From IMG/VR virus record IMGVR_UViG_3300048550_000839, positions 1 to 59,063 of that record: DNA of 59,063 nucleotides. The stretch is one strand, 5' to 3'. The translations under genes and the position numbers were made by a program. Below the pieces are notes generated by a model that did not search any database, had not been told where the DNA came from, and saw only the letters and a list, made by a program, of their open reading frames with translations. The stretch is from a virus. Numbering within the stretch: the first letter of the stretch is position 1; every line of letters starts with the position of its first letter. Shown piece by piece: positions 1 through 59,063 of this stretch.

Positions 1-19
1 ATTTTCCAACATCTGACAT
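1..19 (-). CDS. 5' end of a CDS cut by the window edge
   Basis: An ATG at 19-17 reads six codons (M S D V G K) before the window ends. It is preceded by a strong ribosome-binding site (GAGGAGA, about 5 bases before the ATG) that lies inside the last codons of the DpdA-like gene, whose TAA directly abuts this ATG. The product cannot be identified from six residues. It is probably co-transcribed with the clamp and DpdA-like genes upstream. Confidence 0.55.
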
Positions 20-1477
20 TTAAGTCTCCTCAAATAGTTCTCCAAACTTAGTGCTGGCATTTACTGTTTTCTTACCAACATTAAGTCTTGTACCAATTAC
101 TTGCATCCAGAACTTTGAATATTTAGTGATTAGATCTAAACTTTTTTGTCTATCTTTAAGACTAAAAATTTCATCTACAACTTGTTTAAATTCAATACGT
201 TCAAAACGCTCATCGATTAACATATATGGATATTGTCCTGTATCATAACGTTCATTTGCTCGTTGTGTACTTTCTATATGCGTCCATACATTGTGGCCCA
301 TTTGTAATGCATAACTAAATGAGTCCCAAGAAGTTTTACCTTCCTTTCCAATTTTATTTACATCGCCTGGTTTGTAATAACAAATATCACTTACTTTGCA
401 ATGTTTACTAATAGGCGAATCTTCAAACGCTTTTAGTATTCCGTCTGTTTCTACCACATCTTTAAATAATCTACTATCTGTGGCATACTTTTTATCATCT
501 GCACCCGGCGCCATCATATAGCTCCACTTACCGCGATCTTCAATACGTATAGTATGATACACTTGTCCATTTGCAGTTGCTAAAAAAGGGCTTGCACAGT
601 CATATGTAATCATAAAGTTTTTATTATGATACTTACGCACTGCACGTTGAATATCTGTTAGCAACACAGCCCATTCTAATTTACTTGTACCCAAGAAGTG
701 CATTACATCGTGTACACCTTCTTCTAATAATCCATCGTGTATTTGATGAACAAGTCTACGCAAAATTAGATCAACATCGCACATATTTTGTCCACCCATT
801 GCCCATCCATCAAAGTGTGTTTCTGGGTATTTTGCAGGATCACAATAGTCTTTGAATTCTTCATACCAACTGTCTGCATCAGCGTGATTGCTGCCTTGCA
901 ACACGTTTAGCACTTTGAAGTTGCCACGTCTATTAGCCATATAGTATTTTGCATTAATGTGTGTTGCATCTACAGCATCTTGATAACTGTGAATGTTTGC
1001 TGCTTTTGCTGCTTTAGGATCTTGGAATGTCCAAGTTGGAATATCCAACATCATTCCGTAGTCCATATACTCTTCCATCCAGTTTACAACCAGTTCACGC
1101 TTTTTGGCAGCTTTTGGACAATTTGGATTAGTCCAGTCGCCTTCCCAAAGTCCTTTAGCAATTTGAAAACCACCAGAGTCGCCTAACAACCAACTATTTT
1201 CTCTATCTCGGTTTCGCAACATATCTTCTTTTTCAACGTGCTTATTTACATCTAAGTCTGCGTGTCCTGCAGAATAGAGCGCCCATTTATAGTGGAACGC
1301 TCCTTCTTTAGAGTTCAAAAAGTTAAGACCTTCTACACCATTTAAGCCAGCTGGAACACGATTGTAATCAACGTATTCGCCATAACGTTGTTTGCCTACA
1401 AACGTAGCATAAAAGCCACTTATACTAGGCAAAAATACAGCATAATCATTTTGTGTTTCAGTAAGATTTGTTTTCAT
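20..1477 (-). CDS. dpdA: TGT-like DNA 7-deazaguanine transglycosylase (DpdA-like)
   Basis: A 485-residue protein with tRNA-guanine transglycosylase (TGT) hallmarks. LGDSGGFQ at residues 98-105 corresponds to the TGT base-pocket motif, GWAMGG matches the later glycine motif, and YDCASPF near residue 294 aligns with the FDCVxPTR nucleophile region. The CxCxxC zinc site of bacterial TGT is not evident. Phage proteins of this kind (DpdA family) exchange guanine in DNA for a 7-deazaguanine, protecting the genome from restriction enzymes; that role is inferred from the family. The gene follows the sliding clamp with a one-base TAATG overlap, so it is expected to be made early with replication proteins. 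A QueD-like gene sits at about 53 kb, but no FolE, QueE or QueC is visible in this window. A true tRNA TGT is less likely. Confidence 0.75.
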   Translation of the reverse strand: MKTNLTETQNDYAVFLPSISGFYATFVGKQRYGEYVDYNRVPAGLNGVEGLNFLNSKEGAFHYKWALYSAGHADLDVNKHVEKEDMLRNRDRENSWLLGDSGGFQIAKGLWEGDWTNPNCPKAAKKRELVVNWMEEYMDYGMMLDIPTWTFQDPKAAKAANIHSYQDAVDATHINAKYYMANRRGNFKVLNVLQGSNHADADSWYEEFKDYCDPAKYPETHFDGWAMGGQNMCDVDLILRRLVHQIHDGLLEEGVHDVMHFLGTSKLEWAVLLTDIQRAVRKYHNKNFMITYDCASPFLATANGQVYHTIRIEDRGKWSYMMAPGADDKKYATDSRLFKDVVETDGILKAFEDSPISKHCKVSDICYYKPGDVNKIGKEGKTSWDSFSYALQMGHNVWTHIESTQRANERYDTGQYPYMLIDERFERIEFKQVVDEIFSLKDRQKSLDLITKYSKFWMQVIGTRLNVGKKTVNASTKFGELFEET

Positions 1478-2205
1478 TATTTTTGTTGTGCTGGAAGGAT
1501 ATAGTCGTATGTTGCCATACCGCTGTCTACGCTAATCTTCATAGCGCCTTGATCTGTAATACTCATTGTTTTGTCGCCATCTAAATTCAAAATAGCAAGT
1601 GTTTGTGCCACAGGCCAAGCCCAAGTATGTGTTAATGAACCTGTAATGCCGTATTCAAAAGTAAATGTACCTGCGTGTGTAGCTTCGTCTCCAAAGTAAA
1701 AGTTTAAATTACCGTCTTCTGTTTTTACTTGAAATACTGTTTCTTCGCTGTGTGCGCCAGACATAAGTTTCATACGTTCAATTGCTGCCATATTAGGCTG
1801 AATCTCTACGTCATATGTGTTAACTTTAAATTTAACGCTTTTTAGTTTTTCTTCAATGATTGCTTTGTTCATAAAGCGATAATCATTTTCAAAATCGCCT
1901 GCTTTGTTTTCAAAATGAATATGTGTTGGCATAACTTCGCCGTTGCGCTCGGCTTGCACAACTTCAATTTTTGCTTCATCTTTGTACTCTGGATTCTTTA
2001 AATGATAATCCAGTTTGCCTAAATCTGGCATACCAAATGTACCAACAAATTCTCCAACCGGTGAATGTGTTGTTGCAGTCATAATTACACTACGATCATC
2101 AGCCATACTATCAATTTGAGTATCGTCTTCTGCTGTAACCTTCAATGTAGTAATAAAACCTAATCTGTGTGTATGACTCACAATGTCTTGTAGAATATCT
2201 TGCAT
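1477..2205 (-). CDS. 45: DNA polymerase sliding clamp (gp45-like)
   Basis: A 242-residue protein close in length to T4 gp45 (228 residues). The pattern fits a processivity clamp: an alternating beta-strand N-terminal half with a GxFGMPDLGKLDYHL segment like the TFGIYDL region of gp45, and a C-terminal half ending in a short strand (YILPAQQK). The role would be to tether the gp43-like polymerase to DNA and, in T4-like phages, to help late transcription. It has its own strong promoter (2227-2255) and RBS (CAGGAGAA), and is followed at once by the DpdA-like gene. Assignment rests on length, sequence pattern and the presence of gp43 and gp44 in the same genome; remote homology makes it less certain than the polymerase. 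Confidence 0.75.
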   Translation of the reverse strand: MQDILQDIVSHTHRLGFITTLKVTAEDDTQIDSMADDRSVIMTATTHSPVGEFVGTFGMPDLGKLDYHLKNPEYKDEAKIEVVQAERNGEVMPTHIHFENKAGDFENDYRFMNKAIIEEKLKSVKFKVNTYDVEIQPNMAAIERMKLMSGAHSEETVFQVKTEDGNLNFYFGDEATHAGTFTFEYGITGSLTHTWAWPVAQTLAILNLDGDKTMSITDQGAMKISVDSGMATYDYILPAQQK

Positions 2206-2226
2206 AGTGTTCTCCTGTATCGTTGT

Positions 2227-2255
2227 ATTATACTAAATTTTGCCTTAGTTGTCAA
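2227..2255 (-). promoter_or_regulatory. sigma70-type promoter for clamp/dpdA
   Basis: On the minus strand TTGACA (2255-2250) and TATAAT (2232-2227) are both perfect consensus with a 17-base spacer. The -10 box lies about 21 bases before the clamp ATG, and the -35 box overlaps the end of the UDP-sugar dehydrogenase gene. It should be read by host RNA polymerase, giving early expression. Confidence 0.85.
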
Positions 2256-3006
2256 GTAATTGTTTTAGTTTTGTGTTGTAATACACTGCCGCTGACAGTG
2301 TATTTAGATTAATATTTTTTTCTGCTGCCATTTTTAATAGCGCACTTGTGTCTTTGGGAAAGCAATGGCCTCCCCAGCCTCTGATACCATCTTCTGGATA
2401 TACATAGGTATGACTATCAGATATGCGATCATCTGATGCTACTCCTGCTCGGACTTGATTAAAGTTTATATTATGTCCTTCACAGAAATCGTATATTTCG
2501 TTAAAGAAACTAACTTTAGTTGCTAAAAATGCATTACGAAAATATTTTATTGCAATAGCTTCTTCTGGCTTAACAATAGCTAACTGCATCTTAGACCAAT
2601 TGTAACTATATTGGTCTCTCCAATAATCTGTATCACCACTTAAAATAACACTGTCGAGATGTTTAACATCGTTCATAAAGTTTGCAGCCCGTAAAAACTC
2701 TGGACTAAAACATAATCTATGATTAGGAAATTTTTCCTTTAAACTGTGCCATCCGTCTAAACTTATTGTGCTTTTAATCATTATTGGCGTATAATCGGGT
2801 ATTTTAGATACAACATCAAAAACTGCACTCATATCGCAAGTACCATCATCTGCTGGCGGCGTTGGTACACAAATAATAACAGCACTTGTATTTTCTAAGT
2901 CGGCGTGCATATTTTTTGGAGGATCGTATATTAAAATTTCTCGCCTATGACCTGTAAATAATAGTTCGTGTGCTTTGCCTACAAATCCATACCCTGCTAT
3001 AATCAT
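2245..3006 (-). CDS. UDP-glucose/GDP-mannose 6-dehydrogenase family protein
   Basis: About 253 residues. The N-terminal GYGFVG is an NAD-binding Rossmann loop, CVPTPP and KST follow as in UDP-sugar dehydrogenases, SPEFLR is the central motif, and GGHCFPKD near the C-terminus holds the catalytic cysteine. The family oxidises a nucleotide sugar to its uronic acid. At about 250 residues it lacks the C-terminal UDP-binding domain of the usual 390-450-residue enzyme. I chose the ATG at 3006 because it overlaps the preceding stop as ATGA; an upstream ATG at 3060 would add 18 residues out of the phosphomannomutase frame. Last gene of the polymerase/sugar-nucleotide run. Confidence 0.85.
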   Translation of the reverse strand: MIIAGYGFVGKAHELLFTGHRREILIYDPPKNMHADLENTSAVIICVPTPPADDGTCDMSAVFDVVSKIPDYTPIMIKSTISLDGWHSLKEKFPNHRLCFSPEFLRAANFMNDVKHLDSVILSGDTDYWRDQYSYNWSKMQLAIVKPEEAIAIKYFRNAFLATKVSFFNEIYDFCEGHNINFNQVRAGVASDDRISDSHTYVYPEDGIRGWGGHCFPKDTSALLKMAAEKNINLNTLSAAVYYNTKLKQLLDN

Positions 3007-3716
3007 CCTGCTAACTTTGCCTCCTGAAAGTAACTTAATCTTTCCCACGTGTCTCGCCAATCTTTTACATTAAAACAACGATTTTTGTCTAGTTTTACTG
3101 CAAGCGGCCAATCGTTGCCTCCTGGAGATACTTTATCACCAAAGAAGTAAATTTTATCATCGTTGTTAAAATCATCAAGTATTTGACTTTTATCTGCGCC
3201 TTTATTGTAAATGTCTATTCCAGTTTCCCCACCAACAGTAGCAGTAATATCTGGAAATTTCATATTAATTTCTAGTGAAATACTTTCACGTTCTTTGTTT
3301 GCTAAATCGTGTTTAATATATAGTTTTCGTTGTTGTAAATTACAATTGCGTCCTATTATACTAAAATTAATAGTTCCTGTGCGTTCTTCAATATGATTAC
3401 CAGTACGCAAAGGAAATGGACTTGCCTGCAACCATCCCTCCATAAGATTATATAATTCTTTAGGAGCTGAAAAATTCTTACTATTCACACGTTTGCCCTT
3501 GAACCATACATCGTTACCACTACAATTGTAACACGTAACTACCGACTCGGTAATATCTTTTCCTAATTGTTCTACAGTTTTTGCATAATCACTTCCGGTA
3601 ACTAGCCAAACTTTGTTGTGTGCCATAAATGATTTAAAAAACTCTTTAAATTCTGGATCTATTTTTTGTCTACTTGGTGTAAGTGTGCCATCAACATCGA
3701 ATATAAATTTATTCAT
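3003..3716 (-). CDS. HAD-family phosphomannomutase-like protein
   Basis: A 237-residue HAD-superfamily protein. FDVDGTLTPSRQ at residues 6-17 is the DxDxT catalytic motif, VTGS the second motif, GGETGIDIYNKGADK the substrate/cap region and FFGDKVSPGGNDWP the last acidic motif. The late FFGDK...GGND block and the early DGTLTxxRQ are typical of eukaryotic-type phosphomannomutase (mannose-6-P to mannose-1-P), which is unusual in a phage. Overlaps both neighbours by 4 bases, between the cytidylyltransferase and the sugar dehydrogenase, which supports a sugar-nucleotide role. Confidence 0.75.
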   Translation of the reverse strand: MNKFIFDVDGTLTPSRQKIDPEFKEFFKSFMAHNKVWLVTGSDYAKTVEQLGKDITESVVTCYNCSGNDVWFKGKRVNSKNFSAPKELYNLMEGWLQASPFPLRTGNHIEERTGTINFSIIGRNCNLQQRKLYIKHDLANKERESISLEINMKFPDITATVGGETGIDIYNKGADKSQILDDFNNDDKIYFFGDKVSPGGNDWPLAVKLDKNRCFNVKDWRDTWERLSYFQEAKLAG

Positions 3717-4123
3717 CTGTCACATACCCTTCTTCTTAAATCACTTGTGCTAAAACGGTGTTCACGTCTATTAAAGTGTACTTCAATTCCTCTTGCGGCA
3801 CAAGTAGCTCTACCAGTAAATTCTTTTTCTCTATATTCTTCGCCTAAGAATCTAACATCTATTTGAAACAGTTCTAGTATGTCTATCAAGTCTTCCTCTG
3901 TTTGATACGGAACAATTTCATCTACAAATTTAAGTCCATTAAGTTGTGCATAACGTTCTACCATTGTTTGTACAGGCTTATTTTTTGTATCAGGTCTATC
4001 AATTGTAGGATCACTTTGCAGTCCTACAATAAGATAATCGCAATTTGCCTTTGCTTCACGCAACATACCAATATGTCCTGCGTGTAACAAATCAAAAGTA
4101 CTACAAGTAAATCCTACTTTCAT
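3713..4123 (-). CDS. Cytidylyltransferase-like nucleotidyltransferase
   Basis: A 136-residue protein of the nucleotidyltransferase alpha/beta phosphodiesterase superfamily, close to glycerol-3-phosphate cytidylyltransferase. FDLLHAGH holds the HxGH motif at residues 14-17, and STSDLRRR near the C-terminus is the counterpart of the ISTTxIxxR motif. It probably activates a small phosphorylated compound as a CDP or ADP derivative; the substrate cannot be read from sequence. It overlaps the cupin gene and the phosphomannomutase-like gene by 4 bases each, so translation is coupled. Confidence 0.8.
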   Translation of the reverse strand: MKVGFTCSTFDLLHAGHIGMLREAKANCDYLIVGLQSDPTIDRPDTKNKPVQTMVERYAQLNGLKFVDEIVPYQTEEDLIDILELFQIDVRFLGEEYREKEFTGRATCAARGIEVHFNRREHRFSTSDLRRRVCDR

Positions 4124-4509
4124 TTGTGTCTCTTTCCGTCAAATACACACGTAAACTCTAATGCAGTGTCGCTTGTGTTATGTACTCTATGAAATACATT
4201 ATCGTGTATTAATACAGTACTGCCAGCTTTTACTTTGATGTCATCGCCATCAAGTGACATTTTGCCTTCACCCTTTGTAAAGATATATACTTCTTCTTGG
4301 CCGGCGTGCATATGTCCTGTTGTACTTTGTTTTGCATTTAACCTAGTAGTGCTTACTACTAAGTTGGTAAGTTCAGTGTTGTCTACTACACGATATCTTT
4401 TGTCATCTTTAATAATGTCGCCAGCAATTTGGAAATTATCACCTGCTTTTAATCGTGACTTATATCGTCGTTTGTTGATAGCTTCTGTAGTCATTTGTAT
4501 TAATTCCAT
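4120..4509 (-). CDS. Cupin-domain protein
   Basis: About 129 residues with one cupin barrel. Motif 1 is GHMHAGQEEVYIFTKGEG (metal ligands His, His, Glu) and motif 2 includes VLIHDNVFHRVHNTS (third His). Small single-domain cupins of this shape act as sugar isomerases, epimerases or sugar-binding proteins. The ATG at 4509 overlaps the polymerase stop; a second ATG at 4494 is preceded by GGA and may be the true start. Its position between DNA polymerase and the cytidylyltransferase suggests a place in the sugar-nucleotide cassette. Confidence 0.7.
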   Translation of the reverse strand: MELIQMTTEAINKRRYKSRLKAGDNFQIAGDIIKDDKRYRVVDNTELTNLVVSTTRLNAKQSTTGHMHAGQEEVYIFTKGEGKMSLDGDDIKVKAGSTVLIHDNVFHRVHNTSDTALEFTCVFDGKRHK

Positions 4510-7181
4510 TCAAATAAATTATTAAATGTTGTTTTTTGTTTTGTGCTTTCTAAATCATATTTCAACACGCCAATCAAGTTGTCTAGTTTGTTGTCAATAA
4601 TAACTTCTTCCATTGCATCGCCATCAAATGGCAGTTCCTTGAACCATTCTGGAATACGTAATTCGTCTGTTGGATATGCTACACTTGTATACCCCAGTGG
4701 ATTCTGTTTTAGTTTGCAAACAATAACTTTCATACCATCTACAATCTCTTGTGAATACTTGTCGCCGTTCATACGTTTAAGTGTATTCCAATTGATACTT
4801 GCTCTTACGTGTCCAGGCATATTTGCTTTACCTTGCTTTTCTTCAAGACGTTGATAGTGTCCAATCTTATTTGCACGTTTGGGTGAACCTTTTTCAAAAC
4901 CCGGACGTTCTTTAAACTCACGCCTAAACTCACTAATACTTTCTAATAGATTTTTTTCATCTTCTAGTCCTAATACCCTATCAAGCAATGTTTTCAAATA
5001 GTCTTGCATAAACACAGGGGTATCACTGCGTTTCAAGTCCAAGCCCATTGCCTTAACTTTACCTAAACTACCTTCTTTGTCTTTTCTATCGCCTTCTAAG
5101 TCATAAACACGCACTGCATAACGTTTCTTTGTAATAAACAAGCCTGTGTCTGCAACAACTTCTCTTGCTGCTGCAATCACTTCACTGCGTGGACGTGGAC
5201 AATGGAAGGCTTCACGCATAAAGTCTGGGAAAGTTGTGTTTGCTTGTTCGCATAATTGATCATACAGCGTAATAACATTGTCTTTGCCCCACGGAATACT
5301 ACCTGTAGCAATTTCATCTTTTAATACAGGATATGCACTAAAATAAACAGAATCTGTATCGCCGTATATAATAGCTTTACCGACGTGATTATATTCACCG
5401 GTAATAATCTTATTCACTTCTGCACTCATATGTTTTGCAATACATCTACCTGTTAGTGTTGTACTCTGTCCGATACGTTTATCAAAAAATCTACAACCTG
5501 GATTAAGAATAGCACCATACAAACTGTTCAAGTTAATCTTTTTAACAAGTTGTCTTTTATCCCAAAACGCTATTTCTGTGCTATTGTTTGCATCAATGGC
5601 TTTGCGCATTTTTGCTTGTAGTTCTTTACGTTCAGCATACCAACGTTTTAGTAACCCTGGAACAACACCTTCAACTTCTGTAGTAAAAATTGTACCATTA
5701 GCACTAAGCATCCAAGGTTGATTACTGTCAAAAATTAGTTTCCAAATCTCTGCACCACTTAGTACGTGACTGGTGCCATCTTCCAAGTCCAAGTGCAACG
5801 ATACATCTTTGCGTTGTTCCATTACAGCATCATATTCTAGCGTAGCAAACTTGCCTTCCCAAGCACCTGCAAAACTTTTCTTTTCTAGTGTAGTTGCATT
5901 GTGCAAAAACTCATCTGTTAATACTGGACGAATCTGTCCTACAATAGTTTCCGGCGCCATATTCAATGCACGAATAATACTTGGATACAGACTGTTTAAG
6001 TCCATTGAACCAATCCACTCGTGTACGCCTTTTTTTGGAAATGCAACATAAGCGCCTGCTGCTGCTGTGTTGCCTTCGTGATTCATTCTGTTAGGCACCT
6101 GCATACCACGCCTGTGTGCTTCGTTAACAATAGCTTGCTCTGTAACTGCAACTGCACCTGCTGTTGTTTGTAATAGCACTGTGTTGTCGTGCGCAATTTC
6201 ATTTGCAAGATCAATAAAACGTAGTTTCTTATCAAGTTTGTCTAGCAGTGCAACGTCTTGTCTGTTGTATTCAATAAACTTTTCAAAGTCGTTGTTGTAA
6301 AGCTGATCAAGTGTGCCTTCATACACAGTCTTGTTCTCGCCTACTTCCATTTCACCAATAGCGTCTAGTCTATATGTGTGACGTTCTTCATATGTGTACT
6401 TGCGATACAAGTTAAGATAGTCCATATGTACTCTTCCGATAGTATCATACGTTTCACTTGTCTTGCCAAACTTTTCATATTCTCTACGCTTAGGCAACTG
6501 CCCCCATAAACAGAAACGTCTGGTATCATCTTTGCTTAATACACGTTGTATTCTATTAACAGTGTATGGAACGTCATAGCCTTCGCTGTTCCAACCACTA
6601 TGAATATCAGCATCCTCAATTAGGTCAAGAAATGCTTCCAGCATATCTCCTTCACCTTGTTTGCTATTCGGATATAATATACAAGTATCGCCCCAGCGTT
6701 CTTTACACATTGCCCTTGCTTCTTCAATTGGCAACCCTTTGGGAGGCATAGCAACTGTAATTAACATATCTAACCATTGCAAATGTACTGTAATAGCAGT
6801 AATAGGCATAAATGGATCTTCAACTGGAGCAAATCCACGTTCTGGATCAAAGTCAGTTTCAATATCCCAAAACGCCACATTCAACTTTGGTGCATCTTGG
6901 TTCAAGTAATTTTCACTTAAACATTGAAATATAGGATTTACATCCGATTCAAACATATTCTTGCCTTTATTAATAGCAAGTTCTTTTCGAAAGTCTTTTG
7001 TGTTTTTACATACTACACGTTGTAACGGATCACCGAAGATGCTTTTGTATTTGCCACGTGGATCTTCATAGTACCAAGTGTATTTGGCTTGATATTCATT
7101 ATAAAGTCGCTTTCCGTCTTTGCGTTCTACTGCACGAATAATATCAGCGTCTCTATCAAAAAATGCATCTACATATGGCAT
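4500..7181 (-). CDS. 43: Family B replicative DNA polymerase (gp43-like)
   Basis: An 893-residue polymerase, matching T4 gp43 (898). The N-terminal 3'-5' proofreading domain has Exo I DIETDF (D106, E108), Exo II HSGWNSEGYDVPY and Exo III YNRQDVALLD. The polymerase domain has motif A DLNSLYPS (about residue 395), motif B KKINLNSLYGA and motif C YGDTDS (about residue 608). All catalytic acids appear intact, with no intein or split, and it should replicate the phage genome with the clamp and clamp loader. RBS AAAAGGAA lies close to the ATG. The gene is followed without a gap by sugar-nucleotide genes. Confidence 0.97.
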   Translation of the reverse strand: MPYVDAFFDRDADIIRAVERKDGKRLYNEYQAKYTWYYEDPRGKYKSIFGDPLQRVVCKNTKDFRKELAINKGKNMFESDVNPIFQCLSENYLNQDAPKLNVAFWDIETDFDPERGFAPVEDPFMPITAITVHLQWLDMLITVAMPPKGLPIEEARAMCKERWGDTCILYPNSKQGEGDMLEAFLDLIEDADIHSGWNSEGYDVPYTVNRIQRVLSKDDTRRFCLWGQLPKRREYEKFGKTSETYDTIGRVHMDYLNLYRKYTYEERHTYRLDAIGEMEVGENKTVYEGTLDQLYNNDFEKFIEYNRQDVALLDKLDKKLRFIDLANEIAHDNTVLLQTTAGAVAVTEQAIVNEAHRRGMQVPNRMNHEGNTAAAGAYVAFPKKGVHEWIGSMDLNSLYPSIIRALNMAPETIVGQIRPVLTDEFLHNATTLEKKSFAGAWEGKFATLEYDAVMEQRKDVSLHLDLEDGTSHVLSGAEIWKLIFDSNQPWMLSANGTIFTTEVEGVVPGLLKRWYAERKELQAKMRKAIDANNSTEIAFWDKRQLVKKINLNSLYGAILNPGCRFFDKRIGQSTTLTGRCIAKHMSAEVNKIITGEYNHVGKAIIYGDTDSVYFSAYPVLKDEIATGSIPWGKDNVITLYDQLCEQANTTFPDFMREAFHCPRPRSEVIAAAREVVADTGLFITKKRYAVRVYDLEGDRKDKEGSLGKVKAMGLDLKRSDTPVFMQDYLKTLLDRVLGLEDEKNLLESISEFRREFKERPGFEKGSPKRANKIGHYQRLEEKQGKANMPGHVRASINWNTLKRMNGDKYSQEIVDGMKVIVCKLKQNPLGYTSVAYPTDELRIPEWFKELPFDGDAMEEVIIDNKLDNLIGVLKYDLESTKQKTTFNNLFEWN

Positions 7182-7200
7182 TTATATTCCTTTTTTTTAT

Positions 7201-7209
7201 ATTATAGCA
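7201..7209 (-). promoter_or_regulatory. Extended -10 promoter for DNA polymerase
   Basis: Minus-strand TGCTATAAT: a perfect -10 hexamer (7206-7201) with the TGn extension just upstream. No good -35 box is seen at the right distance, as is common for extended -10 promoters. It lies about 20 bases before the polymerase ATG. Confidence 0.6.
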
Positions 7210-7480
7210 CAAAGAGCTGTACAAGAGCAATCGAATTCATTACAACAAACCAAGCACATAATACAATGGCAAATCCTGCTTTGCGAATTATTGTACTAAC
7301 CACACCAAGTATGCTACCTACTAGATACAACGGAATAAAAATCTTTGTTGCAGGATCTAATACTGTTACTGTAAGAATTGCACTCGCAGAAACTAGCAAT
7401 ATAGTTTCAACTAGTTCGCAATAGAATGCAACGGGAGAAAGTCTATAGCTTTCTTTAAAGAAGTTTATTATTTTATTCAT
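7202..7480 (-). CDS. Small membrane protein of unknown function
   Basis: A 92-residue protein with three hydrophobic segments at about residues 18-42, 48-64 and 69-90 and a short charged N-terminus. It probably sits in the inner membrane. It overlaps the DsbA-like gene by 8 bases and ends just before DNA polymerase. No family was recognised beyond a general likeness to small membrane proteins of T4-like phages. Confidence 0.65.
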   Translation of the reverse strand: MNKIINFFKESYRLSPVAFYCELVETILLVSASAILTVTVLDPATKIFIPLYLVGSILGVVSTIIRKAGFAIVLCAWFVVMNSIALVQLFVL

Positions 7481-7739
7481 TTTTATCGTAACCTGTAGTA
7501 GCTACGATTGTTTCCAGATCTTCAAATTCATCTGATACTCTACTCCAGTCACGCTTTTGTGCAACTTTTATTGCTTTATTAATAAGACTTGGCTTTACAT
7601 CTAGTTCTTCTGCAACTGCTTTAACAGTTTCTTTTAGTCCGCCCTGCAGATCTTCAATTTCTTGTAATACAGTTACGCCTTCTTTTACCAGGCGTTCTAA
7701 CTTGGCCTTTTCTTCAGGGCCATACACACGGTCACTCAT
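7473..7739 (-). CDS. DsbA-like dsDNA-binding late-transcription protein
   Basis: An 88-residue acidic, helical protein. Its length and the pattern of an EExxDL segment, ELDVKPSLINKAIKVAQKRD, then an acidic C-terminal helix resemble T4 DsbA (89 residues), which binds double-stranded DNA and enhances late transcription. The match is by pattern only. It has a sigma70-type promoter (7765-7793) and RBS AAGGAGTA. The neighbouring replication genes agree with an early or middle regulatory role. Confidence 0.6.
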   Translation of the reverse strand: MSDRVYGPEEKAKLERLVKEGVTVLQEIEDLQGGLKETVKAVAEELDVKPSLINKAIKVAQKRDWSRVSDEFEDLETIVATTGYDKNE

Positions 7740-7764
7740 ATAGTACTCCTTAGTTATTTGTTTT

Positions 7765-7793
7765 ATAATAATAGAATATTGTCAAAATGTCAA
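7765..7793 (-). promoter_or_regulatory. sigma70-type promoter for dsbA-like gene
   Basis: Minus-strand TTGACA (7793-7788), 17-base spacer, then TATTAT (7770-7765, one mismatch), 25 bases before the start codon. A second overlapping TTGACA occurs 8 bases downstream of the first. Confidence 0.6.
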
Positions 7794-8236
7794 GCTTTAA
7801 ATGACCCGTCTACGTGTTTATCTATATGCGCCAATATTTCATATCCTACAATTTCTGCTTTATATTCTTGGTGGTCACCTAAGTAAAGATACTTATATCC
7901 TTGTGACTTCATCCAAGCAGGAACGTGGTGACTAAAACGCCAACCAATACGCTTCCAAGGTTGTTCATAATTCCAAGCAAATTGTTGACTAAATCCTACT
8001 TTATCATTTGGATAGAGCAGTGTCTGCTCCCAAGCAATAAGTTTGTTATTTTCATACAAACAATTCCAAGCATAAAGATCGATATCATCTTGATATAAAG
8101 GATGTACACTTTCGAAATTTTTGTGTTTACAATATGTTACAAATACTTCTGAGGCTTCTTTTAGTGTAGGTCTTACAGATACAATATCCGGATCTAACTC
8201 ATAGTCTATTTTAGATAAATCTATTCTACCGTACAT
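7790..8236 (-). CDS. Conserved hypothetical protein, possibly GNAT-like
   Basis: A 148-residue soluble protein rich in aromatic residues. The C-terminal half (about residues 70-135, with WRFSHHVPAWMKSQGYKYLYLG and YKAEIVGYEI) has the strand-helix-strand pattern of GNAT acyltransferases, but I cannot confirm the fold. The ATG overlaps the end of the upstream ATP-grasp-like gene by 11 bases, so the two are probably translationally coupled. The function is unknown. Confidence 0.6.
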   Translation of the reverse strand: MYGRIDLSKIDYELDPDIVSVRPTLKEASEVFVTYCKHKNFESVHPLYQDDIDLYAWNCLYENNKLIAWEQTLLYPNDKVGFSQQFAWNYEQPWKRIGWRFSHHVPAWMKSQGYKYLYLGDHQEYKAEIVGYEILAHIDKHVDGSFKA

Positions 8237-8924
8237 AATACCCTAATCTTTGTTCTTTGAAATATGGCTCGATATCTTCGTACCAATCTTCGTAAGGATT
8301 ATCTATCCATTGATATCCTTCGGTTACAAGCGATTCTTTATAACTTGTTGATGTATCTTGCCATATAGGTATATATTCATTCCATCTATCTTCTGATGTT
8401 CCATCTGGATTACCGCTAGGTCTAAAATGTAATTCTATAGGATTATTTTCTTTGTATTCTACATTTATTATAGGTATATCTATTGCTGCTAACGGTTCTG
8501 GTAGTACAGGTATACTATCACTTTTTTTCCATCTTGTAAACTTAATTACATTTGATTTATCATTCCAGCCTTGCCAATTATGCAAACATTTCCATTCATT
8601 GTCTTCTTTATAATATGTTGTTGAAAAATGTCTACCTTCAAAATACTCGCACCAAAAATATCCTGGAGGTACACTTGAAATATCACCCTTTTCTAAAACC
8701 TTTATTGTCGTACAAATACCCATTCCGCCTAAGTTATATATTGGTCTAATTACATATTCTTTTGTTGCTGGAATTTCTGTAGCACCTGGACCACAACTGT
8801 AGCCCATTGTTTCGGCTAGGTATAATTTGTTCCACCACTTATGTAAGTGTGGAAGTTTTTTGTAAAGTTCTCGTTCTTCTAAATCGTAAACATCAATAGT
8901 TTTTTTTAATTGAATTCTTCCCAT
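8226..8924 (-). CDS. Conserved hypothetical protein, possibly ATP-grasp-like
   Basis: A 232-residue protein. YVIRPIYNLGGMGI at about residues 57-70 resembles the glycine-rich nucleotide loop of ATP-grasp enzymes, followed by a WCEYFEGRHF segment like an ATP-grasp adenine-binding stretch. The C-terminus contains an HFRPSGNPDG segment. It overlaps the 907-residue gene upstream by 19 bases and the GNAT-like gene downstream by 11 bases. The ATP-grasp call is tentative; otherwise it is a conserved phage protein of unknown function. Confidence 0.6.
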   Translation of the reverse strand: MGRIQLKKTIDVYDLEERELYKKLPHLHKWWNKLYLAETMGYSCGPGATEIPATKEYVIRPIYNLGGMGICTTIKVLEKGDISSVPPGYFWCEYFEGRHFSTTYYKEDNEWKCLHNWQGWNDKSNVIKFTRWKKSDSIPVLPEPLAAIDIPIINVEYKENNPIELHFRPSGNPDGTSEDRWNEYIPIWQDTSTSYKESLVTEGYQWIDNPYEDWYEDIEPYFKEQRLGYYVR

Positions 8925-11629
8925 AATGTCATATAAATTTCTCTTGCTTCTTCAAAATCTGGTATATCTTTAAATGCAGCATCAAGTCTAGCATTCATAC
9001 TAGTATCGTTATACTTAAACAGATAAGGTTCAAGTATGCTTAATGCATCTTCTATAGTATTGTCATTCCCGTATTCGTCGTCTAATCCTACAGACTTGTA
9101 TAATTCTTCGAGTTTTTTCATAAATGCTAATAAATTAATTGAGGATATAAGCTCACCTCTGCCCGCAATATCACCTCTGAAATTTTGTAATTCGTCAAGC
9201 ACACTACTAATTTCATCTACGGAATTAATTATCTCTTCTTTGTTATCCTCTGCGTCTTGTTCTTTGGGATTAATGCCTATTTTATCTAATAGCGCCAGTG
9301 AGTCTTCGTCTGATCTCCACCAATCTTTTTCTTCTATTACACGTTGTAGATCACCATCAAAATATTTGTCTACTAGATCAAAATCTTCTCTGCTAACTAA
9401 TGATTTTACAAGTCTTCTAAGGTGCTCCTCGTCGACATTATTAAACACACCTAAGAATGTAGTTCTATCTAATGCCTTTTTGAATTCATCTGCAACACCT
9501 TTTGGTGCAACAAAAGCAATTACCTCTAACGGACTTTTGCCTTTACTCTCAGCAAATTTTGTTAATAGTTTTGCCATTAACGGATTGCTATCAGTTGTGT
9601 TTTCAGAAAAGAATTTGTTTGTCCACGCATTGTCGCCTTTTCCACCAAGTTCAAATTCAATAAATTCACCTGTCTGTTGTTTGAATCCAGGATAAATTGT
9701 GTCAATGTATAATTTACTTGGATTGTTTTGTTCGAATATAAGGTCAACTGCTGCTAAAATAATGTCTTCTTTTTGGCTTGCTAGATCTCTAACAATATCA
9801 AGTTCTTCGTCAGTTAAAGCTATTTCTTCCTCACCGTCTGGTATTTCAAATGCTCTACTTCCTAGTCCTTCGTCTTGGTATCTTTCATCGAAATAAATGT
9901 TAGCATTTCCGCCATCTATCTCTCCATCGCCGTCATTATCTTCGCCATTGCCCACTAACCATTGTCTATCTCTAGCAATTGCGCTTTCAAAAAATGCAGT
10001 AGGATCAGTACCTGATTTTGCATATACTGTGCCTTCTTCAATAATACCTTTAAGTCTCAATGGGCCTAACGGAGCATACTCTGCAAATGGTGGCAAATGT
10101 GCGTAAAATCTTACCATTTCAGGATATGTATTATTCATAACATCTATGAATGCATTTATTGCTGAAATTCTTTCGTCTAATGTAGGTGCTGCATATAAAT
10201 CAGGAAGTGTGCCACCGGTTGATTCAATTGCTGATCGTAGTAATGCATCTTCTAATATAACATCAAAAACCTCTGGTTCTATATCTGGCCTTGTTCTAGT
10301 CATTACGGCCATTATTTCAAATTCTTTATCACTGTTTGGCGCAGTAACAGTTATGCTATCTTGTTGTCCAAATTGTATTGCGCTATGATATATACGTGGA
10401 TTTATTCTTTTTATTCTAAGTAGATGAGAAACAAATATACGTTCATACAAAGCTTCGTCTAATTCGTCTACCATACGTAAACTTAAATTATTACCTGTTA
10501 AACTATTATATTCAGATGCAACTATATCATAATCTTTTGCATTTGCAAGTTGCATCATAGCTTCTTCTATACTAACATCGTTGCTTTCAACACGAGCAGA
10601 AGTAAACACAGCAAAATAACGATTCTCAAATGCTTCTTCTATTTTTTCAGCCAACTGCCTTGCTGTAATTTGATCTATATTTGCTACATCATTTTGCTCG
10701 GACTTAGCATCTTCTTCTGCTTGTTTTTGTAGTCTGTCTTGTATTGTTTGTGATCCACGTTCAAATTGGTATTGTGCAATACTAGCAAAATGTATGTATA
10801 ATAGTTTTGGTTTATTTAAATCTTCTCTATTTATATTAGGACCTAAATAAGTGGTTTGTAAAAGTCTTAATCTTTCAAAGCCAGGAATTAATGTAGTATC
10901 GCCTGCTATTTTACTAGGAACTTTAGTTGTTGGAGGTAAAGGACGCAAAATAGCACGTAGATTATCAAAAAGTAAATCTACATTTCTTGATTTGTTCATA
11001 ATTGAATCAATACTATCATCTACATAATCTTTTATTAAGTCAGCTGTTGTGCCTTCAAATTGTCCTGTAAATCGTTGATTAACAATCGGAGTTAATACTG
11101 CTGCCCATCCATCTCTGCCAATATTTTGTATAAAAGTAGCATAATCAGTAACATTGTTAACATCACCGTTTGCAAATCTATTTTCATCAAATGCTCTACG
11201 TATTTTTACAAAATTATCTAGTGCAGTTTGTAATTCTCTATTTTCTAAAAAACCTAAATTATTCAAAGGAGCCAGTAGTATTTTACCATCTTCTTGATTA
11301 ATAACTCCATTTACTGTCAAAGGCCGTGTAGTCGAATTAGCAGGTAAATCGGCAATTTGGATGTTAATGCTTTCTTGCCACGTTCTTATAGCATTTCCTA
11401 AATTAGCATCAAATATACCTGTTTCGCCGCCTGTCCACGCTTTGTCGTTATTAGGCCACCAATTACCTTCTGTTCTTTCGCCTTTTGCTAGAGAATGTTT
11501 TGCCAAAGCCCGCTGTATAGATTTAATTAATTCTTGGTCATTACTATCAGGACCAACGTAAACATTAATGTTTCTATTACTAGCAAAAGCTCTTAAAGCA
11601 TCTTCCTTTAAGACGTCAAAAAGTTTCAT
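8906..11629 (-). CDS. Large putative internal virion protein with PG-binding-like N-terminus
   Basis: A 907-residue acidic protein. It starts MKLFDVLKED, which resembles a T4 capsid-targeting peptide (MKTYQEFIAE) and holds an LKE sequence fitting the prohead protease (L/I)xE rule. Residues about 30-125 (QELIKSIQRALA, TGIFDANLGNAIRTWQ, VNGVI) look like a peptidoglycan-binding type 1 domain. DNDGDGEID near residue 560 is an EF-hand-like calcium loop. The rest is helical and of unknown function. It starts directly after the preceding stop (TAAATG) and ends the head-protein-like cluster. A structural or injected protein is inferred from context. Confidence 0.7.
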   Translation of the reverse strand: MKLFDVLKEDALRAFASNRNINVYVGPDSNDQELIKSIQRALAKHSLAKGERTEGNWWPNNDKAWTGGETGIFDANLGNAIRTWQESINIQIADLPANSTTRPLTVNGVINQEDGKILLAPLNNLGFLENRELQTALDNFVKIRRAFDENRFANGDVNNVTDYATFIQNIGRDGWAAVLTPIVNQRFTGQFEGTTADLIKDYVDDSIDSIMNKSRNVDLLFDNLRAILRPLPPTTKVPSKIAGDTTLIPGFERLRLLQTTYLGPNINREDLNKPKLLYIHFASIAQYQFERGSQTIQDRLQKQAEEDAKSEQNDVANIDQITARQLAEKIEEAFENRYFAVFTSARVESNDVSIEEAMMQLANAKDYDIVASEYNSLTGNNLSLRMVDELDEALYERIFVSHLLRIKRINPRIYHSAIQFGQQDSITVTAPNSDKEFEIMAVMTRTRPDIEPEVFDVILEDALLRSAIESTGGTLPDLYAAPTLDERISAINAFIDVMNNTYPEMVRFYAHLPPFAEYAPLGPLRLKGIIEEGTVYAKSGTDPTAFFESAIARDRQWLVGNGEDNDGDGEIDGGNANIYFDERYQDEGLGSRAFEIPDGEEEIALTDEELDIVRDLASQKEDIILAAVDLIFEQNNPSKLYIDTIYPGFKQQTGEFIEFELGGKGDNAWTNKFFSENTTDSNPLMAKLLTKFAESKGKSPLEVIAFVAPKGVADEFKKALDRTTFLGVFNNVDEEHLRRLVKSLVSREDFDLVDKYFDGDLQRVIEEKDWWRSDEDSLALLDKIGINPKEQDAEDNKEEIINSVDEISSVLDELQNFRGDIAGRGELISSINLLAFMKKLEELYKSVGLDDEYGNDNTIEDALSILEPYLFKYNDTSMNARLDAAFKDIPDFEEAREIYMTLWEEFN

Positions 11630-12358
11630 TTACATTCCCATTTTTACACTAAGTGCAGCATACAACTGATCTTTAATACTGTCAACACTTGATTCTTTTG
11701 CATTTTTAGTTGCTGTAGCATACATTACTGCTTCTGCATCATCACCGTAACGATCTTTAAAGTCGCTTTTGTTTTTCTTCATACCTTTAACAAGACGTTC
11801 TTTTTCTTTTTCTTCACCTTTGGAAAGTTCTCGCTCATTTACAGATTCTTCCATACTTGTTGCGGCTGCTGTTGCTGCTTTGTTAATTTCTTGTTCACTT
11901 GCATCTGGCATAATGGCTTTAATCGCACGATAGATTGCTTTATACAATTCACCAGTTGGGCTAAATCCTATTTTTTTAGCAATACTTCCTTGACCAAAGC
12001 TTTTGTCAATAGCAGTCGTAAATGCATCATCATCTTCGCCAACTAACTTGTCTTTTAATGGATGTTTAGTCCGCCCTGGTTCTGCTTTAGGCATTGGATC
12101 TTTACCACGAGCATAGTCACCGTGTTTTTGACCTTCATTTATCTTAATGCCTGCTAGTGCTGCAAAATCTCTAACACTGTAATCTTTATCCATTTGTAAT
12201 GAGCCTTCTGGCACCGCGGCACTTTCTGCAATATAGTCTACTTTTTCAACAGGTGCCGGAGCATTGCCACCTGCTTGTGCTCGTAGTTGTGCTAATTCTT
12301 GTTGTGGATCCACTGGATCCATTGCAAATAGTTTGTGTTGTAATGCATTGTAATCCAT
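11630..12358 (-). CDS. Putative virion/head-associated protein
   Basis: A 242-residue protein starting MDYNALQHKLFAMDPVDP, with a proline/alanine-rich region and a helical middle (about residues 115-165). The block LSKGEEKEKERLVKGMKK and then VMYATATKNAKE at about residues 175-222 is a short module I recognise as recurring in small proteins near head genes of marine T4-like phages. RBS AAGGAATTCGCA precedes the ATG. It sits between other proteins of the putative head cluster. Its molecular function is unknown. Confidence 0.65.
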   Translation of the reverse strand: MDYNALQHKLFAMDPVDPQQELAQLRAQAGGNAPAPVEKVDYIAESAAVPEGSLQMDKDYSVRDFAALAGIKINEGQKHGDYARGKDPMPKAEPGRTKHPLKDKLVGEDDDAFTTAIDKSFGQGSIAKKIGFSPTGELYKAIYRAIKAIMPDASEQEINKAATAAATSMEESVNERELSKGEEKEKERLVKGMKKNKSDFKDRYGDDAEAVMYATATKNAKESSVDSIKDQLYAALSVKMGM

Positions 12359-12368
12359 TGCGAATTCC

Positions 12369-12884
12369 TTACATTTTTACGCAGTTGTCTACAGTTTTAC
12401 CGCCTTTTTTCTTAGTGCCCATACGCTTGTAGCCTTTCCAGCATACTTTGCCGTCAACACCTTTTTGCTTTTCTTCTGGGAGTGTAGTATAACTTGGCTT
12501 ACTACAATCAGGACATAAGTCTTTTGACTCTGTTATTTCTTTCATTTTCATAGCTAAACTTCCTTTGTATGATTTGATTTCTCCGTCACTTAAAATTTTA
12601 GTAAACTTTTTTGGTTTGACAGACTCTGGAATTTTTGGTGAATCCATATTCATTTCATAATCTAAGCTATGGAATACACTACTTAAATAATCTGCTGCTT
12701 TTGTTATTTTAGCTTGTTGCCATCCCTCAATGCCTTCTGCTTCACTTACGTTTTTCATCATTTCGTGAAGTTTGATAGAATACTTGGCAATTTTATACAA
12801 ATCACTACGTGCCATTTGTACTTCGTGATCACGTTCTGCGGCGTCTGCTAGATCCGCAAGACCTTCTTTGATTTTGTCTTTCAT
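12369..12884 (-). CDS. Putative head-cluster protein with basic Cys-rich C-terminus
   Basis: About 171 residues. The first half (QMARSDLYKIAKYSIKLHEM, GWQQAKITKAADYLSSVFH) is a helical module that recurs in T4-like marine phage proteins. The second half has CPDC, then a basic tail with CWKGYKRMGTKKKGG and a final NCVKM, so four cysteines could bind a metal. I chose the ATG at 12884 because GGAG lies 7-8 bases upstream; the longer frame would need a TTG at 12896. A late-type promoter element lies at 12913-12920. Confidence 0.65.
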   Translation of the reverse strand: MKDKIKEGLADLADAAERDHEVQMARSDLYKIAKYSIKLHEMMKNVSEAEGIEGWQQAKITKAADYLSSVFHSLDYEMNMDSPKIPESVKPKKFTKILSDGEIKSYKGSLAMKMKEITESKDLCPDCSKPSYTTLPEEKQKGVDGKVCWKGYKRMGTKKKGGKTVDNCVKM

Positions 12885-12912
12885 TATATGCTCCAAATAG
12901 TAATTACTATAC

Positions 12913-12920
12913 TATTTATC
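12913..12920 (-). promoter_or_regulatory. Late-type promoter element GATAAATA
   Basis: Minus-strand GATAAATA, one base from the T4 late promoter TATAAATA, 28 bases before the ATG at 12884 and in the gap after the 12929 gene. Such elements are read by phage-modified RNA polymerase late in infection. Confidence 0.55.
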
Positions 12921-12928
12921 TAAGAGCT

Positions 12929-13447
12929 TTAGGACTTTTTCTTTTTCTTAGATTTTGGGGAATTAGTTTTTGCTGTACCAGTTCTACTTTGCATAGGAGC
13001 CATTGGCTGTGCTACTGCTGCTACTGAACCTGCACTTGTAGTTTCGTGCATACTTTCGCCTTTAGCATACATTTTTGCATCGCGATCAATCTCGTCATCA
13101 CTCGGTGCATCAAAATCATTATCAGTATTGTTTGTATCATCTAATCCGCCATCTTTGTGATCAGCTTTGAGTTTACTTTGTTCTGCTTGTACTTTTTGCG
13201 CAAATGCAACTAACTTTTTAATTACTTCTCTAGGAATACGACTTTTCTTTTCTACATCTGCTAAGTTTTTAGGACCAAATGTTGCACCATAACTTGTGAG
13301 TTCATCTCCAACTCTTGCCATAGCATTGCTTAATGCATCATCTTTAACAGTAGATGCCTGGGTTTTTAGAATGTGACCTAACGTAACTAATTTACGTTCT
13401 TGAGGTGTTAAATCAAAATTATCTGTTGCAATCTCATTTATCTTCAT
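12929..13447 (-). CDS. Putative head-cluster protein
   Basis: A 172-residue protein starting MKINEIATDNF, one of the repeated MK-[IL]-x-E starts in this cluster. Residues 14-90 are helical (LTPQERKLVTLGHILKT onwards), the middle is acidic and disordered (GGLDDTNNTDNDFDAPSDDE), and the end has TTSAGSVAAVAQPM followed by a lysine run. The TTSAGxVA element is common in small proteins of marine T4-like phages. RBS: GGAGAAA before the ATG. Function unknown; virion association is inferred from context. Confidence 0.65.
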   Translation of the reverse strand: MKINEIATDNFDLTPQERKLVTLGHILKTQASTVKDDALSNAMARVGDELTSYGATFGPKNLADVEKKSRIPREVIKKLVAFAQKVQAEQSKLKADHKDGGLDDTNNTDNDFDAPSDDEIDRDAKMYAKGESMHETTSAGSVAAVAQPMAPMQSRTGTAKTNSPKSKKKKKS

Positions 13448-13547
13448 TGTATTTTCTCCAATATGCGTTGCGTTCGTTTGTACTTGCTCTACGTGCTTCG
13501 TGTTCTTTATATTTAGTTATGTAGTGTGCAAGTTCTTCTTTTGTCAT
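13434..13547 (-). CDS. Small 37-residue protein
   Basis: A short frame of 37 codons (MTKEELAHYITKYKEHEARR...YNEDK), charged and helical. Its ATG overlaps the stop of the upstream nucleotidase-like gene as ATGA, it ends 14 bases inside the next gene, and an AAGAAG-like purine stretch precedes the ATG. The tight fit between two genes and the lack of an alternative use for the gap support it as a real coupled gene. No family was recognised. Confidence 0.6.
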   Translation of the reverse strand: MTKEELAHYITKYKEHEARRASTNERNAYWRKYNEDK

Positions 13548-14278
13548 TTCTTCTTACGTCCTGACTTCATATTAGCACACCAGTGATACATTTTAGCCTT
13601 TTCGCCACTTGCGTTCTTAGCACGTTTGCGTAATGCTGTTACACTACCATTACAACTAGCACCCGACTTCTTTACTCTACCAGGACGACTTTTGCCTTTT
13701 TTCTTACCATCAGCAAAGTTTTCACCGACTGCTTGTTTAATTGCTTTTGCTGTTCTTTCAAACTTGTGATCTTTATACTTGAAACCAATTCCGCCAGCAT
13801 CTTCCCAAGCATTTATATTGACACCATAGTCATCAATTAATATATTAGATGTTCCATCATCATTTTTTGCAAACTGTGGTTTATTGTGTGTAATGTAAAC
13901 ATCTTTTGGAGGGAAAAATGCTAAATTCTTTTTGATCCATTCACGCTTATGTGGTTCAGACTTTGGATCATCAGCTAATGGAGTACTACAAATATAATAT
14001 TCATTTTTTACTTTTTTTACCAAACCAAGTAAATCTTTTGCTTGTGGTAATAAAGGCAAGTTTAGCCAAAATTCGTCAGTGTCTCTTATCTTTTGTAGAG
14101 CATCATCTATATTGTGTTGTTTATTAATTTGAGTGAAATGATCAACTTGCATAATCTTTGCCCATTCACCAAAAAAATCAGCAAGTACACCATCCATATC
14201 AATATATATTTTTGTATTTGGATTTAATCCTACTTCCTCTTTCAAAGAAGCAAAATTTTTAATCTCAGAAAATCGCAT
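13544..14278 (-). CDS. HAD-type 5'(3')-deoxyribonucleotidase with basic Cys-containing tail
   Basis: About 244 residues from the ATG at 14278. The leader MRFSEIKNFASLKEE is followed by a HAD nucleotidase domain: IYIDMDGVLADFF (DxDxV), LPLLPQAKDLL, the STP second motif, a KREW lysine and ILIDDY (final acidic pair). Family members dephosphorylate deoxynucleotides. The C-terminal 45 residues are very basic with CNGSVTALRKRAKNASGEK and YHWCANMKSGRKKK, a tail seen in several marine phage proteins. I chose ATG 14278 because GGAGACTTGG lies just upstream and it overlaps the preceding gene by 14 bases; frames reaching 14338 would need weaker starts. Head packaging is inferred from the leader. Confidence 0.8.
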   Translation of the reverse strand: MRFSEIKNFASLKEEVGLNPNTKIYIDMDGVLADFFGEWAKIMQVDHFTQINKQHNIDDALQKIRDTDEFWLNLPLLPQAKDLLGLVKKVKNEYYICSTPLADDPKSEPHKREWIKKNLAFFPPKDVYITHNKPQFAKNDDGTSNILIDDYGVNINAWEDAGGIGFKYKDHKFERTAKAIKQAVGENFADGKKKGKSRPGRVKKSGASCNGSVTALRKRAKNASGEKAKMYHWCANMKSGRKKK

Positions 14279-14606
14279 CCAAGTCTCCATTTGTAATAGC
14301 TGAAAATATGCTTCCTGGTTTTTTGGGCCTGATTGCAATATCTTCTAAACTATGCCCACCTTCTATGCAAGCCCATTCCATTGCTGTATAACGTGGTTGT
14401 GTGCTTTCTGCTAATCCTAAATTATAAAGAACGTTTGTGCTGTTACCTTTTACTTTTTTACTTAGAGTAGGAGGACGTCCGTCTTTGTCTACTTTGTTGC
14501 CAAACTTTGCTGCTTCAATACTGGTTTGGTTCACACCGACATCAGGAGTAGTGTTTACACCTTTTACAATACGTCCTACACCTTCATCTATGTGTTCAAT
14601 CTTCAA
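14265..14606 (-). CDS. Putative head-cluster protein, TTG start
   Basis: A 113-residue protein starting (M)KIEHIDEGVGRIVKG, with IDE fitting the (L/I)xE cleavage rule. GVNTTPDVGVNQTSIEAAKF and the following KDGRPP are conserved in small T4-like marine phage proteins. The start is TTG at 14606, supported by AGGAG about 8 bases upstream inside the preceding gene. It overlaps the neighbours on both sides. The function is unknown. Confidence 0.65.
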   Translation of the reverse strand: MKIEHIDEGVGRIVKGVNTTPDVGVNQTSIEAAKFGNKVDKDGRPPTLSKKVKGNSTNVLYNLGLAESTQPRYTAMEWACIEGGHSLEDIAIRPKKPGSIFSAITNGDLDAIF

Positions 14607-14802
14607 CTGGTTTTTCTCCTGTTAAGTGTGGCTGACTAAACCAAAGTTTAAACCATTCTTCTGTGCCAGGTTGTATTTTCTTTTTACGTTGAATACGAGA
14701 TTTTTCTGTGCCTGTTACACTTATATTCTCAGGGACATACGGAGTGAACCCTGTAAATTTATTACGTATACCTGCAAGATGTTTTAAGTCGGCAATATCC
14801 AT
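14596..14802 (-). CDS. Small conserved head-cluster protein
   Basis: A 68-residue protein. Residues 1-15 (MDIADLKHLAGIRNK) form a short helix; the C-terminal half PGTEEWFKLWFSQPHLTGEK is a conserved motif of small proteins in marine T4-like phages. The ATG overlaps the previous stop (TAATG style) and the end overlaps the next gene's TTG start by 11 bases. No known biochemical function. Confidence 0.65.
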   Translation of the reverse strand: MDIADLKHLAGIRNKFTGFTPYVPENISVTGTEKSRIQRKKKIQPGTEEWFKLWFSQPHLTGEKPVED

Positions 14803-15326
14803 TAGACTGCTGCTTTTCTCGCCTGGCTAATTGCTCGTGCTAAATCTGCAGGAGCTGCTTTTGGAAACTTTTTTCGCATATCATTTAGTAACTGTTTGTC
14901 TGTTTTAAAATTTAGGCGTTTTTTTGCAAAGTCCATATAATCTTTAAACGGATCTTTTCCACCGTGCATAATTTTGTTACCAACATTCTGCACAAAATCC
15001 ATAACACCTTCATTTACTTCTTGTAATTCGTCTTGTATTAATTCACTTACAAGAACTGTTATATCTTTTTTATTTAATAATTCGTTTGGTGCAAAAGGTA
15101 ATTCAAATTTAGAACAATAATTTTTTAAACCGTTGTTTACCATATCGTACAAGCATTTAGGTTTCTTGGTTTTCTTATAATCTTCAAAAGCCGGAAAAAA
15201 TGATTTCCTATAAAACATTGGGTCATTTCTTATGTAAATTTTAAGATCTTCTTTTACATCATAATCAGGAGCTGGATAAATTTCTTTAGGAATATCCATA
15301 TCGTGAAATTCATTTATTTTTACCAT
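14802..15326 (-). CDS. Putative head-cluster protein
   Basis: A 174-residue protein with the leader MVKINEFHDMDIP, again of the K-I-x-E type. IYIRNDPMFYRKSFFPAFED (residues 30-49) is a conserved segment in marine T4-like phages, followed by a helical region and a C-terminal helix rich in lysine and alanine (KFPKAAPADLARAISQARKA). GGAG lies before the ATG. It overlaps both neighbours. Function unknown. Confidence 0.65.
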   Translation of the reverse strand: MVKINEFHDMDIPKEIYPAPDYDVKEDLKIYIRNDPMFYRKSFFPAFEDYKKTKKPKCLYDMVNNGLKNYCSKFELPFAPNELLNKKDITVLVSELIQDELQEVNEGVMDFVQNVGNKIMHGGKDPFKDYMDFAKKRLNFKTDKQLLNDMRKKFPKAAPADLARAISQARKAAV

Positions 15327-15892
15327 TTTCTACAACTCCAGTAACGTGCCTTATGACGTGGTCCTGGATTATCACAGTTGTGTCTTGCACGGAAACTTCT
15401 TCTACGTGCTGCATTGTCTTTTTTAATCCTTGCACCTTTTTGTCCAAAGTTTACTTTAACTACGTTGCCTTTTGGATTCTTAACATATACTTTAAACTTT
15501 TTAGTATCGCCTGCCATTGGCTTGCCTAGTTTGACTTTACGTCCTTGATATTCTGCTTCCCATACACCTTCGTCATCCACATATCCTGGATATCCAAAAT
15601 ATTCGTGAAAGTCTTGGTTATCTTCTAATGTTACTTCATTAACATTATCAAACTCTTCTGTTGCATTTATTTCAAAATCATTTAGTCCTAGTTCGAACAG
15701 TTTCATTGCTACTCCTTTTATTTCATCCTCATTTAGTGCAAACATAGTGTCAATGGTAACTGTCAAAGAGTTTTTACTTTCTTCTAATGTGTACTCACTT
15801 ACATTTTCAAATAGTTTATTGTTTGTAGTAGATAGAGTTTCTGCTACAAGTTGATGATCAAAGTTTGCAAAGGTAATACTTAAATAGTGCAT
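15320..15892 (-). CDS. Putative virion protein with two possible starts and basic C-terminus
   Basis: The full frame is 190 residues from ATG 15892, but that ATG has no Shine-Dalgarno. An internal ATG at 15706 has a strong one (AAAAGGAG, about 6 bases before it) and begins MKLFELGLNDF, matching the MKLFE starts of neighbours; that form is 128 residues. Either a long form, a short form or both are made. The C-terminus (GRKVKLGKPMAGDTKKF, then RRRSFRARHNCDNPGPRHK and YWSCRKW) is a basic module with two cysteines, recurrent in T4-like marine phage structural proteins. Function unknown. Confidence 0.65.
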   Translation of the reverse strand: MHYLSITFANFDHQLVAETLSTTNNKLFENVSEYTLEESKNSLTVTIDTMFALNEDEIKGVAMKLFELGLNDFEINATEEFDNVNEVTLEDNQDFHEYFGYPGYVDDEGVWEAEYQGRKVKLGKPMAGDTKKFKVYVKNPKGNVVKVNFGQKGARIKKDNAARRRSFRARHNCDNPGPRHKARYWSCRKW

Positions 15893-15896
15893 AATA

Positions 15897-16583
15897 CTAT
15901 TTATCTGTGTAAACTAATTGCTCTATTCTTTGTATGTTATCGCCTACTATCATTTGTGCTAATAATAATGCTTTTGTGTCGCGAACATAAAAATAATAAC
16001 CTTTTACATAACCTGAGGAAGCACACGTTTCCTTAGCTTTTGCACCTATTCTACCTAAATGAGGATTGCTATCTAACCATTTTGCTAGTGCAGGCTTACC
16101 ACGTTGTCTTCCCAGTGTAATTTTGTATTCATAATTTGGAGGAGTATCTACTAAAATGATATTTTTATTATTTTGTAAAAGGCTTACCTGCAATGGATCT
16201 GGTTCATAAAATTCTATCCAATTTACTTTTAATTTATTAGATAGTCCAATTAAAAATTTTCTATCATTAGCATACAACATTAAATTATTTAATTCAACAC
16301 GTATTAAATAATCAATTTCTGTTTTGACTAAATGTCTATATATTGTTATTGCATCATAATAATGTTGATTATCGATTCTTTCTCTAAAAAGATTTCCGGA
16401 AAGATCTATTCCAGTTTTCTTAAAATTATGATGTCTATTACATTCGTCTAATTTGCCTTTTGCATAACTCAACGTACCTTCTTTTTGGAACTCTGTCCTA
16501 AAGAAAGACGAACATTGGTTGCGTATACTTAATTTATAAAGGTACTTATTATAATGTAATTTTTTAGATTCAAACAGTTTCAT
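15897..16583 (-). CDS. Conserved hypothetical protein with MKLFE start
   Basis: About 228 residues, beginning MKLFESKKLHYNKYLYKL at ATG 16583; a TTG at 16592 could add three residues. It is basic and mixed alpha/beta, with LGRQRGKPALAKWLDSNPHLGR near residue 160 and GYYFYVRDTKALLLAQM near residue 195. It overlaps the ClpA-like gene by 14 bases. It is conserved-looking but I cannot name its family. The MKLFE leader groups it with the putative head proteins downstream. Confidence 0.6.
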   Translation of the reverse strand: MKLFESKKLHYNKYLYKLSIRNQCSSFFRTEFQKEGTLSYAKGKLDECNRHHNFKKTGIDLSGNLFRERIDNQHYYDAITIYRHLVKTEIDYLIRVELNNLMLYANDRKFLIGLSNKLKVNWIEFYEPDPLQVSLLQNNKNIILVDTPPNYEYKITLGRQRGKPALAKWLDSNPHLGRIGAKAKETCASSGYVKGYYFYVRDTKALLLAQMIVGDNIQRIEQLVYTDK

Positions 16584-18816
16584 TTTCTTCAACTAAACAA
16601 TCTAATTGTATCTCATCATTCCTAAAATCAATAGTAACACTACCTCCGTTTTTTAAATTGCCAAATAACATCTTTTTACTTAATGGTCTTTTAATTTGAT
16701 TATCAATTACACGTTGTAAAGGACGAGCACCCATTTTGGGATTAAACCCTTTATCAACTAAGAAGTCAAGTGCTTCGTCTGTAATTTCGATTGCAATGTC
16801 TTTTTCCTGTACTTGCTTTTTAAGTTCTAGTAAAAACTTACCAACAATTTTCATCATAACAGGTTTATCAAGTTTACCAAATGTAATTACACCGTCTAGT
16901 CTGTTACGGAACTCTGGTGCAAAGTATTTTTTAAAGTCTGTATCTTCATATTCTTTATCAATATCTTCGCCGAATCCGATAGCATTTTTTTCTGCTTCTT
17001 GTGCGCCTAAGTTAGTTGTTAAAATAAGTGTACAATTACGAGCATCTGCTTCTTTACCATTAGACCCTGTGATTTTGCCATTATCCATAATTTGTAATAA
17101 GATTTGTGATACATCTGGATGTGCTTTTTCGACTTCATCTAATAGTAGTACACAGTTTGGATTCTCTTGCAATTTAATAATTAATTGTCCTGCATCTTCT
17201 TCAAATCCAACATATCCAGGAGGCGATCCAATCAGTTTACTGATACTATGCTTTTCTTGAAATTCGCTCATATCAAACCGCACTAATTTCACACCTAGTT
17301 GTTCTGCTAATTGTTTACTAAGTTCTGTTTTTCCTACACCTGTTGGCCCCATAAACACAAAAGATCCTACTGGCTTGTTTTCACTTTTTAGTCCTGCTTG
17401 TGCAACTAGTATTTTGTCTACAATATCTTCTATAGCTTTATCTTGTCCATACACAACATTTTTTAAGTTATCTTCTAAGTGTGCTAAATTTTCACTTTCA
17501 CGTTCTTTGACTTGCTCTTCAGGTAAGTTAATCATTTTTGCCAGTTCAAATTGAATATTGTCTTCAGTGACAACTTTATTTTCTATTTGATCATTTACTT
17601 TGAACCTACTACACGCAACATCTATTAAGTCAATTGCTTTATCTGGCAATTTTTTGTCAGTTTGGTATTTTACACTGAGTTTTACCGCAGCAGCAATTGC
17701 TTCTTCTGTAATAGTTGTATTATGATAACTTTCATAATACTGTTTAATACCAGTAAGGATTTTGACTGTATTTTCTTCTGATGGTTCATCTACGTTTACT
17801 CTTTGGAATCTACGCATTAATGCACGATCCTTTTCAAAGGATTTACGATACTCTTCCCAAGTTGTACTTGCAACAACTTTAAGGTTGCCTTTTGTCAAAG
17901 CAGGCTTTAACATATTTGCTAAGTCATTGCTACTATTGCTTCCGCTTGCTCCTGCACCACTAATCATATGTGCTTCGTCAATAAACATAATAGTTTTGCC
18001 TTTTTTCTGCAATGCAGAAATGACTAATTTAAAACGTTCTTCAAAATCACCTCTGTATTTAGATCCAGCAAGCATACTACCAATATCTAATGTATAAACA
18101 TTATATTCCTTGAGAAATTCCGGCACATTGCCATTAACAATATTAAATGCTAGTCCTTCTGCAATAGCAGTTTTACCAACACCTGGTTCACCAACCATTA
18201 ATACATTGCTTTTCGTTCTACGTCCAAGTGCAAGAGCAACTTGTTCTAATTCTTCACTACGTCCAATAATGGGATCAATTTTATTGTTTTTTACAGCAGC
18301 GTTTAAGTCATCTGTAAACTCTTTAAGTGCTTTATTTGCAATACCTAAATTCTCAGGGCTCTCGTCATCAATTTGCCTATTAAATTCAGTGCTAATGTAA
18401 TCTGCAAACTGCTGTTTGTTTACATTTGCTTGCTGTGTTATAAAATAAGCATAACTTTTCTTTTCACTAAGTATGCTTAAAAAAACATCTGAAATTTCGA
18501 TCATATTACGCATACTAAAAAGCACTTGTGTAAACGCTCTATTCAATACACGTTCTACTGTTTGTGTCTTAGCAGGTTTATAATCTTTTCCTTTTTCTAC
18601 AACAATATTATCAAGTTTTGTTTTTAAAAAATTTTCTAAATTTTTCTTGATATATTCAACATCTGTACCATATCCAGTTACAAGATCACAGAAATTATTT
18701 TCACACAACATTGCATATAGTAAATGCTCTAATGTGACATATTCGTGTCGTAGTTTTTTTGCATCTTTTACTACTTTGTCAAATACAAGTTGTAATTCTT
18801 TAGATGGTTCTACCAT
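16570..18816 (-). CDS. clpA: ClpA-like AAA+ unfoldase
   Basis: A 748-residue class I Clp/Hsp100 ATPase, close to E. coli ClpA (758). The N-terminal double-Clp repeat covers about residues 1-145. The first AAA+ module has Walker A GEPGVGKT (209-216) and Walker B MFIDEAH; the second has GPTGVGKT, LLLDEVEKAHPDV and the C-terminal MGARPLQRV sensor region. AIGFGED near residue 612 corresponds to the IGL/IGF loop that docks on ClpP, and no ClpB-type middle domain is visible. It therefore looks able to feed proteins to the host ClpP. RBS AAAAGGAAAG lies before ATG. Overlaps the deformylase gene by 17 bases. Confidence 0.92.
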   Translation of the reverse strand: MVEPSKELQLVFDKVVKDAKKLRHEYVTLEHLLYAMLCENNFCDLVTGYGTDVEYIKKNLENFLKTKLDNIVVEKGKDYKPAKTQTVERVLNRAFTQVLFSMRNMIEISDVFLSILSEKKSYAYFITQQANVNKQQFADYISTEFNRQIDDESPENLGIANKALKEFTDDLNAAVKNNKIDPIIGRSEELEQVALALGRRTKSNVLMVGEPGVGKTAIAEGLAFNIVNGNVPEFLKEYNVYTLDIGSMLAGSKYRGDFEERFKLVISALQKKGKTIMFIDEAHMISGAGASGSNSSNDLANMLKPALTKGNLKVVASTTWEEYRKSFEKDRALMRRFQRVNVDEPSEENTVKILTGIKQYYESYHNTTITEEAIAAAVKLSVKYQTDKKLPDKAIDLIDVACSRFKVNDQIENKVVTEDNIQFELAKMINLPEEQVKERESENLAHLEDNLKNVVYGQDKAIEDIVDKILVAQAGLKSENKPVGSFVFMGPTGVGKTELSKQLAEQLGVKLVRFDMSEFQEKHSISKLIGSPPGYVGFEEDAGQLIIKLQENPNCVLLLDEVEKAHPDVSQILLQIMDNGKITGSNGKEADARNCTLILTTNLGAQEAEKNAIGFGEDIDKEYEDTDFKKYFAPEFRNRLDGVITFGKLDKPVMMKIVGKFLLELKKQVQEKDIAIEITDEALDFLVDKGFNPKMGARPLQRVIDNQIKRPLSKKMLFGNLKNGGSVTIDFRNDEIQLDCLVEENETV

Positions 18817-19336
18817 TTACTTTCCTTTTAATTTTTTTGTTTCTTTTCTTTTCTGCCAAGTTTAATTTTAATTTAGATACTCTATTAATGTATTGTACAC
18901 CTTGTAAATGATCGTACTCGTGTAAAAATATTCTGGCATCGATATCATCATATTTTGTTTCTACGTGTATAATATTTTTACCATCAGCTGTAAGTGTATC
19001 GAACTCTACCATACAACTCATAGGACGTCTTACTTTCAAAAACAAGTTAGGATGGCTTAAACAACCTTCAATTCCTAGTTCCATTTCTTTACTAATGCCT
19101 TTTATTTGCGGATTAATTACTGTAGTGACATCGCCGTAATCTTTATTCAATAAAGTTTTCATTACAAAAATTTGTCCGTCAAATCCTACTTGATTAGCAC
19201 TTAATCCAAGTCCACTATGTTGTCTCATTAATGCCATCATATCATAGGCAATAGGTGCAGGATGCATATTTGCTGTATCAAATGCCCTTACTGGGTTTTC
19301 TAACATTACATCAGGTGCGAGAATTAATTTCATCAT
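18800..19336 (-). CDS. def: Peptide deformylase
   Basis: A 178-residue metalloprotease removing the N-formyl group from new proteins. All three family motifs are present: GLGLSANQ (residues 42-49), EGCLS (90-94) and HEYDH (139-143), giving the Cys-His-His metal site. The C-terminal tail is lysine-rich. Marine phages often carry a deformylase. It overlaps DnaJ by 26 bases upstream and ClpA by 17 bases downstream, so the three are one translational unit. A second ATG directly follows the first. Confidence 0.95.
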   Translation of the reverse strand: MMKLILAPDVMLENPVRAFDTANMHPAPIAYDMMALMRQHSGLGLSANQVGFDGQIFVMKTLLNKDYGDVTTVINPQIKGISKEMELGIEGCLSHPNLFLKVRRPMSCMVEFDTLTADGKNIIHVETKYDDIDARIFLHEYDHLQGVQYINRVSKLKLNLAEKKRNKKIKRKVNGRTI

Positions 19337-20108
19337 AAAGTTGTTTTATCCTATCTAAATCTTCATACCTATCTAATTTAGGTGTTATTCCTTTTACCTC
19401 TACATACAAATTACCTGTATGTTGTGTTTTATAATCCTTGATTCCGTAGCCCGGAATACTTAATATTGTGCCTGGATTTGTGCCTGGAGGTATCTTAATG
19501 TTAAGAGGTCCGCCGCCTAATTTTTCGATAACCATTTCTGTGCCTAAAATAAGTCCTAATACATTTATACTACAATTTGTGCGTAAATGCAACCTATCTC
19601 TTACAAATTTAGGGTGACTTTTAATAATAATTTTTGCTAATAAATTTCCTCTAGGTAGGTTTGTATAAGTGTTATCTCCTAATCCACTTAATTGTAAAAT
19701 TGTACCGTGTTCTAGTCCTGCTGGCACATTTATGTTTGCAACGACTTCTTCTCCTGACCTTAATCTATATCTTCCTACAATATTTTTGCCCTGTGCTATA
19801 TCTTCTAAAGAAACTGTAACATTTATAGTAACGTCAGCATTGCGTCTTTGTTGTCGTCTCACTCCTTGATTAAAAAATTGTGAAAATATGTCATTCATAT
19901 TTCCTGTGTTAAATTGAGCTTGCGGATTGTCGTACTCAGCTTTTTTGTCCGGATTTTTTAGTGTATCATAAGCTTCACTAATTGACTGGAAAACTTTTTG
20001 ATCGCCGCCTCTGTCAGGATGGTGTCGCATAGCCAGCTTTTTATAAGCCCGTTTGATATCATCAGGAGATGCTTCTTTACCCACGCCTAGTCTTTTGTAA
20101 TAGTCCAT
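19311..20108 (-). CDS. dnaJ: DnaJ/CbpA-type J-domain co-chaperone
   Basis: A 265-residue type II Hsp40. The J-domain (residues 2-68) has HPD at 30-32; a short linker with NDIFSQFF follows, then two C-terminal substrate-binding beta domains (RNADVTINVTVSLEDIAQG, GNLYVEVKG). The cysteine-rich zinc domain of classic DnaJ is absent, making it CbpA-like. It should stimulate the host DnaK. First gene of the DnaJ-deformylase-ClpA run. A CCTAAATA element lies 10 bases before the ATG but no strong RBS is seen. Confidence 0.92.
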   Translation of the reverse strand: MDYYKRLGVGKEASPDDIKRAYKKLAMRHHPDRGGDQKVFQSISEAYDTLKNPDKKAEYDNPQAQFNTGNMNDIFSQFFNQGVRRQQRRNADVTINVTVSLEDIAQGKNIVGRYRLRSGEEVVANINVPAGLEHGTILQLSGLGDNTYTNLPRGNLLAKIIIKSHPKFVRDRLHLRTNCSINVLGLILGTEMVIEKLGGGPLNIKIPPGTNPGTILSIPGYGIKDYKTQHTGNLYVEVKGITPKLDRYEDLDRIKQLYDEINSRT

Positions 20109-20127
20109 ACTATTACTTATTTAGGCA

Positions 20128-20586
20128 TTAACGTTTTTTGTTTGAACTTGATTGAGTATATGCTTGCCCACCAAAGAACGCTGCAACTATAGCTGCAACT
20201 GAAACAAAGTATGTTGCTGCCATACTACCTAATACAGTGGCAGCTTGATCTAGGTTCAAAAACACTGCTAGTACAACACTAAATGGATATAATAACATAC
20301 CTCCAAGTGCAAACCAAGCCATACTACGCTGCGCATCTCGCATAGCATCTTGGTCTTCTAGCATCTTGCGTCTAAACTCTAATTCCATTGCTTTTTCTTC
20401 AGCATCTACTTGACCATCGCCATTCAAGTCTGCAGGATGATATCCACTAACAGGTTGCGGTGCTGGTGCAGGTACAACTGGTGCTGTAGCAACCGCAGCT
20501 GGTGCTGCTGCTGGCTTTGTTTCTGCCGGTTTAGGCGCAGGGGCTGAACCGCCGCTCTTAAGTTGTTCAGGTTTTTTTCTTGGCAT
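20128..20586 (-). CDS. Membrane protein with Pro/Ala-rich linker and EF-hand loop
   Basis: A 152-residue protein: a charged start, a proline/alanine-rich linker (about residues 12-48), a calcium-binding EF-hand/dockerin-type loop DLNGDGQVDAEE (53-64), a charged helix, then two membrane segments (about 91-112 and 118-140) and a basic tail. It overlaps the upstream one-segment membrane protein by 20 bases and lies in the lysis region, so a holin-like role is possible but not shown. Confidence 0.65.
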   Translation of the reverse strand: MPRKKPEQLKSGGSAPAPKPAETKPAAAPAAVATAPVVPAPAPQPVSGYHPADLNGDGQVDAEEKAMELEFRRKMLEDQDAMRDAQRSMAWFALGGMLLYPFSVVLAVFLNLDQAATVLGSMAATYFVSVAAIVAAFFGGQAYTQSSSNKKR

Positions 20587-20863
20587 TTTTGCCCTCCAAT
20601 TTGTTTAATCTAGCCTCTATTGTATCTATTTTTGATGTTATTTTTGGATATTTCTTGCGCCACGCATCTTCAGGTTGTTCTAACCAAGTCCAGCCCCAAC
20701 GTTCTACTAAGAAATCCATTGCATTGTCAAACTTTGCATACAACCACAACGCCATTCGTGTTGTACTAAACCAAGTTGAAAATGCAAGACCAATAATAGA
20801 TCCTACTATTGCAGTATAGATCCATAATCTATCTCCTGCCATTTGTGTAATCATATCCCACAT
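20567..20863 (-). CDS. Small membrane protein of the lysis region
   Basis: A 98-residue protein with one membrane segment at about residues 15-32 and a C-terminal amphipathic, charged helix (SKIDTIEARLNKLEG), suggesting a coiled coil. RBS AAGGAGGG lies before the ATG. It is preceded by an ACTAAATA late-type element at 20879-20886. It may be part of holin or lysis timing by position only. Confidence 0.6.
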   Translation of the reverse strand: MWDMITQMAGDRLWIYTAIVGSIIGLAFSTWFSTTRMALWLYAKFDNAMDFLVERWGWTWLEQPEDAWRKKYPKITSKIDTIEARLNKLEGKNAKKKT

Positions 20864-20878
20864 ATTTTGCCCTCCTTG

Positions 20879-20886
20879 TATTTAGT
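20879..20886 (-). promoter_or_regulatory. Late-type promoter variant ACTAAATA
   Basis: Minus-strand ACTAAATA keeps the TAAATA core of the late element and lies 15 bases before the ATG at 20863, in the short gap between two genes. The same variant recurs at 31741-31748. Confidence 0.35.
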
Positions 20887-21226
20887 CTTCTTCAATATTT
20901 AATGCTTGGTGTCCCCAGATTTCCATTACTACTTCTCCAAACGCTTGTCCAAAAAGCCACATCAATGTAAGGATTACTGCTCCTATGCATATTATCATTG
21001 TCCATACCCAAATTTGTACTAATGGATGTTTGCCTTCTGCCCAATGTGCTACTCTCTTTATTTTGTTTTTTACACCGCCTAGAAGATAATTTCCTATTAT
21101 CCAACGTGCTAATCTCATTACAATTAGAATAGGCGAAGACAATACGTCAAACAATATTAAAAACAAGTCGACAGTGACATCTATGATGTTGTCGACGTTA
21201 AACCATTTTTTAAATTGCTTCCACAT
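20882..21226 (-). CDS. Small membrane protein of the lysis region
   Basis: A 114-residue protein with hydrophobic stretches at about residues 14-38 (possibly membrane-associated) and 70-97 (clear membrane span), separated by a basic loop (GGVKNKIKRVAHWAEGKH). The C-terminus is acidic. An AATAAATA late-type element lies at 21261-21268. A holin-like function is possible from its place beside the lysis genes, but no family was recognised. Confidence 0.6.
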   Translation of the reverse strand: MWKQFKKWFNVDNIIDVTVDLFLILFDVLSSPILIVMRLARWIIGNYLLGGVKNKIKRVAHWAEGKHPLVQIWVWTMIICIGAVILTLMWLFGQAFGEVVMEIWGHQALNIEED

Positions 21227-21260
21227 CTGCCCTTCTTTCTGATGTTTCTCACTGCACTGG

Positions 21261-21268
21261 TATTTATT
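21261..21268 (-). promoter_or_regulatory. Late-type promoter element AATAAATA
   Basis: Minus-strand AATAAATA, 34 bases before the ATG at 21226. It overlaps the stop codon of the lipoprotein peptidase gene. Confidence 0.4.
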
Positions 21269-21767
21269 GTAACAGTAAAGGTAAACTTCCCCGTGCTTCT
21301 GTTTGTATAACGTATCTTCTTATACCTATTGCTTTATTAGGTTTGAAAAGGTCATACCGCACTTCATTTCTTTGATTCCCTCCAAGTATCACCCAAAGTC
21401 CATTTTGCTCTTCAACAAAAAATCCAACGTGACCTTGCCAACCGCTATTGCCTCTTGGAAATACTACAATATCTCCACGTTGTATAAGTTCAGGATCAAC
21501 TGCTTCTCCCCAAGTCAAAAAACTACGTGCCATAAGCGGAACATCACTTACACTTTCAGATCCTGGTATGTTTTCAATTTCCAACACAGCATTTACAAAC
21601 GCCGCACACCATTCTGTACGCACAGGATCTACTCCTACAAAAGCTTCGAGCTCGTTGCGGTTTTGTCTTTCTTTAAGTCCTATATAAGTTTGTGCTGAAA
21701 CTACTGGATCTACATTTGGAGTTACATTACACCCTGCGAGTACGGTTAAGAAACTACTCGTCCACAA
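21264..21767 (-). CDS. Lipoprotein NlpC/P60- or CHAP-like peptidase
   Basis: About 167 residues. A short hydrophobic leader ends in LTVLAGC, a lipobox, so the protein is probably lipid-anchored at the cell envelope. WCAAFVN holds the probable catalytic cysteine and GHVGFFVE the histidine of a TIGR02594/CHAP-like amidase fold. It may help degrade peptidoglycan during lysis. The frame's first conventional start is TTG 21767, which lacks a Shine-Dalgarno. Four codons upstream an ATC (21779-21777) sits 8 bases after GAGGA and would give a better lipoprotein signal starting (M)KQLLW. Overlaps the spanin-like lipoprotein gene. Confidence 0.75.
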   Translation of the reverse strand: MWTSSFLTVLAGCNVTPNVDPVVSAQTYIGLKERQNRNELEAFVGVDPVRTEWCAAFVNAVLEIENIPGSESVSDVPLMARSFLTWGEAVDPELIQRGDIVVFPRGNSGWQGHVGFFVEEQNGLWVILGGNQRNEVRYDLFKPNKAIGIRRYVIQTEARGSLPLLLQ

Positions 21768-22146
21768 TAACTGCTTGATCTAATGCTTCCTCTGCTTTTG
21801 TATAATAGCCTTCGTAGGCTGCTATAATTGCTTGTTGCTGTTGTACAAGCGCACGTATGTCGCTGAAGTTGAGTCCTAGGTCGCCGTAGCCGTCACCAGT
21901 TAGACCGTATATAGCAAACGGTTTTCCACTTGCTGCAAGCCTAGCTATTACAGCATCAACATTGCCTTCATTGATAACAATCCATTCTAACTTGCGCATA
22001 TTAAGTTCGTCAACAGGAGGCAGAGATAGTGTAGGTTTTTCAACTGGCGATGTGCTTATTTCAATCTGCTGTGGTTTGCTTGAGCAAGCCGCGAGACTTA
22101 TAAGTATCGTAAAGCCAAGGACACTCTTTGTTAAAAGCGATGTCAT
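21754..22146 (-). CDS. Outer-membrane spanin-like lipoprotein
   Basis: A 130-residue protein with signal peptide MTSLLTKSVLGFTILISL and lipobox LAAC, giving a mature lipoprotein from Cys21. The rest is acidic and helical. Its first 86 bases overlap the end of the inner-membrane spanin-like gene in another frame, the usual Rz/Rz1 arrangement. At 130 residues it is longer than a minimal o-spanin. The role would be outer-membrane disruption after endolysin action; inferred from architecture and position. Confidence 0.65.
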   Translation of the reverse strand: MTSLLTKSVLGFTILISLAACSSKPQQIEISTSPVEKPTLSLPPVDELNMRKLEWIVINEGNVDAVIARLAASGKPFAIYGLTGDGYGDLGLNFSDIRALVQQQQAIIAAYEGYYTKAEEALDQAVIVDE

Positions 22147-22549
22147 TTTCTGCGTTCCTTTCTTTCTCTGTTAGATCTGCGCCTGATAGAAGTTCAAAAC
22201 ATCTACCTGCATTTGTAGTGCCTCTATTAACAGCACGTTCAATACCTTCAGCATTTGCTATTGCTGCTGCTGTCAAATCTATTTCTTGAAGTTTGTCAGC
22301 AAGTCTTTGATTCTGTCTGCGTATACTTGTGTACGCTTCGTTTAATCTAGTATTTTCTGCTTGGGCACTAGCATAACTTGTTTGTAGACTTTCCAATGCT
22401 GCTTCATTTGTTTCAACTGCTATTTCTAGTTTAGCATTGTTTTCGTTGAGTATTGCAATACGTTCTTGTGTATCATTATAGTACCAATAACCAATGCCGC
22501 CCATAGCGCACATTATTAAAAACATTACTCCTGCAAGTTTCAAGCCCAT
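22061..22549 (-). CDS. Inner-membrane spanin-like protein (Rz-like)
   Basis: 162 residues from ATG 22549: a short start, one membrane span (about residues 3-22, KLAGVMFLIMCAMGGIGYW), then a long periplasmic coiled coil (about 25-110) and a cysteine-containing C-terminus. Gene order (endolysin, i-spanin, overlapping lipoprotein) matches phage Rz/Rz1 lysis cassettes. The frame is open further upstream inside the endolysin gene, but ATG 22549, 12 bases past the endolysin stop and preceded by a GGTGG/TAGGT purine run, is the sensible start. Confidence 0.7.
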   Translation of the reverse strand: MGLKLAGVMFLIMCAMGGIGYWYYNDTQERIAILNENNAKLEIAVETNEAALESLQTSYASAQAENTRLNEAYTSIRRQNQRLADKLQEIDLTAAAIANAEGIERAVNRGTTNAGRCFELLSGADLTEKERNAENDIAFNKECPWLYDTYKSRGLLKQTTAD

Positions 22550-22560
22550 ACCTAAACCAC

Positions 22561-23424
22561 CTACCCTAATAACTTTCCCAGCGTGTTTGGTCCTACAATA
22601 CCATCTGCTACTAGGCCGTTTGCACTTTGCCATTCTTTAACAAGTCTAGCAGTTCCTGGACCAAAGATACCATCAGCAGGCGAAATGTTCAATATTTCTT
22701 GTACTTCTGCTACTAACGGACCACGTGAACCTTGACGAATAGTTTGATTGGTATTTAACTCTTTTTCTTCTTCTACTTCCATTTCCATATCGCCGCCTAG
22801 CACATCTAATGCGTGTGCCCAATGCTTCTTACGATCATCTAGTCCGATTGTACCACCGTTGATGCGTTTGGTCATTTTGAGTATGTCCATATTATCACAA
22901 TGTTTGTTGATGTTGTTTTCATCCCAGAACCAGCAAGCACTATCTAGCGCACCTTTTTTGGTCCGCACATAATCTACTGCTTCCTCTACACTCATTTCTA
23001 CATCTTCTGCGAATTCCGTATAATTGTATCTGCCTGTAAGTTGAATAAGGCCACCGCCCCTAAATCTCCAGCCATCGCCGGAATTGGTATCGCCGTTGTC
23101 CATTCTATTTGCGTAAATAACGTTTGCAATTTTTTCAGGTTGTCTATGATATTCATTTGCATCTCTTCCTGCTCGTTTAAAATATTTTGGAAAGATTACA
23201 TTAAGTGCTTTTGCACTGTAATTTAAGTTTTCACTTACTACTCTAAAACCGCCACTTTCGTGTCCGCATTGTGCAATAAATGCTGCTACTCTTGGAATGG
23301 TGTTAATATCCCACAATGGAAGTATTTCGCACATTGCTTCATACCAATCTTTCCAATCACTTCTGTGGATAAGTTCTTCTGCCATCCACGGTTCAAAATC
23401 AAAATCAAAATCTTCTTTAGCCAT
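22561..23424 (-). CDS. GH19 endolysin with C-terminal peptidoglycan-binding domain
   Basis: A 287-residue lysozyme-like enzyme. A GH19/chitinase-like catalytic domain covers residues about 25-200: CGHESGGF with the likely catalytic Glu56, FRGGGLIQLTGRYNYTEF, and RINGG. Residues about 215-287 (GSRGPLVAEVQEIL, DGIFGPGTARLVKEWQ, DGIVGPNTLGKLL) form a peptidoglycan-binding type 1 domain. It has no signal peptide, so release needs a holin. The function is cell-wall degradation at lysis. It is followed immediately by the spanin-like pair. Confidence 0.92.
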   Translation of the reverse strand: MAKEDFDFDFEPWMAEELIHRSDWKDWYEAMCEILPLWDINTIPRVAAFIAQCGHESGGFRVVSENLNYSAKALNVIFPKYFKRAGRDANEYHRQPEKIANVIYANRMDNGDTNSGDGWRFRGGGLIQLTGRYNYTEFAEDVEMSVEEAVDYVRTKKGALDSACWFWDENNINKHCDNMDILKMTKRINGGTIGLDDRKKHWAHALDVLGGDMEMEVEEEKELNTNQTIRQGSRGPLVAEVQEILNISPADGIFGPGTARLVKEWQSANGLVADGIVGPNTLGKLLG

Positions 23425-23426
23425 AG

Positions 23427-23585
23427 TTATTCCTTTTTTTCCGGGGCACAGGCTTCACATCTGCAACATTCACATATTTTTATTATTGTTGGTGAAGCAT
23501 AATTCGGTATACCACAGTGTCCTGGGTATCCACAGTTTTTACAATATGTTCCGTTATAGTCTTTCGACCACGAGTGTATGTCCAT
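23427..23585 (-). CDS. Cysteine-rich zinc-binding-like small protein
   Basis: A 52-codon frame (MDIHSWSKDYNGTYC...) with nine cysteines, including CKNC, GHCG, and a CECCRCEAC cluster. The spacing suggests one or two structural metal sites. It starts with an ATG 32 bases inside the end of the upstream gene and stops two bases before the endolysin ATG, filling the gap. Purine-rich AATAATGGACA context; RBS not strong. A real small gene is likely given the cysteine pattern, but the product is unknown. Confidence 0.6.
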   Translation of the reverse strand: MDIHSWSKDYNGTYCKNCGYPGHCGIPNYASPTIIKICECCRCEACAPEKKE

Positions 23586-24249
23586 TATTTTCCAGTGTTA
23601 ACGTCTTGTCACCATATTTAGTAACGTTGTAGTCTCCAAGGTATTTAGTTAAAAATAATATTTCAGGATATGCATCTATGTTAATTTTTTCTTCTATTTT
23701 AATATGTTCTGTTTTATCAAAATCTTTAATAGCAAATTGTAATGCATCAGCATAAACTTTTTTTACAATTACATTTTCTCCAATGAAATCTACTTTTCCT
23801 GGTAGATTTGAAAAAAATGTTTCTGCGTTTTCTACAACTGTTAAACTATATGTCCTTGCATCAATTGGTACCATTTCTTGTAAATTTCCAATATTCGCAT
23901 CGTAACTACGAAAGTTTTTATAGTATCTAAACTTGAAAGATTCGTTTGCAGTCAATTCGCCTACACCGTATATCATTTCAACAATATTGTCATTAACACT
24001 GTTATTTCTTTCAATTTCTACAAATACTTTGTGTATACCGTTATCAAGTTCGCTGGCAGTTGAATCTGCATCTAAAACAAAATCATAAGATTTTTCAATA
24101 AATTCAACTAAATCATTTGCAGCATTAGCTTCTTTGACACTAAAACTTATGACACAAATATCTTCGTCGTCGCCCATTTTACTTTTAAAATTATCTATTT
24201 CAAAAACCGGATTTACTAGATCACGTAAGTCGCCATTTTTTAAACCCAT
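23554..24249 (-). CDS. Conserved hypothetical T4-like marine phage protein
   Basis: A 231-residue protein, acidic, with alternating strands and helices. MGDDEDICVISFSVKEANAA and YDFVLDADSTASELDNG are strongly conserved-looking segments I associate with T4-like marine phage genomes, where the protein has no assigned function. It starts exactly at the stop of the upstream gene (single-base overlap). No catalytic motif is visible. Confidence 0.65.
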   Translation of the reverse strand: MGLKNGDLRDLVNPVFEIDNFKSKMGDDEDICVISFSVKEANAANDLVEFIEKSYDFVLDADSTASELDNGIHKVFVEIERNNSVNDNIVEMIYGVGELTANESFKFRYYKNFRSYDANIGNLQEMVPIDARTYSLTVVENAETFFSNLPGKVDFIGENVIVKKVYADALQFAIKDFDKTEHIKIEEKINIDAYPEILFLTKYLGDYNVTKYGDKTLTLENNGHTLVVERL

Positions 24250-24755
24250 TATACTACTCCCGGATCTGCCTGTGGTGCAGTTTCAGTTGGCGCTATTGTT
24301 TGTTCTTCTTTTTCTTCTTTGTTGTTGTAAAGATCTCTATCGCCGCTATAAATGTCTAATATTAAACTTTTGGGCATTTTAATTTCTACTATCCAAACAG
24401 GCAATTTATCTAGTTTACCTTTTTTTGTACCTGGACGAATATCGCTTGGTTTGCGGATTTGTCTAGCTTTAATTATTTCACTTTTTTCGTACGATAACTT
24501 GCAACCATAATCTAATAAAATTTTACCGCCAGCAGGATCTGGCATATTTTTACGTGGCCACATAAATGAACAAGATACCCAATGTCTTTCAATTCTAGGA
24601 CCTGCTGCTAATTCGCCCTCGCTCCAATTATCAAATACATAAAGCCCTAAGCTATCAATTACTCTTTCAAAATCCTTTAAGACTGTAAAAGCCTTATCGT
24701 CGTCGTGAATAGTTTGTAAATTTTTTATTACGTCTAAAGTATCTAAGATAGCCAT
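24249..24755 (-). CDS. Conserved hypothetical protein
   Basis: A 168-residue protein. Residues 1-120 are mixed alpha/beta with RHWVSCSFMWPRKNMPDPAGG and GCKLSYEKSE; WIVEIKMPKSLI follows, and the last 30 residues are a low-complexity Glu/Pro/Ala tail. It begins a two-gene unit with the next protein, behind the late-type element at 24775-24782 and an RBS GAGGA. Its pairing beside phoH is typical of marine T4-like phages; function unknown. Confidence 0.65.
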   Translation of the reverse strand: MAILDTLDVIKNLQTIHDDDKAFTVLKDFERVIDSLGLYVFDNWSEGELAAGPRIERHWVSCSFMWPRKNMPDPAGGKILLDYGCKLSYEKSEIIKARQIRKPSDIRPGTKKGKLDKLPVWIVEIKMPKSLILDIYSGDRDLYNNKEEKEEQTIAPTETAPQADPGVV

Positions 24756-24774
24756 AGTAGTCCTCGCTTTAGTA

Positions 24775-24782
24775 TATTTATC
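24775..24782 (-). promoter_or_regulatory. Late-type promoter element GATAAATA
   Basis: Minus-strand GATAAATA, 19 bases before the ATG at 24755, in the divergent gap between this unit and phoH. Confidence 0.55.
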
Positions 24783-24851
24783 ACGATACTAATCTAACCT
24801 CTACAGAATTCAACACGTACTTAATGATTTACCCTTTGATGTAAATACATT

Positions 24852-24896
24852 GCAGGGGGACCTGCGTGGTCTCATCTGCTTCCATAAAAAGGAGAC
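24852..24896 (+). promoter_or_regulatory. Structured phoH leader covering the ribosome-binding site
   Basis: The plus-strand leader has a perfect 5-bp hairpin GCAGG-GGGA-CCTGC (24852-24865) with a GNRA-type tetraloop. Just after it GTCTC (24869-24873) can pair with GAGAC (24892-24896), which contains most of the phoH Shine-Dalgarno. No T-run follows, so it is not a terminator. It may control translation of phoH. I do not recognise a known riboswitch class. Confidence 0.4.
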
Positions 24897-24901
24897 ATTT
24901 A

Positions 24902-25621
24902 ATGGGTGCAAAAGCTAAAGCCAAAAGGCAAGCAAGCAACAACGTTGTAAAATTTAACAACTTTCTTCCAAAAAAGTCAAAAACTATTGACATTATCCCC
25001 CGTAACAGAAATCAAGAAAAATATGTGTTATCATTAATGAATGATGCTAAAAGCATTGTATTTGGTATTGGTCCTGCAGGTACAGGTAAAACACTATTAG
25101 CCTGTCAATCTGCTGTAAAAAGTTTTATACAAAATGATGTGGATAAAATTATTGTGACAAGACCGGCAGTAAGTGCTGACGAGGATCTTGGATTCTTACC
25201 AGGTACACTGGAAGAAAAAATGGCGCCGTGGACAAGACCTATTTTTGATGTATTTAGAGAGTATTTCTATGCTGGCGAAATTGAAGGTATGATAAAAGAA
25301 GGTGTAATAGAAATATCACCTCTTGCATATATGCGTGGACGAACATTTAAAAACGCATATATCATTGCTGACGAAATGCAAAATGCTACTCCGAATCAAA
25401 TGAAAATGCTACTTACTAGAATTGGTAGCGAAAGTAAAATGGTCGTCACAGGTGACTTAGCACAAGCGGACAGAATAAAAGATAATGGGCTTATTGATTT
25501 TGTTACGCAAATACAACGTAAAGACACCAAACACATTGATGTGTGTAATTTCAAACAAGGAGATATTGAAAGACACGAAGTTGTAAAAGAAGTATTAGAA
25601 ATTTACGGCGATTTAGTGTAA
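24902..25621 (+). CDS. phoH: PhoH-like P-loop ATPase
   Basis: 239 residues from ATG 24902. GIGPAGTGKT (about residues 55-64) is Walker A, VTRPAVSADEDLGFLPG the PhoH signature and AYIIADEMQNA Walker B, followed by VTGDLAQ. PhoH-like proteins are widespread in marine phages; a role in phosphate stress or RNA metabolism is debated. ATG 24902 is preceded by AAAAAGGAGAC at ideal distance; an upstream ATG at 24866 is inside the structured leader and lacks this. One of only two plus-strand genes here; it converges on the terminator at 25620-25650. Confidence 0.93.
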   Translation: MGAKAKAKRQASNNVVKFNNFLPKKSKTIDIIPRNRNQEKYVLSLMNDAKSIVFGIGPAGTGKTLLACQSAVKSFIQNDVDKIIVTRPAVSADEDLGFLPGTLEEKMAPWTRPIFDVFREYFYAGEIEGMIKEGVIEISPLAYMRGRTFKNAYIIADEMQNATPNQMKMLLTRIGSESKMVVTGDLAQADRIKDNGLIDFVTQIQRKDTKHIDVCNFKQGDIERHEVVKEVLEIYGDLV

Positions 25622-25650
25622 AAAAGTTGCTATGTTTTTAGCATAGCAAC
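25620..25650 (-). terminator. Rho-independent terminator of the exonuclease-thyX operon
   Basis: Read on the minus strand: GTTGCTATG (25650-25642), a 7-base loop, CATAGCAAC (25634-25626), then six Ts (25625-25620). A perfect 9-bp stem with a U-run ends the minus-strand operon. On the plus strand no U-run follows, so it is less likely to stop phoH transcripts. Confidence 0.85.
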
Positions 25651-25824
25651 AATACCATTAGCCTCCGTGTAAATTGTTTTATTCATAACTTTTCGCGGAG
25701 GCCAGTCGTAATATTGTATGTATTCATAGTAATGTACTAACCAAAGTACATCGCCATTATTTGTACACTTTGGTAACAAAGCAAACCGTCTTTGCCAACA
25801 ATCTTTATAAAGGCTTTTTACCAT
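25630..25824 (-). CDS. Small hypothetical protein
   Basis: A 64-residue basic protein rich in aromatic residues (QRRFALLPKC, WLVHYYEYIQYYDWPPRK). It follows an 89-residue protein of similar flavour (WLKKFWQGEIFYDAMGRPP) by five bases, and the two may be related small proteins. Its stop codon lies inside the terminator stem, so it is the last gene of the operon. No family recognised. Confidence 0.55.
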   Translation of the reverse strand: MVKSLYKDCWQRRFALLPKCTNNGDVLWLVHYYEYIQYYDWPPRKVMNKTIYTEANGIVAMLKT

Positions 25825-25829
25825 TTCGT

Positions 25830-26096
25830 TTATGGCAACAAACTAGGATATTTTGGGATCCATTCACCTTGCACATCAGGTTTTTCTTTACGTATCAAAT
25901 ACATTAGATATTCATTTTCTGTGTACAAGAGTTTCCAGGATTTACCTTTTATTGGCGGCCTGCCCATTGCATCGTAAAATATCTCACCTTGCCAAAACTT
26001 TTTTAACCATATACGTTTTTTGCTGAAAGTACTACGAACAGGAAAATAGGCAAAACGTTCAATAAAGTAAATTTCTGTTTCAATGGTCGGCGGCAT
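25830..26096 (-). CDS. Small hypothetical protein
   Basis: An 88-residue basic protein with IYFIERFAYFPVR, RIWLKKFWQGEIFYDAMG and WKLLYTENEYLMYL. The ATG at 26096 overlaps the thyX end by 17 bases; a TTG directly before it could also start the frame. It resembles its downstream neighbour in composition (aromatic, basic, short). Function unknown; co-transcribed with thyX. Confidence 0.55.
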   Translation of the reverse strand: MPPTIETEIYFIERFAYFPVRSTFSKKRIWLKKFWQGEIFYDAMGRPPIKGKSWKLLYTENEYLMYLIRKEKPDVQGEWIPKYPSLLP

Positions 26097-26772
26097 CAAT
26101 ATCTTTTGCTAATGGAAAAATTTCAGCTATTACTTCTGCACAAGCTTTTGCAATTTCCATATGCTCTTTTTGTGTACCGTTTGCACTACGTAGTTCAATG
26201 TAATGCACCCAACTACGAATAGTACCGTTCATATACAATCTTGTTTTAGTCAATCCTTCTGGCAATACTTTTCTTGCTACTTCTTTTGCAATACCGTTGT
26301 TAATTGCCCATTCATATGCACGACCAGCAGCAAAACATACATCTTGTTGCATTTCTTCCCACTTTACTACTAGTTCGGCCATACCATCTTCTGATAAGTC
26401 CAAATCAATGCTGTTTTGTCTATTTTTATTGTCTTGTAAACGTGCTTCGCTAGTAACAAATACTTCGCCCATTTCTTCAGGATTAGCATAACGCTGACTA
26501 AATTCTTGAAAAGCAAAACTCCTATGTCTTACAATTTGATGTGCAATATCTCTAGTAGTTTCAATTTCAATCACAGCATTGACCATTTCCAAAGGAGACC
26601 AATGTTGATGTTTAATCAAGTACTTAATCAAGCGTTCGCTTGTTTCTGAATTGATTTGCGCAGCAGGGTTTGATACCTTAGCACAAAACGCAATTAATTC
26701 TTGAAGGTCTGTTAATCCTTCTGCTTCAAAATCTTTTGTTGCTTTACTATAGCTTACTAAGCGAACGGCCAT
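26080..26772 (-). CDS. thyX: Flavin-dependent thymidylate synthase
   Basis: A 230-residue ThyX. The ThyX motif is RHRSFAFQEFSQRY (residues 82-95), and HWSPLEM precedes it. The C-terminal half holds VLPEGLTKTRLYMNGTIRSW, the usual substrate-binding region. It makes dTMP from dUMP with folate and FAD, supplying thymidine for the AT-rich phage genome. RBS AAGGAGAA lies upstream. It overlaps the preceding coiled-coil protein by 16 bases and sits in the replication/nucleotide operon. Confidence 0.95.
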   Translation of the reverse strand: MAVRLVSYSKATKDFEAEGLTDLQELIAFCAKVSNPAAQINSETSERLIKYLIKHQHWSPLEMVNAVIEIETTRDIAHQIVRHRSFAFQEFSQRYANPEEMGEVFVTSEARLQDNKNRQNSIDLDLSEDGMAELVVKWEEMQQDVCFAAGRAYEWAINNGIAKEVARKVLPEGLTKTRLYMNGTIRSWVHYIELRSANGTQKEHMEIAKACAEVIAEIFPLAKDIDAADH

Positions 26773-26939
26773 TCTGCTAATTCTCCTTTTAAATTTGATA
26801 GTCTTTGACTTAGGAATCCAATTGTAGTATGAATATGTCCTGTATCGTGAGGCTGCAATAAACTTTTGTAATACTCTATTTCTTCTTCCAGTACATTTAT
26901 TCTAACTAAATCATTTATTAGTTTTTTGTTTTCTGTCAT
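26757..26939 (-). CDS. Small coiled-coil protein
   Basis: A 60-residue protein, mostly charged helix (INDLVRINVLEEEIEYYKSLL, then FLSQRLSNLKGELAEW), likely a short coiled coil. It overlaps the upstream DUF6356-like gene by 29 bases and thyX by 16 bases, which supports real coupled translation. No family recognised. Confidence 0.5.
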   Translation of the reverse strand: MTENKKLINDLVRINVLEEEIEYYKSLLQPHDTGHIHTTIGFLSQRLSNLKGELAEWPFA

Positions 26940-27120
26940 CTAAAATACTCCGCATTACATTGGTTGCTGTTTTTGTAAAATATCTTGGTGCTACACTATG
27001 TATAATAACCACAGGTACAAGTAACTGTAGTTTTAGTGCCACCATCAATGCTTTACCCATATGTTGTAAGCCTGTTTCGCCTACTGAGTCTAAGTGTAAT
27101 TTACATTTTTTGCTTAACAT
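26911..27120 (-). CDS. DUF6356-like small membrane protein
   Basis: A 69-residue protein: LHLDSVGETGLQHMGKAL, a hydrophobic stretch (about residues 28-45), HSVAPRYFTKTATNVMRSIL and a basic tail. The pattern (H-L-x-S-V-x-E-T at the start, one membrane span, then a P-x-x-F-T-K-T motif) matches small DUF6356-type proteins as I remember them. Its start overlaps the ferredoxin stop. Function unknown. Confidence 0.55.
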   Translation of the reverse strand: MLSKKCKLHLDSVGETGLQHMGKALMVALKLQLLVPVVIIHSVAPRYFTKTATNVMRSILDDRKQKTNK

Positions 27121-27461
27121 TAATCTCCCTTTCCTGGAGCTTCAGAAAAATGCTCCATTTTATTTTCTACACCGTGCCATTCGTCTGCATCTTCGGGTAC
27201 ATCTTCAGAACGCATTTCAGTAATAACCGGCCACATATCTGCATATTTTTGATTAAATTCGACCCACTTGTCCATACCAGGAGCTGTGTCAGGAAGGATT
27301 GCATCTGCAGGACATTCAGGTTCACATACACCGCAATCAATACATTCAATTGGATTAATCACAAGCATATTTTCCCCTTCATAGAAACAATCTACAGGGC
27401 ACACTTCTACACAATCCATATGTTTGCACTTGATACACTGATCATTTACTACATATGTCAT
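27120..27461 (-). CDS. fdxA: 7Fe-type ferredoxin (FdxA-like)
   Basis: A 113-residue electron carrier. The N-terminus [20 protein letters not shown] and the second cluster [12 protein letters not shown] match bacterial 7Fe/8Fe ferredoxins such as Azotobacter FdI, including the helical C-terminal extension (WPVITEM...). It should carry one [3Fe-4S] and one [4Fe-4S] cluster. A full-length, cellular-type ferredoxin is notable in a phage and may support reductive metabolism, for example deoxynucleotide synthesis or radical-SAM enzymes; that is inference. It overlaps gp44 by 4 bases. Confidence 0.9.
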
Positions 27462-28372
27462 AATGCTCCTAATCTAATTAATGTTGCTGCTAAGTTTATT
27501 TCTGGATCTACAACTAATGTATGATCCACCAACCCTTGCTTAATAATTAGCACTGCTTGATCCTGTTGTTCGTCTGTTCCGAAAAGTTCAATATTGTCAT
27601 AAAGCCAACGATATATTTCCTCCATTTCTTCTGCTCTCACAGTACCACACAACAGTTTTCTAGCATCGTGAATCTTGCCTGCCTTGAACAGCTCAACCAT
27701 ATCCAGTTTCCAGTCTGCTTCGCCACTGTCACCTTCGTTAGGTTTTGTAAGCACACCTTCTACACTGTTCATTTGTACTGTGTTGATACACTTACGCAAG
27801 TCTGGATAAGTTGCTTTTACATAAGTGTCAAGTGTATCCAAGTCTGGAGTCACACCTTCTGTGATAAGAATCTCTGCAACTCTTGCTGTAAACTCTGTTT
27901 GGTCAATCTTAGCAATATGGAAGCCTTGGCATCTACTGTGGATAGCAGGAATAATTCTGTTGGGATAGTTACAAGTTAAAATAAATCTACTTGTAGTATG
28001 ATACTCCTCCATCACACCACGTAATGCCGCTTGTGCGTTTGGCGACAAGTAATCAGCCTCATCAAGTAGTACAACCTTAAAGTCACCAAAAGGAATCATC
28101 TGTACAAACGCAACAATCTTATCACGCACATCATCTACACTATTTGTGCGACTTGCGTTAATCTCAAGTATGTCTAATGGATTAACATCTAGCTCATTAA
28201 ACAACAACTTAGCAAGAGTAGTTTTACCAATTCCAGCATTGCCACTGAACAGCAAATGTGGAATAGTTTTGTCTTTGATCCAAGTCTTTACTTGATTACG
28301 TTGTGCGTCATCTCTAAATACATACCCGTCCACTGTTTTTGGACGATATTTTTCTACCCATAATTCTTTCAT
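27458..28372 (-). CDS. 44: Clamp-loader ATPase large subunit (gp44-like)
   Basis: A 304-residue AAA+ protein (T4 gp44 is 319). [15 protein letters not shown] is the N-terminal RFC box, GNAGIGKTT (about residues 43-51) Walker [10 protein letters not shown] Walker B and SRCQGF the SRC motif with the arginine finger. It opens and loads the gp45 clamp. The small subunit gp62 was not recognised in this window. The gene lies between a 77-residue protein and the ferredoxin, overlapping each by 4 bases. Confidence 0.93.
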
Positions 28373-28602
28373 CTTTCGCTTAATGCCTTTATCATTGCAA
28401 TTCTTTCGTGTTTTTTAACAAATTCTGTTTCGCCTTCATAACTATGACACTTGGCAAGCGCCTCTTCTACATACCATTTTATACGATATAAATCTTTTTT
28501 GCAATTAAAAGTTTCATCACCGGTTAGATTTTGATCAGATTCATTTAAGAAAATTCTATCTATATCGTTTTTAATTCCGTGTATGTCCCAAGTTTTAAGC
28601 AT
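28369..28602 (-). CDS. Small hypothetical protein
   Basis: A 77-residue charged, helical protein (TWDIHGIKNDIDRIFLNES, DLYRIKWYVEEALAKC, EFVKKHERIAMIKAL). It overlaps the MazG-like gene by 8 bases and gp44 by 4 bases. It is too short to be a typical gp62 clamp-loader subunit, although the position beside gp44 makes that worth a check. No family recognised. Confidence 0.55.
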   Translation of the reverse strand: MLKTWDIHGIKNDIDRIFLNESDQNLTGDETFNCKKDLYRIKWYVEEALAKCHSYEGETEFVKKHERIAMIKALSER

Positions 28603-28876
28603 TTATTAGTGTACTCCACTTTTTTAATTTATCACGTTTTATATCTGCACGATTTAAAATTTCATACCAATCAAATATACCGTGCTCACTCATAAGTTCT
28701 AGCATACAAAATACATCGCCTGCTTCCTCTAACAGTTTAGCACGTTGTTGTTCATCGATCAAGTCTAAAGTTTTATACTTGCGCATAATCTTACTGCATC
28801 GTTGTGTAAGTTCCCCACACTCTTCCATAGTAATTGTCATTAACTGCTGAAGTGTGTTTATTGGACTTTCTTGCAT
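28595..28876 (-). CDS. MazG-like NTP pyrophosphohydrolase
   Basis: A 93-residue all-alpha protein. MEECGELTQRCSK and LLEEAGDVFCMLELM provide the two ExxE/ExxD metal motifs of MazG-like enzymes. These hydrolyse (d)NTPs or related nucleotides to monophosphates. The ATG at 28876 overlaps the preceding stop as TGATG; a GTG one codon earlier is possible. Part of the replication/nucleotide operon. Confidence 0.7.
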   Translation of the reverse strand: MQESPINTLQQLMTITMEECGELTQRCSKIMRKYKTLDLIDEQQRAKLLEEAGDVFCMLELMSEHGIFDWYEILNRADIKRDKLKKWSTLINA

Positions 28877-29055
28877 CACTGTACTGCTAGTGGTTTGTTG
28901 TTTTGCGTATCGTGGTAATCACCAGACTTGTAATAATCACGACTTGCTTCTTCTTTTACCATCATTCCGTCTTTCATACGATATGTAATAATCTCTCGTC
29001 TGACAACTCCTTCGGTATCTGCGTTGAATGCATTCTTAAATGGACCATCTGTCAT
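28876..29055 (-). CDS. Small conserved phage protein
   Basis: A 59-residue frame (MTDGPFKNAFNADTEGVVRR...NNKPLAV). The central EIITYRMKDGMMVKEEASRD and DYYKSGDYHDT pattern is one I recognise from small proteins of marine T4-like phages. ATG 29055 has a good RBS (AGGAG, 8 bases upstream) and overlaps the upstream gene end by 4 bases; the stop overlaps the next ATG. Function unknown. Confidence 0.7.
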   Translation of the reverse strand: MTDGPFKNAFNADTEGVVRREIITYRMKDGMMVKEEASRDYYKSGDYHDTQNNKPLAVQ

Positions 29056-29276
29056 ATTTTTACTCCTATGTTGTTTAGCATATTTTGTGCTAGTTTTAAA
29101 TTTTTAGATTCTTCTTCGCTTATTTCTTGTATTAATAGTTCTTGTAATACAATCGCCATATTGTATTCTTCTTCAGATAATGATTTGAAAAAATCATATA
29201 ATTCTTCTACTGTGTCAGCCACCCACATTTTATCTAATATGCGACACTGTTCTTCAGTCAATCCTTCTATGCGCAA
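29052..29276 (-). CDS. Small acidic helical protein, TTG start
   Basis: A 74-residue acidic protein with several short helices (LTEEQCRILDKMWV, ELYDFFKSLSEEEYNMAIVLQELL, SEEESKNLKLAQNML). The start is TTG at 29276, supported by AAGGAG 8 bases upstream inside the exonuclease gene. It overlaps both neighbours. Function unknown. Confidence 0.6.
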   Translation of the reverse strand: MRIEGLTEEQCRILDKMWVADTVEELYDFFKSLSEEEYNMAIVLQELLIQEISEEESKNLKLAQNMLNNIGVKI

Positions 29277-29791
29277 AGACCTAACTCCTTGTAAACCATT
29301 TGGACACCTTTTGCCTGGAAGTATGCATCTGCTAGTGCATTATGCAAATCACTTTGCATTGCTTTACGTGGATCTACTTTTGCCATAGCAAATAATGTTC
29401 TGCTATCACGTACTTGCCAAAACTGCCACGGAATGTTTTTTCCACGCTGCCTTAACATATCTTCAAGTATAGTAATATCAAAACCATAGCCGTGTCCCCA
29501 TAACACATCAACACCTACCATCCATTTAGGCAAACTATCTAAAAACACATCAACGTGTTCTCTGCCTTCTGTGCCAAATGCTTCGTCTTGTACTTTTTTA
29601 TCTTGAGTTGCCCACCAAGCAATTGTATCGTCATTTACACTGCGGTCTTGTGTATCTAAATCCAACTTGTAATAAAACTCACTATGTGGTTCTGAATCGC
29701 CGTAAGGATCGAACTTAACTCCGCCAACTGTTAATACACTTGCACTTGGGGTAACATCAAGTGTTTCAAGATCAATCATTCCGTGAATCAT
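29267..29791 (-). CDS. DEDDh 3'-5' exonuclease (DexA-like)
   Basis: A 174-residue RNase H-fold exonuclease. IDLET gives the first acidic pair, WGHGYGFDI the second motif and HNALADA the final His/Asp motif. It resembles T4 DexA and other short phage exonucleases, acting in host DNA breakdown or DNA processing. It is the first gene behind the sigma70-type promoter 29817-29845, with RBS TAGGAG. It overlaps the next gene by 10 bases. Confidence 0.8.
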   Translation of the reverse strand: MIHGMIDLETLDVTPSASVLTVGGVKFDPYGDSEPHSEFYYKLDLDTQDRSVNDDTIAWWATQDKKVQDEAFGTEGREHVDVFLDSLPKWMVGVDVLWGHGYGFDITILEDMLRQRGKNIPWQFWQVRDSRTLFAMAKVDPRKAMQSDLHNALADAYFQAKGVQMVYKELGLCA

Positions 29792-29816
29792 AAAAATACT
29801 CCTACTAGTTTCTTAC

Positions 29817-29845
29817 ATTATAGCGTAATAACTAATAGGAGTCAA
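29817..29845 (-). promoter_or_regulatory. sigma70-type promoter for exonuclease-thyX operon
   Basis: Minus-strand TTGACT (29845-29840), 17-base spacer, TATAAT (29822-29817). The -10 is perfect and the -35 has one mismatch. It lies 25 bases before the exonuclease ATG, and the run of genes behind it ends at the terminator 25620-25650. Confidence 0.8.
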
Positions 29846-29850
29846 GTAAA

Positions 29851-30537
29851 TTATTCTCTATTTCCTAATAACATTAATAGGAATTGAAATAGATTTACAA
29901 AATCTAAGTATAAACTAAGTGCCATTTGCACACCATATTTTTCAGCTACATCCATATTAGGTGCCGAAATATACAAGTTCTTTGCTGTCTGCGTATCCCA
30001 AGCTGTCATACCTACAAAAATAAGCACACCGATAATACTAATTGCAAATGCAAATGCGGAACTTGCTAGAAAAATATTTACAATACTAGCAATAATAATA
30101 CCAATCAAGCCTACAATGAGAAAACTACCCATAGTGGTGAGATCACGTTTTGTTGTATATCCGTAGAGACTGGCGGCTGCGAATGTTGCTGCTGTGATAA
30201 AAAATACTTGAGTTATACTCGTCGCTGTATACACCACAAAAATTGTACTCATACTTACACCCATTACTGCTGTAAAAATGTAGTAAAAACGTGTAATACC
30301 TTGTAAGCTCCAGTTTCGTCCTGCGAAACTATAATATAATATCATTCCTAAAGGAGCAAACATAAACAGCCACATTAAGCTGCCCATACTATAAATCATA
30401 CCTGTTGTAAAAGTTAGGTATGCAATAAAACCACTTACTGCTAATCCTAGTGCAGTGTGATTATACATATTAATCATAAATTTACGCAAGCCTTCATCGT
30501 ATGCACGACTTGCAATATTTGCGGTTCTTGATACCAT
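29851..30537 (-). CDS. Bax inhibitor-1/YccA family membrane protein
   Basis: A 228-residue membrane protein with about seven hydrophobic segments. GMTAWDTQTAKNLY and the final SLYLDFVNLFQFLLMLLG are hallmark BI-1 (TMBIM/UPF0005) sequences. In bacteria YccA-type members interact with the FtsH protease; BI-1 proteins can also leak calcium or protons. Its presence in a phage suggests it alters host membrane protein turnover or stress signalling (inference). It starts one base overlapping the next upstream MazG-like gene and ends just before the exonuclease promoter. Confidence 0.88.
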   Translation of the reverse strand: MVSRTANIASRAYDEGLRKFMINMYNHTALGLAVSGFIAYLTFTTGMIYSMGSLMWLFMFAPLGMILYYSFAGRNWSLQGITRFYYIFTAVMGVSMSTIFVVYTATSITQVFFITAATFAAASLYGYTTKRDLTTMGSFLIVGLIGIIIASIVNIFLASSAFAFAISIIGVLIFVGMTAWDTQTAKNLYISAPNMDVAEKYGVQMALSLYLDFVNLFQFLLMLLGNRE

Positions 30538-30899
30538 TATAAGTCTCCTATAAATTTAGCAAGTTGTGGAGCCTTCCATCCTTCCGGCTTTAGAACTTTG
30601 CCATCTTCACGTTTACGTACCTTGCCTGTGTTTGGATCAATCTTAGCAAAGTTTGTGTCCATTACTTCTTTCCAGGCACCTTCGGCGTCCCAGCCTGCGG
30701 CACGAATAGCACCCATAGTAACAACAAGGATATCCACTAGTGCGTCTAGTTGTTCTACCTTATCGTTGTCTATAAGAGCTTCTTCCAGTTCGTCTGTTTC
30801 TTCTCGAATTAAATCAAGATACATTTTATAGTTTGCTTCACTTGCTGGTTGGTCACACGCTGTTCCAAACGTGTCAATATCTTTAAATGGATTAGTCAT
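30537..30899 (-). CDS. MazG/PRA-PH-like pyrophosphohydrolase
   Basis: About 120 residues from ATG 30899. IREETDELEEAL and QLDALVDILVVTMGAI are the metal-binding EExxE and ExxD helices of the MazG/phosphoribosyl-ATP pyrophosphohydrolase superfamily; the C-terminal part (TNFAKIDPNTGKVRKREDGK) is common to phage members. It may clean up or adjust nucleotide pools. An upstream start at 30923 would overlap the GroES-like gene; ATG 30899, right after its stop, is preferred. Confidence 0.8.
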   Translation of the reverse strand: MTNPFKDIDTFGTACDQPASEANYKMYLDLIREETDELEEALIDNDKVEQLDALVDILVVTMGAIRAAGWDAEGAWKEVMDTNFAKIDPNTGKVRKREDGKVLKPEGWKAPQLAKFIGDL

Positions 30900-30900
30900 A

Positions 30901-31278
30901 TTATGCTTTTCCAATACTAGCACCTTGGGGTTGTTCTTTGCTCCAACCCATAATGCTTTCTGCTTCTACCATACGTAGTGTTGATTCACCGGTTCCTTCA
31001 TCGACATCAATTCCACGGGTCCAACGTCCGTGTTCTACAAGGATCCAATCTCCAACTGAATAATTATCCTTGTTTTCAGGACCAACTGCGTGTACACGAC
31101 ACCAGCGTGGATAAATTCCACGTTGTGTACCATCATCACCTGTAAGTATCAAGCCACCTGTAGTAACTTGTTCTCCAAAATGCATATCACTTACAATTAC
31201 TCTATTTTTTATAGGGCTGAGTTTACCCTTTACTTTTGGTGTAATTTTAAATCCACCACCCATACCGTCTGAGCTCAT
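30901..31278 (-). CDS. 31: GroES-like co-chaperonin (gp31-like)
   Basis: A 125-residue protein. LSPIKNRVIVSDMHFGEQ, TTGGLILTGDDG and VGDWILVEHGRWTRG follow the GroES beta-barrel, including the mobile-loop region after FGEQ. T4 gp31 replaces GroES to let GroEL fold the major capsid protein; the same is inferred here. The extra segment RGIYPRWCRVHAVG is seen in marine T4-like versions. It overlaps the upstream gene by one base. Confidence 0.8.
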   Translation of the reverse strand: MSSDGMGGGFKITPKVKGKLSPIKNRVIVSDMHFGEQVTTGGLILTGDDGTQRGIYPRWCRVHAVGPENKDNYSVGDWILVEHGRWTRGIDVDEGTGESTLRMVEAESIMGWSKEQPQGASIGKA

Positions 31279-31718
31279 TAGTTACCTTTCTTTACAAAAT
31301 TTCCTTCAGTGTCTTCGATCCAATCATCTTCGACCGAGACTTCTTCGATTACTTCTTCAACAGTTTTTGGTTCTGCCTTCTTTTGGACAGGTTTTACCGC
31401 CGGCTTTGGTACTGGTTTAGGCGGAACAGGTTCGTCGTCAAATTCAGCTATTTGAGCTGCTTCTGCCGATGTTAAAGATTCCGTCGATTTAGTAGGAATT
31501 TCGTCGGCAACTGGTCTGCTACCGTCATAATAATCTCTAACAACTTCTTCTCTTTTACGAATAATTTTACCGCCTGCGCCTAGTTCGTCACCACGGGCAT
31601 TTACACGAGCATTTCCTACAGCAGGGGTAAGTTCATTTCTTTTGATAAGTTTATCGATATCTACAATTTTACCTTGCATTGATCTGTAAACTTTTTTTGT
31701 CTTTGGTTTCATAGCCAT
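31278..31718 (-). CDS. Conserved hypothetical T4-like marine phage protein
   Basis: A 146-residue protein. The N-terminal part (KKVYRSMQGKIVDIDKLIKR, ELTPAVGNARVNARGDELG, GGKIIRKREEVV) is highly conserved-looking in marine T4-like phages; the second half is a Pro/Glu/Lys-rich linker ending in an acidic segment. Virion or assembly roles are possible but unknown. RBS TAGGAGAA lies before the ATG. An ACTAAATA late-type element is at 31741-31748. Confidence 0.65.
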   Translation of the reverse strand: MAMKPKTKKVYRSMQGKIVDIDKLIKRNELTPAVGNARVNARGDELGAGGKIIRKREEVVRDYYDGSRPVADEIPTKSTESLTSAEAAQIAEFDDEPVPPKPVPKPAVKPVQKKAEPKTVEEVIEEVSVEDDWIEDTEGNFVKKGN

Positions 31719-31740
31719 AGGGTTCTCCTAATATAGTATA

Positions 31741-31748
31741 TATTTAGT
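31741..31748 (-). promoter_or_regulatory. Late-type promoter variant ACTAAATA
   Basis: Minus-strand ACTAAATA, 22 bases before the ATG at 31718. It overlaps the end of the DnaE-like gene. Second occurrence of this variant after 20879-20886. Confidence 0.35.
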
Positions 31749-32301
31749 CACGTAAAAATTCACGCCAGTCTAAATTGTAATTAATGCTATTAATACGATG
31801 TACGCCAATTAAGTATAATACATAACTTGCTACACTTGATCCACGTCCTACACCCCATATAATATCATTTTCACGCATAAAGTCTACAAGATAGATCATA
31901 TAGCGTAGCAAGTCCACCATACCGCGTTCTCTAAACGCTTCAAGTTCCTCTTCTACTCTTTTCCATTCTGGTAATGTCGTAGTGTCAATCTTATCTATTT
32001 GTAGTTTTTCCATAAGTCGTGATGCTATCCAACTTTCGTATCCAAGTGTTTTGTATTCATCAGGCATAAACCATTCACTTTGACATACACCGTCAAAAGT
32101 TTTTTGATCTACATCTAATGGAATATACTTTTGTAATTTGTCAAGACCCTGTTCTTCCATAGCCTTGTTAAACTTGTCTACATCGTCTGATTCGTCACAT
32201 AGAACCACGTGGCATTTTTCTACATTGCCACTATAAATCATATCTAACAAATCACGGTTAGAGAATCGTGGAATACCTAATTCATCTGTTTTCATAAGCA
32301 T
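31744..32301 (-). CDS. Truncated DnaE-like (family C DNA polymerase) protein
   Basis: A 185-residue protein. FMPDEY, then MRENDIIWGVGRGSSVASYVL followed by GVHRINSINYNLDWREFL matches the start of the palm region of bacterial Pol III alpha (GRGSxxGSLVxYxLxIxxxDPxxxxLxFERFL). It stops before the PDxDxDF catalytic aspartates, so it cannot polymerise DNA. Similar short proteins occur in marine T4-like phages. It may be a decoy or regulator of the host replicase (inference). A TTGACA-type promoter is at 32308-32336; a second ATG is two codons in. Confidence 0.7.
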   Translation of the reverse strand: MLMKTDELGIPRFSNRDLLDMIYSGNVEKCHVVLCDESDDVDKFNKAMEEQGLDKLQKYIPLDVDQKTFDGVCQSEWFMPDEYKTLGYESWIASRLMEKLQIDKIDTTTLPEWKRVEEELEAFRERGMVDLLRYMIYLVDFMRENDIIWGVGRGSSVASYVLYLIGVHRINSINYNLDWREFLRD

Positions 32302-32307
32302 ATATGT

Positions 32308-32336
32308 ATATTACGATACATTTATCAAATTGTCAA
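32308..32336 (-). promoter_or_regulatory. Possible sigma70-type promoter for DnaE-like gene
   Basis: Minus-strand TTGACA (perfect, 32336-32331), 17-base spacer, TAATAT (32313-32308; 4 of 6 match). It lies only 6 bases before the ATG, so any transcript would have a very short leader. Confidence 0.4.
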
Positions 32337-32535
32337 GATCATTATCCGGACTTTGATCCCTTTTTTTGTTTCTGTTTCTAGTTTCAATTTCCATTTGGAA
32401 TGTGTCTATTAACAAACTAATTTGCGATTGAACTTCAACATTCATTGTTGTAAAATACCTTTTTTGTAAAGTTACAACTTTTTCTTGAAGTTGTGTGTCC
32501 GTAAAATTATTTAAGTCATCAATTAATGGATGCAT
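32311..32535 (-). CDS. Small conserved phage protein
   Basis: A 74-residue charged, helical protein (LIDDLNNFTDTQLQEKVVTL, RYFTTMNVEVQSQISLLID, QMEIETRNRNKK). The same kind of short protein sits beside tail-fibre genes in marine T4-like phages. It starts at the stop of the tail-fibre-like gene (one-base overlap). Function unknown; the helices suggest a chaperone or structural role only loosely. Confidence 0.6.
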   Translation of the reverse strand: MHPLIDDLNNFTDTQLQEKVVTLQKRYFTTMNVEVQSQISLLIDTFQMEIETRNRNKKRDQSPDNDLDNLINVS

Positions 32536-33122
32536 TATGTTGTTGTTACAAATTGGCCTTGGTATTCCATATACACATCAACACCATTGTTGTATGTCCA
32601 CGCACGTACTGAAATACTTTGATCGGCAGTAGCAGGAACATTAATTGCCCTATTTGTCCACGCACCGTTGTTATCTGTATAAATGTTAGCTGCTCCTGGG
32701 CTTGCAAAGGTTACAGCTTGTGTACCACTACCGTTACCCGAAAAGTGTACAACCATTTCGGCAAAATTGCTTGTTTCTGGCCAATCATCAAAAGTTACAG
32801 TAATAGTGTTGTTAATATTTACAAGTCTAAAGTAGTGTCCTGATTGAAAACTTAATGTTATTGAAGTATCACCCAAAACATTTGATTCGACACTCTCTTT
32901 TTGACTACTTAATAAATTTACATTTGAAATTGTGTTATTATTAAATGTTGTTGTAACATTAGTTTTGGCAGTATTATCCTGCAAAGTTGTGATTTCACTA
33001 TTAGCAGTTGCTAATCCAGTTTTTATAATGTTAAAGTTGTCACGAAATCCTTGGGTGTCGTTATCAACCCCTGCAATTGGATACGTGTCGTCTATTGTTT
33101 GCGATATAATATTACTTGCCAT
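32535..33122 (-). CDS. Tail-fibre-associated structural protein
   Basis: A 195-residue beta-rich protein, Asn/Thr/Ser-rich, like phage fibre and adhesin proteins. The N-terminus (IDDTYPIAGVDNDTQGFRDNFNIIKTGL) resembles the N-terminal module of the other fibre proteins here (an xNDxxGxRxNF pattern). A CATAAATA late element at 33141-33148 and RBS AGAGGAAAAG precede it. Confidence 0.7.
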   Translation of the reverse strand: MASNIISQTIDDTYPIAGVDNDTQGFRDNFNIIKTGLATANSEITTLQDNTAKTNVTTTFNNNTISNVNLLSSQKESVESNVLGDTSITLSFQSGHYFRLVNINNTITVTFDDWPETSNFAEMVVHFSGNGSGTQAVTFASPGAANIYTDNNGAWTNRAINVPATADQSISVRAWTYNNGVDVYMEYQGQFVTTT

Positions 33123-33140
33123 AAATTCTTTTCCTCTATA

Positions 33141-33148
33141 TATTTATG
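33141..33148 (-). promoter_or_regulatory. Late-type promoter element CATAAATA
   Basis: Minus-strand CATAAATA, 18 bases before the ATG at 33122. Confidence 0.5.
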
Positions 33149-33156
33149 ATTAATTA

Positions 33157-36100
33157 CTAACCACTGTTAAAAGAATGACGTGGAAATAAAATAAATGTTT
33201 CTTGATTATTATTTTCTGTTTTATCAACAATATATCTATCAATTTCATAATTTATTTGCTTAAAGTCAAACTTAGCGTTTTCTATATTTTCTTTAATTGT
33301 TTGTGCTCCACCTGGCTTAGTGTAGCATAATGGTAATGCTGTTACATAATCAATTTCTGATAAACTTCCATCTTGTGCAGTACGCATCCATAATGGTAAA
33401 AATTCTCTTTCATTAGCACCAATGGCAGCAATACGTTTACGCATTGTTCCAATATTGCTAAGATATCTAAATCTATCTTTTGACTGACTTGTGATTACAC
33501 TTGTTTGATCAACAGTGACTACATCACCGTTTGGTCTAAAGCGATACGGATCGCCACTTGCATCATTTGATAAACTGGTTGTCTGTACTGATACTGTACC
33601 ATTTCTACCAATAATTGCAATACCCCCGTTTGTAGGTAATGTTAAATCACCTGCTCTTGTTTTAATTAGTAGGCCTGCTTCGTCTCTAACTTTTATAATT
33701 ACCCCGTTTCTAGTGCTGATACTAAAAAATCCTTGACCTTGTGCTTTTGCACTATCGTCATCTCTTGCTTCTTTTTTTACTTGGTTAATTTTTAAATCTG
33801 TACCTGTGCGTATAGATGCTCGGTCTTGTGTTTCACCGGTTTCTGGTTCGCCAGGGTCAATCACATCTACATATACAACTTCATATACAATATCATTTGT
33901 TCCGGGTTGTTTAGCAACAGCAGTTTTTAAACTACCAAATGTAAACTTTTTCTTAGTATGATTTAATGTAACCGCAGCAGCAAAACTTTCAATATTTTTT
34001 TGTTCAATTCCTGCATAAGCAAGTGTACGTAAATCTTTTTGTAATCCAAAATTAGTGTCATATGGGCGATAAATTAAACTTGCATCAAAAATTGTATAAT
34101 CATTAATAAATTCATTATATAAATTTCTTTGTGCAGTATTTAAAAATGGTTGCATATAAACATTGCTGTATAATTTTGTATCAAGATCAATAATGGTAAT
34201 ACTAAATGTTCTTGATAATGCACTATAACCAAATCTATCTCTTGCTAAAACTTTGAATGTAAATTTTCTATCAAATGTAGTGCTAGTACCGTCAAATGTA
34301 GTAGTTCTATCATCTATAGTTGTTAGTCCGGGATCAGCAGTAGTACCGAATTGCTTAACTGTTCCAGTTATTTCGCCATTACGCTTTAATTGTAAACCAA
34401 CAGGTAATTTTCCTGATATTAAATCATATCTTAGATTAGCACCTTCTAAAGTTGTTTCAGCTTGAACATTTAAATAACTTATTCTATTAGCGCCTAAGGA
34501 AGGTAATGTTTCTGGAGTAATCCATCTAATTGTACTATCAACATTACCTAAAACTTTTAGGGTAAATGTTTTACTAGTACTAGTAAATTCACTTTGTGTT
34601 TCTAAAATTCTTTTGGTAATACTTTTATCTTTAATAGCACCTAATGCAAATTGCGTATCTTTTGCTACATTCACGGTCCAACTATTTGTAAATAATGCTT
34701 TAACAGTATCTTCGTCTACAACACTATAAACTGGAGAACTGTCTTCAGTTTCAAATACACTTTCAAGCAAGTTTCTATTGTTCGTTAGGGCTGTTTGTGG
34801 AATGTTCACAACTATGCTTGTTAAGTCAGTAGCGTCAACAATAATTAAATCTTCATCTATATTTGCAACTTTACTTAAAGCACGTTTTACAGATGTTTGA
34901 ATTGGCTCACCAGGAATAATTGATATTCCTGTTCCTGTAAAATTAATTCCTAAACTTTGATTACTTTCGCCTACGAATCTATAATTATTTACAAAATTAA
35001 TTTCTTTAACAAAATTAGCTGTGGTGCCATAATTTATGTTTCTTGATACCCATTGTGCTATTTCTGTTTCAGTTAAATTATTTCTGTAAAATAAAGCAAT
35101 ACTATCGCCAATAGTTATATTAGTGCTTAATGTTAGTGGCTTTAGAAAAGGACTCGGTAGTAATGGAAAACCTAATTGTAAAGTATCGTATAAAAGATTA
35201 TCTTCATTTATTTGTTCAATAAGGTAATCATTATTTTCAATCGTAACTTGTGTCTTTTTAAGTGCTTCTACATCATCAACTCCATCATCTAAACTTCTAG
35301 AAATTTTGTTAACTTTTACTGTAGTCATACCTGCAAGTGTGTCTTCAAAAATATTTGTGTTTATTTCAAATACTTCTTGATCAGCTTCACTTCTTGTTGC
35401 CTCAATTGTAAATTTGTAATCTACTTCTACCGCAGGCTGATAAGGAATTATTCCTGCTAGTTCTCCAGTATCAGTATCAAAATCCAATCCATTTGGAATT
35501 ATACTTCTCGACCCGTCATCGTTGTATTCACGAATGTTATATTTTACATTGCCTAACAAATAGTTTGGATCGTATACATCAATAAAAATTGTTTGATAAT
35601 TATCTGCTCTGATACTACCTAAGTTACCTCTAGTTAACCAAATAGGTTTTCTTAGATATGTTACATCTGCTGTAAACAACCCTGTAGCAGATCTCATTAT
35701 AGTGTTATCTGCTCTTAGGAAATCGTCACTTACAACGTAAATAGCAAAACGCCTTCTGTTATCACTTACATCATCTGCTACAGTAACAAAGAATTCATAT
35801 TCTCTATTTAATTTTCTTGGATTTCTACTAGGCAATCCGAATCCATAAAACTGTGCATCATACGGATCACTATCAAAACCTTCAGTATCAGTAACACCTT
35901 GTTGTTGTCTAGTACTATCCCCATAAGGATCATAATTGTCTGAATCTAATGCTAAAATAGGATCTACTATACCTTTAATGTTACCTTCTTTTGACAAAGT
36001 CAATCCAGGAGGCAATTCTCCGTCGCCCTCTGCAATATAAAATGTTAAAGTTTCTCCAGCTGTTAAATCTGGATCAATAACTTCTAGATCAAAATCTACT

Positions 36101-38076
36101 CTACTGTTATCTAAAACGAAGAATGCATTGCTTGCTCTTTCTGGGGGAACAGGACTTGCAGTGTAAGGTAAGTCGTCCCATTGTAATTCGTCTCTGTCCC
36201 AAAACCTAAATACTAATCTTGTATCATTGTCAAAATACTGAATCCATACATCTTTGTCTTCAGGGTCAATTGGTGCTGTTTTTGTTAAACTATATTTTTT
36301 TGGCACCCATACTTCTGTGTTTGCATTGAATCTAGTTAATCTTAAATCTAAGCCGTTGTTATCAGGATTGATGTTAAACCAAAAATCTACATTTAAAGGA
36401 TTTGGTCTTGTTGCGCTAACTTCTAATATTGTGTCATTACCGTAAACACCTCTTAGACTATCCTGGTTAAGTAATTTCCACAATCCATCATACTTAAAAT
36501 AAAATACATTGTTTACTGTATCAAATAAATATTCTCCGTTATCACCAGTGGTATTACTAGGAACACCTTCATTATATAAAACTGTTTGTTTAGTGTAAGA
36601 GGAATAGCTAACAGGAGTATTTGCTTGACCTCCCATACCAGAATGATTTATACAATAGTAATATAAAGTAGGTGCACCTACTGGAATAGTTATTTCTACA
36701 TAGGCTAGTTCCGCTCCTGCAACTCCAAACACAGTAACGCCTTCAGTATATTCTTGCCCGCTGTCCCAAATACCGTTTGGAGTAGTTGAGAATCTCAAAC
36801 CGTGAGTCGCAACAGATATGTCCGATACATCAAATCTATAAGTATTTCCTTCTCTTAATTCTAAAGTAGGACTAGGGCCATCGAAGCCTTCTATGTAATA
36901 TTTGTTACCTGTACCATACTGATTAGTACCAGGTGCTACTGTTACTTTGTAATTTACAGTTGATATTGTAGAATATATACCAAAGTTTGAGTTTGTTTGA
37001 TCAAACCAAAAACTTTCTGTAAATGTAGAACCTATATTTAAATCGCCTTCGGGTGTTAGCCATTCAGGAGCATCTTCGCCTTCAATAGTAATTTCAAAGG
37101 TACGATCGCTAATTGTGCCATTAAAAGTTGCTCTTATAACAAAAGAAAAAGTAGTAAGCCTTTTTACTTCAAACGCAGACCCTTTGATTTGATTATTTTC
37201 TAATCTCAAACCAGAAGGCAAGTCTCCTGCAATTACACTAGTAGTTGCATTAGCAGTAAGATCAATAGGTAAATCAATTGTAACTGTTGTTCTTTCTAAA
37301 AACCTGCCTAAATTGTAAGGTGACTCTTTTGTCCATACGGTATATGTAGGATCAGCAATAACTTTTATAGCAAGCTCTCTATCATAATAGCCTTCATTGT
37401 CGTGTACTCTAACTGTAAATGTACTAGTTGTAGTTGTATTTTGACTTACTGGTGCACCGACAATAGTGTTATCTACTAATGTTAATCCGGGTGGTAAACT
37501 GCCATCTACTATTTCTGACCAAATATATCTAAATGCTGATCCGCCTTGGTCTCTGAATTGTTTTACATATGTAGGACTATCGTCTATCAGCACACTATCT
37601 GTCTGTGCATACGGTCCTTTATCAAAATTCTCTGCAAATAAAACTGGACCTGTAGGCTGGAAATTTGCACTAGCCCAATCCTGTTTTTCTCCATTTCCGT
37701 TTAACAAACCAGTATCAGTTGTTAGTATTTTGTAACTAGTTAATAAAGATACTAATCTATCTGCTTGGGGGAGTTTTTCTAAATTTGAAAAAAATCCTGG
37801 CATTGCATTTTGAATTGCAGTAATTTTTACACTGTCTAATGTCTGTATATCTCTAGCATTGCTAAGTGCAAATAAAGCTGCTAATCCTTTATTAAAATCT
37901 GCTATGGTATTATCCATATCGATGTATACCTGTGTATTAGGTCCTACATTTTCTGCTATAAACTGACTTATACTATTTGTGCTATTCTCTGTAGTAATCG
38001 GTAATGGCAAAAATATTTGACTTTGGTCATCACTATTGATTGTTAGAATTGTAGATCCATTACTTACATTGAACAT
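33157..38076 (-). CDS. 1639-residue tail/adhesin protein with HAD, Ig-like (He_PIG) and cupredoxin-like domains
   Basis: A very long virion-type protein. Residues about 48-185 are a HAD nucleotidase-like domain (YIDMDNTIADF with D53/D55, ILTTDTG, VLIDDSP). Five or so He_PIG-type Ig-like units follow, each with an LPPGL-like turn and an IxG strand (around residues 193, 286, 692, 869 and 1229). Residues about 395-487 are cupredoxin-like: H425 and YYYCINHSGMGG with C475, H478, M481, the type 1 copper ligand spacing of amicyanin. The C-terminal part (REFLPLWMRTAQ, IDYVTALPLCYTKPGG) is a conserved segment of marine T4-like structural proteins. Probably a tail fibre or baseplate adhesin. Confidence 0.85.
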   Translation of the reverse strand: MFNVSNGSTILTINSDDQSQIFLPLPITTENSTNSISQFIAENVGPNTQVYIDMDNTIADFNKGLAALFALSNARDIQTLDSVKITAIQNAMPGFFSNLEKLPQADRLVSLLTSYKILTTDTGLLNGNGEKQDWASANFQPTGPVLFAENFDKGPYAQTDSVLIDDSPTYVKQFRDQGGSAFRYIWSEIVDGSLPPGLTLVDNTIVGAPVSQNTTTTSTFTVRVHDNEGYYDRELAIKVIADPTYTVWTKESPYNLGRFLERTTVTIDLPIDLTANATTSVIAGDLPSGLRLENNQIKGSAFEVKRLTTFSFVIRATFNGTISDRTFEITIEGEDAPEWLTPEGDLNIGSTFTESFWFDQTNSNFGIYSTISTVNYKVTVAPGTNQYGTGNKYYIEGFDGPSPTLELREGNTYRFDVSDISVATHGLRFSTTPNGIWDSGQEYTEGVTVFGVAGAELAYVEITIPVGAPTLYYYCINHSGMGGQANTPVSYSSYTKQTVLYNEGVPSNTTGDNGEYLFDTVNNVFYFKYDGLWKLLNQDSLRGVYGNDTILEVSATRPNPLNVDFWFNINPDNNGLDLRLTRFNANTEVWVPKKYSLTKTAPIDPEDKDVWIQYFDNDTRLVFRFWDRDELQWDDLPYTASPVPPERASNAFFVLDNSRVDFDLEVIDPDLTAGETLTFYIAEGDGELPPGLTLSKEGNIKGIVDPILALDSDNYDPYGDSTRQQQGVTDTEGFDSDPYDAQFYGFGLPSRNPRKLNREYEFFVTVADDVSDNRRRFAIYVVSDDFLRADNTIMRSATGLFTADVTYLRKPIWLTRGNLGSIRADNYQTIFIDVYDPNYLLGNVKYNIREYNDDGSRSIIPNGLDFDTDTGELAGIIPYQPAVEVDYKFTIEATRSEADQEVFEINTNIFEDTLAGMTTVKVNKISRSLDDGVDDVEALKKTQVTIENNDYLIEQINEDNLLYDTLQLGFPLLPSPFLKPLTLSTNITIGDSIALFYRNNLTETEIAQWVSRNINYGTTANFVKEINFVNNYRFVGESNQSLGINFTGTGISIIPGEPIQTSVKRALSKVANIDEDLIIVDATDLTSIVVNIPQTALTNNRNLLESVFETEDSSPVYSVVDEDTVKALFTNSWTVNVAKDTQFALGAIKDKSITKRILETQSEFTSTSKTFTLKVLGNVDSTIRWITPETLPSLGANRISYLNVQAETTLEGANLRYDLISGKLPVGLQLKRNGEITGTVKQFGTTADPGLTTIDDRTTTFDGTSTTFDRKFTFKVLARDRFGYSALSRTFSITIIDLDTKLYSNVYMQPFLNTAQRNLYNEFINDYTIFDASLIYRPYDTNFGLQKDLRTLAYAGIEQKNIESFAAAVTLNHTKKKFTFGSLKTAVAKQPGTNDIVYEVVYVDVIDPGEPETGETQDRASIRTGTDLKINQVKKEARDDDSAKAQGQGFFSISTRNGVIIKVRDEAGLLIKTRAGDLTLPTNGGIAIIGRNGTVSVQTTSLSNDASGDPYRFRPNGDVVTVDQTSVITSQSKDRFRYLSNIGTMRKRIAAIGANEREFLPLWMRTAQDGSLSEIDYVTALPLCYTKPGGAQTIKENIENAKFDFKQINYEIDRYIVDKTENNNQETFILFPRHSFNSG

Positions 38077-38088
38077 TTAAATTCATCC

Positions 38089-38757
38089 TCAACTTACAAT
38101 CAAGCCTTCATCAAGCGTGACATTAACCGGAGATGTGACAGTTCCGAAATCGACATCTGTTACAATATTTAAATAATCAATAATACTTGTTATAGTATTA
38201 CCAACACCTCCAAAATCAAGAGATGCAACATCTGCAAGATCGGTTACATTTACACCATTGATTGTGCCACAGTTTACTATATTATTTTGTTGCATATTTA
38301 ACGTTGCACTCACTGCCGGTGAATTTTCTCTAACCAATTGACTATCAATTGATATAGTTTTAGTATTATTATCAACACTCACCACTGCGCCTGTGTTTAC
38401 AGCGCCTTGGAATATTATAGGCTCGCTAACATTGCTTGTTATAGTATTTACACCGTCCGTAAAAACTAGTGTTGCTTGTGTGCTTTTTAAGAATAATGTG
38501 TTTCCATCATCACTAACTCTAAATGCTACTGTGCCAGGTGCAAGCGGATCAGGTTGTAATGCTCTAAAATTAAGTGTACTACCTACTTTGTCTTTGAATA
38601 ATGTGAAGCCGCCTATGCCTACATTTGCACCTTCGACATTTGCAGCTCTTAGATCTAGTTCATCAAAGTTTTGATTTACCTTAATAAATGCTTCTCTTAA
38701 ATCATCCCCTGTGCCGTCATTAGCAAGGTTGCCCACATTGATAACTTGGATTGCCAT
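38089..38757 (-). CDS. Tail-fibre-associated structural protein
   Basis: A 222-residue beta-rich protein. Its N-terminus, INVGNLANDGTGDDLREAF followed by KVNQNFDEL, is shared with the 167- and 2185-residue proteins downstream, so it is a common anchoring module. The rest is repetitive, Asn/Thr/Val-rich fibre-like sequence. A GATAAATA late element at 38777-38784 precedes it. It most likely belongs to the tail fibre or baseplate. Confidence 0.75.
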   Translation of the reverse strand: MAIQVINVGNLANDGTGDDLREAFIKVNQNFDELDLRAANVEGANVGIGGFTLFKDKVGSTLNFRALQPDPLAPGTVAFRVSDDGNTLFLKSTQATLVFTDGVNTITSNVSEPIIFQGAVNTGAVVSVDNNTKTISIDSQLVRENSPAVSATLNMQQNNIVNCGTINGVNVTDLADVASLDFGGVGNTITSIIDYLNIVTDVDFGTVTSPVNVTLDEGLIVS

Positions 38758-38776
38758 TATTTTTCTCCGTTTTTTA

Positions 38777-38784
38777 TATTTATC
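38777..38784 (-). promoter_or_regulatory. Late-type promoter element GATAAATA
   Basis: Minus-strand GATAAATA, 19 bases before the ATG at 38757. Confidence 0.55.
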
Positions 38785-38799
38785 ACTTACGGAAGACTA

Positions 38800-40206
38800 T
38801 TAAGAACCAAGTGCTACCCAACCTGTTTGAGTACGGAATTGTAGTTCATTGTCAGTTATGTTAAGAATAATTTCTCCAGGTCTTGGATTAGAAATAGCGT
38901 TTCTTTGTGTAGTTGTAAAATAAGGAACTTGAAGTCCTCTTGTACCATTAGTTGCAGGAAGTTGCAACCATCCTGCGTTGCCTTGTCCGTCAGCGTTGGC
39001 AACGTAGTATTCCGCATAATCATTTGTTTGGTGGAAATCTCCAGTTTGTGGTGAACTAGGACGAGATGCATTAGGCTGAATTCTAAGGTAATTATTTACA
39101 GTCACTCTGTTATTTTGACCTGCGTCAATAGATATATTTCCACTGTTTTTTACTTCCGGCGTATTGAGTCGCACTGTGCTTGTCATCTCATTACCCGTAA
39201 TTTCATTACCAGCAGTAATATCTCCATTGGTAGCAACTATGTTACCATTTGTTGTTGCAAAGTTACCATTTGTACTACCTAGACTTGTTACCACAGTCAA
39301 GTTAGTGACTTCTGCGTTAGTAAGAGCACTAGTTCCTGCACCGTTAGCAGTAATCGTTCCAAAGGTAGCACTTTGCGTGGTAAGTGCGCCTGCTGTCAAC
39401 ACAGCATCTAAATCTACGTTTAACAATACTTGTGCAAGTGTAACAAACTGTGTGTTAGTATTATCAAAAGTAAAAACACCTGTGCTACTGTTATATGAAA
39501 TTGGATCACCTGCACTTAAACTTGCTCTTGTAATGTATCCTTGGGCATTAACTTCTGTAAGTGTAATAAAATTACTATCATTAGCAAGCTGGCTTGTTGA
39601 TGTTGGTACCAATGCTGGTGTAAAACTAAATTCACCTGTGCTATCATCATAAGTTAAACTACCATTACCGCTTGCTGGATTACTTATAAGGCTTAGATCA
39701 GTTAATTCAATACCGCCTCCACCGCCGGTATTGTCTACACCTTGCCAACTAAATCCGTCCCATTTTAAGATTTTATCGACTACACTTCCATCTGAAGGAT
39801 AGTTTGCAAAAACATCTGGAATATCAGCAAGTCTCTCAATTCCACTAATGACTGGTTTGTTATTAATAAAACTTGGATCATTAGGATCTGTTTCATTCCA
39901 ATTAGGTTGCACTTGGATACTACTTAAAGGATTTCCACTTACTGTGTAGTTACTTGCATCAACTACTCCGGCAGCAGTAACACCACCTGTTAAAGTTAAT
40001 GTTCCGCCAGCAATAGCTGAAATATCTGCACCAGCAGCGGTAATTGTGCTGCTTAAAGTAATTGTTGCAGCAGTCAACTGAGATACTAAAGACAGATTGT
40101 TTAAGTTAGCAATGCCGCTTCCTGTCATATCTAAAAAATCGCCATCTGGCATTTCTTTTATATTTGAATCTGTTGCATCTACTACTAGTGGAAATCTATT
40201 TGCCAT
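38800..40206 (-). CDS. Tail-fibre protein
   Basis: A 468-residue fibre-like protein. MANRFPLVVDATDSNIKEMP starts it (a typical opening for tail-fibre proteins of marine T4-like phages); the middle is rich in Thr/Ala/Gly beta-strand repeats, with a glycine run (GGGGG) near residue 163. The end (RNAISNPRPGEIILN, LQFRTQTGWVAL) is a receptor-facing type C-terminal module. No cleavage or chaperone domain is seen. Late element 40225-40232 lies 18 bases before the ATG. Confidence 0.8.
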   Translation of the reverse strand: MANRFPLVVDATDSNIKEMPDGDFLDMTGSGIANLNNLSLVSQLTAATITLSSTITAAGADISAIAGGTLTLTGGVTAAGVVDASNYTVSGNPLSSIQVQPNWNETDPNDPSFINNKPVISGIERLADIPDVFANYPSDGSVVDKILKWDGFSWQGVDNTGGGGGIELTDLSLISNPASGNGSLTYDDSTGEFSFTPALVPTSTSQLANDSNFITLTEVNAQGYITRASLSAGDPISYNSSTGVFTFDNTNTQFVTLAQVLLNVDLDAVLTAGALTTQSATFGTITANGAGTSALTNAEVTNLTVVTSLGSTNGNFATTNGNIVATNGDITAGNEITGNEMTSTVRLNTPEVKNSGNISIDAGQNNRVTVNNYLRIQPNASRPSSPQTGDFHQTNDYAEYYVANADGQGNAGWLQLPATNGTRGLQVPYFTTTQRNAISNPRPGEIILNITDNELQFRTQTGWVALGS

Positions 40207-40224
40207 TCTATATGTCCTTTTTTA

Positions 40225-40232
40225 TATTTATC
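40225..40232 (-). promoter_or_regulatory. Late-type promoter element GATAAATA
   Basis: Minus-strand GATAAATA, 18 bases before the ATG at 40206, in the short gap between fibre genes. Confidence 0.55.
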
Positions 40233-40239
40233 GTACTCA

Positions 40240-40743
40240 TTACAATGCAGCTATTCTTGCTTTGAAGTCTGCGAAATCTGCACTTGCTGCTACTTCAGTT
40301 TTTAGTGTTGCTAAACTTACGTATCCTGGAATAACAGCATTTACAGCATCTACTAACAATGTGCTATCGTCAGCAAATACACTACCTTGTAAATCTCTAG
40401 GTGCTACTAGTAAATCATCAGTTTCTGGTTTTGTGTACACTTGTATTTTTGTATATGCGTCTGTAATACCAAACCCTGCTAATGTATCTGGAGGATTTGC
40501 TAAATCAGAAAAACTTATTAAGTCATTAGGAACAGTTCCTGATAATGCATTTGCATTTAGACTACTGTTAGGTCCATCAACAAGCATTGTGCTATCAGCA
40601 CCTATAATTGTTTGTGCAGCTTCTCCACCTGTCCTTGCGTATAGTTCTGCAAAGTTATCATTAATTTTTATCATTGCAGCACGTAACGGATCACCTCCAC
40701 CGCTGTTTGCGCTAGATCCTACGTTGATTACTTGAATAGCCAT
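40240..40743 (-). CDS. Small tail-fibre-associated protein with shared N-terminal module
   Basis: A 167-residue protein starting MAIQVINVGSSANSGGGDPL then RAAMIKINDNFAELYAR, the same module as the 222- and 2185-residue fibre proteins. The rest is short beta-rich, then a helical end (SLATLKTEVAASADFADFKARIAAL). It starts at the stop of the 2185-residue gene (one-base overlap), so translation is coupled. A fibre connector or accessory role is likely. Confidence 0.7.
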   Translation of the reverse strand: MAIQVINVGSSANSGGGDPLRAAMIKINDNFAELYARTGGEAAQTIIGADSTMLVDGPNSSLNANALSGTVPNDLISFSDLANPPDTLAGFGITDAYTKIQVYTKPETDDLLVAPRDLQGSVFADDSTLLVDAVNAVIPGYVSLATLKTEVAASADFADFKARIAAL

Positions 40744-43700
40744 TATACTCTCCCCACTACTAGTTCAACGACACCGTGTCCGTCGTCATCTTTTGTACCT
40801 ACTGCTTTACCAATAACTTGTCCAATGCCTGGGGAATTATTTACTATACCGTATCCGGGTACAGCACTAGTAACAATCATATCACCTTTTTCTACTCTAC
40901 CAATTACTTTACAAGGTACACGCCCTTGTAGTGCTACACCAACAACATTGTCTCCTTGTAATGCACTATTCATTAGGTGTGCTGGATTAGTTGTAACTAC
41001 ACCAGCAGCTTTGTGATCATTTTTTGTATTACATAGTGTAACTTCTGCTTCACCACCAAATACTAAAACTGTACCTGGTTCATATTCTTTATCTGCTAGA
41101 TAGTTTTCTGCAAGGTCAGCATATAGTGCTTCAGTGGCTTGTCCATTAAACACTGTTGCCCAAACTGTATTGTATCTGTTACCATTAGCACCAATGTTAA
41201 CATTATTATCTGCTCCAATGTTTGCTGGACCAGTTATGTTGCCAGAATGATTAATTGTAGTAAGTCCTGTGAGTGCTGTAATCGAACCACCTAAGGAAAC
41301 ATCAGTGCTACCAATTGTAATACCGTCATTTGCAAGTTCACCGTTACTGATTTCACCGGCTTGTAATGTTACAGTTTTGCTACTAAAATCAAGTGTGCCT
41401 GCCATTTCATCAGCACTAACACCTCCGTCTTTTATTCCTACCCAGCCATCAGTAACTTCAAAATTAGCACTATCAAAACTTGCCAAGCCGCTTAGTGCTT
41501 GAATAGCTTCTGCATCACCTGTTGGTGCAGGCGTAAATGCTGTTGTTAATTGCATAGCTAATTTACTTTGAACTATTCCTGCATCATCATTAATATCAGT
41601 GTTTATAATTACACCCGGTGTAATACTTGCTGTAAGTTCGTTAGCTGCTGTTCTTGTTAAACCAATATCACCTACTACATCAGCATTTTCACTTGACTGA
41701 GCAGTTCCGTTAAACATTAGAAGTTGTCCAGAAAGTGGAGCACCTGTACCTGTTATTGTTACATCGCCAATATCATTAAGTTCATCTGTTTTGCTATCTA
41801 CATATGATTTATTTGCACCATCGCTGCCGGTAATAGGAGTAGCAAGATTTGTTAGTCTATTACTACCCATATTAAGAACATCTTGCATAGGTGTTTCACT
41901 GAATCCAGCACCGCCTAATGATAGAAAGCCTGGTCCAATTATTGGAGTATATGGTTGCCCATCTCTATTTAAACCTAAACGTGCATTGATATATCCTTCA
42001 ACTGCTGTTTGTGTTGGTACTGCATCGCCTTTAGCATCTGTGAATGTGTCATCAGCACTAAATTCATTTACACGTACACCACGCTTAAATCCAATACCGT
42101 CAATGTTTGTAAGAACAAGTGCCGCATTAAATGTAACACTACCTGTACCCTGATCAACTGTAAAGAATCTACCTACACGGAAGAAACCATCTTGGTCAGT
42201 AAGTACAGCAAACACACGCCCTTTATCACGTTCTTGCACCTGTGCTTTACTTGCGTTACCTGTACTGTCAATTGCATCGTTAGTGCTTACAACACTTGTA
42301 CCAAATGGCTGACCAAAAATACGATCTGGATAGTTACTTGTATTATAACCACCTGTACCAATATCGAGCATATCGTGTCCTGTAGCTCTTGTAGTACTAA
42401 TGTTGACAGTTATTTCACCATCTTCTCCAGCTACTAAACCACCTTTAAGTGTTATACCTGCGGTGTTGGTTAAACTCGTACCTAATCCTGCCGCGGTTGC
42501 TGGCCAATTAATATCACTGTTTGCTTTATCACTTATGCCTATCATTGCAATTGGTACAACACCAGTTCCAGGGTTGAATGTATATTCACTATAAGTATCT
42601 ACAACGTGTACCTTGCCACCCCAAGCAAATATCATTTCACCATCGGCAATTCTTGCTTGGTTAGTTGCATCAAGTGGATTAATTATAATAAATCTATCTC
42701 CAACTTTACTACCAAATGTTTTTGCTGCATCCGGAGTAACACCGCCTAGGATATCTGAATAGTTAGGATCTACGACAAAAGTACCGTTGTTTTCTGCTGT
42801 TGCAATGTAATCATTTTGTGCAGTCAAGTCAATGTATCTATAGTTACTGTCAAAAGTAACAACCCGTTCTGTAGCTGTTGTATTATATCCTGCAAGTATT
42901 GTGGTACCGAATGCAATTGTACGGTAAGTAAGGTCTGCATCATCTGTAAATACAAATGCAGTACTTGGTCTTGTTGCTGGATTGACTACAGGAAAGTTAT
43001 TTAGAATGAAATTTTGTTTGTGTCTAATAACACACTGAGTATTGTGAGGTGAAGTTTCTTGTAGGCCATTACTTGCTGTTCCTTCAATACCAGTACCTAA
43101 GTTTAATCTATAAACTCTGTTATCACGTACTGCTGAACTATCATCAAAAGTAGCAGTACCTGTGACAGATACAGCAGTTACAGTGCCACTGCTTACTGTG
43201 TCGATTGTTATCGTTGCATCATTAGCAGTGGTTGCACCACCTAGTAAATTACCTGCTACCACAAATGTTTCACCTACTGCATAGCCACCGCCAGCGGTGA
43301 GAATATCCACTTGATATCCGTTAGTTCTATTTTTTGTAATTTTAAAAGTAGCTTTTGACGATTGCGGACTACTACCTGCATAAGTGGCAGCAATGGTATC
43401 ATTTATACCATCATATTCGCCCCACTTATATGTAAGTTGTTGTGCGTTTGTAATTTCGTATGGTTGATATAATCCGCTTGGGTGTAAAATTTCAACTTCA
43501 CTTACGTTTAAAGGAAATCCTGTACAATCGTAAACATAAACAAAGAGCTTATCGGCATCTGCGCTTACATCTTCTAAAACAACGGCAGCAGGTTGTTGTA
43601 ATATAGTTGCACTATCATCCGTAGTAACATCGTCTGTTGCACTGAATATACCTGTAATATCCGTTATATATATTCTCTTGCCGCCTTCGCCTAATGCTGC

Positions 43701-46700
43701 TACTGTAGCACTAGCACTGGTTACTTGCTGTTCGATTGTATCTCCAACCGTAACACCGCCTGGCACTGCACTAGTGAATTCTAAATAACCTTCGATATTA
43801 ATTACTTTTCCAGAAAATACCATATCGTCTCGAAGATTTACATCAGTTGGAATTTCGTCTGGATCGGCACCCTCTGATACAAGACCAAAGAAGCCATAAC
43901 TGTTGTTACCGCCTAAACTACGAATTTGAGAACCGTTACTTGCAATATAACCTGTATGACAATAATATGTAAACATACTAACACATTCTGTAAGGGCATT
44001 GTTGTTAGCGACAATACCAAAACCTAAGTCATTAACCTGTGTAAAGTCATTTGATAACATACTTCTGTTACCACCACTTTGTACAAATATATCAACACCA
44101 GTACTACCTGTATACCCATTTCCACTGTTGCTGGTTTCATCAATAATCAAATCGCACGTACCAGCAGTTTGGTCATAGCTTTCAATTGCGTTTACCTGAT
44201 ATCTAGCACCGTTTAAAACAAAAGGAAAAGGAGTAGGTGGACGTCTGATAAACAATCCTTGTCCTGCCGGAGAACCAATTGTTACTTTAAATGGATTGGT
44301 TACATTAGTAATTTGTGCTGGCATATTTGCAGCATAACCGTCGATATATTGTCCACCGTTGAACGCACGTTTTGTACCAAAAGACTGTGAAAAACTTGTA
44401 CCAGTTTGACAATAAGGTGAACGTGTTAGAATTTGACCTTCAGGGTCAAGTACCATCATAAATCCACCGTGTTTTTGCACAGTGATATTTCTAACAATAG
44501 TAGCATCGTTACAAAGGAACACATCCATTTCTTTGTTTTCTTTTGGTGGATTATATGCACTATCAAAAGCAAATGCTACACAATCAATTAAGTTGTTTGC
44601 ATTAGTATCGGATTGAGATTCTGCTGCATAATCTGCATCAAAAATCTGTGATACTGATCCAGCTGCTGCAAAAGGATTACCGCTGTCATTAGCAAGTACA
44701 CTAGTAAGTATTGTTTTAATATTTAAAATTGCAGCTTCTGTTTGAGCTTCTTGTCCGCTTACCGCACCGATATAGTATGCACCTTGATTTATAAGAGTTT
44801 GTTTTCTGCCGCCGGCATTTAAATCTTTAACCAAGCCTTCTATAATTAATTGTGTATCTCTACGACACTTACTTTCATTATAAACTAATGAAGGGTAGGT
44901 AGTATCTACATATTGAATTGTTTCTTCAACAATAAAATCTTTGTTCAATTCTATAAGGTTAGCAGCCTGTGGAAAGCTGCCTGGATTAGATGCACCATTA
45001 GTACCAATATTTTGTGGGTTACCACTATCAGTGAGATAATGATATCCATATTTTCCTTGAATTGATGCTTGTGGGTGAGTAAAGTGATAACCACCGCCTG
45101 TAGTTGCAACATCAAATGTTAATGCTGCGCCACCGCCGCTGCCCATATCATCGTCATCAATAGTAATTGTTTCACCTATTATCCAACCAGTACCGCCATT
45201 TCCAACACTTACAGTTGCAGCACCGGTACCATCAACAACAATAGTAAATGTAGCATCTTGACCAATTCCTGTTTTTGCATAATCATTTGCTGCAATTTGA
45301 TAAGTGCCTGCCTGTCTACTTGCATCTGCACCACTTTGATTTGTTATAGTTGCAAGTGGCGAGGCTGCTGCAGGTAATCCATCAAAAACAATATCTCTAT
45401 AGAAGTATGTATTGGCATACTTACTTTGTGATGTTCCTTTTGCAGGACGAATAACTGTACGTCTAAATTCGTCTCCTTTAACACTTACATTTTCAGGAAG
45501 TTTGATAGGTAGCTGTTCGTTGTAAATACCACTTTCTATGAAAACTGTTACTTGGTTATTTCTTACAACACTTGCAAACTCTAATTCTTCACCTACATCG
45601 AAAGCAAAAGGCTCTAAAAGTTGGACTGTAATACTATCTGTTGTTCCAGTGGCTGCTCTTGCATAAGCGGTAATAATACCTTTTGCACCACTTTGCTTAC
45701 CAACAATAATTTTGCCTGCACGTATATCCGGGTTGCCTGCTATACCTTGGTCAACTGCTGCTTGTCCGCCGTTTGTAAAACTAAATGTATAACTATTACC
45801 ATATACTAGGTTGACGTTTAAATCCTCATTGTTTTCAATAAGAGATACAATTTCATCAAATCTATCACCGTAGTATCCTTGCACTGTTGCACTAATAGTA
45901 CCGTCGGCAATAAATTCTGCTTGTAATAATTGTTGAGCTTTTCTAATACCAGCTATAGTTTCTGTAAGTTGTTTTGTTTTGGCAAGAATACCACTAGGAT
46001 TAGCATTATATCTAAAGCCTGCCCAACGTGTTAGATAATTTGCAGTAGAGCCTGCTTCAACATCTAAACCTATACTTTGCAATATTAATTGTGTATCACG
46101 TCTACAAATTCCTTCATCGTATTCTAAACTCGGAAAGTTAGTGTTTATGTAATCTGTTGTGTCAAATGCAATTTGTATTTTTTTTGATTCTACAATTGCT
46201 CTTGCTGCTGCTGATGTCGCCACAGGGCTTCCAACTCCAGTTACAGTGTCAACTACACTATTAATTTTATTGCCTGAATGTGTAATAGTTTGCACATATG
46301 GACCAGGCTCGAAAGGAGTTGATTCGATAATCTGTTCAGCTCTTTGCATTGCCGCATTTACTGATCCATATGCATAACTTAAACTTCTACCTTCTTGACC
46401 CGAAGGTGTAAATGCTTGCGAATCATCACCTTTTGTACTAACAAATAAGTTAGTTGGTGAAGCATAACCTTGTGTATCTACATATAGTTTTGTAACATAT
46501 TGTAAATCATCTTCGCCTTGAGGTGTACCTGCTCCTCGTAATGGTTCCGGATGATCTGTTGCAAATAAATCTTGCAACATAGTCCTATTTTCTTTTGATC
46601 CTGCACGAGAGATAACATCTTCCATTGCAGGTATTTCTCTTCCTTGCGCAGGACCTACACCTGTATCATATGTGAGTAATCCAGTAAGTTCGTCACCATC

Positions 46701-47300
46701 AGCGTTTATATAGGTATCGTCTGCATAGCCCTTACTAATTAAAAGATTATCTGTGGAAATTTGTGGCAGACTATCGTGTATAGCATTCCAATTGTCTATC
46801 ATAGTTGTAGCACTATCGCCCGAACCGCTTACGTTTCTAAGGATGGTATTTTGTGCATTACTATAAGCAGCTGGTGCTTCTACTGATAAAGGATTTAATA
46901 ATCTAGGATCAGGATCACGTTCGATATGAGGATCGTTAATAACTATTCTAACACTTCCACTTTCGTTTGGAGTTGTAGGATCAGGATCCGTAAACGTGAA
47001 AAATACACTGTTTGTGGTTGAACTAGGATTGCTTACACTATTATTGTTTGCTCCGCTATCACTGACAAATCTATAAAAACTCATAAATGTTGCTTGGGTG
47101 TTTACAAGCGGAACGCTACTTTCATTTCCTGAGTATTGACTAGGAGTATCGTCTAAAGCTGTAAAACTAATAGTACCTCCTAAACCAAATACTGCAAATA
47201 GTTCACTGAAGTTTTCGTTTACTTTTTTAAAACTTTCACGAATACTATCGCCTGTACCGTCGTTGCCCTCTACACCAATATCAATTTCTTGTTTAGCCAT
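40743..47300 (-). CDS. Giant 2185-residue tail-fibre protein
   Basis: The largest gene here. The shared anchor module (IDIGVEGNDGTGDSIRESF, KVNENFSEL) opens it. A repeated unit with PSLxYxExxCRRDTQLI occurs twice, near residues 390-410 and 795-820. Long stretches of beta-helix-like Gly/Thr/Asn/Asp-rich sequence follow. The C-terminus (ALYADLAENYLADKEYEPGT, then GDNVVGVALQGRVPCKVIG) is a conserved end module of marine T4-like tail proteins. It is probably the main long fibre or a baseplate-linked adhesin binding host surface. No stop or frameshift is apparent across 6.5 kb. Confidence 0.85.
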   Translation of the reverse strand: MAKQEIDIGVEGNDGTGDSIRESFKKVNENFSELFAVFGLGGTISFTALDDTPSQYSGNESSVPLVNTQATFMSFYRFVSDSGANNNSVSNPSSTTNSVFFTFTDPDPTTPNESGSVRIVINDPHIERDPDPRLLNPLSVEAPAAYSNAQNTILRNVSGSGDSATTMIDNWNAIHDSLPQISTDNLLISKGYADDTYINADGDELTGLLTYDTGVGPAQGREIPAMEDVISRAGSKENRTMLQDLFATDHPEPLRGAGTPQGEDDLQYVTKLYVDTQGYASPTNLFVSTKGDDSQAFTPSGQEGRSLSYAYGSVNAAMQRAEQIIESTPFEPGPYVQTITHSGNKINSVVDTVTGVGSPVATSAAARAIVESKKIQIAFDTTDYINTNFPSLEYDEGICRRDTQLILQSIGLDVEAGSTANYLTRWAGFRYNANPSGILAKTKQLTETIAGIRKAQQLLQAEFIADGTISATVQGYYGDRFDEIVSLIENNEDLNVNLVYGNSYTFSFTNGGQAAVDQGIAGNPDIRAGKIIVGKQSGAKGIITAYARAATGTTDSITVQLLEPFAFDVGEELEFASVVRNNQVTVFIESGIYNEQLPIKLPENVSVKGDEFRRTVIRPAKGTSQSKYANTYFYRDIVFDGLPAAASPLATITNQSGADASRQAGTYQIAANDYAKTGIGQDATFTIVVDGTGAATVSVGNGGTGWIIGETITIDDDDMGSGGGAALTFDVATTGGGYHFTHPQASIQGKYGYHYLTDSGNPQNIGTNGASNPGSFPQAANLIELNKDFIVEETIQYVDTTYPSLVYNESKCRRDTQLIIEGLVKDLNAGGRKQTLINQGAYYIGAVSGQEAQTEAAILNIKTILTSVLANDSGNPFAAAGSVSQIFDADYAAESQSDTNANNLIDCVAFAFDSAYNPPKENKEMDVFLCNDATIVRNITVQKHGGFMMVLDPEGQILTRSPYCQTGTSFSQSFGTKRAFNGGQYIDGYAANMPAQITNVTNPFKVTIGSPAGQGLFIRRPPTPFPFVLNGARYQVNAIESYDQTAGTCDLIIDETSNSGNGYTGSTGVDIFVQSGGNRSMLSNDFTQVNDLGFGIVANNNALTECVSMFTYYCHTGYIASNGSQIRSLGGNNSYGFFGLVSEGADPDEIPTDVNLRDDMVFSGKVINIEGYLEFTSAVPGGVTVGDTIEQQVTSASATVAALGEGGKRIYITDITGIFSATDDVTTDDSATILQQPAAVVLEDVSADADKLFVYVYDCTGFPLNVSEVEILHPSGLYQPYEITNAQQLTYKWGEYDGINDTIAATYAGSSPQSSKATFKITKNRTNGYQVDILTAGGGYAVGETFVVAGNLLGGATTANDATITIDTVSSGTVTAVSVTGTATFDDSSAVRDNRVYRLNLGTGIEGTASNGLQETSPHNTQCVIRHKQNFILNNFPVVNPATRPSTAFVFTDDADLTYRTIAFGTTILAGYNTTATERVVTFDSNYRYIDLTAQNDYIATAENNGTFVVDPNYSDILGGVTPDAAKTFGSKVGDRFIIINPLDATNQARIADGEMIFAWGGKVHVVDTYSEYTFNPGTGVVPIAMIGISDKANSDINWPATAAGLGTSLTNTAGITLKGGLVAGEDGEITVNISTTRATGHDMLDIGTGGYNTSNYPDRIFGQPFGTSVVSTNDAIDSTGNASKAQVQERDKGRVFAVLTDQDGFFRVGRFFTVDQGTGSVTFNAALVLTNIDGIGFKRGVRVNEFSADDTFTDAKGDAVPTQTAVEGYINARLGLNRDGQPYTPIIGPGFLSLGGAGFSETPMQDVLNMGSNRLTNLATPITGSDGANKSYVDSKTDELNDIGDVTITGTGAPLSGQLLMFNGTAQSSENADVVGDIGLTRTAANELTASITPGVIINTDINDDAGIVQSKLAMQLTTAFTPAPTGDAEAIQALSGLASFDSANFEVTDGWVGIKDGGVSADEMAGTLDFSSKTVTLQAGEISNGELANDGITIGSTDVSLGGSITALTGLTTINHSGNITGPANIGADNNVNIGANGNRYNTVWATVFNGQATEALYADLAENYLADKEYEPGTVLVFGGEAEVTLCNTKNDHKAAGVVTTNPAHLMNSALQGDNVVGVALQGRVPCKVIGRVEKGDMIVTSAVPGYGIVNNSPGIGQVIGKAVGTKDDDGHGVVELVVGRV

Positions 47301-47312
47301 TATATCCTATCC

Positions 47313-47672
47313 TTAAAAATTTGGAATTGCATCCATATCGAAATTTACACTTACACCGCAGCCACAACTACTTTGTGCATTTGGGTTGTTTATTTCAAAG
47401 TTACTACCTACTAGACTTTTAACATAGTCTACTTCAGTGCCAATTAAAAACATTAAACTATGTGATCCAACCACAAACGCACATCCGTTTGCTGTTTTTA
47501 CTACTTCATCATCAGTTGATAAATCGCTTGGCGTACCAATTGTACCCCATTCGTATTCAAATCCAGCACAGCCCCCGCCTTTGATGTTGAGTGTGATGCC
47601 ATAGCAGTTGTTTTCTTCGCTTAGAAGATCAATCTGTTTCTCTGCTGCTGGGGTTAAAGTTAGTATACTCAT
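47313..47672 (-). CDS. A-type Fe-S cluster carrier (IscA/HesB-like)
   Basis: A 119-residue protein. GGGCAGFEY holds the first conserved cysteine (C35), and SSCGCGVS the C-terminal pair (C103, C105), the three ligands of IscA/ErpA/SufA carriers. It would deliver Fe-S clusters to apoproteins. A late-type element lies at 47688-47695. With the ferredoxin at 27 kb and radical-SAM proteins near 58 kb it forms an Fe-S theme in this phage. Confidence 0.92.
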   Translation of the reverse strand: MSILTLTPAAEKQIDLLSEENNCYGITLNIKGGGCAGFEYEWGTIGTPSDLSTDDEVVKTANGCAFVVGSHSLMFLIGTEVDYVKSLVGSNFEINNPNAQSSCGCGVSVNFDMDAIPNF

Positions 47673-47687
47673 AGTGTTCCTTTCTAA

Positions 47688-47695
47688 TATTTATC
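47688..47695 (-). promoter_or_regulatory. Late-type promoter element GATAAATA
   Basis: Minus-strand GATAAATA, 15 bases before the ATG at 47672. Confidence 0.5.
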
Positions 47696-47728
47696 GTTGC
47701 TTTTTATAATCTTAATGTAAATATAGTT

Positions 47729-48016
47729 ATGTTTATAAAAGAATATTTAATTGATACTTGGCATATGCGAAAAAGCAAACTAGGCAAGCAACACACATAT
47801 AATCGTAAAAAGACTATGGTTTTATTTAGATGCGATAATTGCGAAAATGAATTTACTAGAGAAAGAGGAAAAATGGATCCTAAAAGACTTAGTAATAATT
47901 ATTTTCACGTTTGCGAAAACTGTGATGCTAAACGTTTTGCTCAAAAGCAAGGCGTTAATAGGAAAAAAGTTTGGAATCTAACAGCCAGTAGTAATATGCC
48001 TATATGGAAAATGTGA
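47729..48016 (+). CDS. Zinc-ribbon protein
   Basis: A 95-residue basic protein on the plus strand. CDNC and CENC (RCDNCENEFTRERGKM ... FHVCENCDAKRF) form a four-cysteine zinc ribbon. The end GVNRKKVWNLTASSNMPIWKM looks like a conserved short tail. Basic charge and the ribbon suggest nucleic-acid or protein binding. A TATAAT (about 47704-47709) on the plus strand lies near the start, but no clear -35 or RBS is visible. It converges with the SGNH-like gene, overlapping its end by 39 bases. Confidence 0.7.
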   Translation: MFIKEYLIDTWHMRKSKLGKQHTYNRKKTMVLFRCDNCENEFTRERGKMDPKRLSNNYFHVCENCDAKRFAQKQGVNRKKVWNLTASSNMPIWKM

Positions 48017-48664
48017 GTTATACATTTTTTCTACATCTGCAAAATCCATTCCTTTCATAATTTTTTTATGAAATTTTTCGCATTTGTTACGTAATAACTC
48101 ACTTATTTCTGTACCTATGTTACTAGCGACAGTTTCTGCTATCTTTAAGTGTGCAGGTATATCTGGGTGTTCGTCTAAAAATGGCTTGTCACTCCAAGGA
48201 GCAGATTTAAATCTATATTTGCCTGGATGCTGTCTATGTAACTCTGATAAATCTACAAAATCATTCATATGCACCATTGACATATGATAATGCTTAATAC
48301 CTATTGATTCACAAATTGCTTTTGCACTAACGATATAATTTTCAGTTTTTTCATATTCAAAATCTTCGTTATACCATTCTTTAATTTTGTTCCAAATGTG
48401 TTTATTTTCTTCGCTAAAGGCAATGTTCCCATCGTTAAATGTCCATCCATCTTTTTTACGATAATCAAATCTACCAGGTGAAGTCCATTGAAGTACAACT
48501 GCATCATACAAATGCAACTGTTCTGTTTTATATAAGTGACATAATATGTAGAATATACGTTCGTTGCCTATACCAGACAATCCGTATCTATCAGCTTGCA
48601 GTATATCTGCGTATGTTGGCCAAATATAATTTGTAAAACTACAACCAATTGCAGCTATATTCAT
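47978..48664 (-). CDS. SGNH/GDSL-hydrolase-like protein
   Basis: A 228-residue protein. IGCSFT at residues 6-11 is a block I motif with the nucleophile serine, SGIGNER is block II-like (Gly/Asn), and DEHPDIPAHLKIAE near residue 165 resembles the C-terminal Asp-x-x-His block. The family includes esterases and acyl hydrolases acting on sugars and lipids. Two related proteins lie at 55.7-57.1 kb. The start overlaps the small membrane protein as ATGA. Confidence 0.65.
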   Translation of the reverse strand: MNIAAIGCSFTNYIWPTYADILQADRYGLSGIGNERIFYILCHLYKTEQLHLYDAVVLQWTSPGRFDYRKKDGWTFNDGNIAFSEENKHIWNKIKEWYNEDFEYEKTENYIVSAKAICESIGIKHYHMSMVHMNDFVDLSELHRQHPGKYRFKSAPWSDKPFLDEHPDIPAHLKIAETVASNIGTEISELLRNKCEKFHKKIMKGMDFADVEKMYNSHFPYRHITTGC

Positions 48665-48825
48665 CCTTGTCTATAGATTGTCCAAGCACCGTATGCAATT
48701 GCTGCATACGCAATAGCCTGTGCTAAGCCACTAAAAATAATAATAATTGCTCCTGCAGCAACCATTGCAATACCGTCTAGTGTAGAACGCTCGTCTAGTT
48801 TCTTTTTGATCCAATTTTTAACCAT
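48661..48825 (-). CDS. Small membrane protein
   Basis: A 54-residue frame (MVKNWIKKKLDERSTLDGIA...). A basic amphipathic start is followed by one or two hydrophobic segments (about residues 19-46, MVAAGAIIIIFSGLAQAI and YAAIAYGAWTIY). I recognise the KKKLDERxxLDG plus AYAAIAYGAWT pattern from small T4-like marine phage membrane proteins. It overlaps the upstream gene by 8 bases (RBS AGGAGA) and the next as ATGA. Function unknown. Confidence 0.7.
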   Translation of the reverse strand: MVKNWIKKKLDERSTLDGIAMVAAGAIIIIFSGLAQAIAYAAIAYGAWTIYRQG

Positions 48826-49072
48826 TTGTAAGTCTCCTAATTTGTTTTTCTAAAACTGCAAGTCTTGTGTCTTGTGTTCTTAACTTTTCTTCAAGAGCTT
48901 GAACATATGCCTGCGTTGGAATTTCTTTTTCCATACCGTCTTCGCCTAACATACTAAAACTGTTTACACCTTGACCTTTTAGTCCGCCAAGAACTCTGTT
49001 AGGATTTTTATCTGCTTTTGTTACTTGTTTCGCTATACTGCGAGAATACATAGTTGATATAAAATTACTCAT
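48818..49072 (-). CDS. Small coiled-coil phage protein
   Basis: An 84-residue protein with a basic start, a short GQGVNSFSMLGEDG segment, and a C-terminal coiled coil (YVQALEEKLRTQDTRLAVLEKQIRRLTNG). It looks like a small conserved protein of marine T4-like phages, possibly virion-associated. It begins 8 bases after the end of the UV-endonuclease gene; a CATAAATA motif overlaps that gap but is too close to the ATG to be a clear promoter. Confidence 0.6.
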   Translation of the reverse strand: MSNFISTMYSRSIAKQVTKADKNPNRVLGGLKGQGVNSFSMLGEDGMEKEIPTQAYVQALEEKLRTQDTRLAVLEKQIRRLTNG

Positions 49073-49079
49073 AACGTAT

Positions 49080-50159
49080 TTATGCAGCCAGATGCTTTGA
49101 TTCGTCAGTTATACTATATAATTGACCACTAGCCAAGTTCTTCATCTTTGCTTCTACCATAATATCCGCCCACGACCAATGTGACAATGCCCATTCATTG
49201 CAAGCATTATTCCAGCAGTAGTCGCTGTGTGCTCTTAGTTTTGCTCGTTTGTACCCTGCTTCGAGGAGTGTGTTGTATTCCGGTTTAACATTATCGTTAT
49301 GATCTTGTAGTACGTCCTCACGGCATAAACTATAGTGAATAACAGGACGCTCGCCACGCCAACTGTCAATAATGCGTCCAATACGGTCGTCATCTGGTTC
49401 AATGTATTCTCCTGTTTTTACCCAATGGTGATGAATATCTAAAACCAATGCTAAATCATCTACTAGTTCTAAGCTTGCGTCGAGACCCCACGACATTTCG
49501 TCGTTCTCGATCGTGATAGTATTTCTTGCTTCTGGTGATAGTCTTGGGAGGACGGCTTTGATACCGGCCGGACCTTGTCTACCCGAGATGTGGACGTTGT
49601 TCTTAAAGTCTTGGAACTTCTTACCGAACCCCATCCACCGTATGAGAGTGGCGTGATATTCAAATTCTTCTATGCTCCTTTCGACGATTTCTGGGTTATC
49701 CGAAGCAAGGACTGTAAATTGTCCTGGGTGCATTGAGAGCCTAACATCCAGGCGTCTGGCTGCGTCACCAACCTCTCTATAGTGCTTTTCTCCGTACGCA
49801 ACCACGTCAGGCAAAGACCAAAAATAGCGCCAGCTAGACTCGGTAGCACAAGGAAGCTGATTGCTACCCAGTCGGACCATACGAAGTTCTGGAGGAAGGC
49901 TTCCCACATATTCAACTAACCTCTTTGCGGCTGCTGCATTGTGTACCATAATGTCCCACAGTCTTTGTTCTGCAACATCCTTTGTTTGTCTATTTAGCCA
50001 AGCAACGGTTGTGCATCTCTCTGTGAGTGGACGTTGGATTTCTTCTAGAATTTTCTTCTTTTGATTTTGATTGTGATGCAAATATTTGCAAGCAAAACCA
50101 ATACGCTTTTGTTGCGATTTCAAAAAGTCGCCTGCATTTGTAAATTTTAAATCATTCAT
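49080..50159 (-). CDS. uvsE: UV-damage endonuclease (UvdE/UvsE-like)
   Basis: A 359-residue TIM-barrel DNA-repair nuclease. RIGFACKY, SMHPGQFTVL, TIENDE and LDIHHHW are the metal-ligand motifs of UvdE, which nicks DNA 5' of pyrimidine dimers. It would protect phage DNA in sunlit water. The middle of the gene is clearly richer in G and C than its neighbours (I counted 58 of 120 bases at 49501-49620), which suggests recent transfer. It has its own near-perfect promoter at 50166-50194. Confidence 0.93.
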   Translation of the reverse strand: MNDLKFTNAGDFLKSQQKRIGFACKYLHHNQNQKKKILEEIQRPLTERCTTVAWLNRQTKDVAEQRLWDIMVHNAAAAKRLVEYVGSLPPELRMVRLGSNQLPCATESSWRYFWSLPDVVAYGEKHYREVGDAARRLDVRLSMHPGQFTVLASDNPEIVERSIEEFEYHATLIRWMGFGKKFQDFKNNVHISGRQGPAGIKAVLPRLSPEARNTITIENDEMSWGLDASLELVDDLALVLDIHHHWVKTGEYIEPDDDRIGRIIDSWRGERPVIHYSLCREDVLQDHNDNVKPEYNTLLEAGYKRAKLRAHSDYCWNNACNEWALSHWSWADIMVEAKMKNLASGQLYSITDESKHLAA

Positions 50160-50165
50160 ATTACA

Positions 50166-50194
50166 ATTATACCTAATTTAATTTTATTTGTCAA
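50166..50194 (-). promoter_or_regulatory. sigma70-type promoter for UV endonuclease gene
   Basis: Minus-strand TTGACA (50194-50189), 17-base spacer, TATAAT (50171-50166), all consensus. The -10 box is about 6 bases before the ATG at 50159, giving a very short or leaderless transcript. Confidence 0.75.
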
Positions 50195-50195
50195 G

Positions 50196-50546
50196 TTATT
50201 TCGCTGTTCCAAATGCACCCATTGTGTTTTGAAGTCCAAGATTTTTACGTACTGTACCAGATTTAGTAAAAAACTTTTTGCGTACTGCTTGCAAACCGCC
50301 TTCAACTCTGCTAGGATACTTGCCTAAAAATGTGCCTGCTTCTAGATCACCTTTACTTATATACTCTTTGTGAAAGTGTTCAATATCGTCCCAGCAGGCT
50401 AACATAGTTTTACCCATATCGTCAAAAAAGCCATCGCTAAAAATTGCATCATCTTGATTGTAGTATGCGTATGATGCCATAAGATACCACGGCACCATCA
50501 TATTAATGTTTTTAGCGAAAAGCTTTGCTGCGTATTCGTCAAGCAT
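50196..50546 (-). CDS. Conserved hypothetical phage protein
   Basis: A 116-residue helical protein. LDEYAAKLFAKNINMMVPWY followed by LMASYAYYNQDDAIFSDGFF and an LEAGTFLGKYPSRVEGG segment is a conserved pattern I associate with marine T4-like phages; its function is not known. It overlaps the membrane protein upstream by 8 bases. Confidence 0.6.
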   Translation of the reverse strand: MLDEYAAKLFAKNINMMVPWYLMASYAYYNQDDAIFSDGFFDDMGKTMLACWDDIEHFHKEYISKGDLEAGTFLGKYPSRVEGGLQAVRKKFFTKSGTVRKNLGLQNTMGAFGTAK

Positions 50547-50808
50547 CTTTCATAGAACGCATAAGATCTCTGTTTTCTTGTTCAACTTCACGCTTCGATG
50601 TTTGCCAAGTTTCGTAAAGTATATACGCAACCATAGGCACAATCACCATTAATCCTACCACAGCAATGCTGTGTAGCGGATCAGCGAATTGAGCACCTAA
50701 TTCAAGTGCTGCCAATACGTAAACAATACCAATAGCTGGAGGCGTTAGTTTACCTAAGAATTTTTTTAGTATTCGAGTTTGCATTTTAGTTTCCTTTATG
50801 TTAGGCAT
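50539..50808 (-). CDS. Small membrane protein
   Basis: About 89 residues with two hydrophobic segments (GIVYVLAALELGA and AVVGLMVIVPMVAYILY) and a charged, helical C-terminus (QTSKREVEQENRDLMRSMK). I chose ATG 50808, preceded by GGAGG; ATG 50784 has a better-spaced AAAGGA and is an alternative. A perfect late element TATAAATA lies at 50836-50843. Function unknown. Confidence 0.6.
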   Translation of the reverse strand: MPNIKETKMQTRILKKFLGKLTPPAIGIVYVLAALELGAQFADPLHSIAVVGLMVIVPMVAYILYETWQTSKREVEQENRDLMRSMKDA

Positions 50809-50835
50809 TTGCCTCCCAATCAAATGCAGTATGAT

Positions 50836-50843
50836 TATTTATA
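50836..50843 (-). promoter_or_regulatory. Late promoter element TATAAATA
   Basis: Minus-strand TATAAATA, identical to the T4 late promoter consensus, 27 bases before the ATG at 50808. Confidence 0.6.
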
Positions 50844-50862
50844 GCATAATATACAGCTCAGG

Positions 50863-51387
50863 TCAACCTAAAAGTTCATCTAAATTGACCGGAGTGTAAT
50901 TAATTTGCTCTACACTAACACACTTGTATGGTCCTTCAGGTGACGGATTACTGTGTATGTGACCGTGGACATTCAACACTTTCTCTGTACCAAACCTATG
51001 CGATTCTGCCAATGTGCTAGGATGCAAAGGTGCGTGACTCAATATTAATCCATCACTGCTTAAATCCTTCCACAAAGATATACTTTTAAAGTAATGGGAA
51101 AGAAACTTTGGATTATCGTGGTTGCCTAAGATTAAATGTTTTTTGCCGTGTAGCTTAACAAAATTTTCAGCTAACCAAAACTCTTTGTTTGTGCCAAAAA
51201 GAACATCGCCTAAGTGATAGATTGTATCCTCAGGTTTTACAGTTTGATTCCACATATCCATCATATGTTCATCCATATGATCAACATTATCAAACCCATC
51301 TCTAGGAGGCTTACCAGCATAGTCCTTAAAAGTAAGGATTGCTTCGTGCCTAAAATGTGTATCGCTTATAACCCAAGTATCAGCCAT
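50863..51387 (-). CDS. Metallophosphoesterase (calcineurin-like)
   Basis: A 174-residue protein with the family motifs in order: ISDTHF (D-x-H), YHLGDV (GD), LGNHD (GNHD), ILSHAPLH and GHIHSN. A two-metal phosphodiesterase or phosphatase; its substrate may be nucleotides or a phosphorylated metabolite. RBS GGAGGCAAT precedes the ATG. Its sigma70-type promoter is at 51413-51441. The position between DNA-repair and sugar genes gives no firm clue. Confidence 0.9.
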   Translation of the reverse strand: MADTWVISDTHFRHEAILTFKDYAGKPPRDGFDNVDHMDEHMMDMWNQTVKPEDTIYHLGDVLFGTNKEFWLAENFVKLHGKKHLILGNHDNPKFLSHYFKSISLWKDLSSDGLILSHAPLHPSTLAESHRFGTEKVLNVHGHIHSNPSPEGPYKCVSVEQINYTPVNLDELLG

Positions 51388-51412
51388 TATTGCCTCCTGC
51401 TTTGCATATAAG

Positions 51413-51441
51413 TTTATAACAAAGATAAATTAGTTTGTCAA
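51413..51441 (-). promoter_or_regulatory. sigma70-type promoter for metallophosphoesterase
   Basis: Minus-strand TTGACA (51441-51436), 17-base spacer, TATAAA (51418-51413, one mismatch), 25 bases before the ATG. The -35 box overlaps the end of the glycosyltransferase gene. Confidence 0.7.
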
Positions 51442-52130
51442 CCCCAATTTTTCTTAACCCAACTATCATTTGCATCTAAAGGATTTGGTTCTCCGTGAAA
51501 TACCGCAACACTACAATCGTTTAAGATTTTAGGAGGTGCATCTACAATAAAGTTTCTTTTACCTTTGTGTAATTGCAAATCACGTCTGTCACGCATTTCC
51601 CATTTATAACTTTGTATCCATTCATCTGGCCAATAACTAAAATTTCTTATATTTTTATACATCCAATCTTGGTCGCCTCTGTGTTTTTGCATATGCATTT
51701 TAGGATCATTTTTAAATTGCTGCCAAATAGGATCAAACATTCCTGTTTCTAAACGAAATACACTGCTATTGATTTTATCAAAATTATGCCTTATACTTCT
51801 GTTAAAATCTCTTATAATACAAAACTGTTTCGGCTTATGTGTAAACAATTTATCAATATTTCTAAATACAATTACATCTAGATCAAAATACAGCATTGTA
51901 CCTTGTATAGGCATATCTTTACTGAAGAACCAAGGCTTGAACCACCAACCGTCTAAGTTCATAGTGGGCAATTGCATAGTTGTAATTTCTTTGTCAATAT
52001 CTTTGCGATTTTCGGTAAAGCAAATAAATTGATGAGGTATATTACAATGCCTTTGTGTCATTGCATATAACTTATTTACATATTCAGCAGAGTATTTCTT
52101 TCCCCATTTCAAACAAATTATATAATTCAA
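51438..52130 (-). CDS. Glycosyltransferase (GT8-like), TTG start
   Basis: A 230-residue protein. YFDLDVIVF provides the DxD metal-nucleotide motif, and HRGDQDWMYKNIR resembles the catalytic stretch of GT8-type glycosyltransferases with FHGEPNP near the end. The start is TTG 52130, supported by GGAG about 6 bases upstream, overlapping the NMNAT-like gene. Substrates may be phage DNA, virion proteins or host surface; not determinable here. Confidence 0.75.
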   Translation of the reverse strand: MNYIICLKWGKKYSAEYVNKLYAMTQRHCNIPHQFICFTENRKDIDKEITTMQLPTMNLDGWWFKPWFFSKDMPIQGTMLYFDLDVIVFRNIDKLFTHKPKQFCIIRDFNRSIRHNFDKINSSVFRLETGMFDPIWQQFKNDPKMHMQKHRGDQDWMYKNIRNFSYWPDEWIQSYKWEMRDRRDLQLHKGKRNFIVDAPPKILNDCSVAVFHGEPNPLDANDSWVKKNWG

Positions 52131-52531
52131 AGCACTCCATCTAACCTCATTTGTTTTCTTATTTTTGTAGCACTGATATTGTGTATGTCTTCACCTAAAT
52201 CGTGTTCTGTAAAAGTATAACCTACACCTCTACCATAGCTTATGTCTACAATGTTAGGCACTCTTGTAATAATATACTTATCAGCATATTTGTAACCTTC
52301 TTTTTCAAGTTCTTTCTTGATATTTTCAATTACATCCATTACTTGAAAAGGATTATCGTCTTGCACCATAGTTCTGCCGCCGCCAGCATCTTCTTTGAGT
52401 GGAACAGTCCTTACCATAATAATAACTTGTCCTGTTTCTTTTAGCGCACGTTTGAATAATTCTGTATGTCCTTTGTGCCAGGGTTGAAATCTACCTAGCA
52501 TTTGTGTTGTAGGTGAAAACTCGTTAAACAT
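52127..52531 (-). CDS. Nucleotidyltransferase, NMN/phosphopantetheine adenylyltransferase-like
   Basis: A 134-residue protein with GRFQPWHKGH (HxGH, H19/H22) and ISATKIRKQM, the two signatures of the adenylyl/cytidylyl-transferase superfamily. The loop TVPLKEDAGGGRTM is like that of phage NMN adenylyltransferases. It could act on NAD metabolism or activate another phosphorylated compound. It overlaps the kinase-like gene by 8 bases and the glycosyltransferase by 4 bases. A different nucleotidyltransferase lies at 3.7 kb. Confidence 0.75.
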   Translation of the reverse strand: MFNEFSPTTQMLGRFQPWHKGHTELFKRALKETGQVIIMVRTVPLKEDAGGGRTMVQDDNPFQVMDVIENIKKELEKEGYKYADKYIITRVPNIVDISYGRGVGYTFTEHDLGEDIHNISATKIRKQMRLDGVL

Positions 52532-52946
52532 TTTTCTCCATCCATCTTTTCACAACTGGTACAAGTGCTTCGTGTGTATCATTAAACCATTTACTAATTA
52601 CGTAATCGCATTCCTCTGGTTTTTGGAACATATTGTTTGTATCTTTGAACCGTCCTTGTTCGATAGTATCCATCCACACTGTAAAGTTTGGGTTAAAGTT
52701 TTTCCTTATTTCCTCTGTAGGTGCAATAAAATCTGCAACAGCAATCTTGCCTGCCATAACTACACCATCTGCTAAATGTTTCATACGAACAGACTGTCTA
52801 ATACGACCGGACAAACTAAAGTCCCAATCGTCATAACTTGTTCTTACTACATCAGCATTGATATGTACACCGCCTACTAATTCTGCAAACGGCTTTGCCA
52901 GTGTAGATTTACCACTGCCAGGCAAACCAAATATTAAAATTTTCAT
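52524..52946 (-). CDS. APS-kinase-like P-loop kinase
   Basis: A 140-residue P-loop kinase. GLPGSGKST is Walker A, HINADVVR and VADFIAPTEEIRKNF match the CysC/APS-kinase family pattern, and VWMDTIEQGR follows. APS kinase makes PAPS; a related small-molecule kinase is also possible. It overlaps the QueD-like gene by 4 bases and belongs to a four-gene operon behind the promoter 53477-53505. Confidence 0.8.
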   Translation of the reverse strand: MKILIFGLPGSGKSTLAKPFAELVGGVHINADVVRTSYDDWDFSLSGRIRQSVRMKHLADGVVMAGKIAVADFIAPTEEIRKNFNPNFTVWMDTIEQGRFKDTNNMFQKPEECDYVISKWFNDTHEALVPVVKRWMEKNV

Positions 52947-53419
52947 TCTGAAAATGACATCTTTTGTACAGTGTATGATTTGTAAATTGCGCTATTAGCA
53001 CCGTGTTCGGCACATTCAACTTCAATGCAATTACACCGTCCTTGGGTCATTTCTTGAACAAGTTCATTAGCTTGCCGCCAAGCGTGATAAGCAAACTTTT
53101 CAACTCCTACACCATCTAAGATTGTAATTTCTGCAAGTCCTGCATTTTCAAGTTCTGCAAATTTATACAACATAGGATCGTCTCTGTCTAGTACAACCTT
53201 GTGATCAAATGTATCTTCTAACCAAGCCTTTAATGGTTTCAGTCCTCCAAAATCAACAACCCAATTGCGTTCATCAAGTTCTGTTGCTTCAAATGTAAAT
53301 TTAAATTGCAAACTATATCCGTGTAAGAAACGGCAGTGTGAATGATCTGCGTGTGGTTGTCTAAAGCAGGCGCTTAATCCAATGTTATGTCCGTAAGTTT
53401 TTGTGCTATAATAAGCCAT
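52943..53419 (-). CDS. QueD/PTPS-family protein (divergent)
   Basis: A 158-residue 6-pyruvoyl-tetrahydropterin-synthase family protein. SHCRFLHGYSL aligns with CxRxHGH: the catalytic cysteine and first histidine are kept, but the second zinc histidine is Tyr and the upstream AAHR histidine appears to be Cys (SACFRQ). FDHKVVLD and the late VECAEHG match family positions. It may make 6-carboxy-tetrahydropterin for preQ0/deazaguanine synthesis, fitting the DpdA-like gene, or have a new activity because of the changed ligands. It is the first gene of a four-gene operon. Confidence 0.75.
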   Translation of the reverse strand: MAYYSTKTYGHNIGLSACFRQPHADHSHCRFLHGYSLQFKFTFEATELDERNWVVDFGGLKPLKAWLEDTFDHKVVLDRDDPMLYKFAELENAGLAEITILDGVGVEKFAYHAWRQANELVQEMTQGRCNCIEVECAEHGANSAIYKSYTVQKMSFSE

Positions 53420-53476
53420 TAGTTTCTCCTTGTAAAGCGGCAGAGTTAGAAGGGTTGACGCTAAGTCCTTATTAGT

Positions 53477-53505
53477 ATTATATTATAGATTATTTATATT
53501 GTCAA
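53477..53505 (-). promoter_or_regulatory. sigma70-type promoter for QueD-like operon
   Basis: Minus-strand TTGACA (53505-53500), 17-base spacer, TATAAT (53482-53477), all consensus. A TATAAATA late element (53498-53491) lies inside the spacer, so the site could work both early and late. Confidence 0.8.
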
Positions 53506-53508
53506 GTG

Positions 53509-53973
53509 TTAGCGTGGGTCTACTTTTAGATAGATGTTATCGAACTCTTGCTTTTTATGTGTTTTGAATATCAAGTGTACACATTCAAACTCGCCTGTCA
53601 TACTAACACGATATTCTCCACCTTGTATCATATCGTCTGGTACTTTCATATGCCAGCCGTTCTCTACACGCTCACCTGGTGCTGTGTTTTGCACATAGCG
53701 TTTTGTAAATGTGTTTAGGTTGTGCGAGTGTGAGCCATCTACAGCGTGTGCTACGCCATATGCGGCTGTGCTGTTGCACTGATACTTCTTTGAGCCTACC
53801 ATATAGAACTCTATGTCTTGTTCTGCTGTTACTGGATTATTTGTAATACCAATATGTGTATCTGTGAATACAAACGCATTGTCAAAACTCATATATAATA
53901 CTCCGATGATTATTAATGTAGCTAGACTGCATCCGCTAATAATGTTGAGTATTATTATTCTAATCGGACTCAC
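53509..53973 (-). CDS. Signal-anchored hypothetical protein
   Basis: A 154-residue protein with a hydrophobic N-terminal anchor (IIILNIISGCSLATLIIIGVLY, residues 6-27). The remaining beta-rich domain has two cysteines (C62 and C125 approx.) and HAVDGSHSHNLNTFTKRYV. It is probably exported or membrane-anchored. The start is GTG 53973, supported by a GAGG stretch just upstream; it overlaps the small membrane protein gene. Function unknown. Confidence 0.6.
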   Translation of the reverse strand: MSPIRIIILNIISGCSLATLIIIGVLYMSFDNAFVFTDTHIGITNNPVTAEQDIEFYMVGSKKYQCNSTAAYGVAHAVDGSHSHNLNTFTKRYVQNTAPGERVENGWHMKVPDDMIQGGEYRVSMTGEFECVHLIFKTHKKQEFDNIYLKVDPR

Positions 53974-54262
53974 TCCTCATCTCCTCTCGTATATCTTTTA
54001 GATCTTGTTTTACCTCACGAAGATTGCTGGTTGCTGAAGACATTGTTGTAATAATGTATTTAACCGTGATAATGGTCCAAAACCACCAAGTCACGGCAGT
54101 AAAGGCAAATAATACCATACCTATATTAAACAATGTATCAAATGAAGTAATCCCTATAGTTAAAGAGATACCTCCTACAACAAGAAAAATCGTTGGGGCT
54201 ATTTTTGCATATAAATCCCAACGAGCAACTTGTTTTTCAATTTTTATATCAGTCTTCTTCAA
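53960..54262 (-). CDS. Small membrane protein with coiled-coil tail
   Basis: A 100-residue protein. Two hydrophobic segments (about residues 19-39 and 45-71) are followed by a charged coiled coil (NLREVKQDLKDIREEMRSES). The start is TTG 54262; no strong RBS is seen, so the exact start is uncertain. A late-type AATAAATA lies at 54318-54325, 56 bases upstream. Function unknown; the topology resembles small holin- or antiholin-like proteins only superficially. Confidence 0.5.
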   Translation of the reverse strand: MKKTDIKIEKQVARWDLYAKIAPTIFLVVGGISLTIGITSFDTLFNIGMVLFAFTAVTWWFWTIITVKYIITTMSSATSNLREVKQDLKDIREEMRSESD

Positions 54263-54320
54263 TGTGTATTCTTTGCCTTTTGATATAGGAGGCTCGTGGC
54301 GAACTCCTTTTACATACTAT

Positions 54321-55499
54321 TTATTTTACACATTTAAGAATAATAGTATCACTATTTAAACGACCATTTAATTTAATATCTGTTGTTTTAATATCGTCCA
54401 TAAACTTGCGCAGTTGTACTTTGCCAGCTTTTTTAAACGCTTTGAGTGTTTCGTCTGGCTTGCGTAGGGTTTTTTGGATACTAGCTGTTTCACTATAAAA
54501 TAACAGCGTAGTGCCTTTAACTTGAATCGTAGCGGCTGTATCTGCTACATATTTTCCTAGCTTCCGTGTTTTGATATTGTACACCCAAACTTCTTTACTA
54601 TCCAAAATATCCAACGGATTCACACTAACAATTTGTAGTTTGTCATCACGTTGCATATATTTTAGTTTTGAAACTAATTTTTCTTTACTTGGTGCTTTTT
54701 TAACACGTGGCTTTCTATTTGCTTTTGCAGCATCTATAACAAGGTCACAAGCGCCGTGTAGTAGCTCTAATGCTTCTAAGTATGTTTTAGCATCCTTTTT
54801 AGTAAGGTGACTGTAACCTTCGCGTAGCTGCTGTAACATATCTGCTTCGTGTTCATCCTTGCATTTATTAATTTGCGCCGGAGTTGGTAAATTTTGTATG
54901 AGACGTGCTTCTTCTAACTCACTAGCATACAATCCTTTAATTTTTCTAGCGTGAGCTTGTGTAACTTTATGTGTAAAGAAGTGTTTTGTAAAATCAAAGC
55001 CTTTAGGATCAAAGTTTTTCTTGTCACTAATAAAGCCATCAAGCCACTCTTCTATATCATCGCAAGCAATAAATGCTTGATCTCGTATCCTCTCCTGTAT
55101 GCTTGGAACATAAACATTTTTTTTGACTTTTTCCTCTGCCTTCTTTTCTTCAACAATTTTTGCACCTTCTTCTGCAAGTTGGTGTATCCATTCGTTTAGT
55201 TTTCCTTTGTAACCTTCTACAACCTTATCCGGCCAGTTTTCCTCATAGTGTGCCGCAGTTGCATAGTGACTTTTGCCTCCTACTTTCCAGTCTGGAAGTT
55301 TGTTTATTGCTGAAACAATTTTTTTGTCGTAATGATCTTTAATATAATTTTTTACTTTGACAAGCCATTGCTTACTATCAATTTCGTAATGTATATAGTA
55401 CTGTGCTTTTTGCCAGCCCCAATCTTCACGTATAACATCCCAGTCATTTACATTCCGTTTTGCTCTAGGTTTTTTGCGTTTTACTACACTTTTAGCCAA
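54321..55499 (-). CDS. Conserved hypothetical protein (392 residues)
   Basis: A basic, largely soluble helical protein. It opens with a lysine/arginine-rich segment (KSVVKRKKPRAKRNVNDWDVI), has a helical middle with SHYATAAHYEENWPDKVVEG and a coiled-coil-like stretch, and ends in beta strands. It lacks motifs I can name. It starts with TTG 55499, supported by GAGGA, and overlaps the SWIM gene by 8 bases. Long conserved proteins like this occur in marine T4-like phages without known function. Confidence 0.6.
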   Translation of the reverse strand: MAKSVVKRKKPRAKRNVNDWDVIREDWGWQKAQYYIHYEIDSKQWLVKVKNYIKDHYDKKIVSAINKLPDWKVGGKSHYATAAHYEENWPDKVVEGYKGKLNEWIHQLAEEGAKIVEEKKAEEKVKKNVYVPSIQERIRDQAFIACDDIEEWLDGFISDKKNFDPKGFDFTKHFFTHKVTQAHARKIKGLYASELEEARLIQNLPTPAQINKCKDEHEADMLQQLREGYSHLTKKDAKTYLEALELLHGACDLVIDAAKANRKPRVKKAPSKEKLVSKLKYMQRDDKLQIVSVNPLDILDSKEVWVYNIKTRKLGKYVADTAATIQVKGTTLLFYSETASIQKTLRKPDETLKAFKKAGKVQLRKFMDDIKTTDIKLNGRLNSDTIILKCVK

Positions 55500-55692
55500 T
55501 GAACTGTTCCTCTACTGCTTTTATATGTTTGCATTTTTTAAATGCAGGACAATCGCAACTGAAGCCTTTGTCTAGCATTTCTATATTATATATGCCTTTG
55601 CTGCCTTCTATATTCCAAATTGTTCCTACTGCCCAATGATTTTTAGTTTTAATATTTTCACTTGCGTAAACTTTTGGACCATATTTCGACAT
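55492..55692 (-). CDS. SWIM zinc-finger protein
   Basis: About 66 residues from ATG 55692, which has AGGAG 6-7 bases upstream; an earlier GTG at 55710 is less likely. CDCPAFKKCKH matches the SWIM motif CxCx(n)CxH, a zinc finger for DNA or protein binding. A KVYASENIKTKNHWAVGTIW segment precedes it. It is the first gene behind the promoter 55714-55742. Confidence 0.75.
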   Translation of the reverse strand: MSKYGPKVYASENIKTKNHWAVGTIWNIEGSKGIYNIEMLDKGFSCDCPAFKKCKHIKAVEEQFIG

Positions 55693-55713
55693 ATTGTTCT
55701 CCTCACTCACGTA

Positions 55714-55742
55714 GTTATAGCATACTAATTAGTAGTAGTCAA
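55714..55742 (-). promoter_or_regulatory. sigma70-type promoter for SWIM-protein operon
   Basis: Minus-strand TTGACT (55742-55737), 17-base spacer, TATAAC (55719-55714); one mismatch in each box. It overlaps the end of the SGNH-like gene. Confidence 0.55.
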
Positions 55743-56451
55743 GTCTTTTACATTCAAAATCTAAATAATTACTCCAAGCAATATGAGCATCAAGTCCTAA
55801 ATGCCAACATTCTGTCTTTTTAAAGCCAGCTTTAAGCCCCCAATACAGAAAATTTGCATCTTTTGTAGTAGGATTTAAGTATGTTGATGTATCTAGTGAA
55901 TTAATTATATTTTTATTGTTCTGTGTATATGATAATTCTTCACAAGTGTTAAACATTATATGTTTTACATTATTCCTTTGTAAAAGACGTTGGGTAGTAA
56001 GTGCATAACTTGCCCACATATCTAATTCTTTAACTTCGGACATTAAATTAGGCATTATTCTGTGAATACGTTTAAACTCATTTGTTTTAGCAATATCAGG
56101 ACCTTGTCCTATACTTATAGGAAAATATTTCTGATCAATTCTACTTAACACATCGTGTTCTATATCTGAGTCTTCGGGATATCTTAGTTCAGTTCTTAGT
56201 AAACTTGTCCACCCTATAACCAAAACATAGTCTTCATCACGTTTACGTAATCTAGTTAGCCAATCTATAGTTTGTCTGTGTATAAATTCATTGCTTCCAC
56301 CAGGTTGGCTTAAATGGATGCATTTGAAATTATTTTTCTTTGCTAATAGTGCAGCATAATTATTGTTCAAATTATAAAGACTGCTACTTTGCTTTCCGTC
56401 TAACATTGTTCCGTATGTATGACTACATCCTATTGCTACTATTGTAGTCAT
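55729..56451 (-). CDS. SGNH-hydrolase-like protein
   Basis: A 240-residue protein. AIGCSHTYGTML (residues 6-17) is the nucleophile block, GGSNEFIHR the second block, VIGWTS a central strand and WHLGLDAHIAWSNYL the C-terminal D-x-x-H block. It is probably an esterase or acyltransferase-like hydrolase on sugars. It overlaps the related upstream protein by 4 bases, and both sit behind radical-SAM genes. Confidence 0.7.
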   Translation of the reverse strand: MTTIVAIGCSHTYGTMLDGKQSSSLYNLNNNYAALLAKKNNFKCIHLSQPGGSNEFIHRQTIDWLTRLRKRDEDYVLVIGWTSLLRTELRYPEDSDIEHDVLSRIDQKYFPISIGQGPDIAKTNEFKRIHRIMPNLMSEVKELDMWASYALTTQRLLQRNNVKHIMFNTCEELSYTQNNKNIINSLDTSTYLNPTTKDANFLYWGLKAGFKKTECWHLGLDAHIAWSNYLDFECKRLDYY

Positions 56452-57071
56452 TTAGATTCCAATTTTTCTTTAAGCAAATTTGCAATTAATTTTTGTCCAT
56501 CTTCTGTGTAAAAATTAGACTTTAATTTCTTAACATATTTTTTTATATTAGCTTTTGGATTCTCAACTCCTATATATCTTGATCTATCTATATGTTTTAT
56601 CATATACAACGTGTTATGATTCCAATCAATTGCATTTTCTACATTATACATTACGTAATTAATATCGTAACTTTTGAGCAATTCTTGCAAACTTATTACT
56701 AAATTACACCAACGAGTATTAGTTAAGTGTTCGTCTAATAAAATTTTTTGAAATTTATTAATCCGTACCAAATCATAATCTAAATTTTTAATTCCTAAAC
56801 TGTAATTATAATAATTAGGATCCGAAAACCCTGTGTACTTTTTCTCTTTATGCAATTTTCTTAGTTCTAAACTCTGAGTATTACTCCAGCCTATTACAGG
56901 CAAAAAATTTTTATTCTCGACTGTATATTTTGTAACTAGTCTAAATATACTTTGTGGACTTGTAGTTTCTGTACTGCAATCAATGTAATTGTAATTTAAT
57001 TTTTTTGCTAAGAAATATGCAGCATTTTTATTTCCAACCAAGGCTTGACAACCAAATGCAACTACATCCAT
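56448..57071 (-). CDS. Degenerate SGNH-like protein
   Basis: About 207 residues from ATG 57071. VAFGCQALVGNKNAAYFLAK and PVIGWSNTQSLELRK mirror the downstream SGNH-like protein, but the nucleophile position is Gln/Ala rather than Ser-x-T and the C-terminal DxxH block is not evident. It may be an inactive paralogue. ATG 57071 overlaps the radical-SAM stop as TAATG and is preceded by GGAGG; the longer TTG start at 57092 is less likely. Confidence 0.6.
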   Translation of the reverse strand: MDVVAFGCQALVGNKNAAYFLAKKLNYNYIDCSTETTSPQSIFRLVTKYTVENKNFLPVIGWSNTQSLELRKLHKEKKYTGFSDPNYYNYSLGIKNLDYDLVRINKFQKILLDEHLTNTRWCNLVISLQELLKSYDINYVMYNVENAIDWNHNTLYMIKHIDRSRYIGVENPKANIKKYVKKLKSNFYTEDGQKLIANLLKEKLESK

Positions 57072-58396
57072 TACATATATTCCTCCATCCAAGGAATATA
57101 ATCTAGTATGTTTACTTTTCTAAATCGATCACTAGCTTTTGTATTGTTTATATATTTTTGCCAATCGCCCTCGTTTGGTTCTTGGTTAAGTTGATTTTTT
57201 AAACCTAATATTGCATCAACTGCCCACTGCTCCCAATCTGGTAACGCTGCATTTTTAAATTTAGCGTGTTGTTGTTCTAACATATCATTCATAAGTTTTT
57301 TACGTTCTTCTGGTAAATTTCTAATATGTTGATTACGTGGATATTCAACAATGTTAAAATGAGGTAAACAATTTTGATATCCGTGATTGCCCCAATCCCA
57401 AGTGTAATGCCACGTGTCGTAGTTTTCTTTACACCAATTTAAAACATTAGGCAAGTCGTGCAAATTCATAACACTAATTGTAACGTGTGTATGTACGATT
57501 ACACCTGTGCGTGTTTTACTAAACTTTTTCAGTTTTTCTATGTTACGTTTTATAATTTTCCATTTGCTAGGAAATCTTACATAATAAGCCAAGTCATCTG
57601 TAGCATCAATACTTAAACTTAACACAACTCCTCTAAATTTATCCCAAATATCTAAAAGTCTATCTGGAATGGTTGTACCATTAGTATTATAATGTAGTTC
57701 AATGTTCTGACTCCATCCTTTTTCGATAATGTGTTCTAACCAAGTATAGTGTTCGTCTACAACCAAAGGCTCGCCACCGATAAAATTAATAATTTTTACA
57801 TTTGGCAGAACATCATCAAAGAAATCTTCAGCAAATGCTTTTATAAACCAAGGATCTGTACTACTAAGTTTTCCGATTTTATATGCAGTTTCGTCCCAAT
57901 CTGTGTGTGGAACTGTAGGACCTTCTTCAATCCATCTGTGACTAGCCCAAGGATTACAACTACGACATTTAAGATTGCATACATTACCTAAACTTATATC
58001 TAGATATGTAATTGCTTGTGGATCTAAAAACCCATCTTCACTTACGTTTTTTAAACTTTTATCTATATGCTCTTCGTATATTTCGTTTGAAGTCTGTCTA
58101 AAACTACGTATGCCATCGTTTTCTAATTTAAAACAATCAGCACAACCCTTTGGTTGCTCTCCTTTTAATAATTCTTCTCTTATTTTCATTATTTCAGGAT
58201 CATTTATAAACTCGCTTATATTTTCAGCTGCGTTTACCTTATCGTTGTATTCTGGAGTATCTTGGAAGTTTATACCAGGCATAAACTTTCTTGTTTCTTG
58301 TCTACTAAAACAACAAGGTCTACTACGTCCGTGAGGATGAGTGCTAAAACTTTGCATAGCGTGATAGCAAAATGTATCAGGCGATGAGGTTGACAT
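57071..58396 (-). CDS. Twitch-domain radical SAM protein
   Basis: A 441-residue radical-SAM enzyme. CNLKCRSC (C140, C144, C147; CX3CX2C) binds the catalytic [4Fe-4S], with NFIGGEPLV (SAM-binding GGE) following. N-terminal cysteines (PCCFS at 28-29 and CADC at 85-88) probably bind an auxiliary (twitch) cluster. The substrate cannot be predicted. It overlaps a second radical-SAM-like gene upstream and the SGNH-like gene downstream, forming a coupled cassette. Confidence 0.88.
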   Translation of the reverse strand: MSTSSPDTFCYHAMQSFSTHPHGRSRPCCFSRQETRKFMPGINFQDTPEYNDKVNAAENISEFINDPEIMKIREELLKGEQPKGCADCFKLENDGIRSFRQTSNEIYEEHIDKSLKNVSEDGFLDPQAITYLDISLGNVCNLKCRSCNPWASHRWIEEGPTVPHTDWDETAYKIGKLSSTDPWFIKAFAEDFFDDVLPNVKIINFIGGEPLVVDEHYTWLEHIIEKGWSQNIELHYNTNGTTIPDRLLDIWDKFRGVVLSLSIDATDDLAYYVRFPSKWKIIKRNIEKLKKFSKTRTGVIVHTHVTISVMNLHDLPNVLNWCKENYDTWHYTWDWGNHGYQNCLPHFNIVEYPRNQHIRNLPEERKKLMNDMLEQQHAKFKNAALPDWEQWAVDAILGLKNQLNQEPNEGDWQKYINNTKASDRFRKVNILDYIPWMEEYM

Positions 58397-59063
58397 TTTC
58401 AGGCCTCGCTTTACTTATGTTAAAATCTGCTGCACAATGACAATGTGTTTTTGGACAAATTATACCTTCACTTAGTTTAATATCAAATTTACCTTGTACA
58501 ATATTGCCTACTATAGGACCAACACCGCAACTTGCTTGTTGTATTCTGCCATTAGGATGTATGTGTAAACTTTCGTGTATATTACAAGTCCATCCTTTAA
58601 AGAAGTTTTTACCTTCTGTAATAATCAAATTCGTATCAATTGCTTCTACTGTATCATCTGCGTAATGCACCTTTGCCCAAGCATAATTTGGTTCTTTGTG
58701 TATAGGTATAACTTGTTGCCTTGCACTACTATTTGTTTTAAAGAAATCCATTTGCCATTGTTCTTCGTAGAAATACGGGTCAGTGCTAGGACGTAATTCG
58801 TCATACACAGGCGCATATTCTATCATATAATTATCACAAGTATCTTTTATTTTATCGCCAAAGTCAATGCATTGTTGGAAATGTTTATGATGCATCATTA
58901 TTCTACTACAAAGATAATTTTTTTTGTCTTGTAAAAATTTATATGACTGCAAATATTTTTCTTCTTTGGTCCATTCTGCGTGATAACTTGCAACAACATC
59001 TTCAAAAAGATGATGATGCTTTTCCCACCAACTTACTGGTCTGCTAAAATTTGTGTTTATTCC
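58377..59063 (-). CDS. Radical-SAM-like protein, N-terminus cut by window edge
   Basis: The frame stays open to the right edge, so only the C-terminal 228 residues are seen (from GINTNFSRPVSWWE). A TTG at 58952 is not the likely start. Late cysteines (WTCNIHES, IQQASCGVG, IICPKTHCHCAADF) follow the layout of the auxiliary-cluster end of SPASM/twitch radical-SAM proteins. The radical-SAM core must lie beyond the window if the call is right. It overlaps the next gene by 20 bases. Confidence 0.6.
   Translation of the reverse strand, partial: GINTNFSRPVSWWEKHHHLFEDVVASYHAEWTKEEKYLQSYKFLQDKKNYLCSRIMMHHKHFQQCIDFGDKIKDTCDNYMIEYAPVYDELRPSTDPYFYEEQWQMDFFKTNSSARQQVIPIHKEPNYAWAKVHYADDTVEAIDTNLIITEGKNFFKGWTCNIHESLHIHPNGRIQQASCGVGPIVGNIVQGKFDIKLSEGIICPKTHCHCAADFNISKARPENVNLIA

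Follow-up and report, generated by a model that had tools for sequence, protein, structure and literature searches.

A conserved phage operon of six radical-SAM genes and an SGNH pair, with a proposed role in sugar tailoring

Overview

The radical-SAM and SGNH genes at the right-hand edge of the DNA analysed here (the window, 59,063 nt of IMG/VR virus record IMGVR_UViG_3300048550_000839) are the tail of a larger operon. In an overlapping record the gene order is GTx–A–B–B12–C–D–E–SG1(dead)–SG1(active), with the window edge falling in D, so that the window holds the 3' part. Its six radical-SAM genes are distinct from one another and overlap at their ends, and GTx, a predicted GT-B glycosyltransferase, lies ahead of them. 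On balance, we think that its likely role is the making or tailoring of an unusual sugar or glycan inside infected cells. The initial annotation, made from the window alone, described two radical-SAM proteins, one cut by the edge, running in overlapping frames into two SGNH-like proteins. This was correct, but understated the content of the locus.

Organisation of the locus

The features discussed are listed in Table 1. The four reading frames of the operon that lie in the window are all open and on the minus strand, and successive frames overlap by 4, 22 and 20 nt. The edge gene, D, is complete in a second viral record (G002), which shares 1775 b with the window at 99.94% identity. Extending the contig in this way, as had been suggested, gives a protein of 330 aa with a radical-SAM core carrying the motif CNFRCTYC. 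The motif, of the form CX3CX2C, is seen in the full-length copy L050:7001-7993 of the overlapping record. It is kept in relatives, one of which (in L006) passes PF04055 with 30.5 bits against a gathering score of 29.5. No core of D is seen inside the window, where the single PF04055 match is E, because only the C-terminal part of D lies there. This part is rich in cysteine (C262, C281, C305, C310 and C312 in the numbering of L006), and probably forms a twitch/SPASM-like auxiliary cluster.

Table 1. Operon and flanking features in the window
Feature	Position	Strand	Remarks
SG1-plus, SGNH/GDSL-type hydrolase (predicted), DUF6071, 240 aa	55729..56451	-	GCSHT nucleophile; CWHxxxDAH block V
SG1-minus, SGNH-fold pseudoenzyme, 214 aa	56448..57092	-	Nucleophile Ser replaced (GCQ); block-V His missing
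E, radical-SAM protein, N_Twi_rSAM family (N-terminal twitch), 441 aa	57071..58396	-	CNLKCRSC
D, radical-SAM protein	58377..59063	-	C-terminal 228 aa of 330; 5' part beyond window
PTPS/QueD-like gene	52943..53419		
Glycosyltransferase phrog_1962	51438..52130	-	E 1.2e-24; flanking
Third SGNH-like protein, different family	47978..48664	-	Related to 'SG2' SGNH of related cassettes; flanking
A-type Fe-S carrier (SufA/ErpA/IscA-like)	47313..47672	-	TIGR00049 85.1 bits, cut-off 58.8; flanking

Radical-SAM genes are abundant in this phage. Another record of the same phage has a second array of ten, the phage population carries at least 18 when overlapping records are combined, and 20 are packed into 36.8 kb on a related viral contig. 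The DNA polymerase is closest to those of large phages, Sinorhizobium phage Phosso (49.9%) and Agrobacterium phage Atu_ph07 (44.2%), a point of difference from the marine T4-like phages compared below.

Beside the cassette there are tail-fibre genes (33157-47300) and several flanking genes. The third SGNH-like gene that had been noted at 48 kb is indeed present, but belongs to another SGNH family (BLASTP E 0.09 to SG1-plus, 2e-11 to SG2). The phrog_1962 glycosyltransferase is found within 8 kb of D in 7/39 lineages and may, at most, belong to the operon. The A-type carrier could possibly supply Fe-S clusters to the radical-SAM enzymes. Its co-occurrence with D (11/37 D records, against 1/20 D-less polymerase relatives) was set aside, because the records are fragmentary and one 'D-less' record (G044) comes from the window phage itself.

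The radical-SAM proteins

E scores 51.6 bits against PF04055 (cut-off 29.5) and 323 bits against the N_Twi_rSAM model NF033640; A, B and C of relatives score 306–404 bits against the latter (curated cut-off 170). No match of D to NF033640 was reported, and D is therefore outside this family. In a tree, A, B, C and E fall into four separate orthologous clades, so that they are different enzymes; recent tandem amplification is rejected. E is under strong purifying selection, with dN/dS of 0.01–0.03 among its closest relatives. Searches of 50,697 phage records with E returned only Vibrio phage radical-SAM proteins, at 21–26%, and those with D and the SGNH proteins of the window returned no match. 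No characterised close relatives of the operon enzymes were found.

D is present in at least 174 places in public viral contigs, from which 77 usable loci were fetched, representing 39 lineages. SG1 (DUF6071) lies within 7 kb of D in 26 of the 39, and the other partners are near D in 23 (the B12 enzyme), 23 (C), 22 (E), 19 (A), 17 (B) and 17 (GTx). Gene order and overlap are retained down to 38–40% identity in D, and a rearranged locus (L075) keeps the orthologous slots, as C-D-Tw33-A-B12-E. The B12 enzyme, GTx and SGNH are each absent from some lineages. Neighbourhood conservation in other phages had been proposed as a check on the initial annotation, and across these 39 lineages the genes are conserved together.

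D is not restricted to phages. An earlier genome scan with D, using patterns that were too narrow, gave no match, but a second scan, with N_Twi, recovered D-like proteins: one, at 413 bits, lies in a contig binned as Rhodobacteraceae, and two Bdellovibrionales MAGs yielded scores of 366 and 371 bits. A 735-aa protein from a Rickettsiales MAG matches both the D profile (138 bits) and the N_Twi profile (133 bits), consistent with a D/N_Twi fusion.

The SGNH pair

SG1-plus passes the DUF6071 model (PF19547) with 29.6 bits against a gathering score of 27, and a homologue in L111 reaches 34.8 bits. The block I serine is present as GCSHT in all aligned SG1-plus copies of A4 and as GCSH in A8, and the block V histidine is invariant. 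The block III asparagine (GxND) is absent from SG1, which has GWTS or HWTG instead. SG1-plus is thus an untypical member, best described as having an SGNH fold and probably being an active hydrolase. For its AlphaFold model (pLDDT 86.5), Foldseek ranks GDSL hydrolases and CE2 acetyl xylan esterases first, at E 7e-5; the five best have TM-scores of 0.46–0.52 relative to the query length. Sequence searches of the PDB with the SGNH and GTx profiles returned nothing.

SG1-minus is a paralogue of SG1-plus (profile E 1.1e-19), and the lack of both catalytic residues bears out the earlier suggestion that one of the two is inactive. The nucleophile serine is absent in 12/12 sequences, yet dN/dS is only 0.17–0.29. 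These values rule out a decaying pseudogene and mark SG1-minus as a maintained pseudoenzyme. The further proposal that it is a partner subunit receives indirect support from the same two observations together with the strict adjacency of the two genes.

Function of the operon

A GTx-like protein lies within 8 kb of an SG1-family gene in 35/44 lineages. GTx has no sequence-family match; its predicted structure (pLDDT 90) matches GT-B glycosyltransferases, among them EarP, PimA, the O-fucosyltransferase SPY and FucT, although with TM-scores of only about 0.3–0.43. It is thus the candidate glycosyltransferase of the operon, were this a glycan/O-antigen modification island, and would transfer a sugar. 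Some loci of SG1 relatives also encode UDP-glucose/GDP-mannose dehydrogenase (UGD), DegT aminotransferase, carbamoyltransferase and NAD epimerase, and some relatives' loci have a StrB1-like amidinotransferase (1.8e-56). UGD, DegT and the amidinotransferase are confined to the relatives and are absent from the cassette of the window phage. It is on the basis of these glycosyltransferase-like partners and sugar-gene loci that sugar tailoring appears the best reading. Against it, few N_Twi loci with sugar genes were found in bacteria in a limited marker scan.

Other chemistries were considered. The radical-SAM enzymes might modify carrier-bound or membrane acyl chains, with the SGNH pair acting as thioesterase, acyl-hydrolase or acyltransferase. 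The SGNH model does also match the thioesterase TesA, the B12 enzyme resembles hopanoid and other lipid B12-radical-SAM families (below cut-off), and A and E are weakly similar to the tetraether lipid synthase Tes. Furthermore, a Paenibacillus N_Twi gene (L326) has as neighbours an AMP-ligase and a PP-binding carrier-protein domain, so N_Twi proteins also occur outside sugar loci. Nevertheless, the phage cassettes examined contain no recognisable carrier protein, ketosynthase or acyl-CoA ligase. The consistent partners there are glycosyltransferase-like, sugar enzymes occur in some relatives, and we regard acyl chemistry as unlikely. Peptide maturation is the role of many SPASM/twitch radical-SAM enzymes, and the N_Twi and B12 proteins have sub-cut-off matches to the maturases TIGR03975, StsB and WgkB. 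The operon might therefore act on a peptide made by the ribosome or on a protein of the virion, with the SGNH pair taking a group off or serving as a partner. We think this quite unlikely, given that a precursor could not fit between the overlapping genes and that neither a leader-binding domain nor a peptidase was recognised in the cassettes examined. Small ORFs near D are common to at most 4/39 lineages, that one being a SWIM-motif protein, and no conserved precursor peptide was found among them in or beside the operon. The initial annotation named a sugar, lipid or peptide as the possible substrate; this result and the glycosyltransferase-like partners narrow the choice in favour of the sugar.

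A modified nucleotide, whether a DNA hypermodification or an antiviral-like nucleotide made by viperin-like or QueE-like chemistry, is very unlikely to be the product. Below cut-off, D does match the models of prokaryotic viperin (33 bits) and MoaA (30 bits) and a QueE-like phage family, its profile retrieves MoaA and QueE from the PDB at low score, and a PTPS/QueD-like gene is present in the window. However, the viperin model (NF038283) has a cut-off of 180, far above the 33 bits of D and the 27 bits of E, a QueD-like gene is near D in only 7/39 lineages, and such pathways need neither six radical-SAM enzymes nor a glycosyltransferase and SGNH pair. Finally, the genes could be unrelated accessory cargo piled up beside the tail fibres, a region that is hypervariable in related marine phages (PMC7029224), and the patchy presence of B12, GTx and SGNH would fit. 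The retention of order, overlap and slots over large distances, the strong purifying selection and the apparent N_Twi/D fusion make this highly improbable.

We therefore return to sugar tailoring, for which the following scheme is proposed. A to E and the B12-dependent enzyme would carry out successive radical steps on a nucleotide-sugar or glycan, candidates being C-methylation, dehydration, epimerisation or C–C bond formation, with D and one N_Twi enzyme perhaps working as a pair. GTx would transfer the sugar. The active SGNH would remove or move an acyl, probably acetyl, group on the glycan, and the dead SGNH would be its bound partner, in substrate binding or as a scaffold. The phage-encoded A-type carrier, 9 kb away, may help to load clusters. 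Because the operon adjoins tail-fibre genes, we speculate that the sugar might be attached to a surface structure: to the LPS or capsule of the host (giving a superinfection block or a receptor change) or to the phage adhesins. A stronger version is possible but doubtful: that the operon is a complete serial-radical pathway to a sugar or natural product not known from cells, comprising five different SPASM/twitch-type enzymes and the B12 enzyme, a glycosyltransferase and a heterodimeric SGNH with an obligate inactive half.

Radical-SAM enzymes are oxygen-sensitive and costly, and uncultured phages hold such chemistry in bulk. Given an operon of fixed make-up and defined partners, the vague label of 'auxiliary metabolic gene' can be replaced by a testable pathway, and DUF6071 and N_Twi_rSAM proteins acquire their first functional context. 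The operon is also a warning against automatic gene labels: a virus survey counted 261 instances of the heme gene ahbD, whose function the survey itself called speculative (PMC9301287), and N_Twi- or D-like genes may lie behind such calls.

Comparison with known systems

Streptomycin-type tailoring genes (StrB1, DegT/StrS, NodU/CmcH-type carbamoyltransferase) adjoin SGNH relatives in several other phage lineages; they are absent from this cassette and serve as context for its chemistry only. A, B, C and E are far above the cut-off of the N_Twi_rSAM family, for which the tables consulted state neither reaction nor substrate, and D is not a member. SG1 resembles the SGNH/GDSL hydrolases, including CE2 acetyl xylan esterases, in passing the DUF6071 cut-off and in the fold of its model, but differs from them in having GWTS in place of GxND and in being paired with a nucleophile-less paralogue.

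No published description of the operon, of the SGNH partner pair or of the operon's function was found. The closest parallels are in marine phages of the T4 superfamily. The host-recognition region of pelagimyophages carries radical-SAM gene cassettes (PMC7029224), and a T4-like marine genome combines 12 genes of this kind with an A-type Fe-S carrier (PMC5332604). As far as the relevant passages of these two papers go, they mention the genes briefly and describe neither an operon structure nor an SGNH pair, a B12 member or a function. The features shared with the present phage are a place among marine T4-superfamily phages, several radical-SAM genes near tail fibres and glycosyltransferases, and the A-type carrier. 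The initial view that such combinations are not standard T4-like functions holds for classical T4, but radical-SAM cassettes have been reported in marine T4-like phages.

Genes of the cassette

The interval 55729-59063 is filled by four minus-strand genes with successive overlaps of 20, 22 and 4 nt, and the overlapping cassette proposed at the right edge in the initial annotation is real. E belongs to the radical-SAM family N_Twi_rSAM (NCBIfam NF033640; 323 bits against a cut-off of 170). Since only the 228 C-terminal residues of D lie inside the window, its core is not visible there. The viral record G002, which shares 1,775 b with the window at 99.94% identity, supplies the whole protein of 330 aa with the radical-SAM motif CNFRCTYC, and the edge gene thus has a radical-SAM core. 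The C-terminal cysteines of D are conserved; it belongs to no named NCBIfam family, all matches being far under the cut-offs.

In G002 (locus L050) the gene order is GTx, A, B, B12, C, D, E, neighbouring genes overlapping slightly, and the window supplies the two SGNH genes beyond this run. A, B, C and E belong to the N_Twi group of radical-SAM proteins; the B12 protein combines a radical-SAM core with a B12-binding domain. Both radical-SAM genes originally claimed are confirmed, but the number was too low: the full cassette has six different radical-SAM genes rather than two. It is larger than first described, and it is conserved. We regard the mechanism class of the operon as probable. GTx, a predicted glycosyltransferase of ~390 aa, gave no match in family searches by sequence; its AlphaFold model (pLDDT 90) resembles GT-B glycosyltransferases (E-values 9e-5 and up, TM about 0.3-0.43).

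Features of the cassette and its neighbours within the window
Feature	Position	Remark
Tail-fibre region	33157-47300	adjoins cassette region
A-type Fe-S carrier (SufA/ErpA-like)	47313-47672	near radical-SAM cassette
Third SGNH-like gene	47978-48664	
UvdE-type UV-damage endonuclease	49080-50159	PF03851, 125.8 bits
Glycosyltransferase	51438-52130	adjoins the 52127-53419 row
PTPS/QueD-like, APS-kinase-like and cytidylyltransferase-like genes in a row	52127-53419	families called on L006 homologues
SG1-plus (active-type SGNH)	55729-56451	
SG1-minus (nucleophile-less paralogue)	56448-57092	
E (radical-SAM)	57071-58396	
D (radical-SAM)	58377-59063	cut by window edge

Conservation

Across 2.9 million viral contigs, a D profile found at least 174 related sites. 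Of 79 loci fetched, 77 have a recognisable D, representing 39 lineages at <95% identity. SG1 lies within 7 kb of D in 26 of these, B12 and C in 23 each, E in 22, A in 19, and B and GTx in 17 each, all minima because contig ends cut many loci; the genes are conserved together. Gene order is kept in a marine group, and in a second group SG1 directly follows a D of just 38-40% identity. A tree of 135 N_Twi proteins gives A, B, C and E separate clades (support for B 0.86), which makes them orthologous slots. Both N_Twi and D-like profiles score on a 735-aa protein of the Rickettsiales MAG MED657 (L341:6906-9113), which suggests that the two enzymes act together. D-like genes also occur in bacteria, namely two Bdellovibrionales MAGs, with an N_Twi gene adjoining in each. 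A Bacteriovoracaceae MAG (L301:5034-17030) has eight N_Twi genes, mostly tandem, and the marker set used there picked up no sugar genes.

The phage DNA polymerase is closest to those of Sinorhizobium phage Phosso (49.9%) and Agrobacterium phage Atu_ph07 (44.2%). Record G044 is identical (100%) to window positions 1-9875 over 9,875 b and extends it leftward. It has another array, of ten radical-SAM domains, beside UGD-like (UDP-glucose/GDP-mannose dehydrogenase) and GTx-like genes (L288:3284-17374, L289:4919-6292), and looks like part of the same phage. G002 has eight radical-SAM genes; provided that the overlapping records represent one population, that population has at least 18. A 36.8 kb viral contig, G013 (L020, L021), has 20 radical-SAM domains, among them those of an A-B-B12-C-D-E block, and also carries a gene for a 2OG-Fe(II) oxygenase.

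The SGNH pair

SG1-plus scores above the DUF6071 (PF19547) cut-off, and its model (pLDDT 86.5) resembles GDSL proteins and CE2 acetyl xylan esterases. Neither the nucleophile Ser nor the block-V His varies, and block III reads GWTS instead of GxND. SG1-minus is a true paralogue (profile E-value 1e-19) and, where present, lies immediately 3' of E and 5' of SG1-plus, except in lineage L072, which has no SG1-plus. Its suspected inactivity is borne out by substitution of the Ser in 12/12 copies (Glu, Lys, Gln and others). Its dN/dS of 0.17-0.29 (SG1-plus 0.08-0.18; E 0.01-0.03) rules out a decaying gene. Sequence divergence in the SGNH pair far outpaces that of the radical-SAM enzymes, a pattern that would fit a specificity-setting part. 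The third SGNH-like gene at 48 kb is present, but belongs to another SGNH family.

Likely substrate

A sugar, lipid or peptide had been suggested as substrate. A wider SG1 search yielded 44 lineages, with D in 22, D or an N_Twi protein in 26, and a GTx-like protein within 8 kb of SG1 in 35; by comparison, GTx-like matches are rare, with 4 in 336 kb of scanned phage DNA. Several large-phage SG1 loci contain UGD, DegT aminotransferase, amidinotransferase, carbamoyltransferase and B12 radical-SAM genes, and in a related locus the amidinotransferase has a StrB1 match (E-value 1.8e-56). Because SG1 relatives accompany GTx-like and sugar-type genes, we somewhat favour sugar or glycan tailoring as the predicted function. 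The assignment is not firm, since no phage operon protein has a characterised close relative, and since in Paenibacillus (L326:8533-19221) an N_Twi gene adjoins a PP-binding carrier-protein domain and an AMP-ligase. That neighbourhood argues for lipid or acyl chemistry, which we consider unlikely. A peptide substrate is slightly less likely still: no small ORF near D is common to more than 4/39 lineages, which speaks against a RiPP. A nucleotide substrate is improbable, and a loose island of genes marginally more so.

Other neighbours in the Paenibacillus locus appear ketosynthase- and reductase-like, judged by eye only. Three viral contigs of 108-364 kb (L182, L174, L196) carry UGD, B12 radical-SAM, DegT, amidinotransferase, GTx-like, SGNH and then carbamoyltransferase-like genes, checked with Pfam in L182 and judged in the others by gene order and N-terminal sequence; they resemble a phage-borne sugar cluster of aminoglycoside type.

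Comparison with known systems

In the literature searched, outside subscription journals and preprints, neither the operon nor its function nor the SGNH pair was found described. Related arrangements have been noted before. Pelagimyophages have radical-SAM cassettes with glycosyltransferases in their host-recognition region (2020 study, PMC7029224), and the cassette here similarly lies near the tail-fibre region. A 2017 survey (PMC5332604) noted a T4-like marine genome in which 12 radical-SAM genes occur together with an A-type Fe-S carrier; the present phage also has an A-type carrier.
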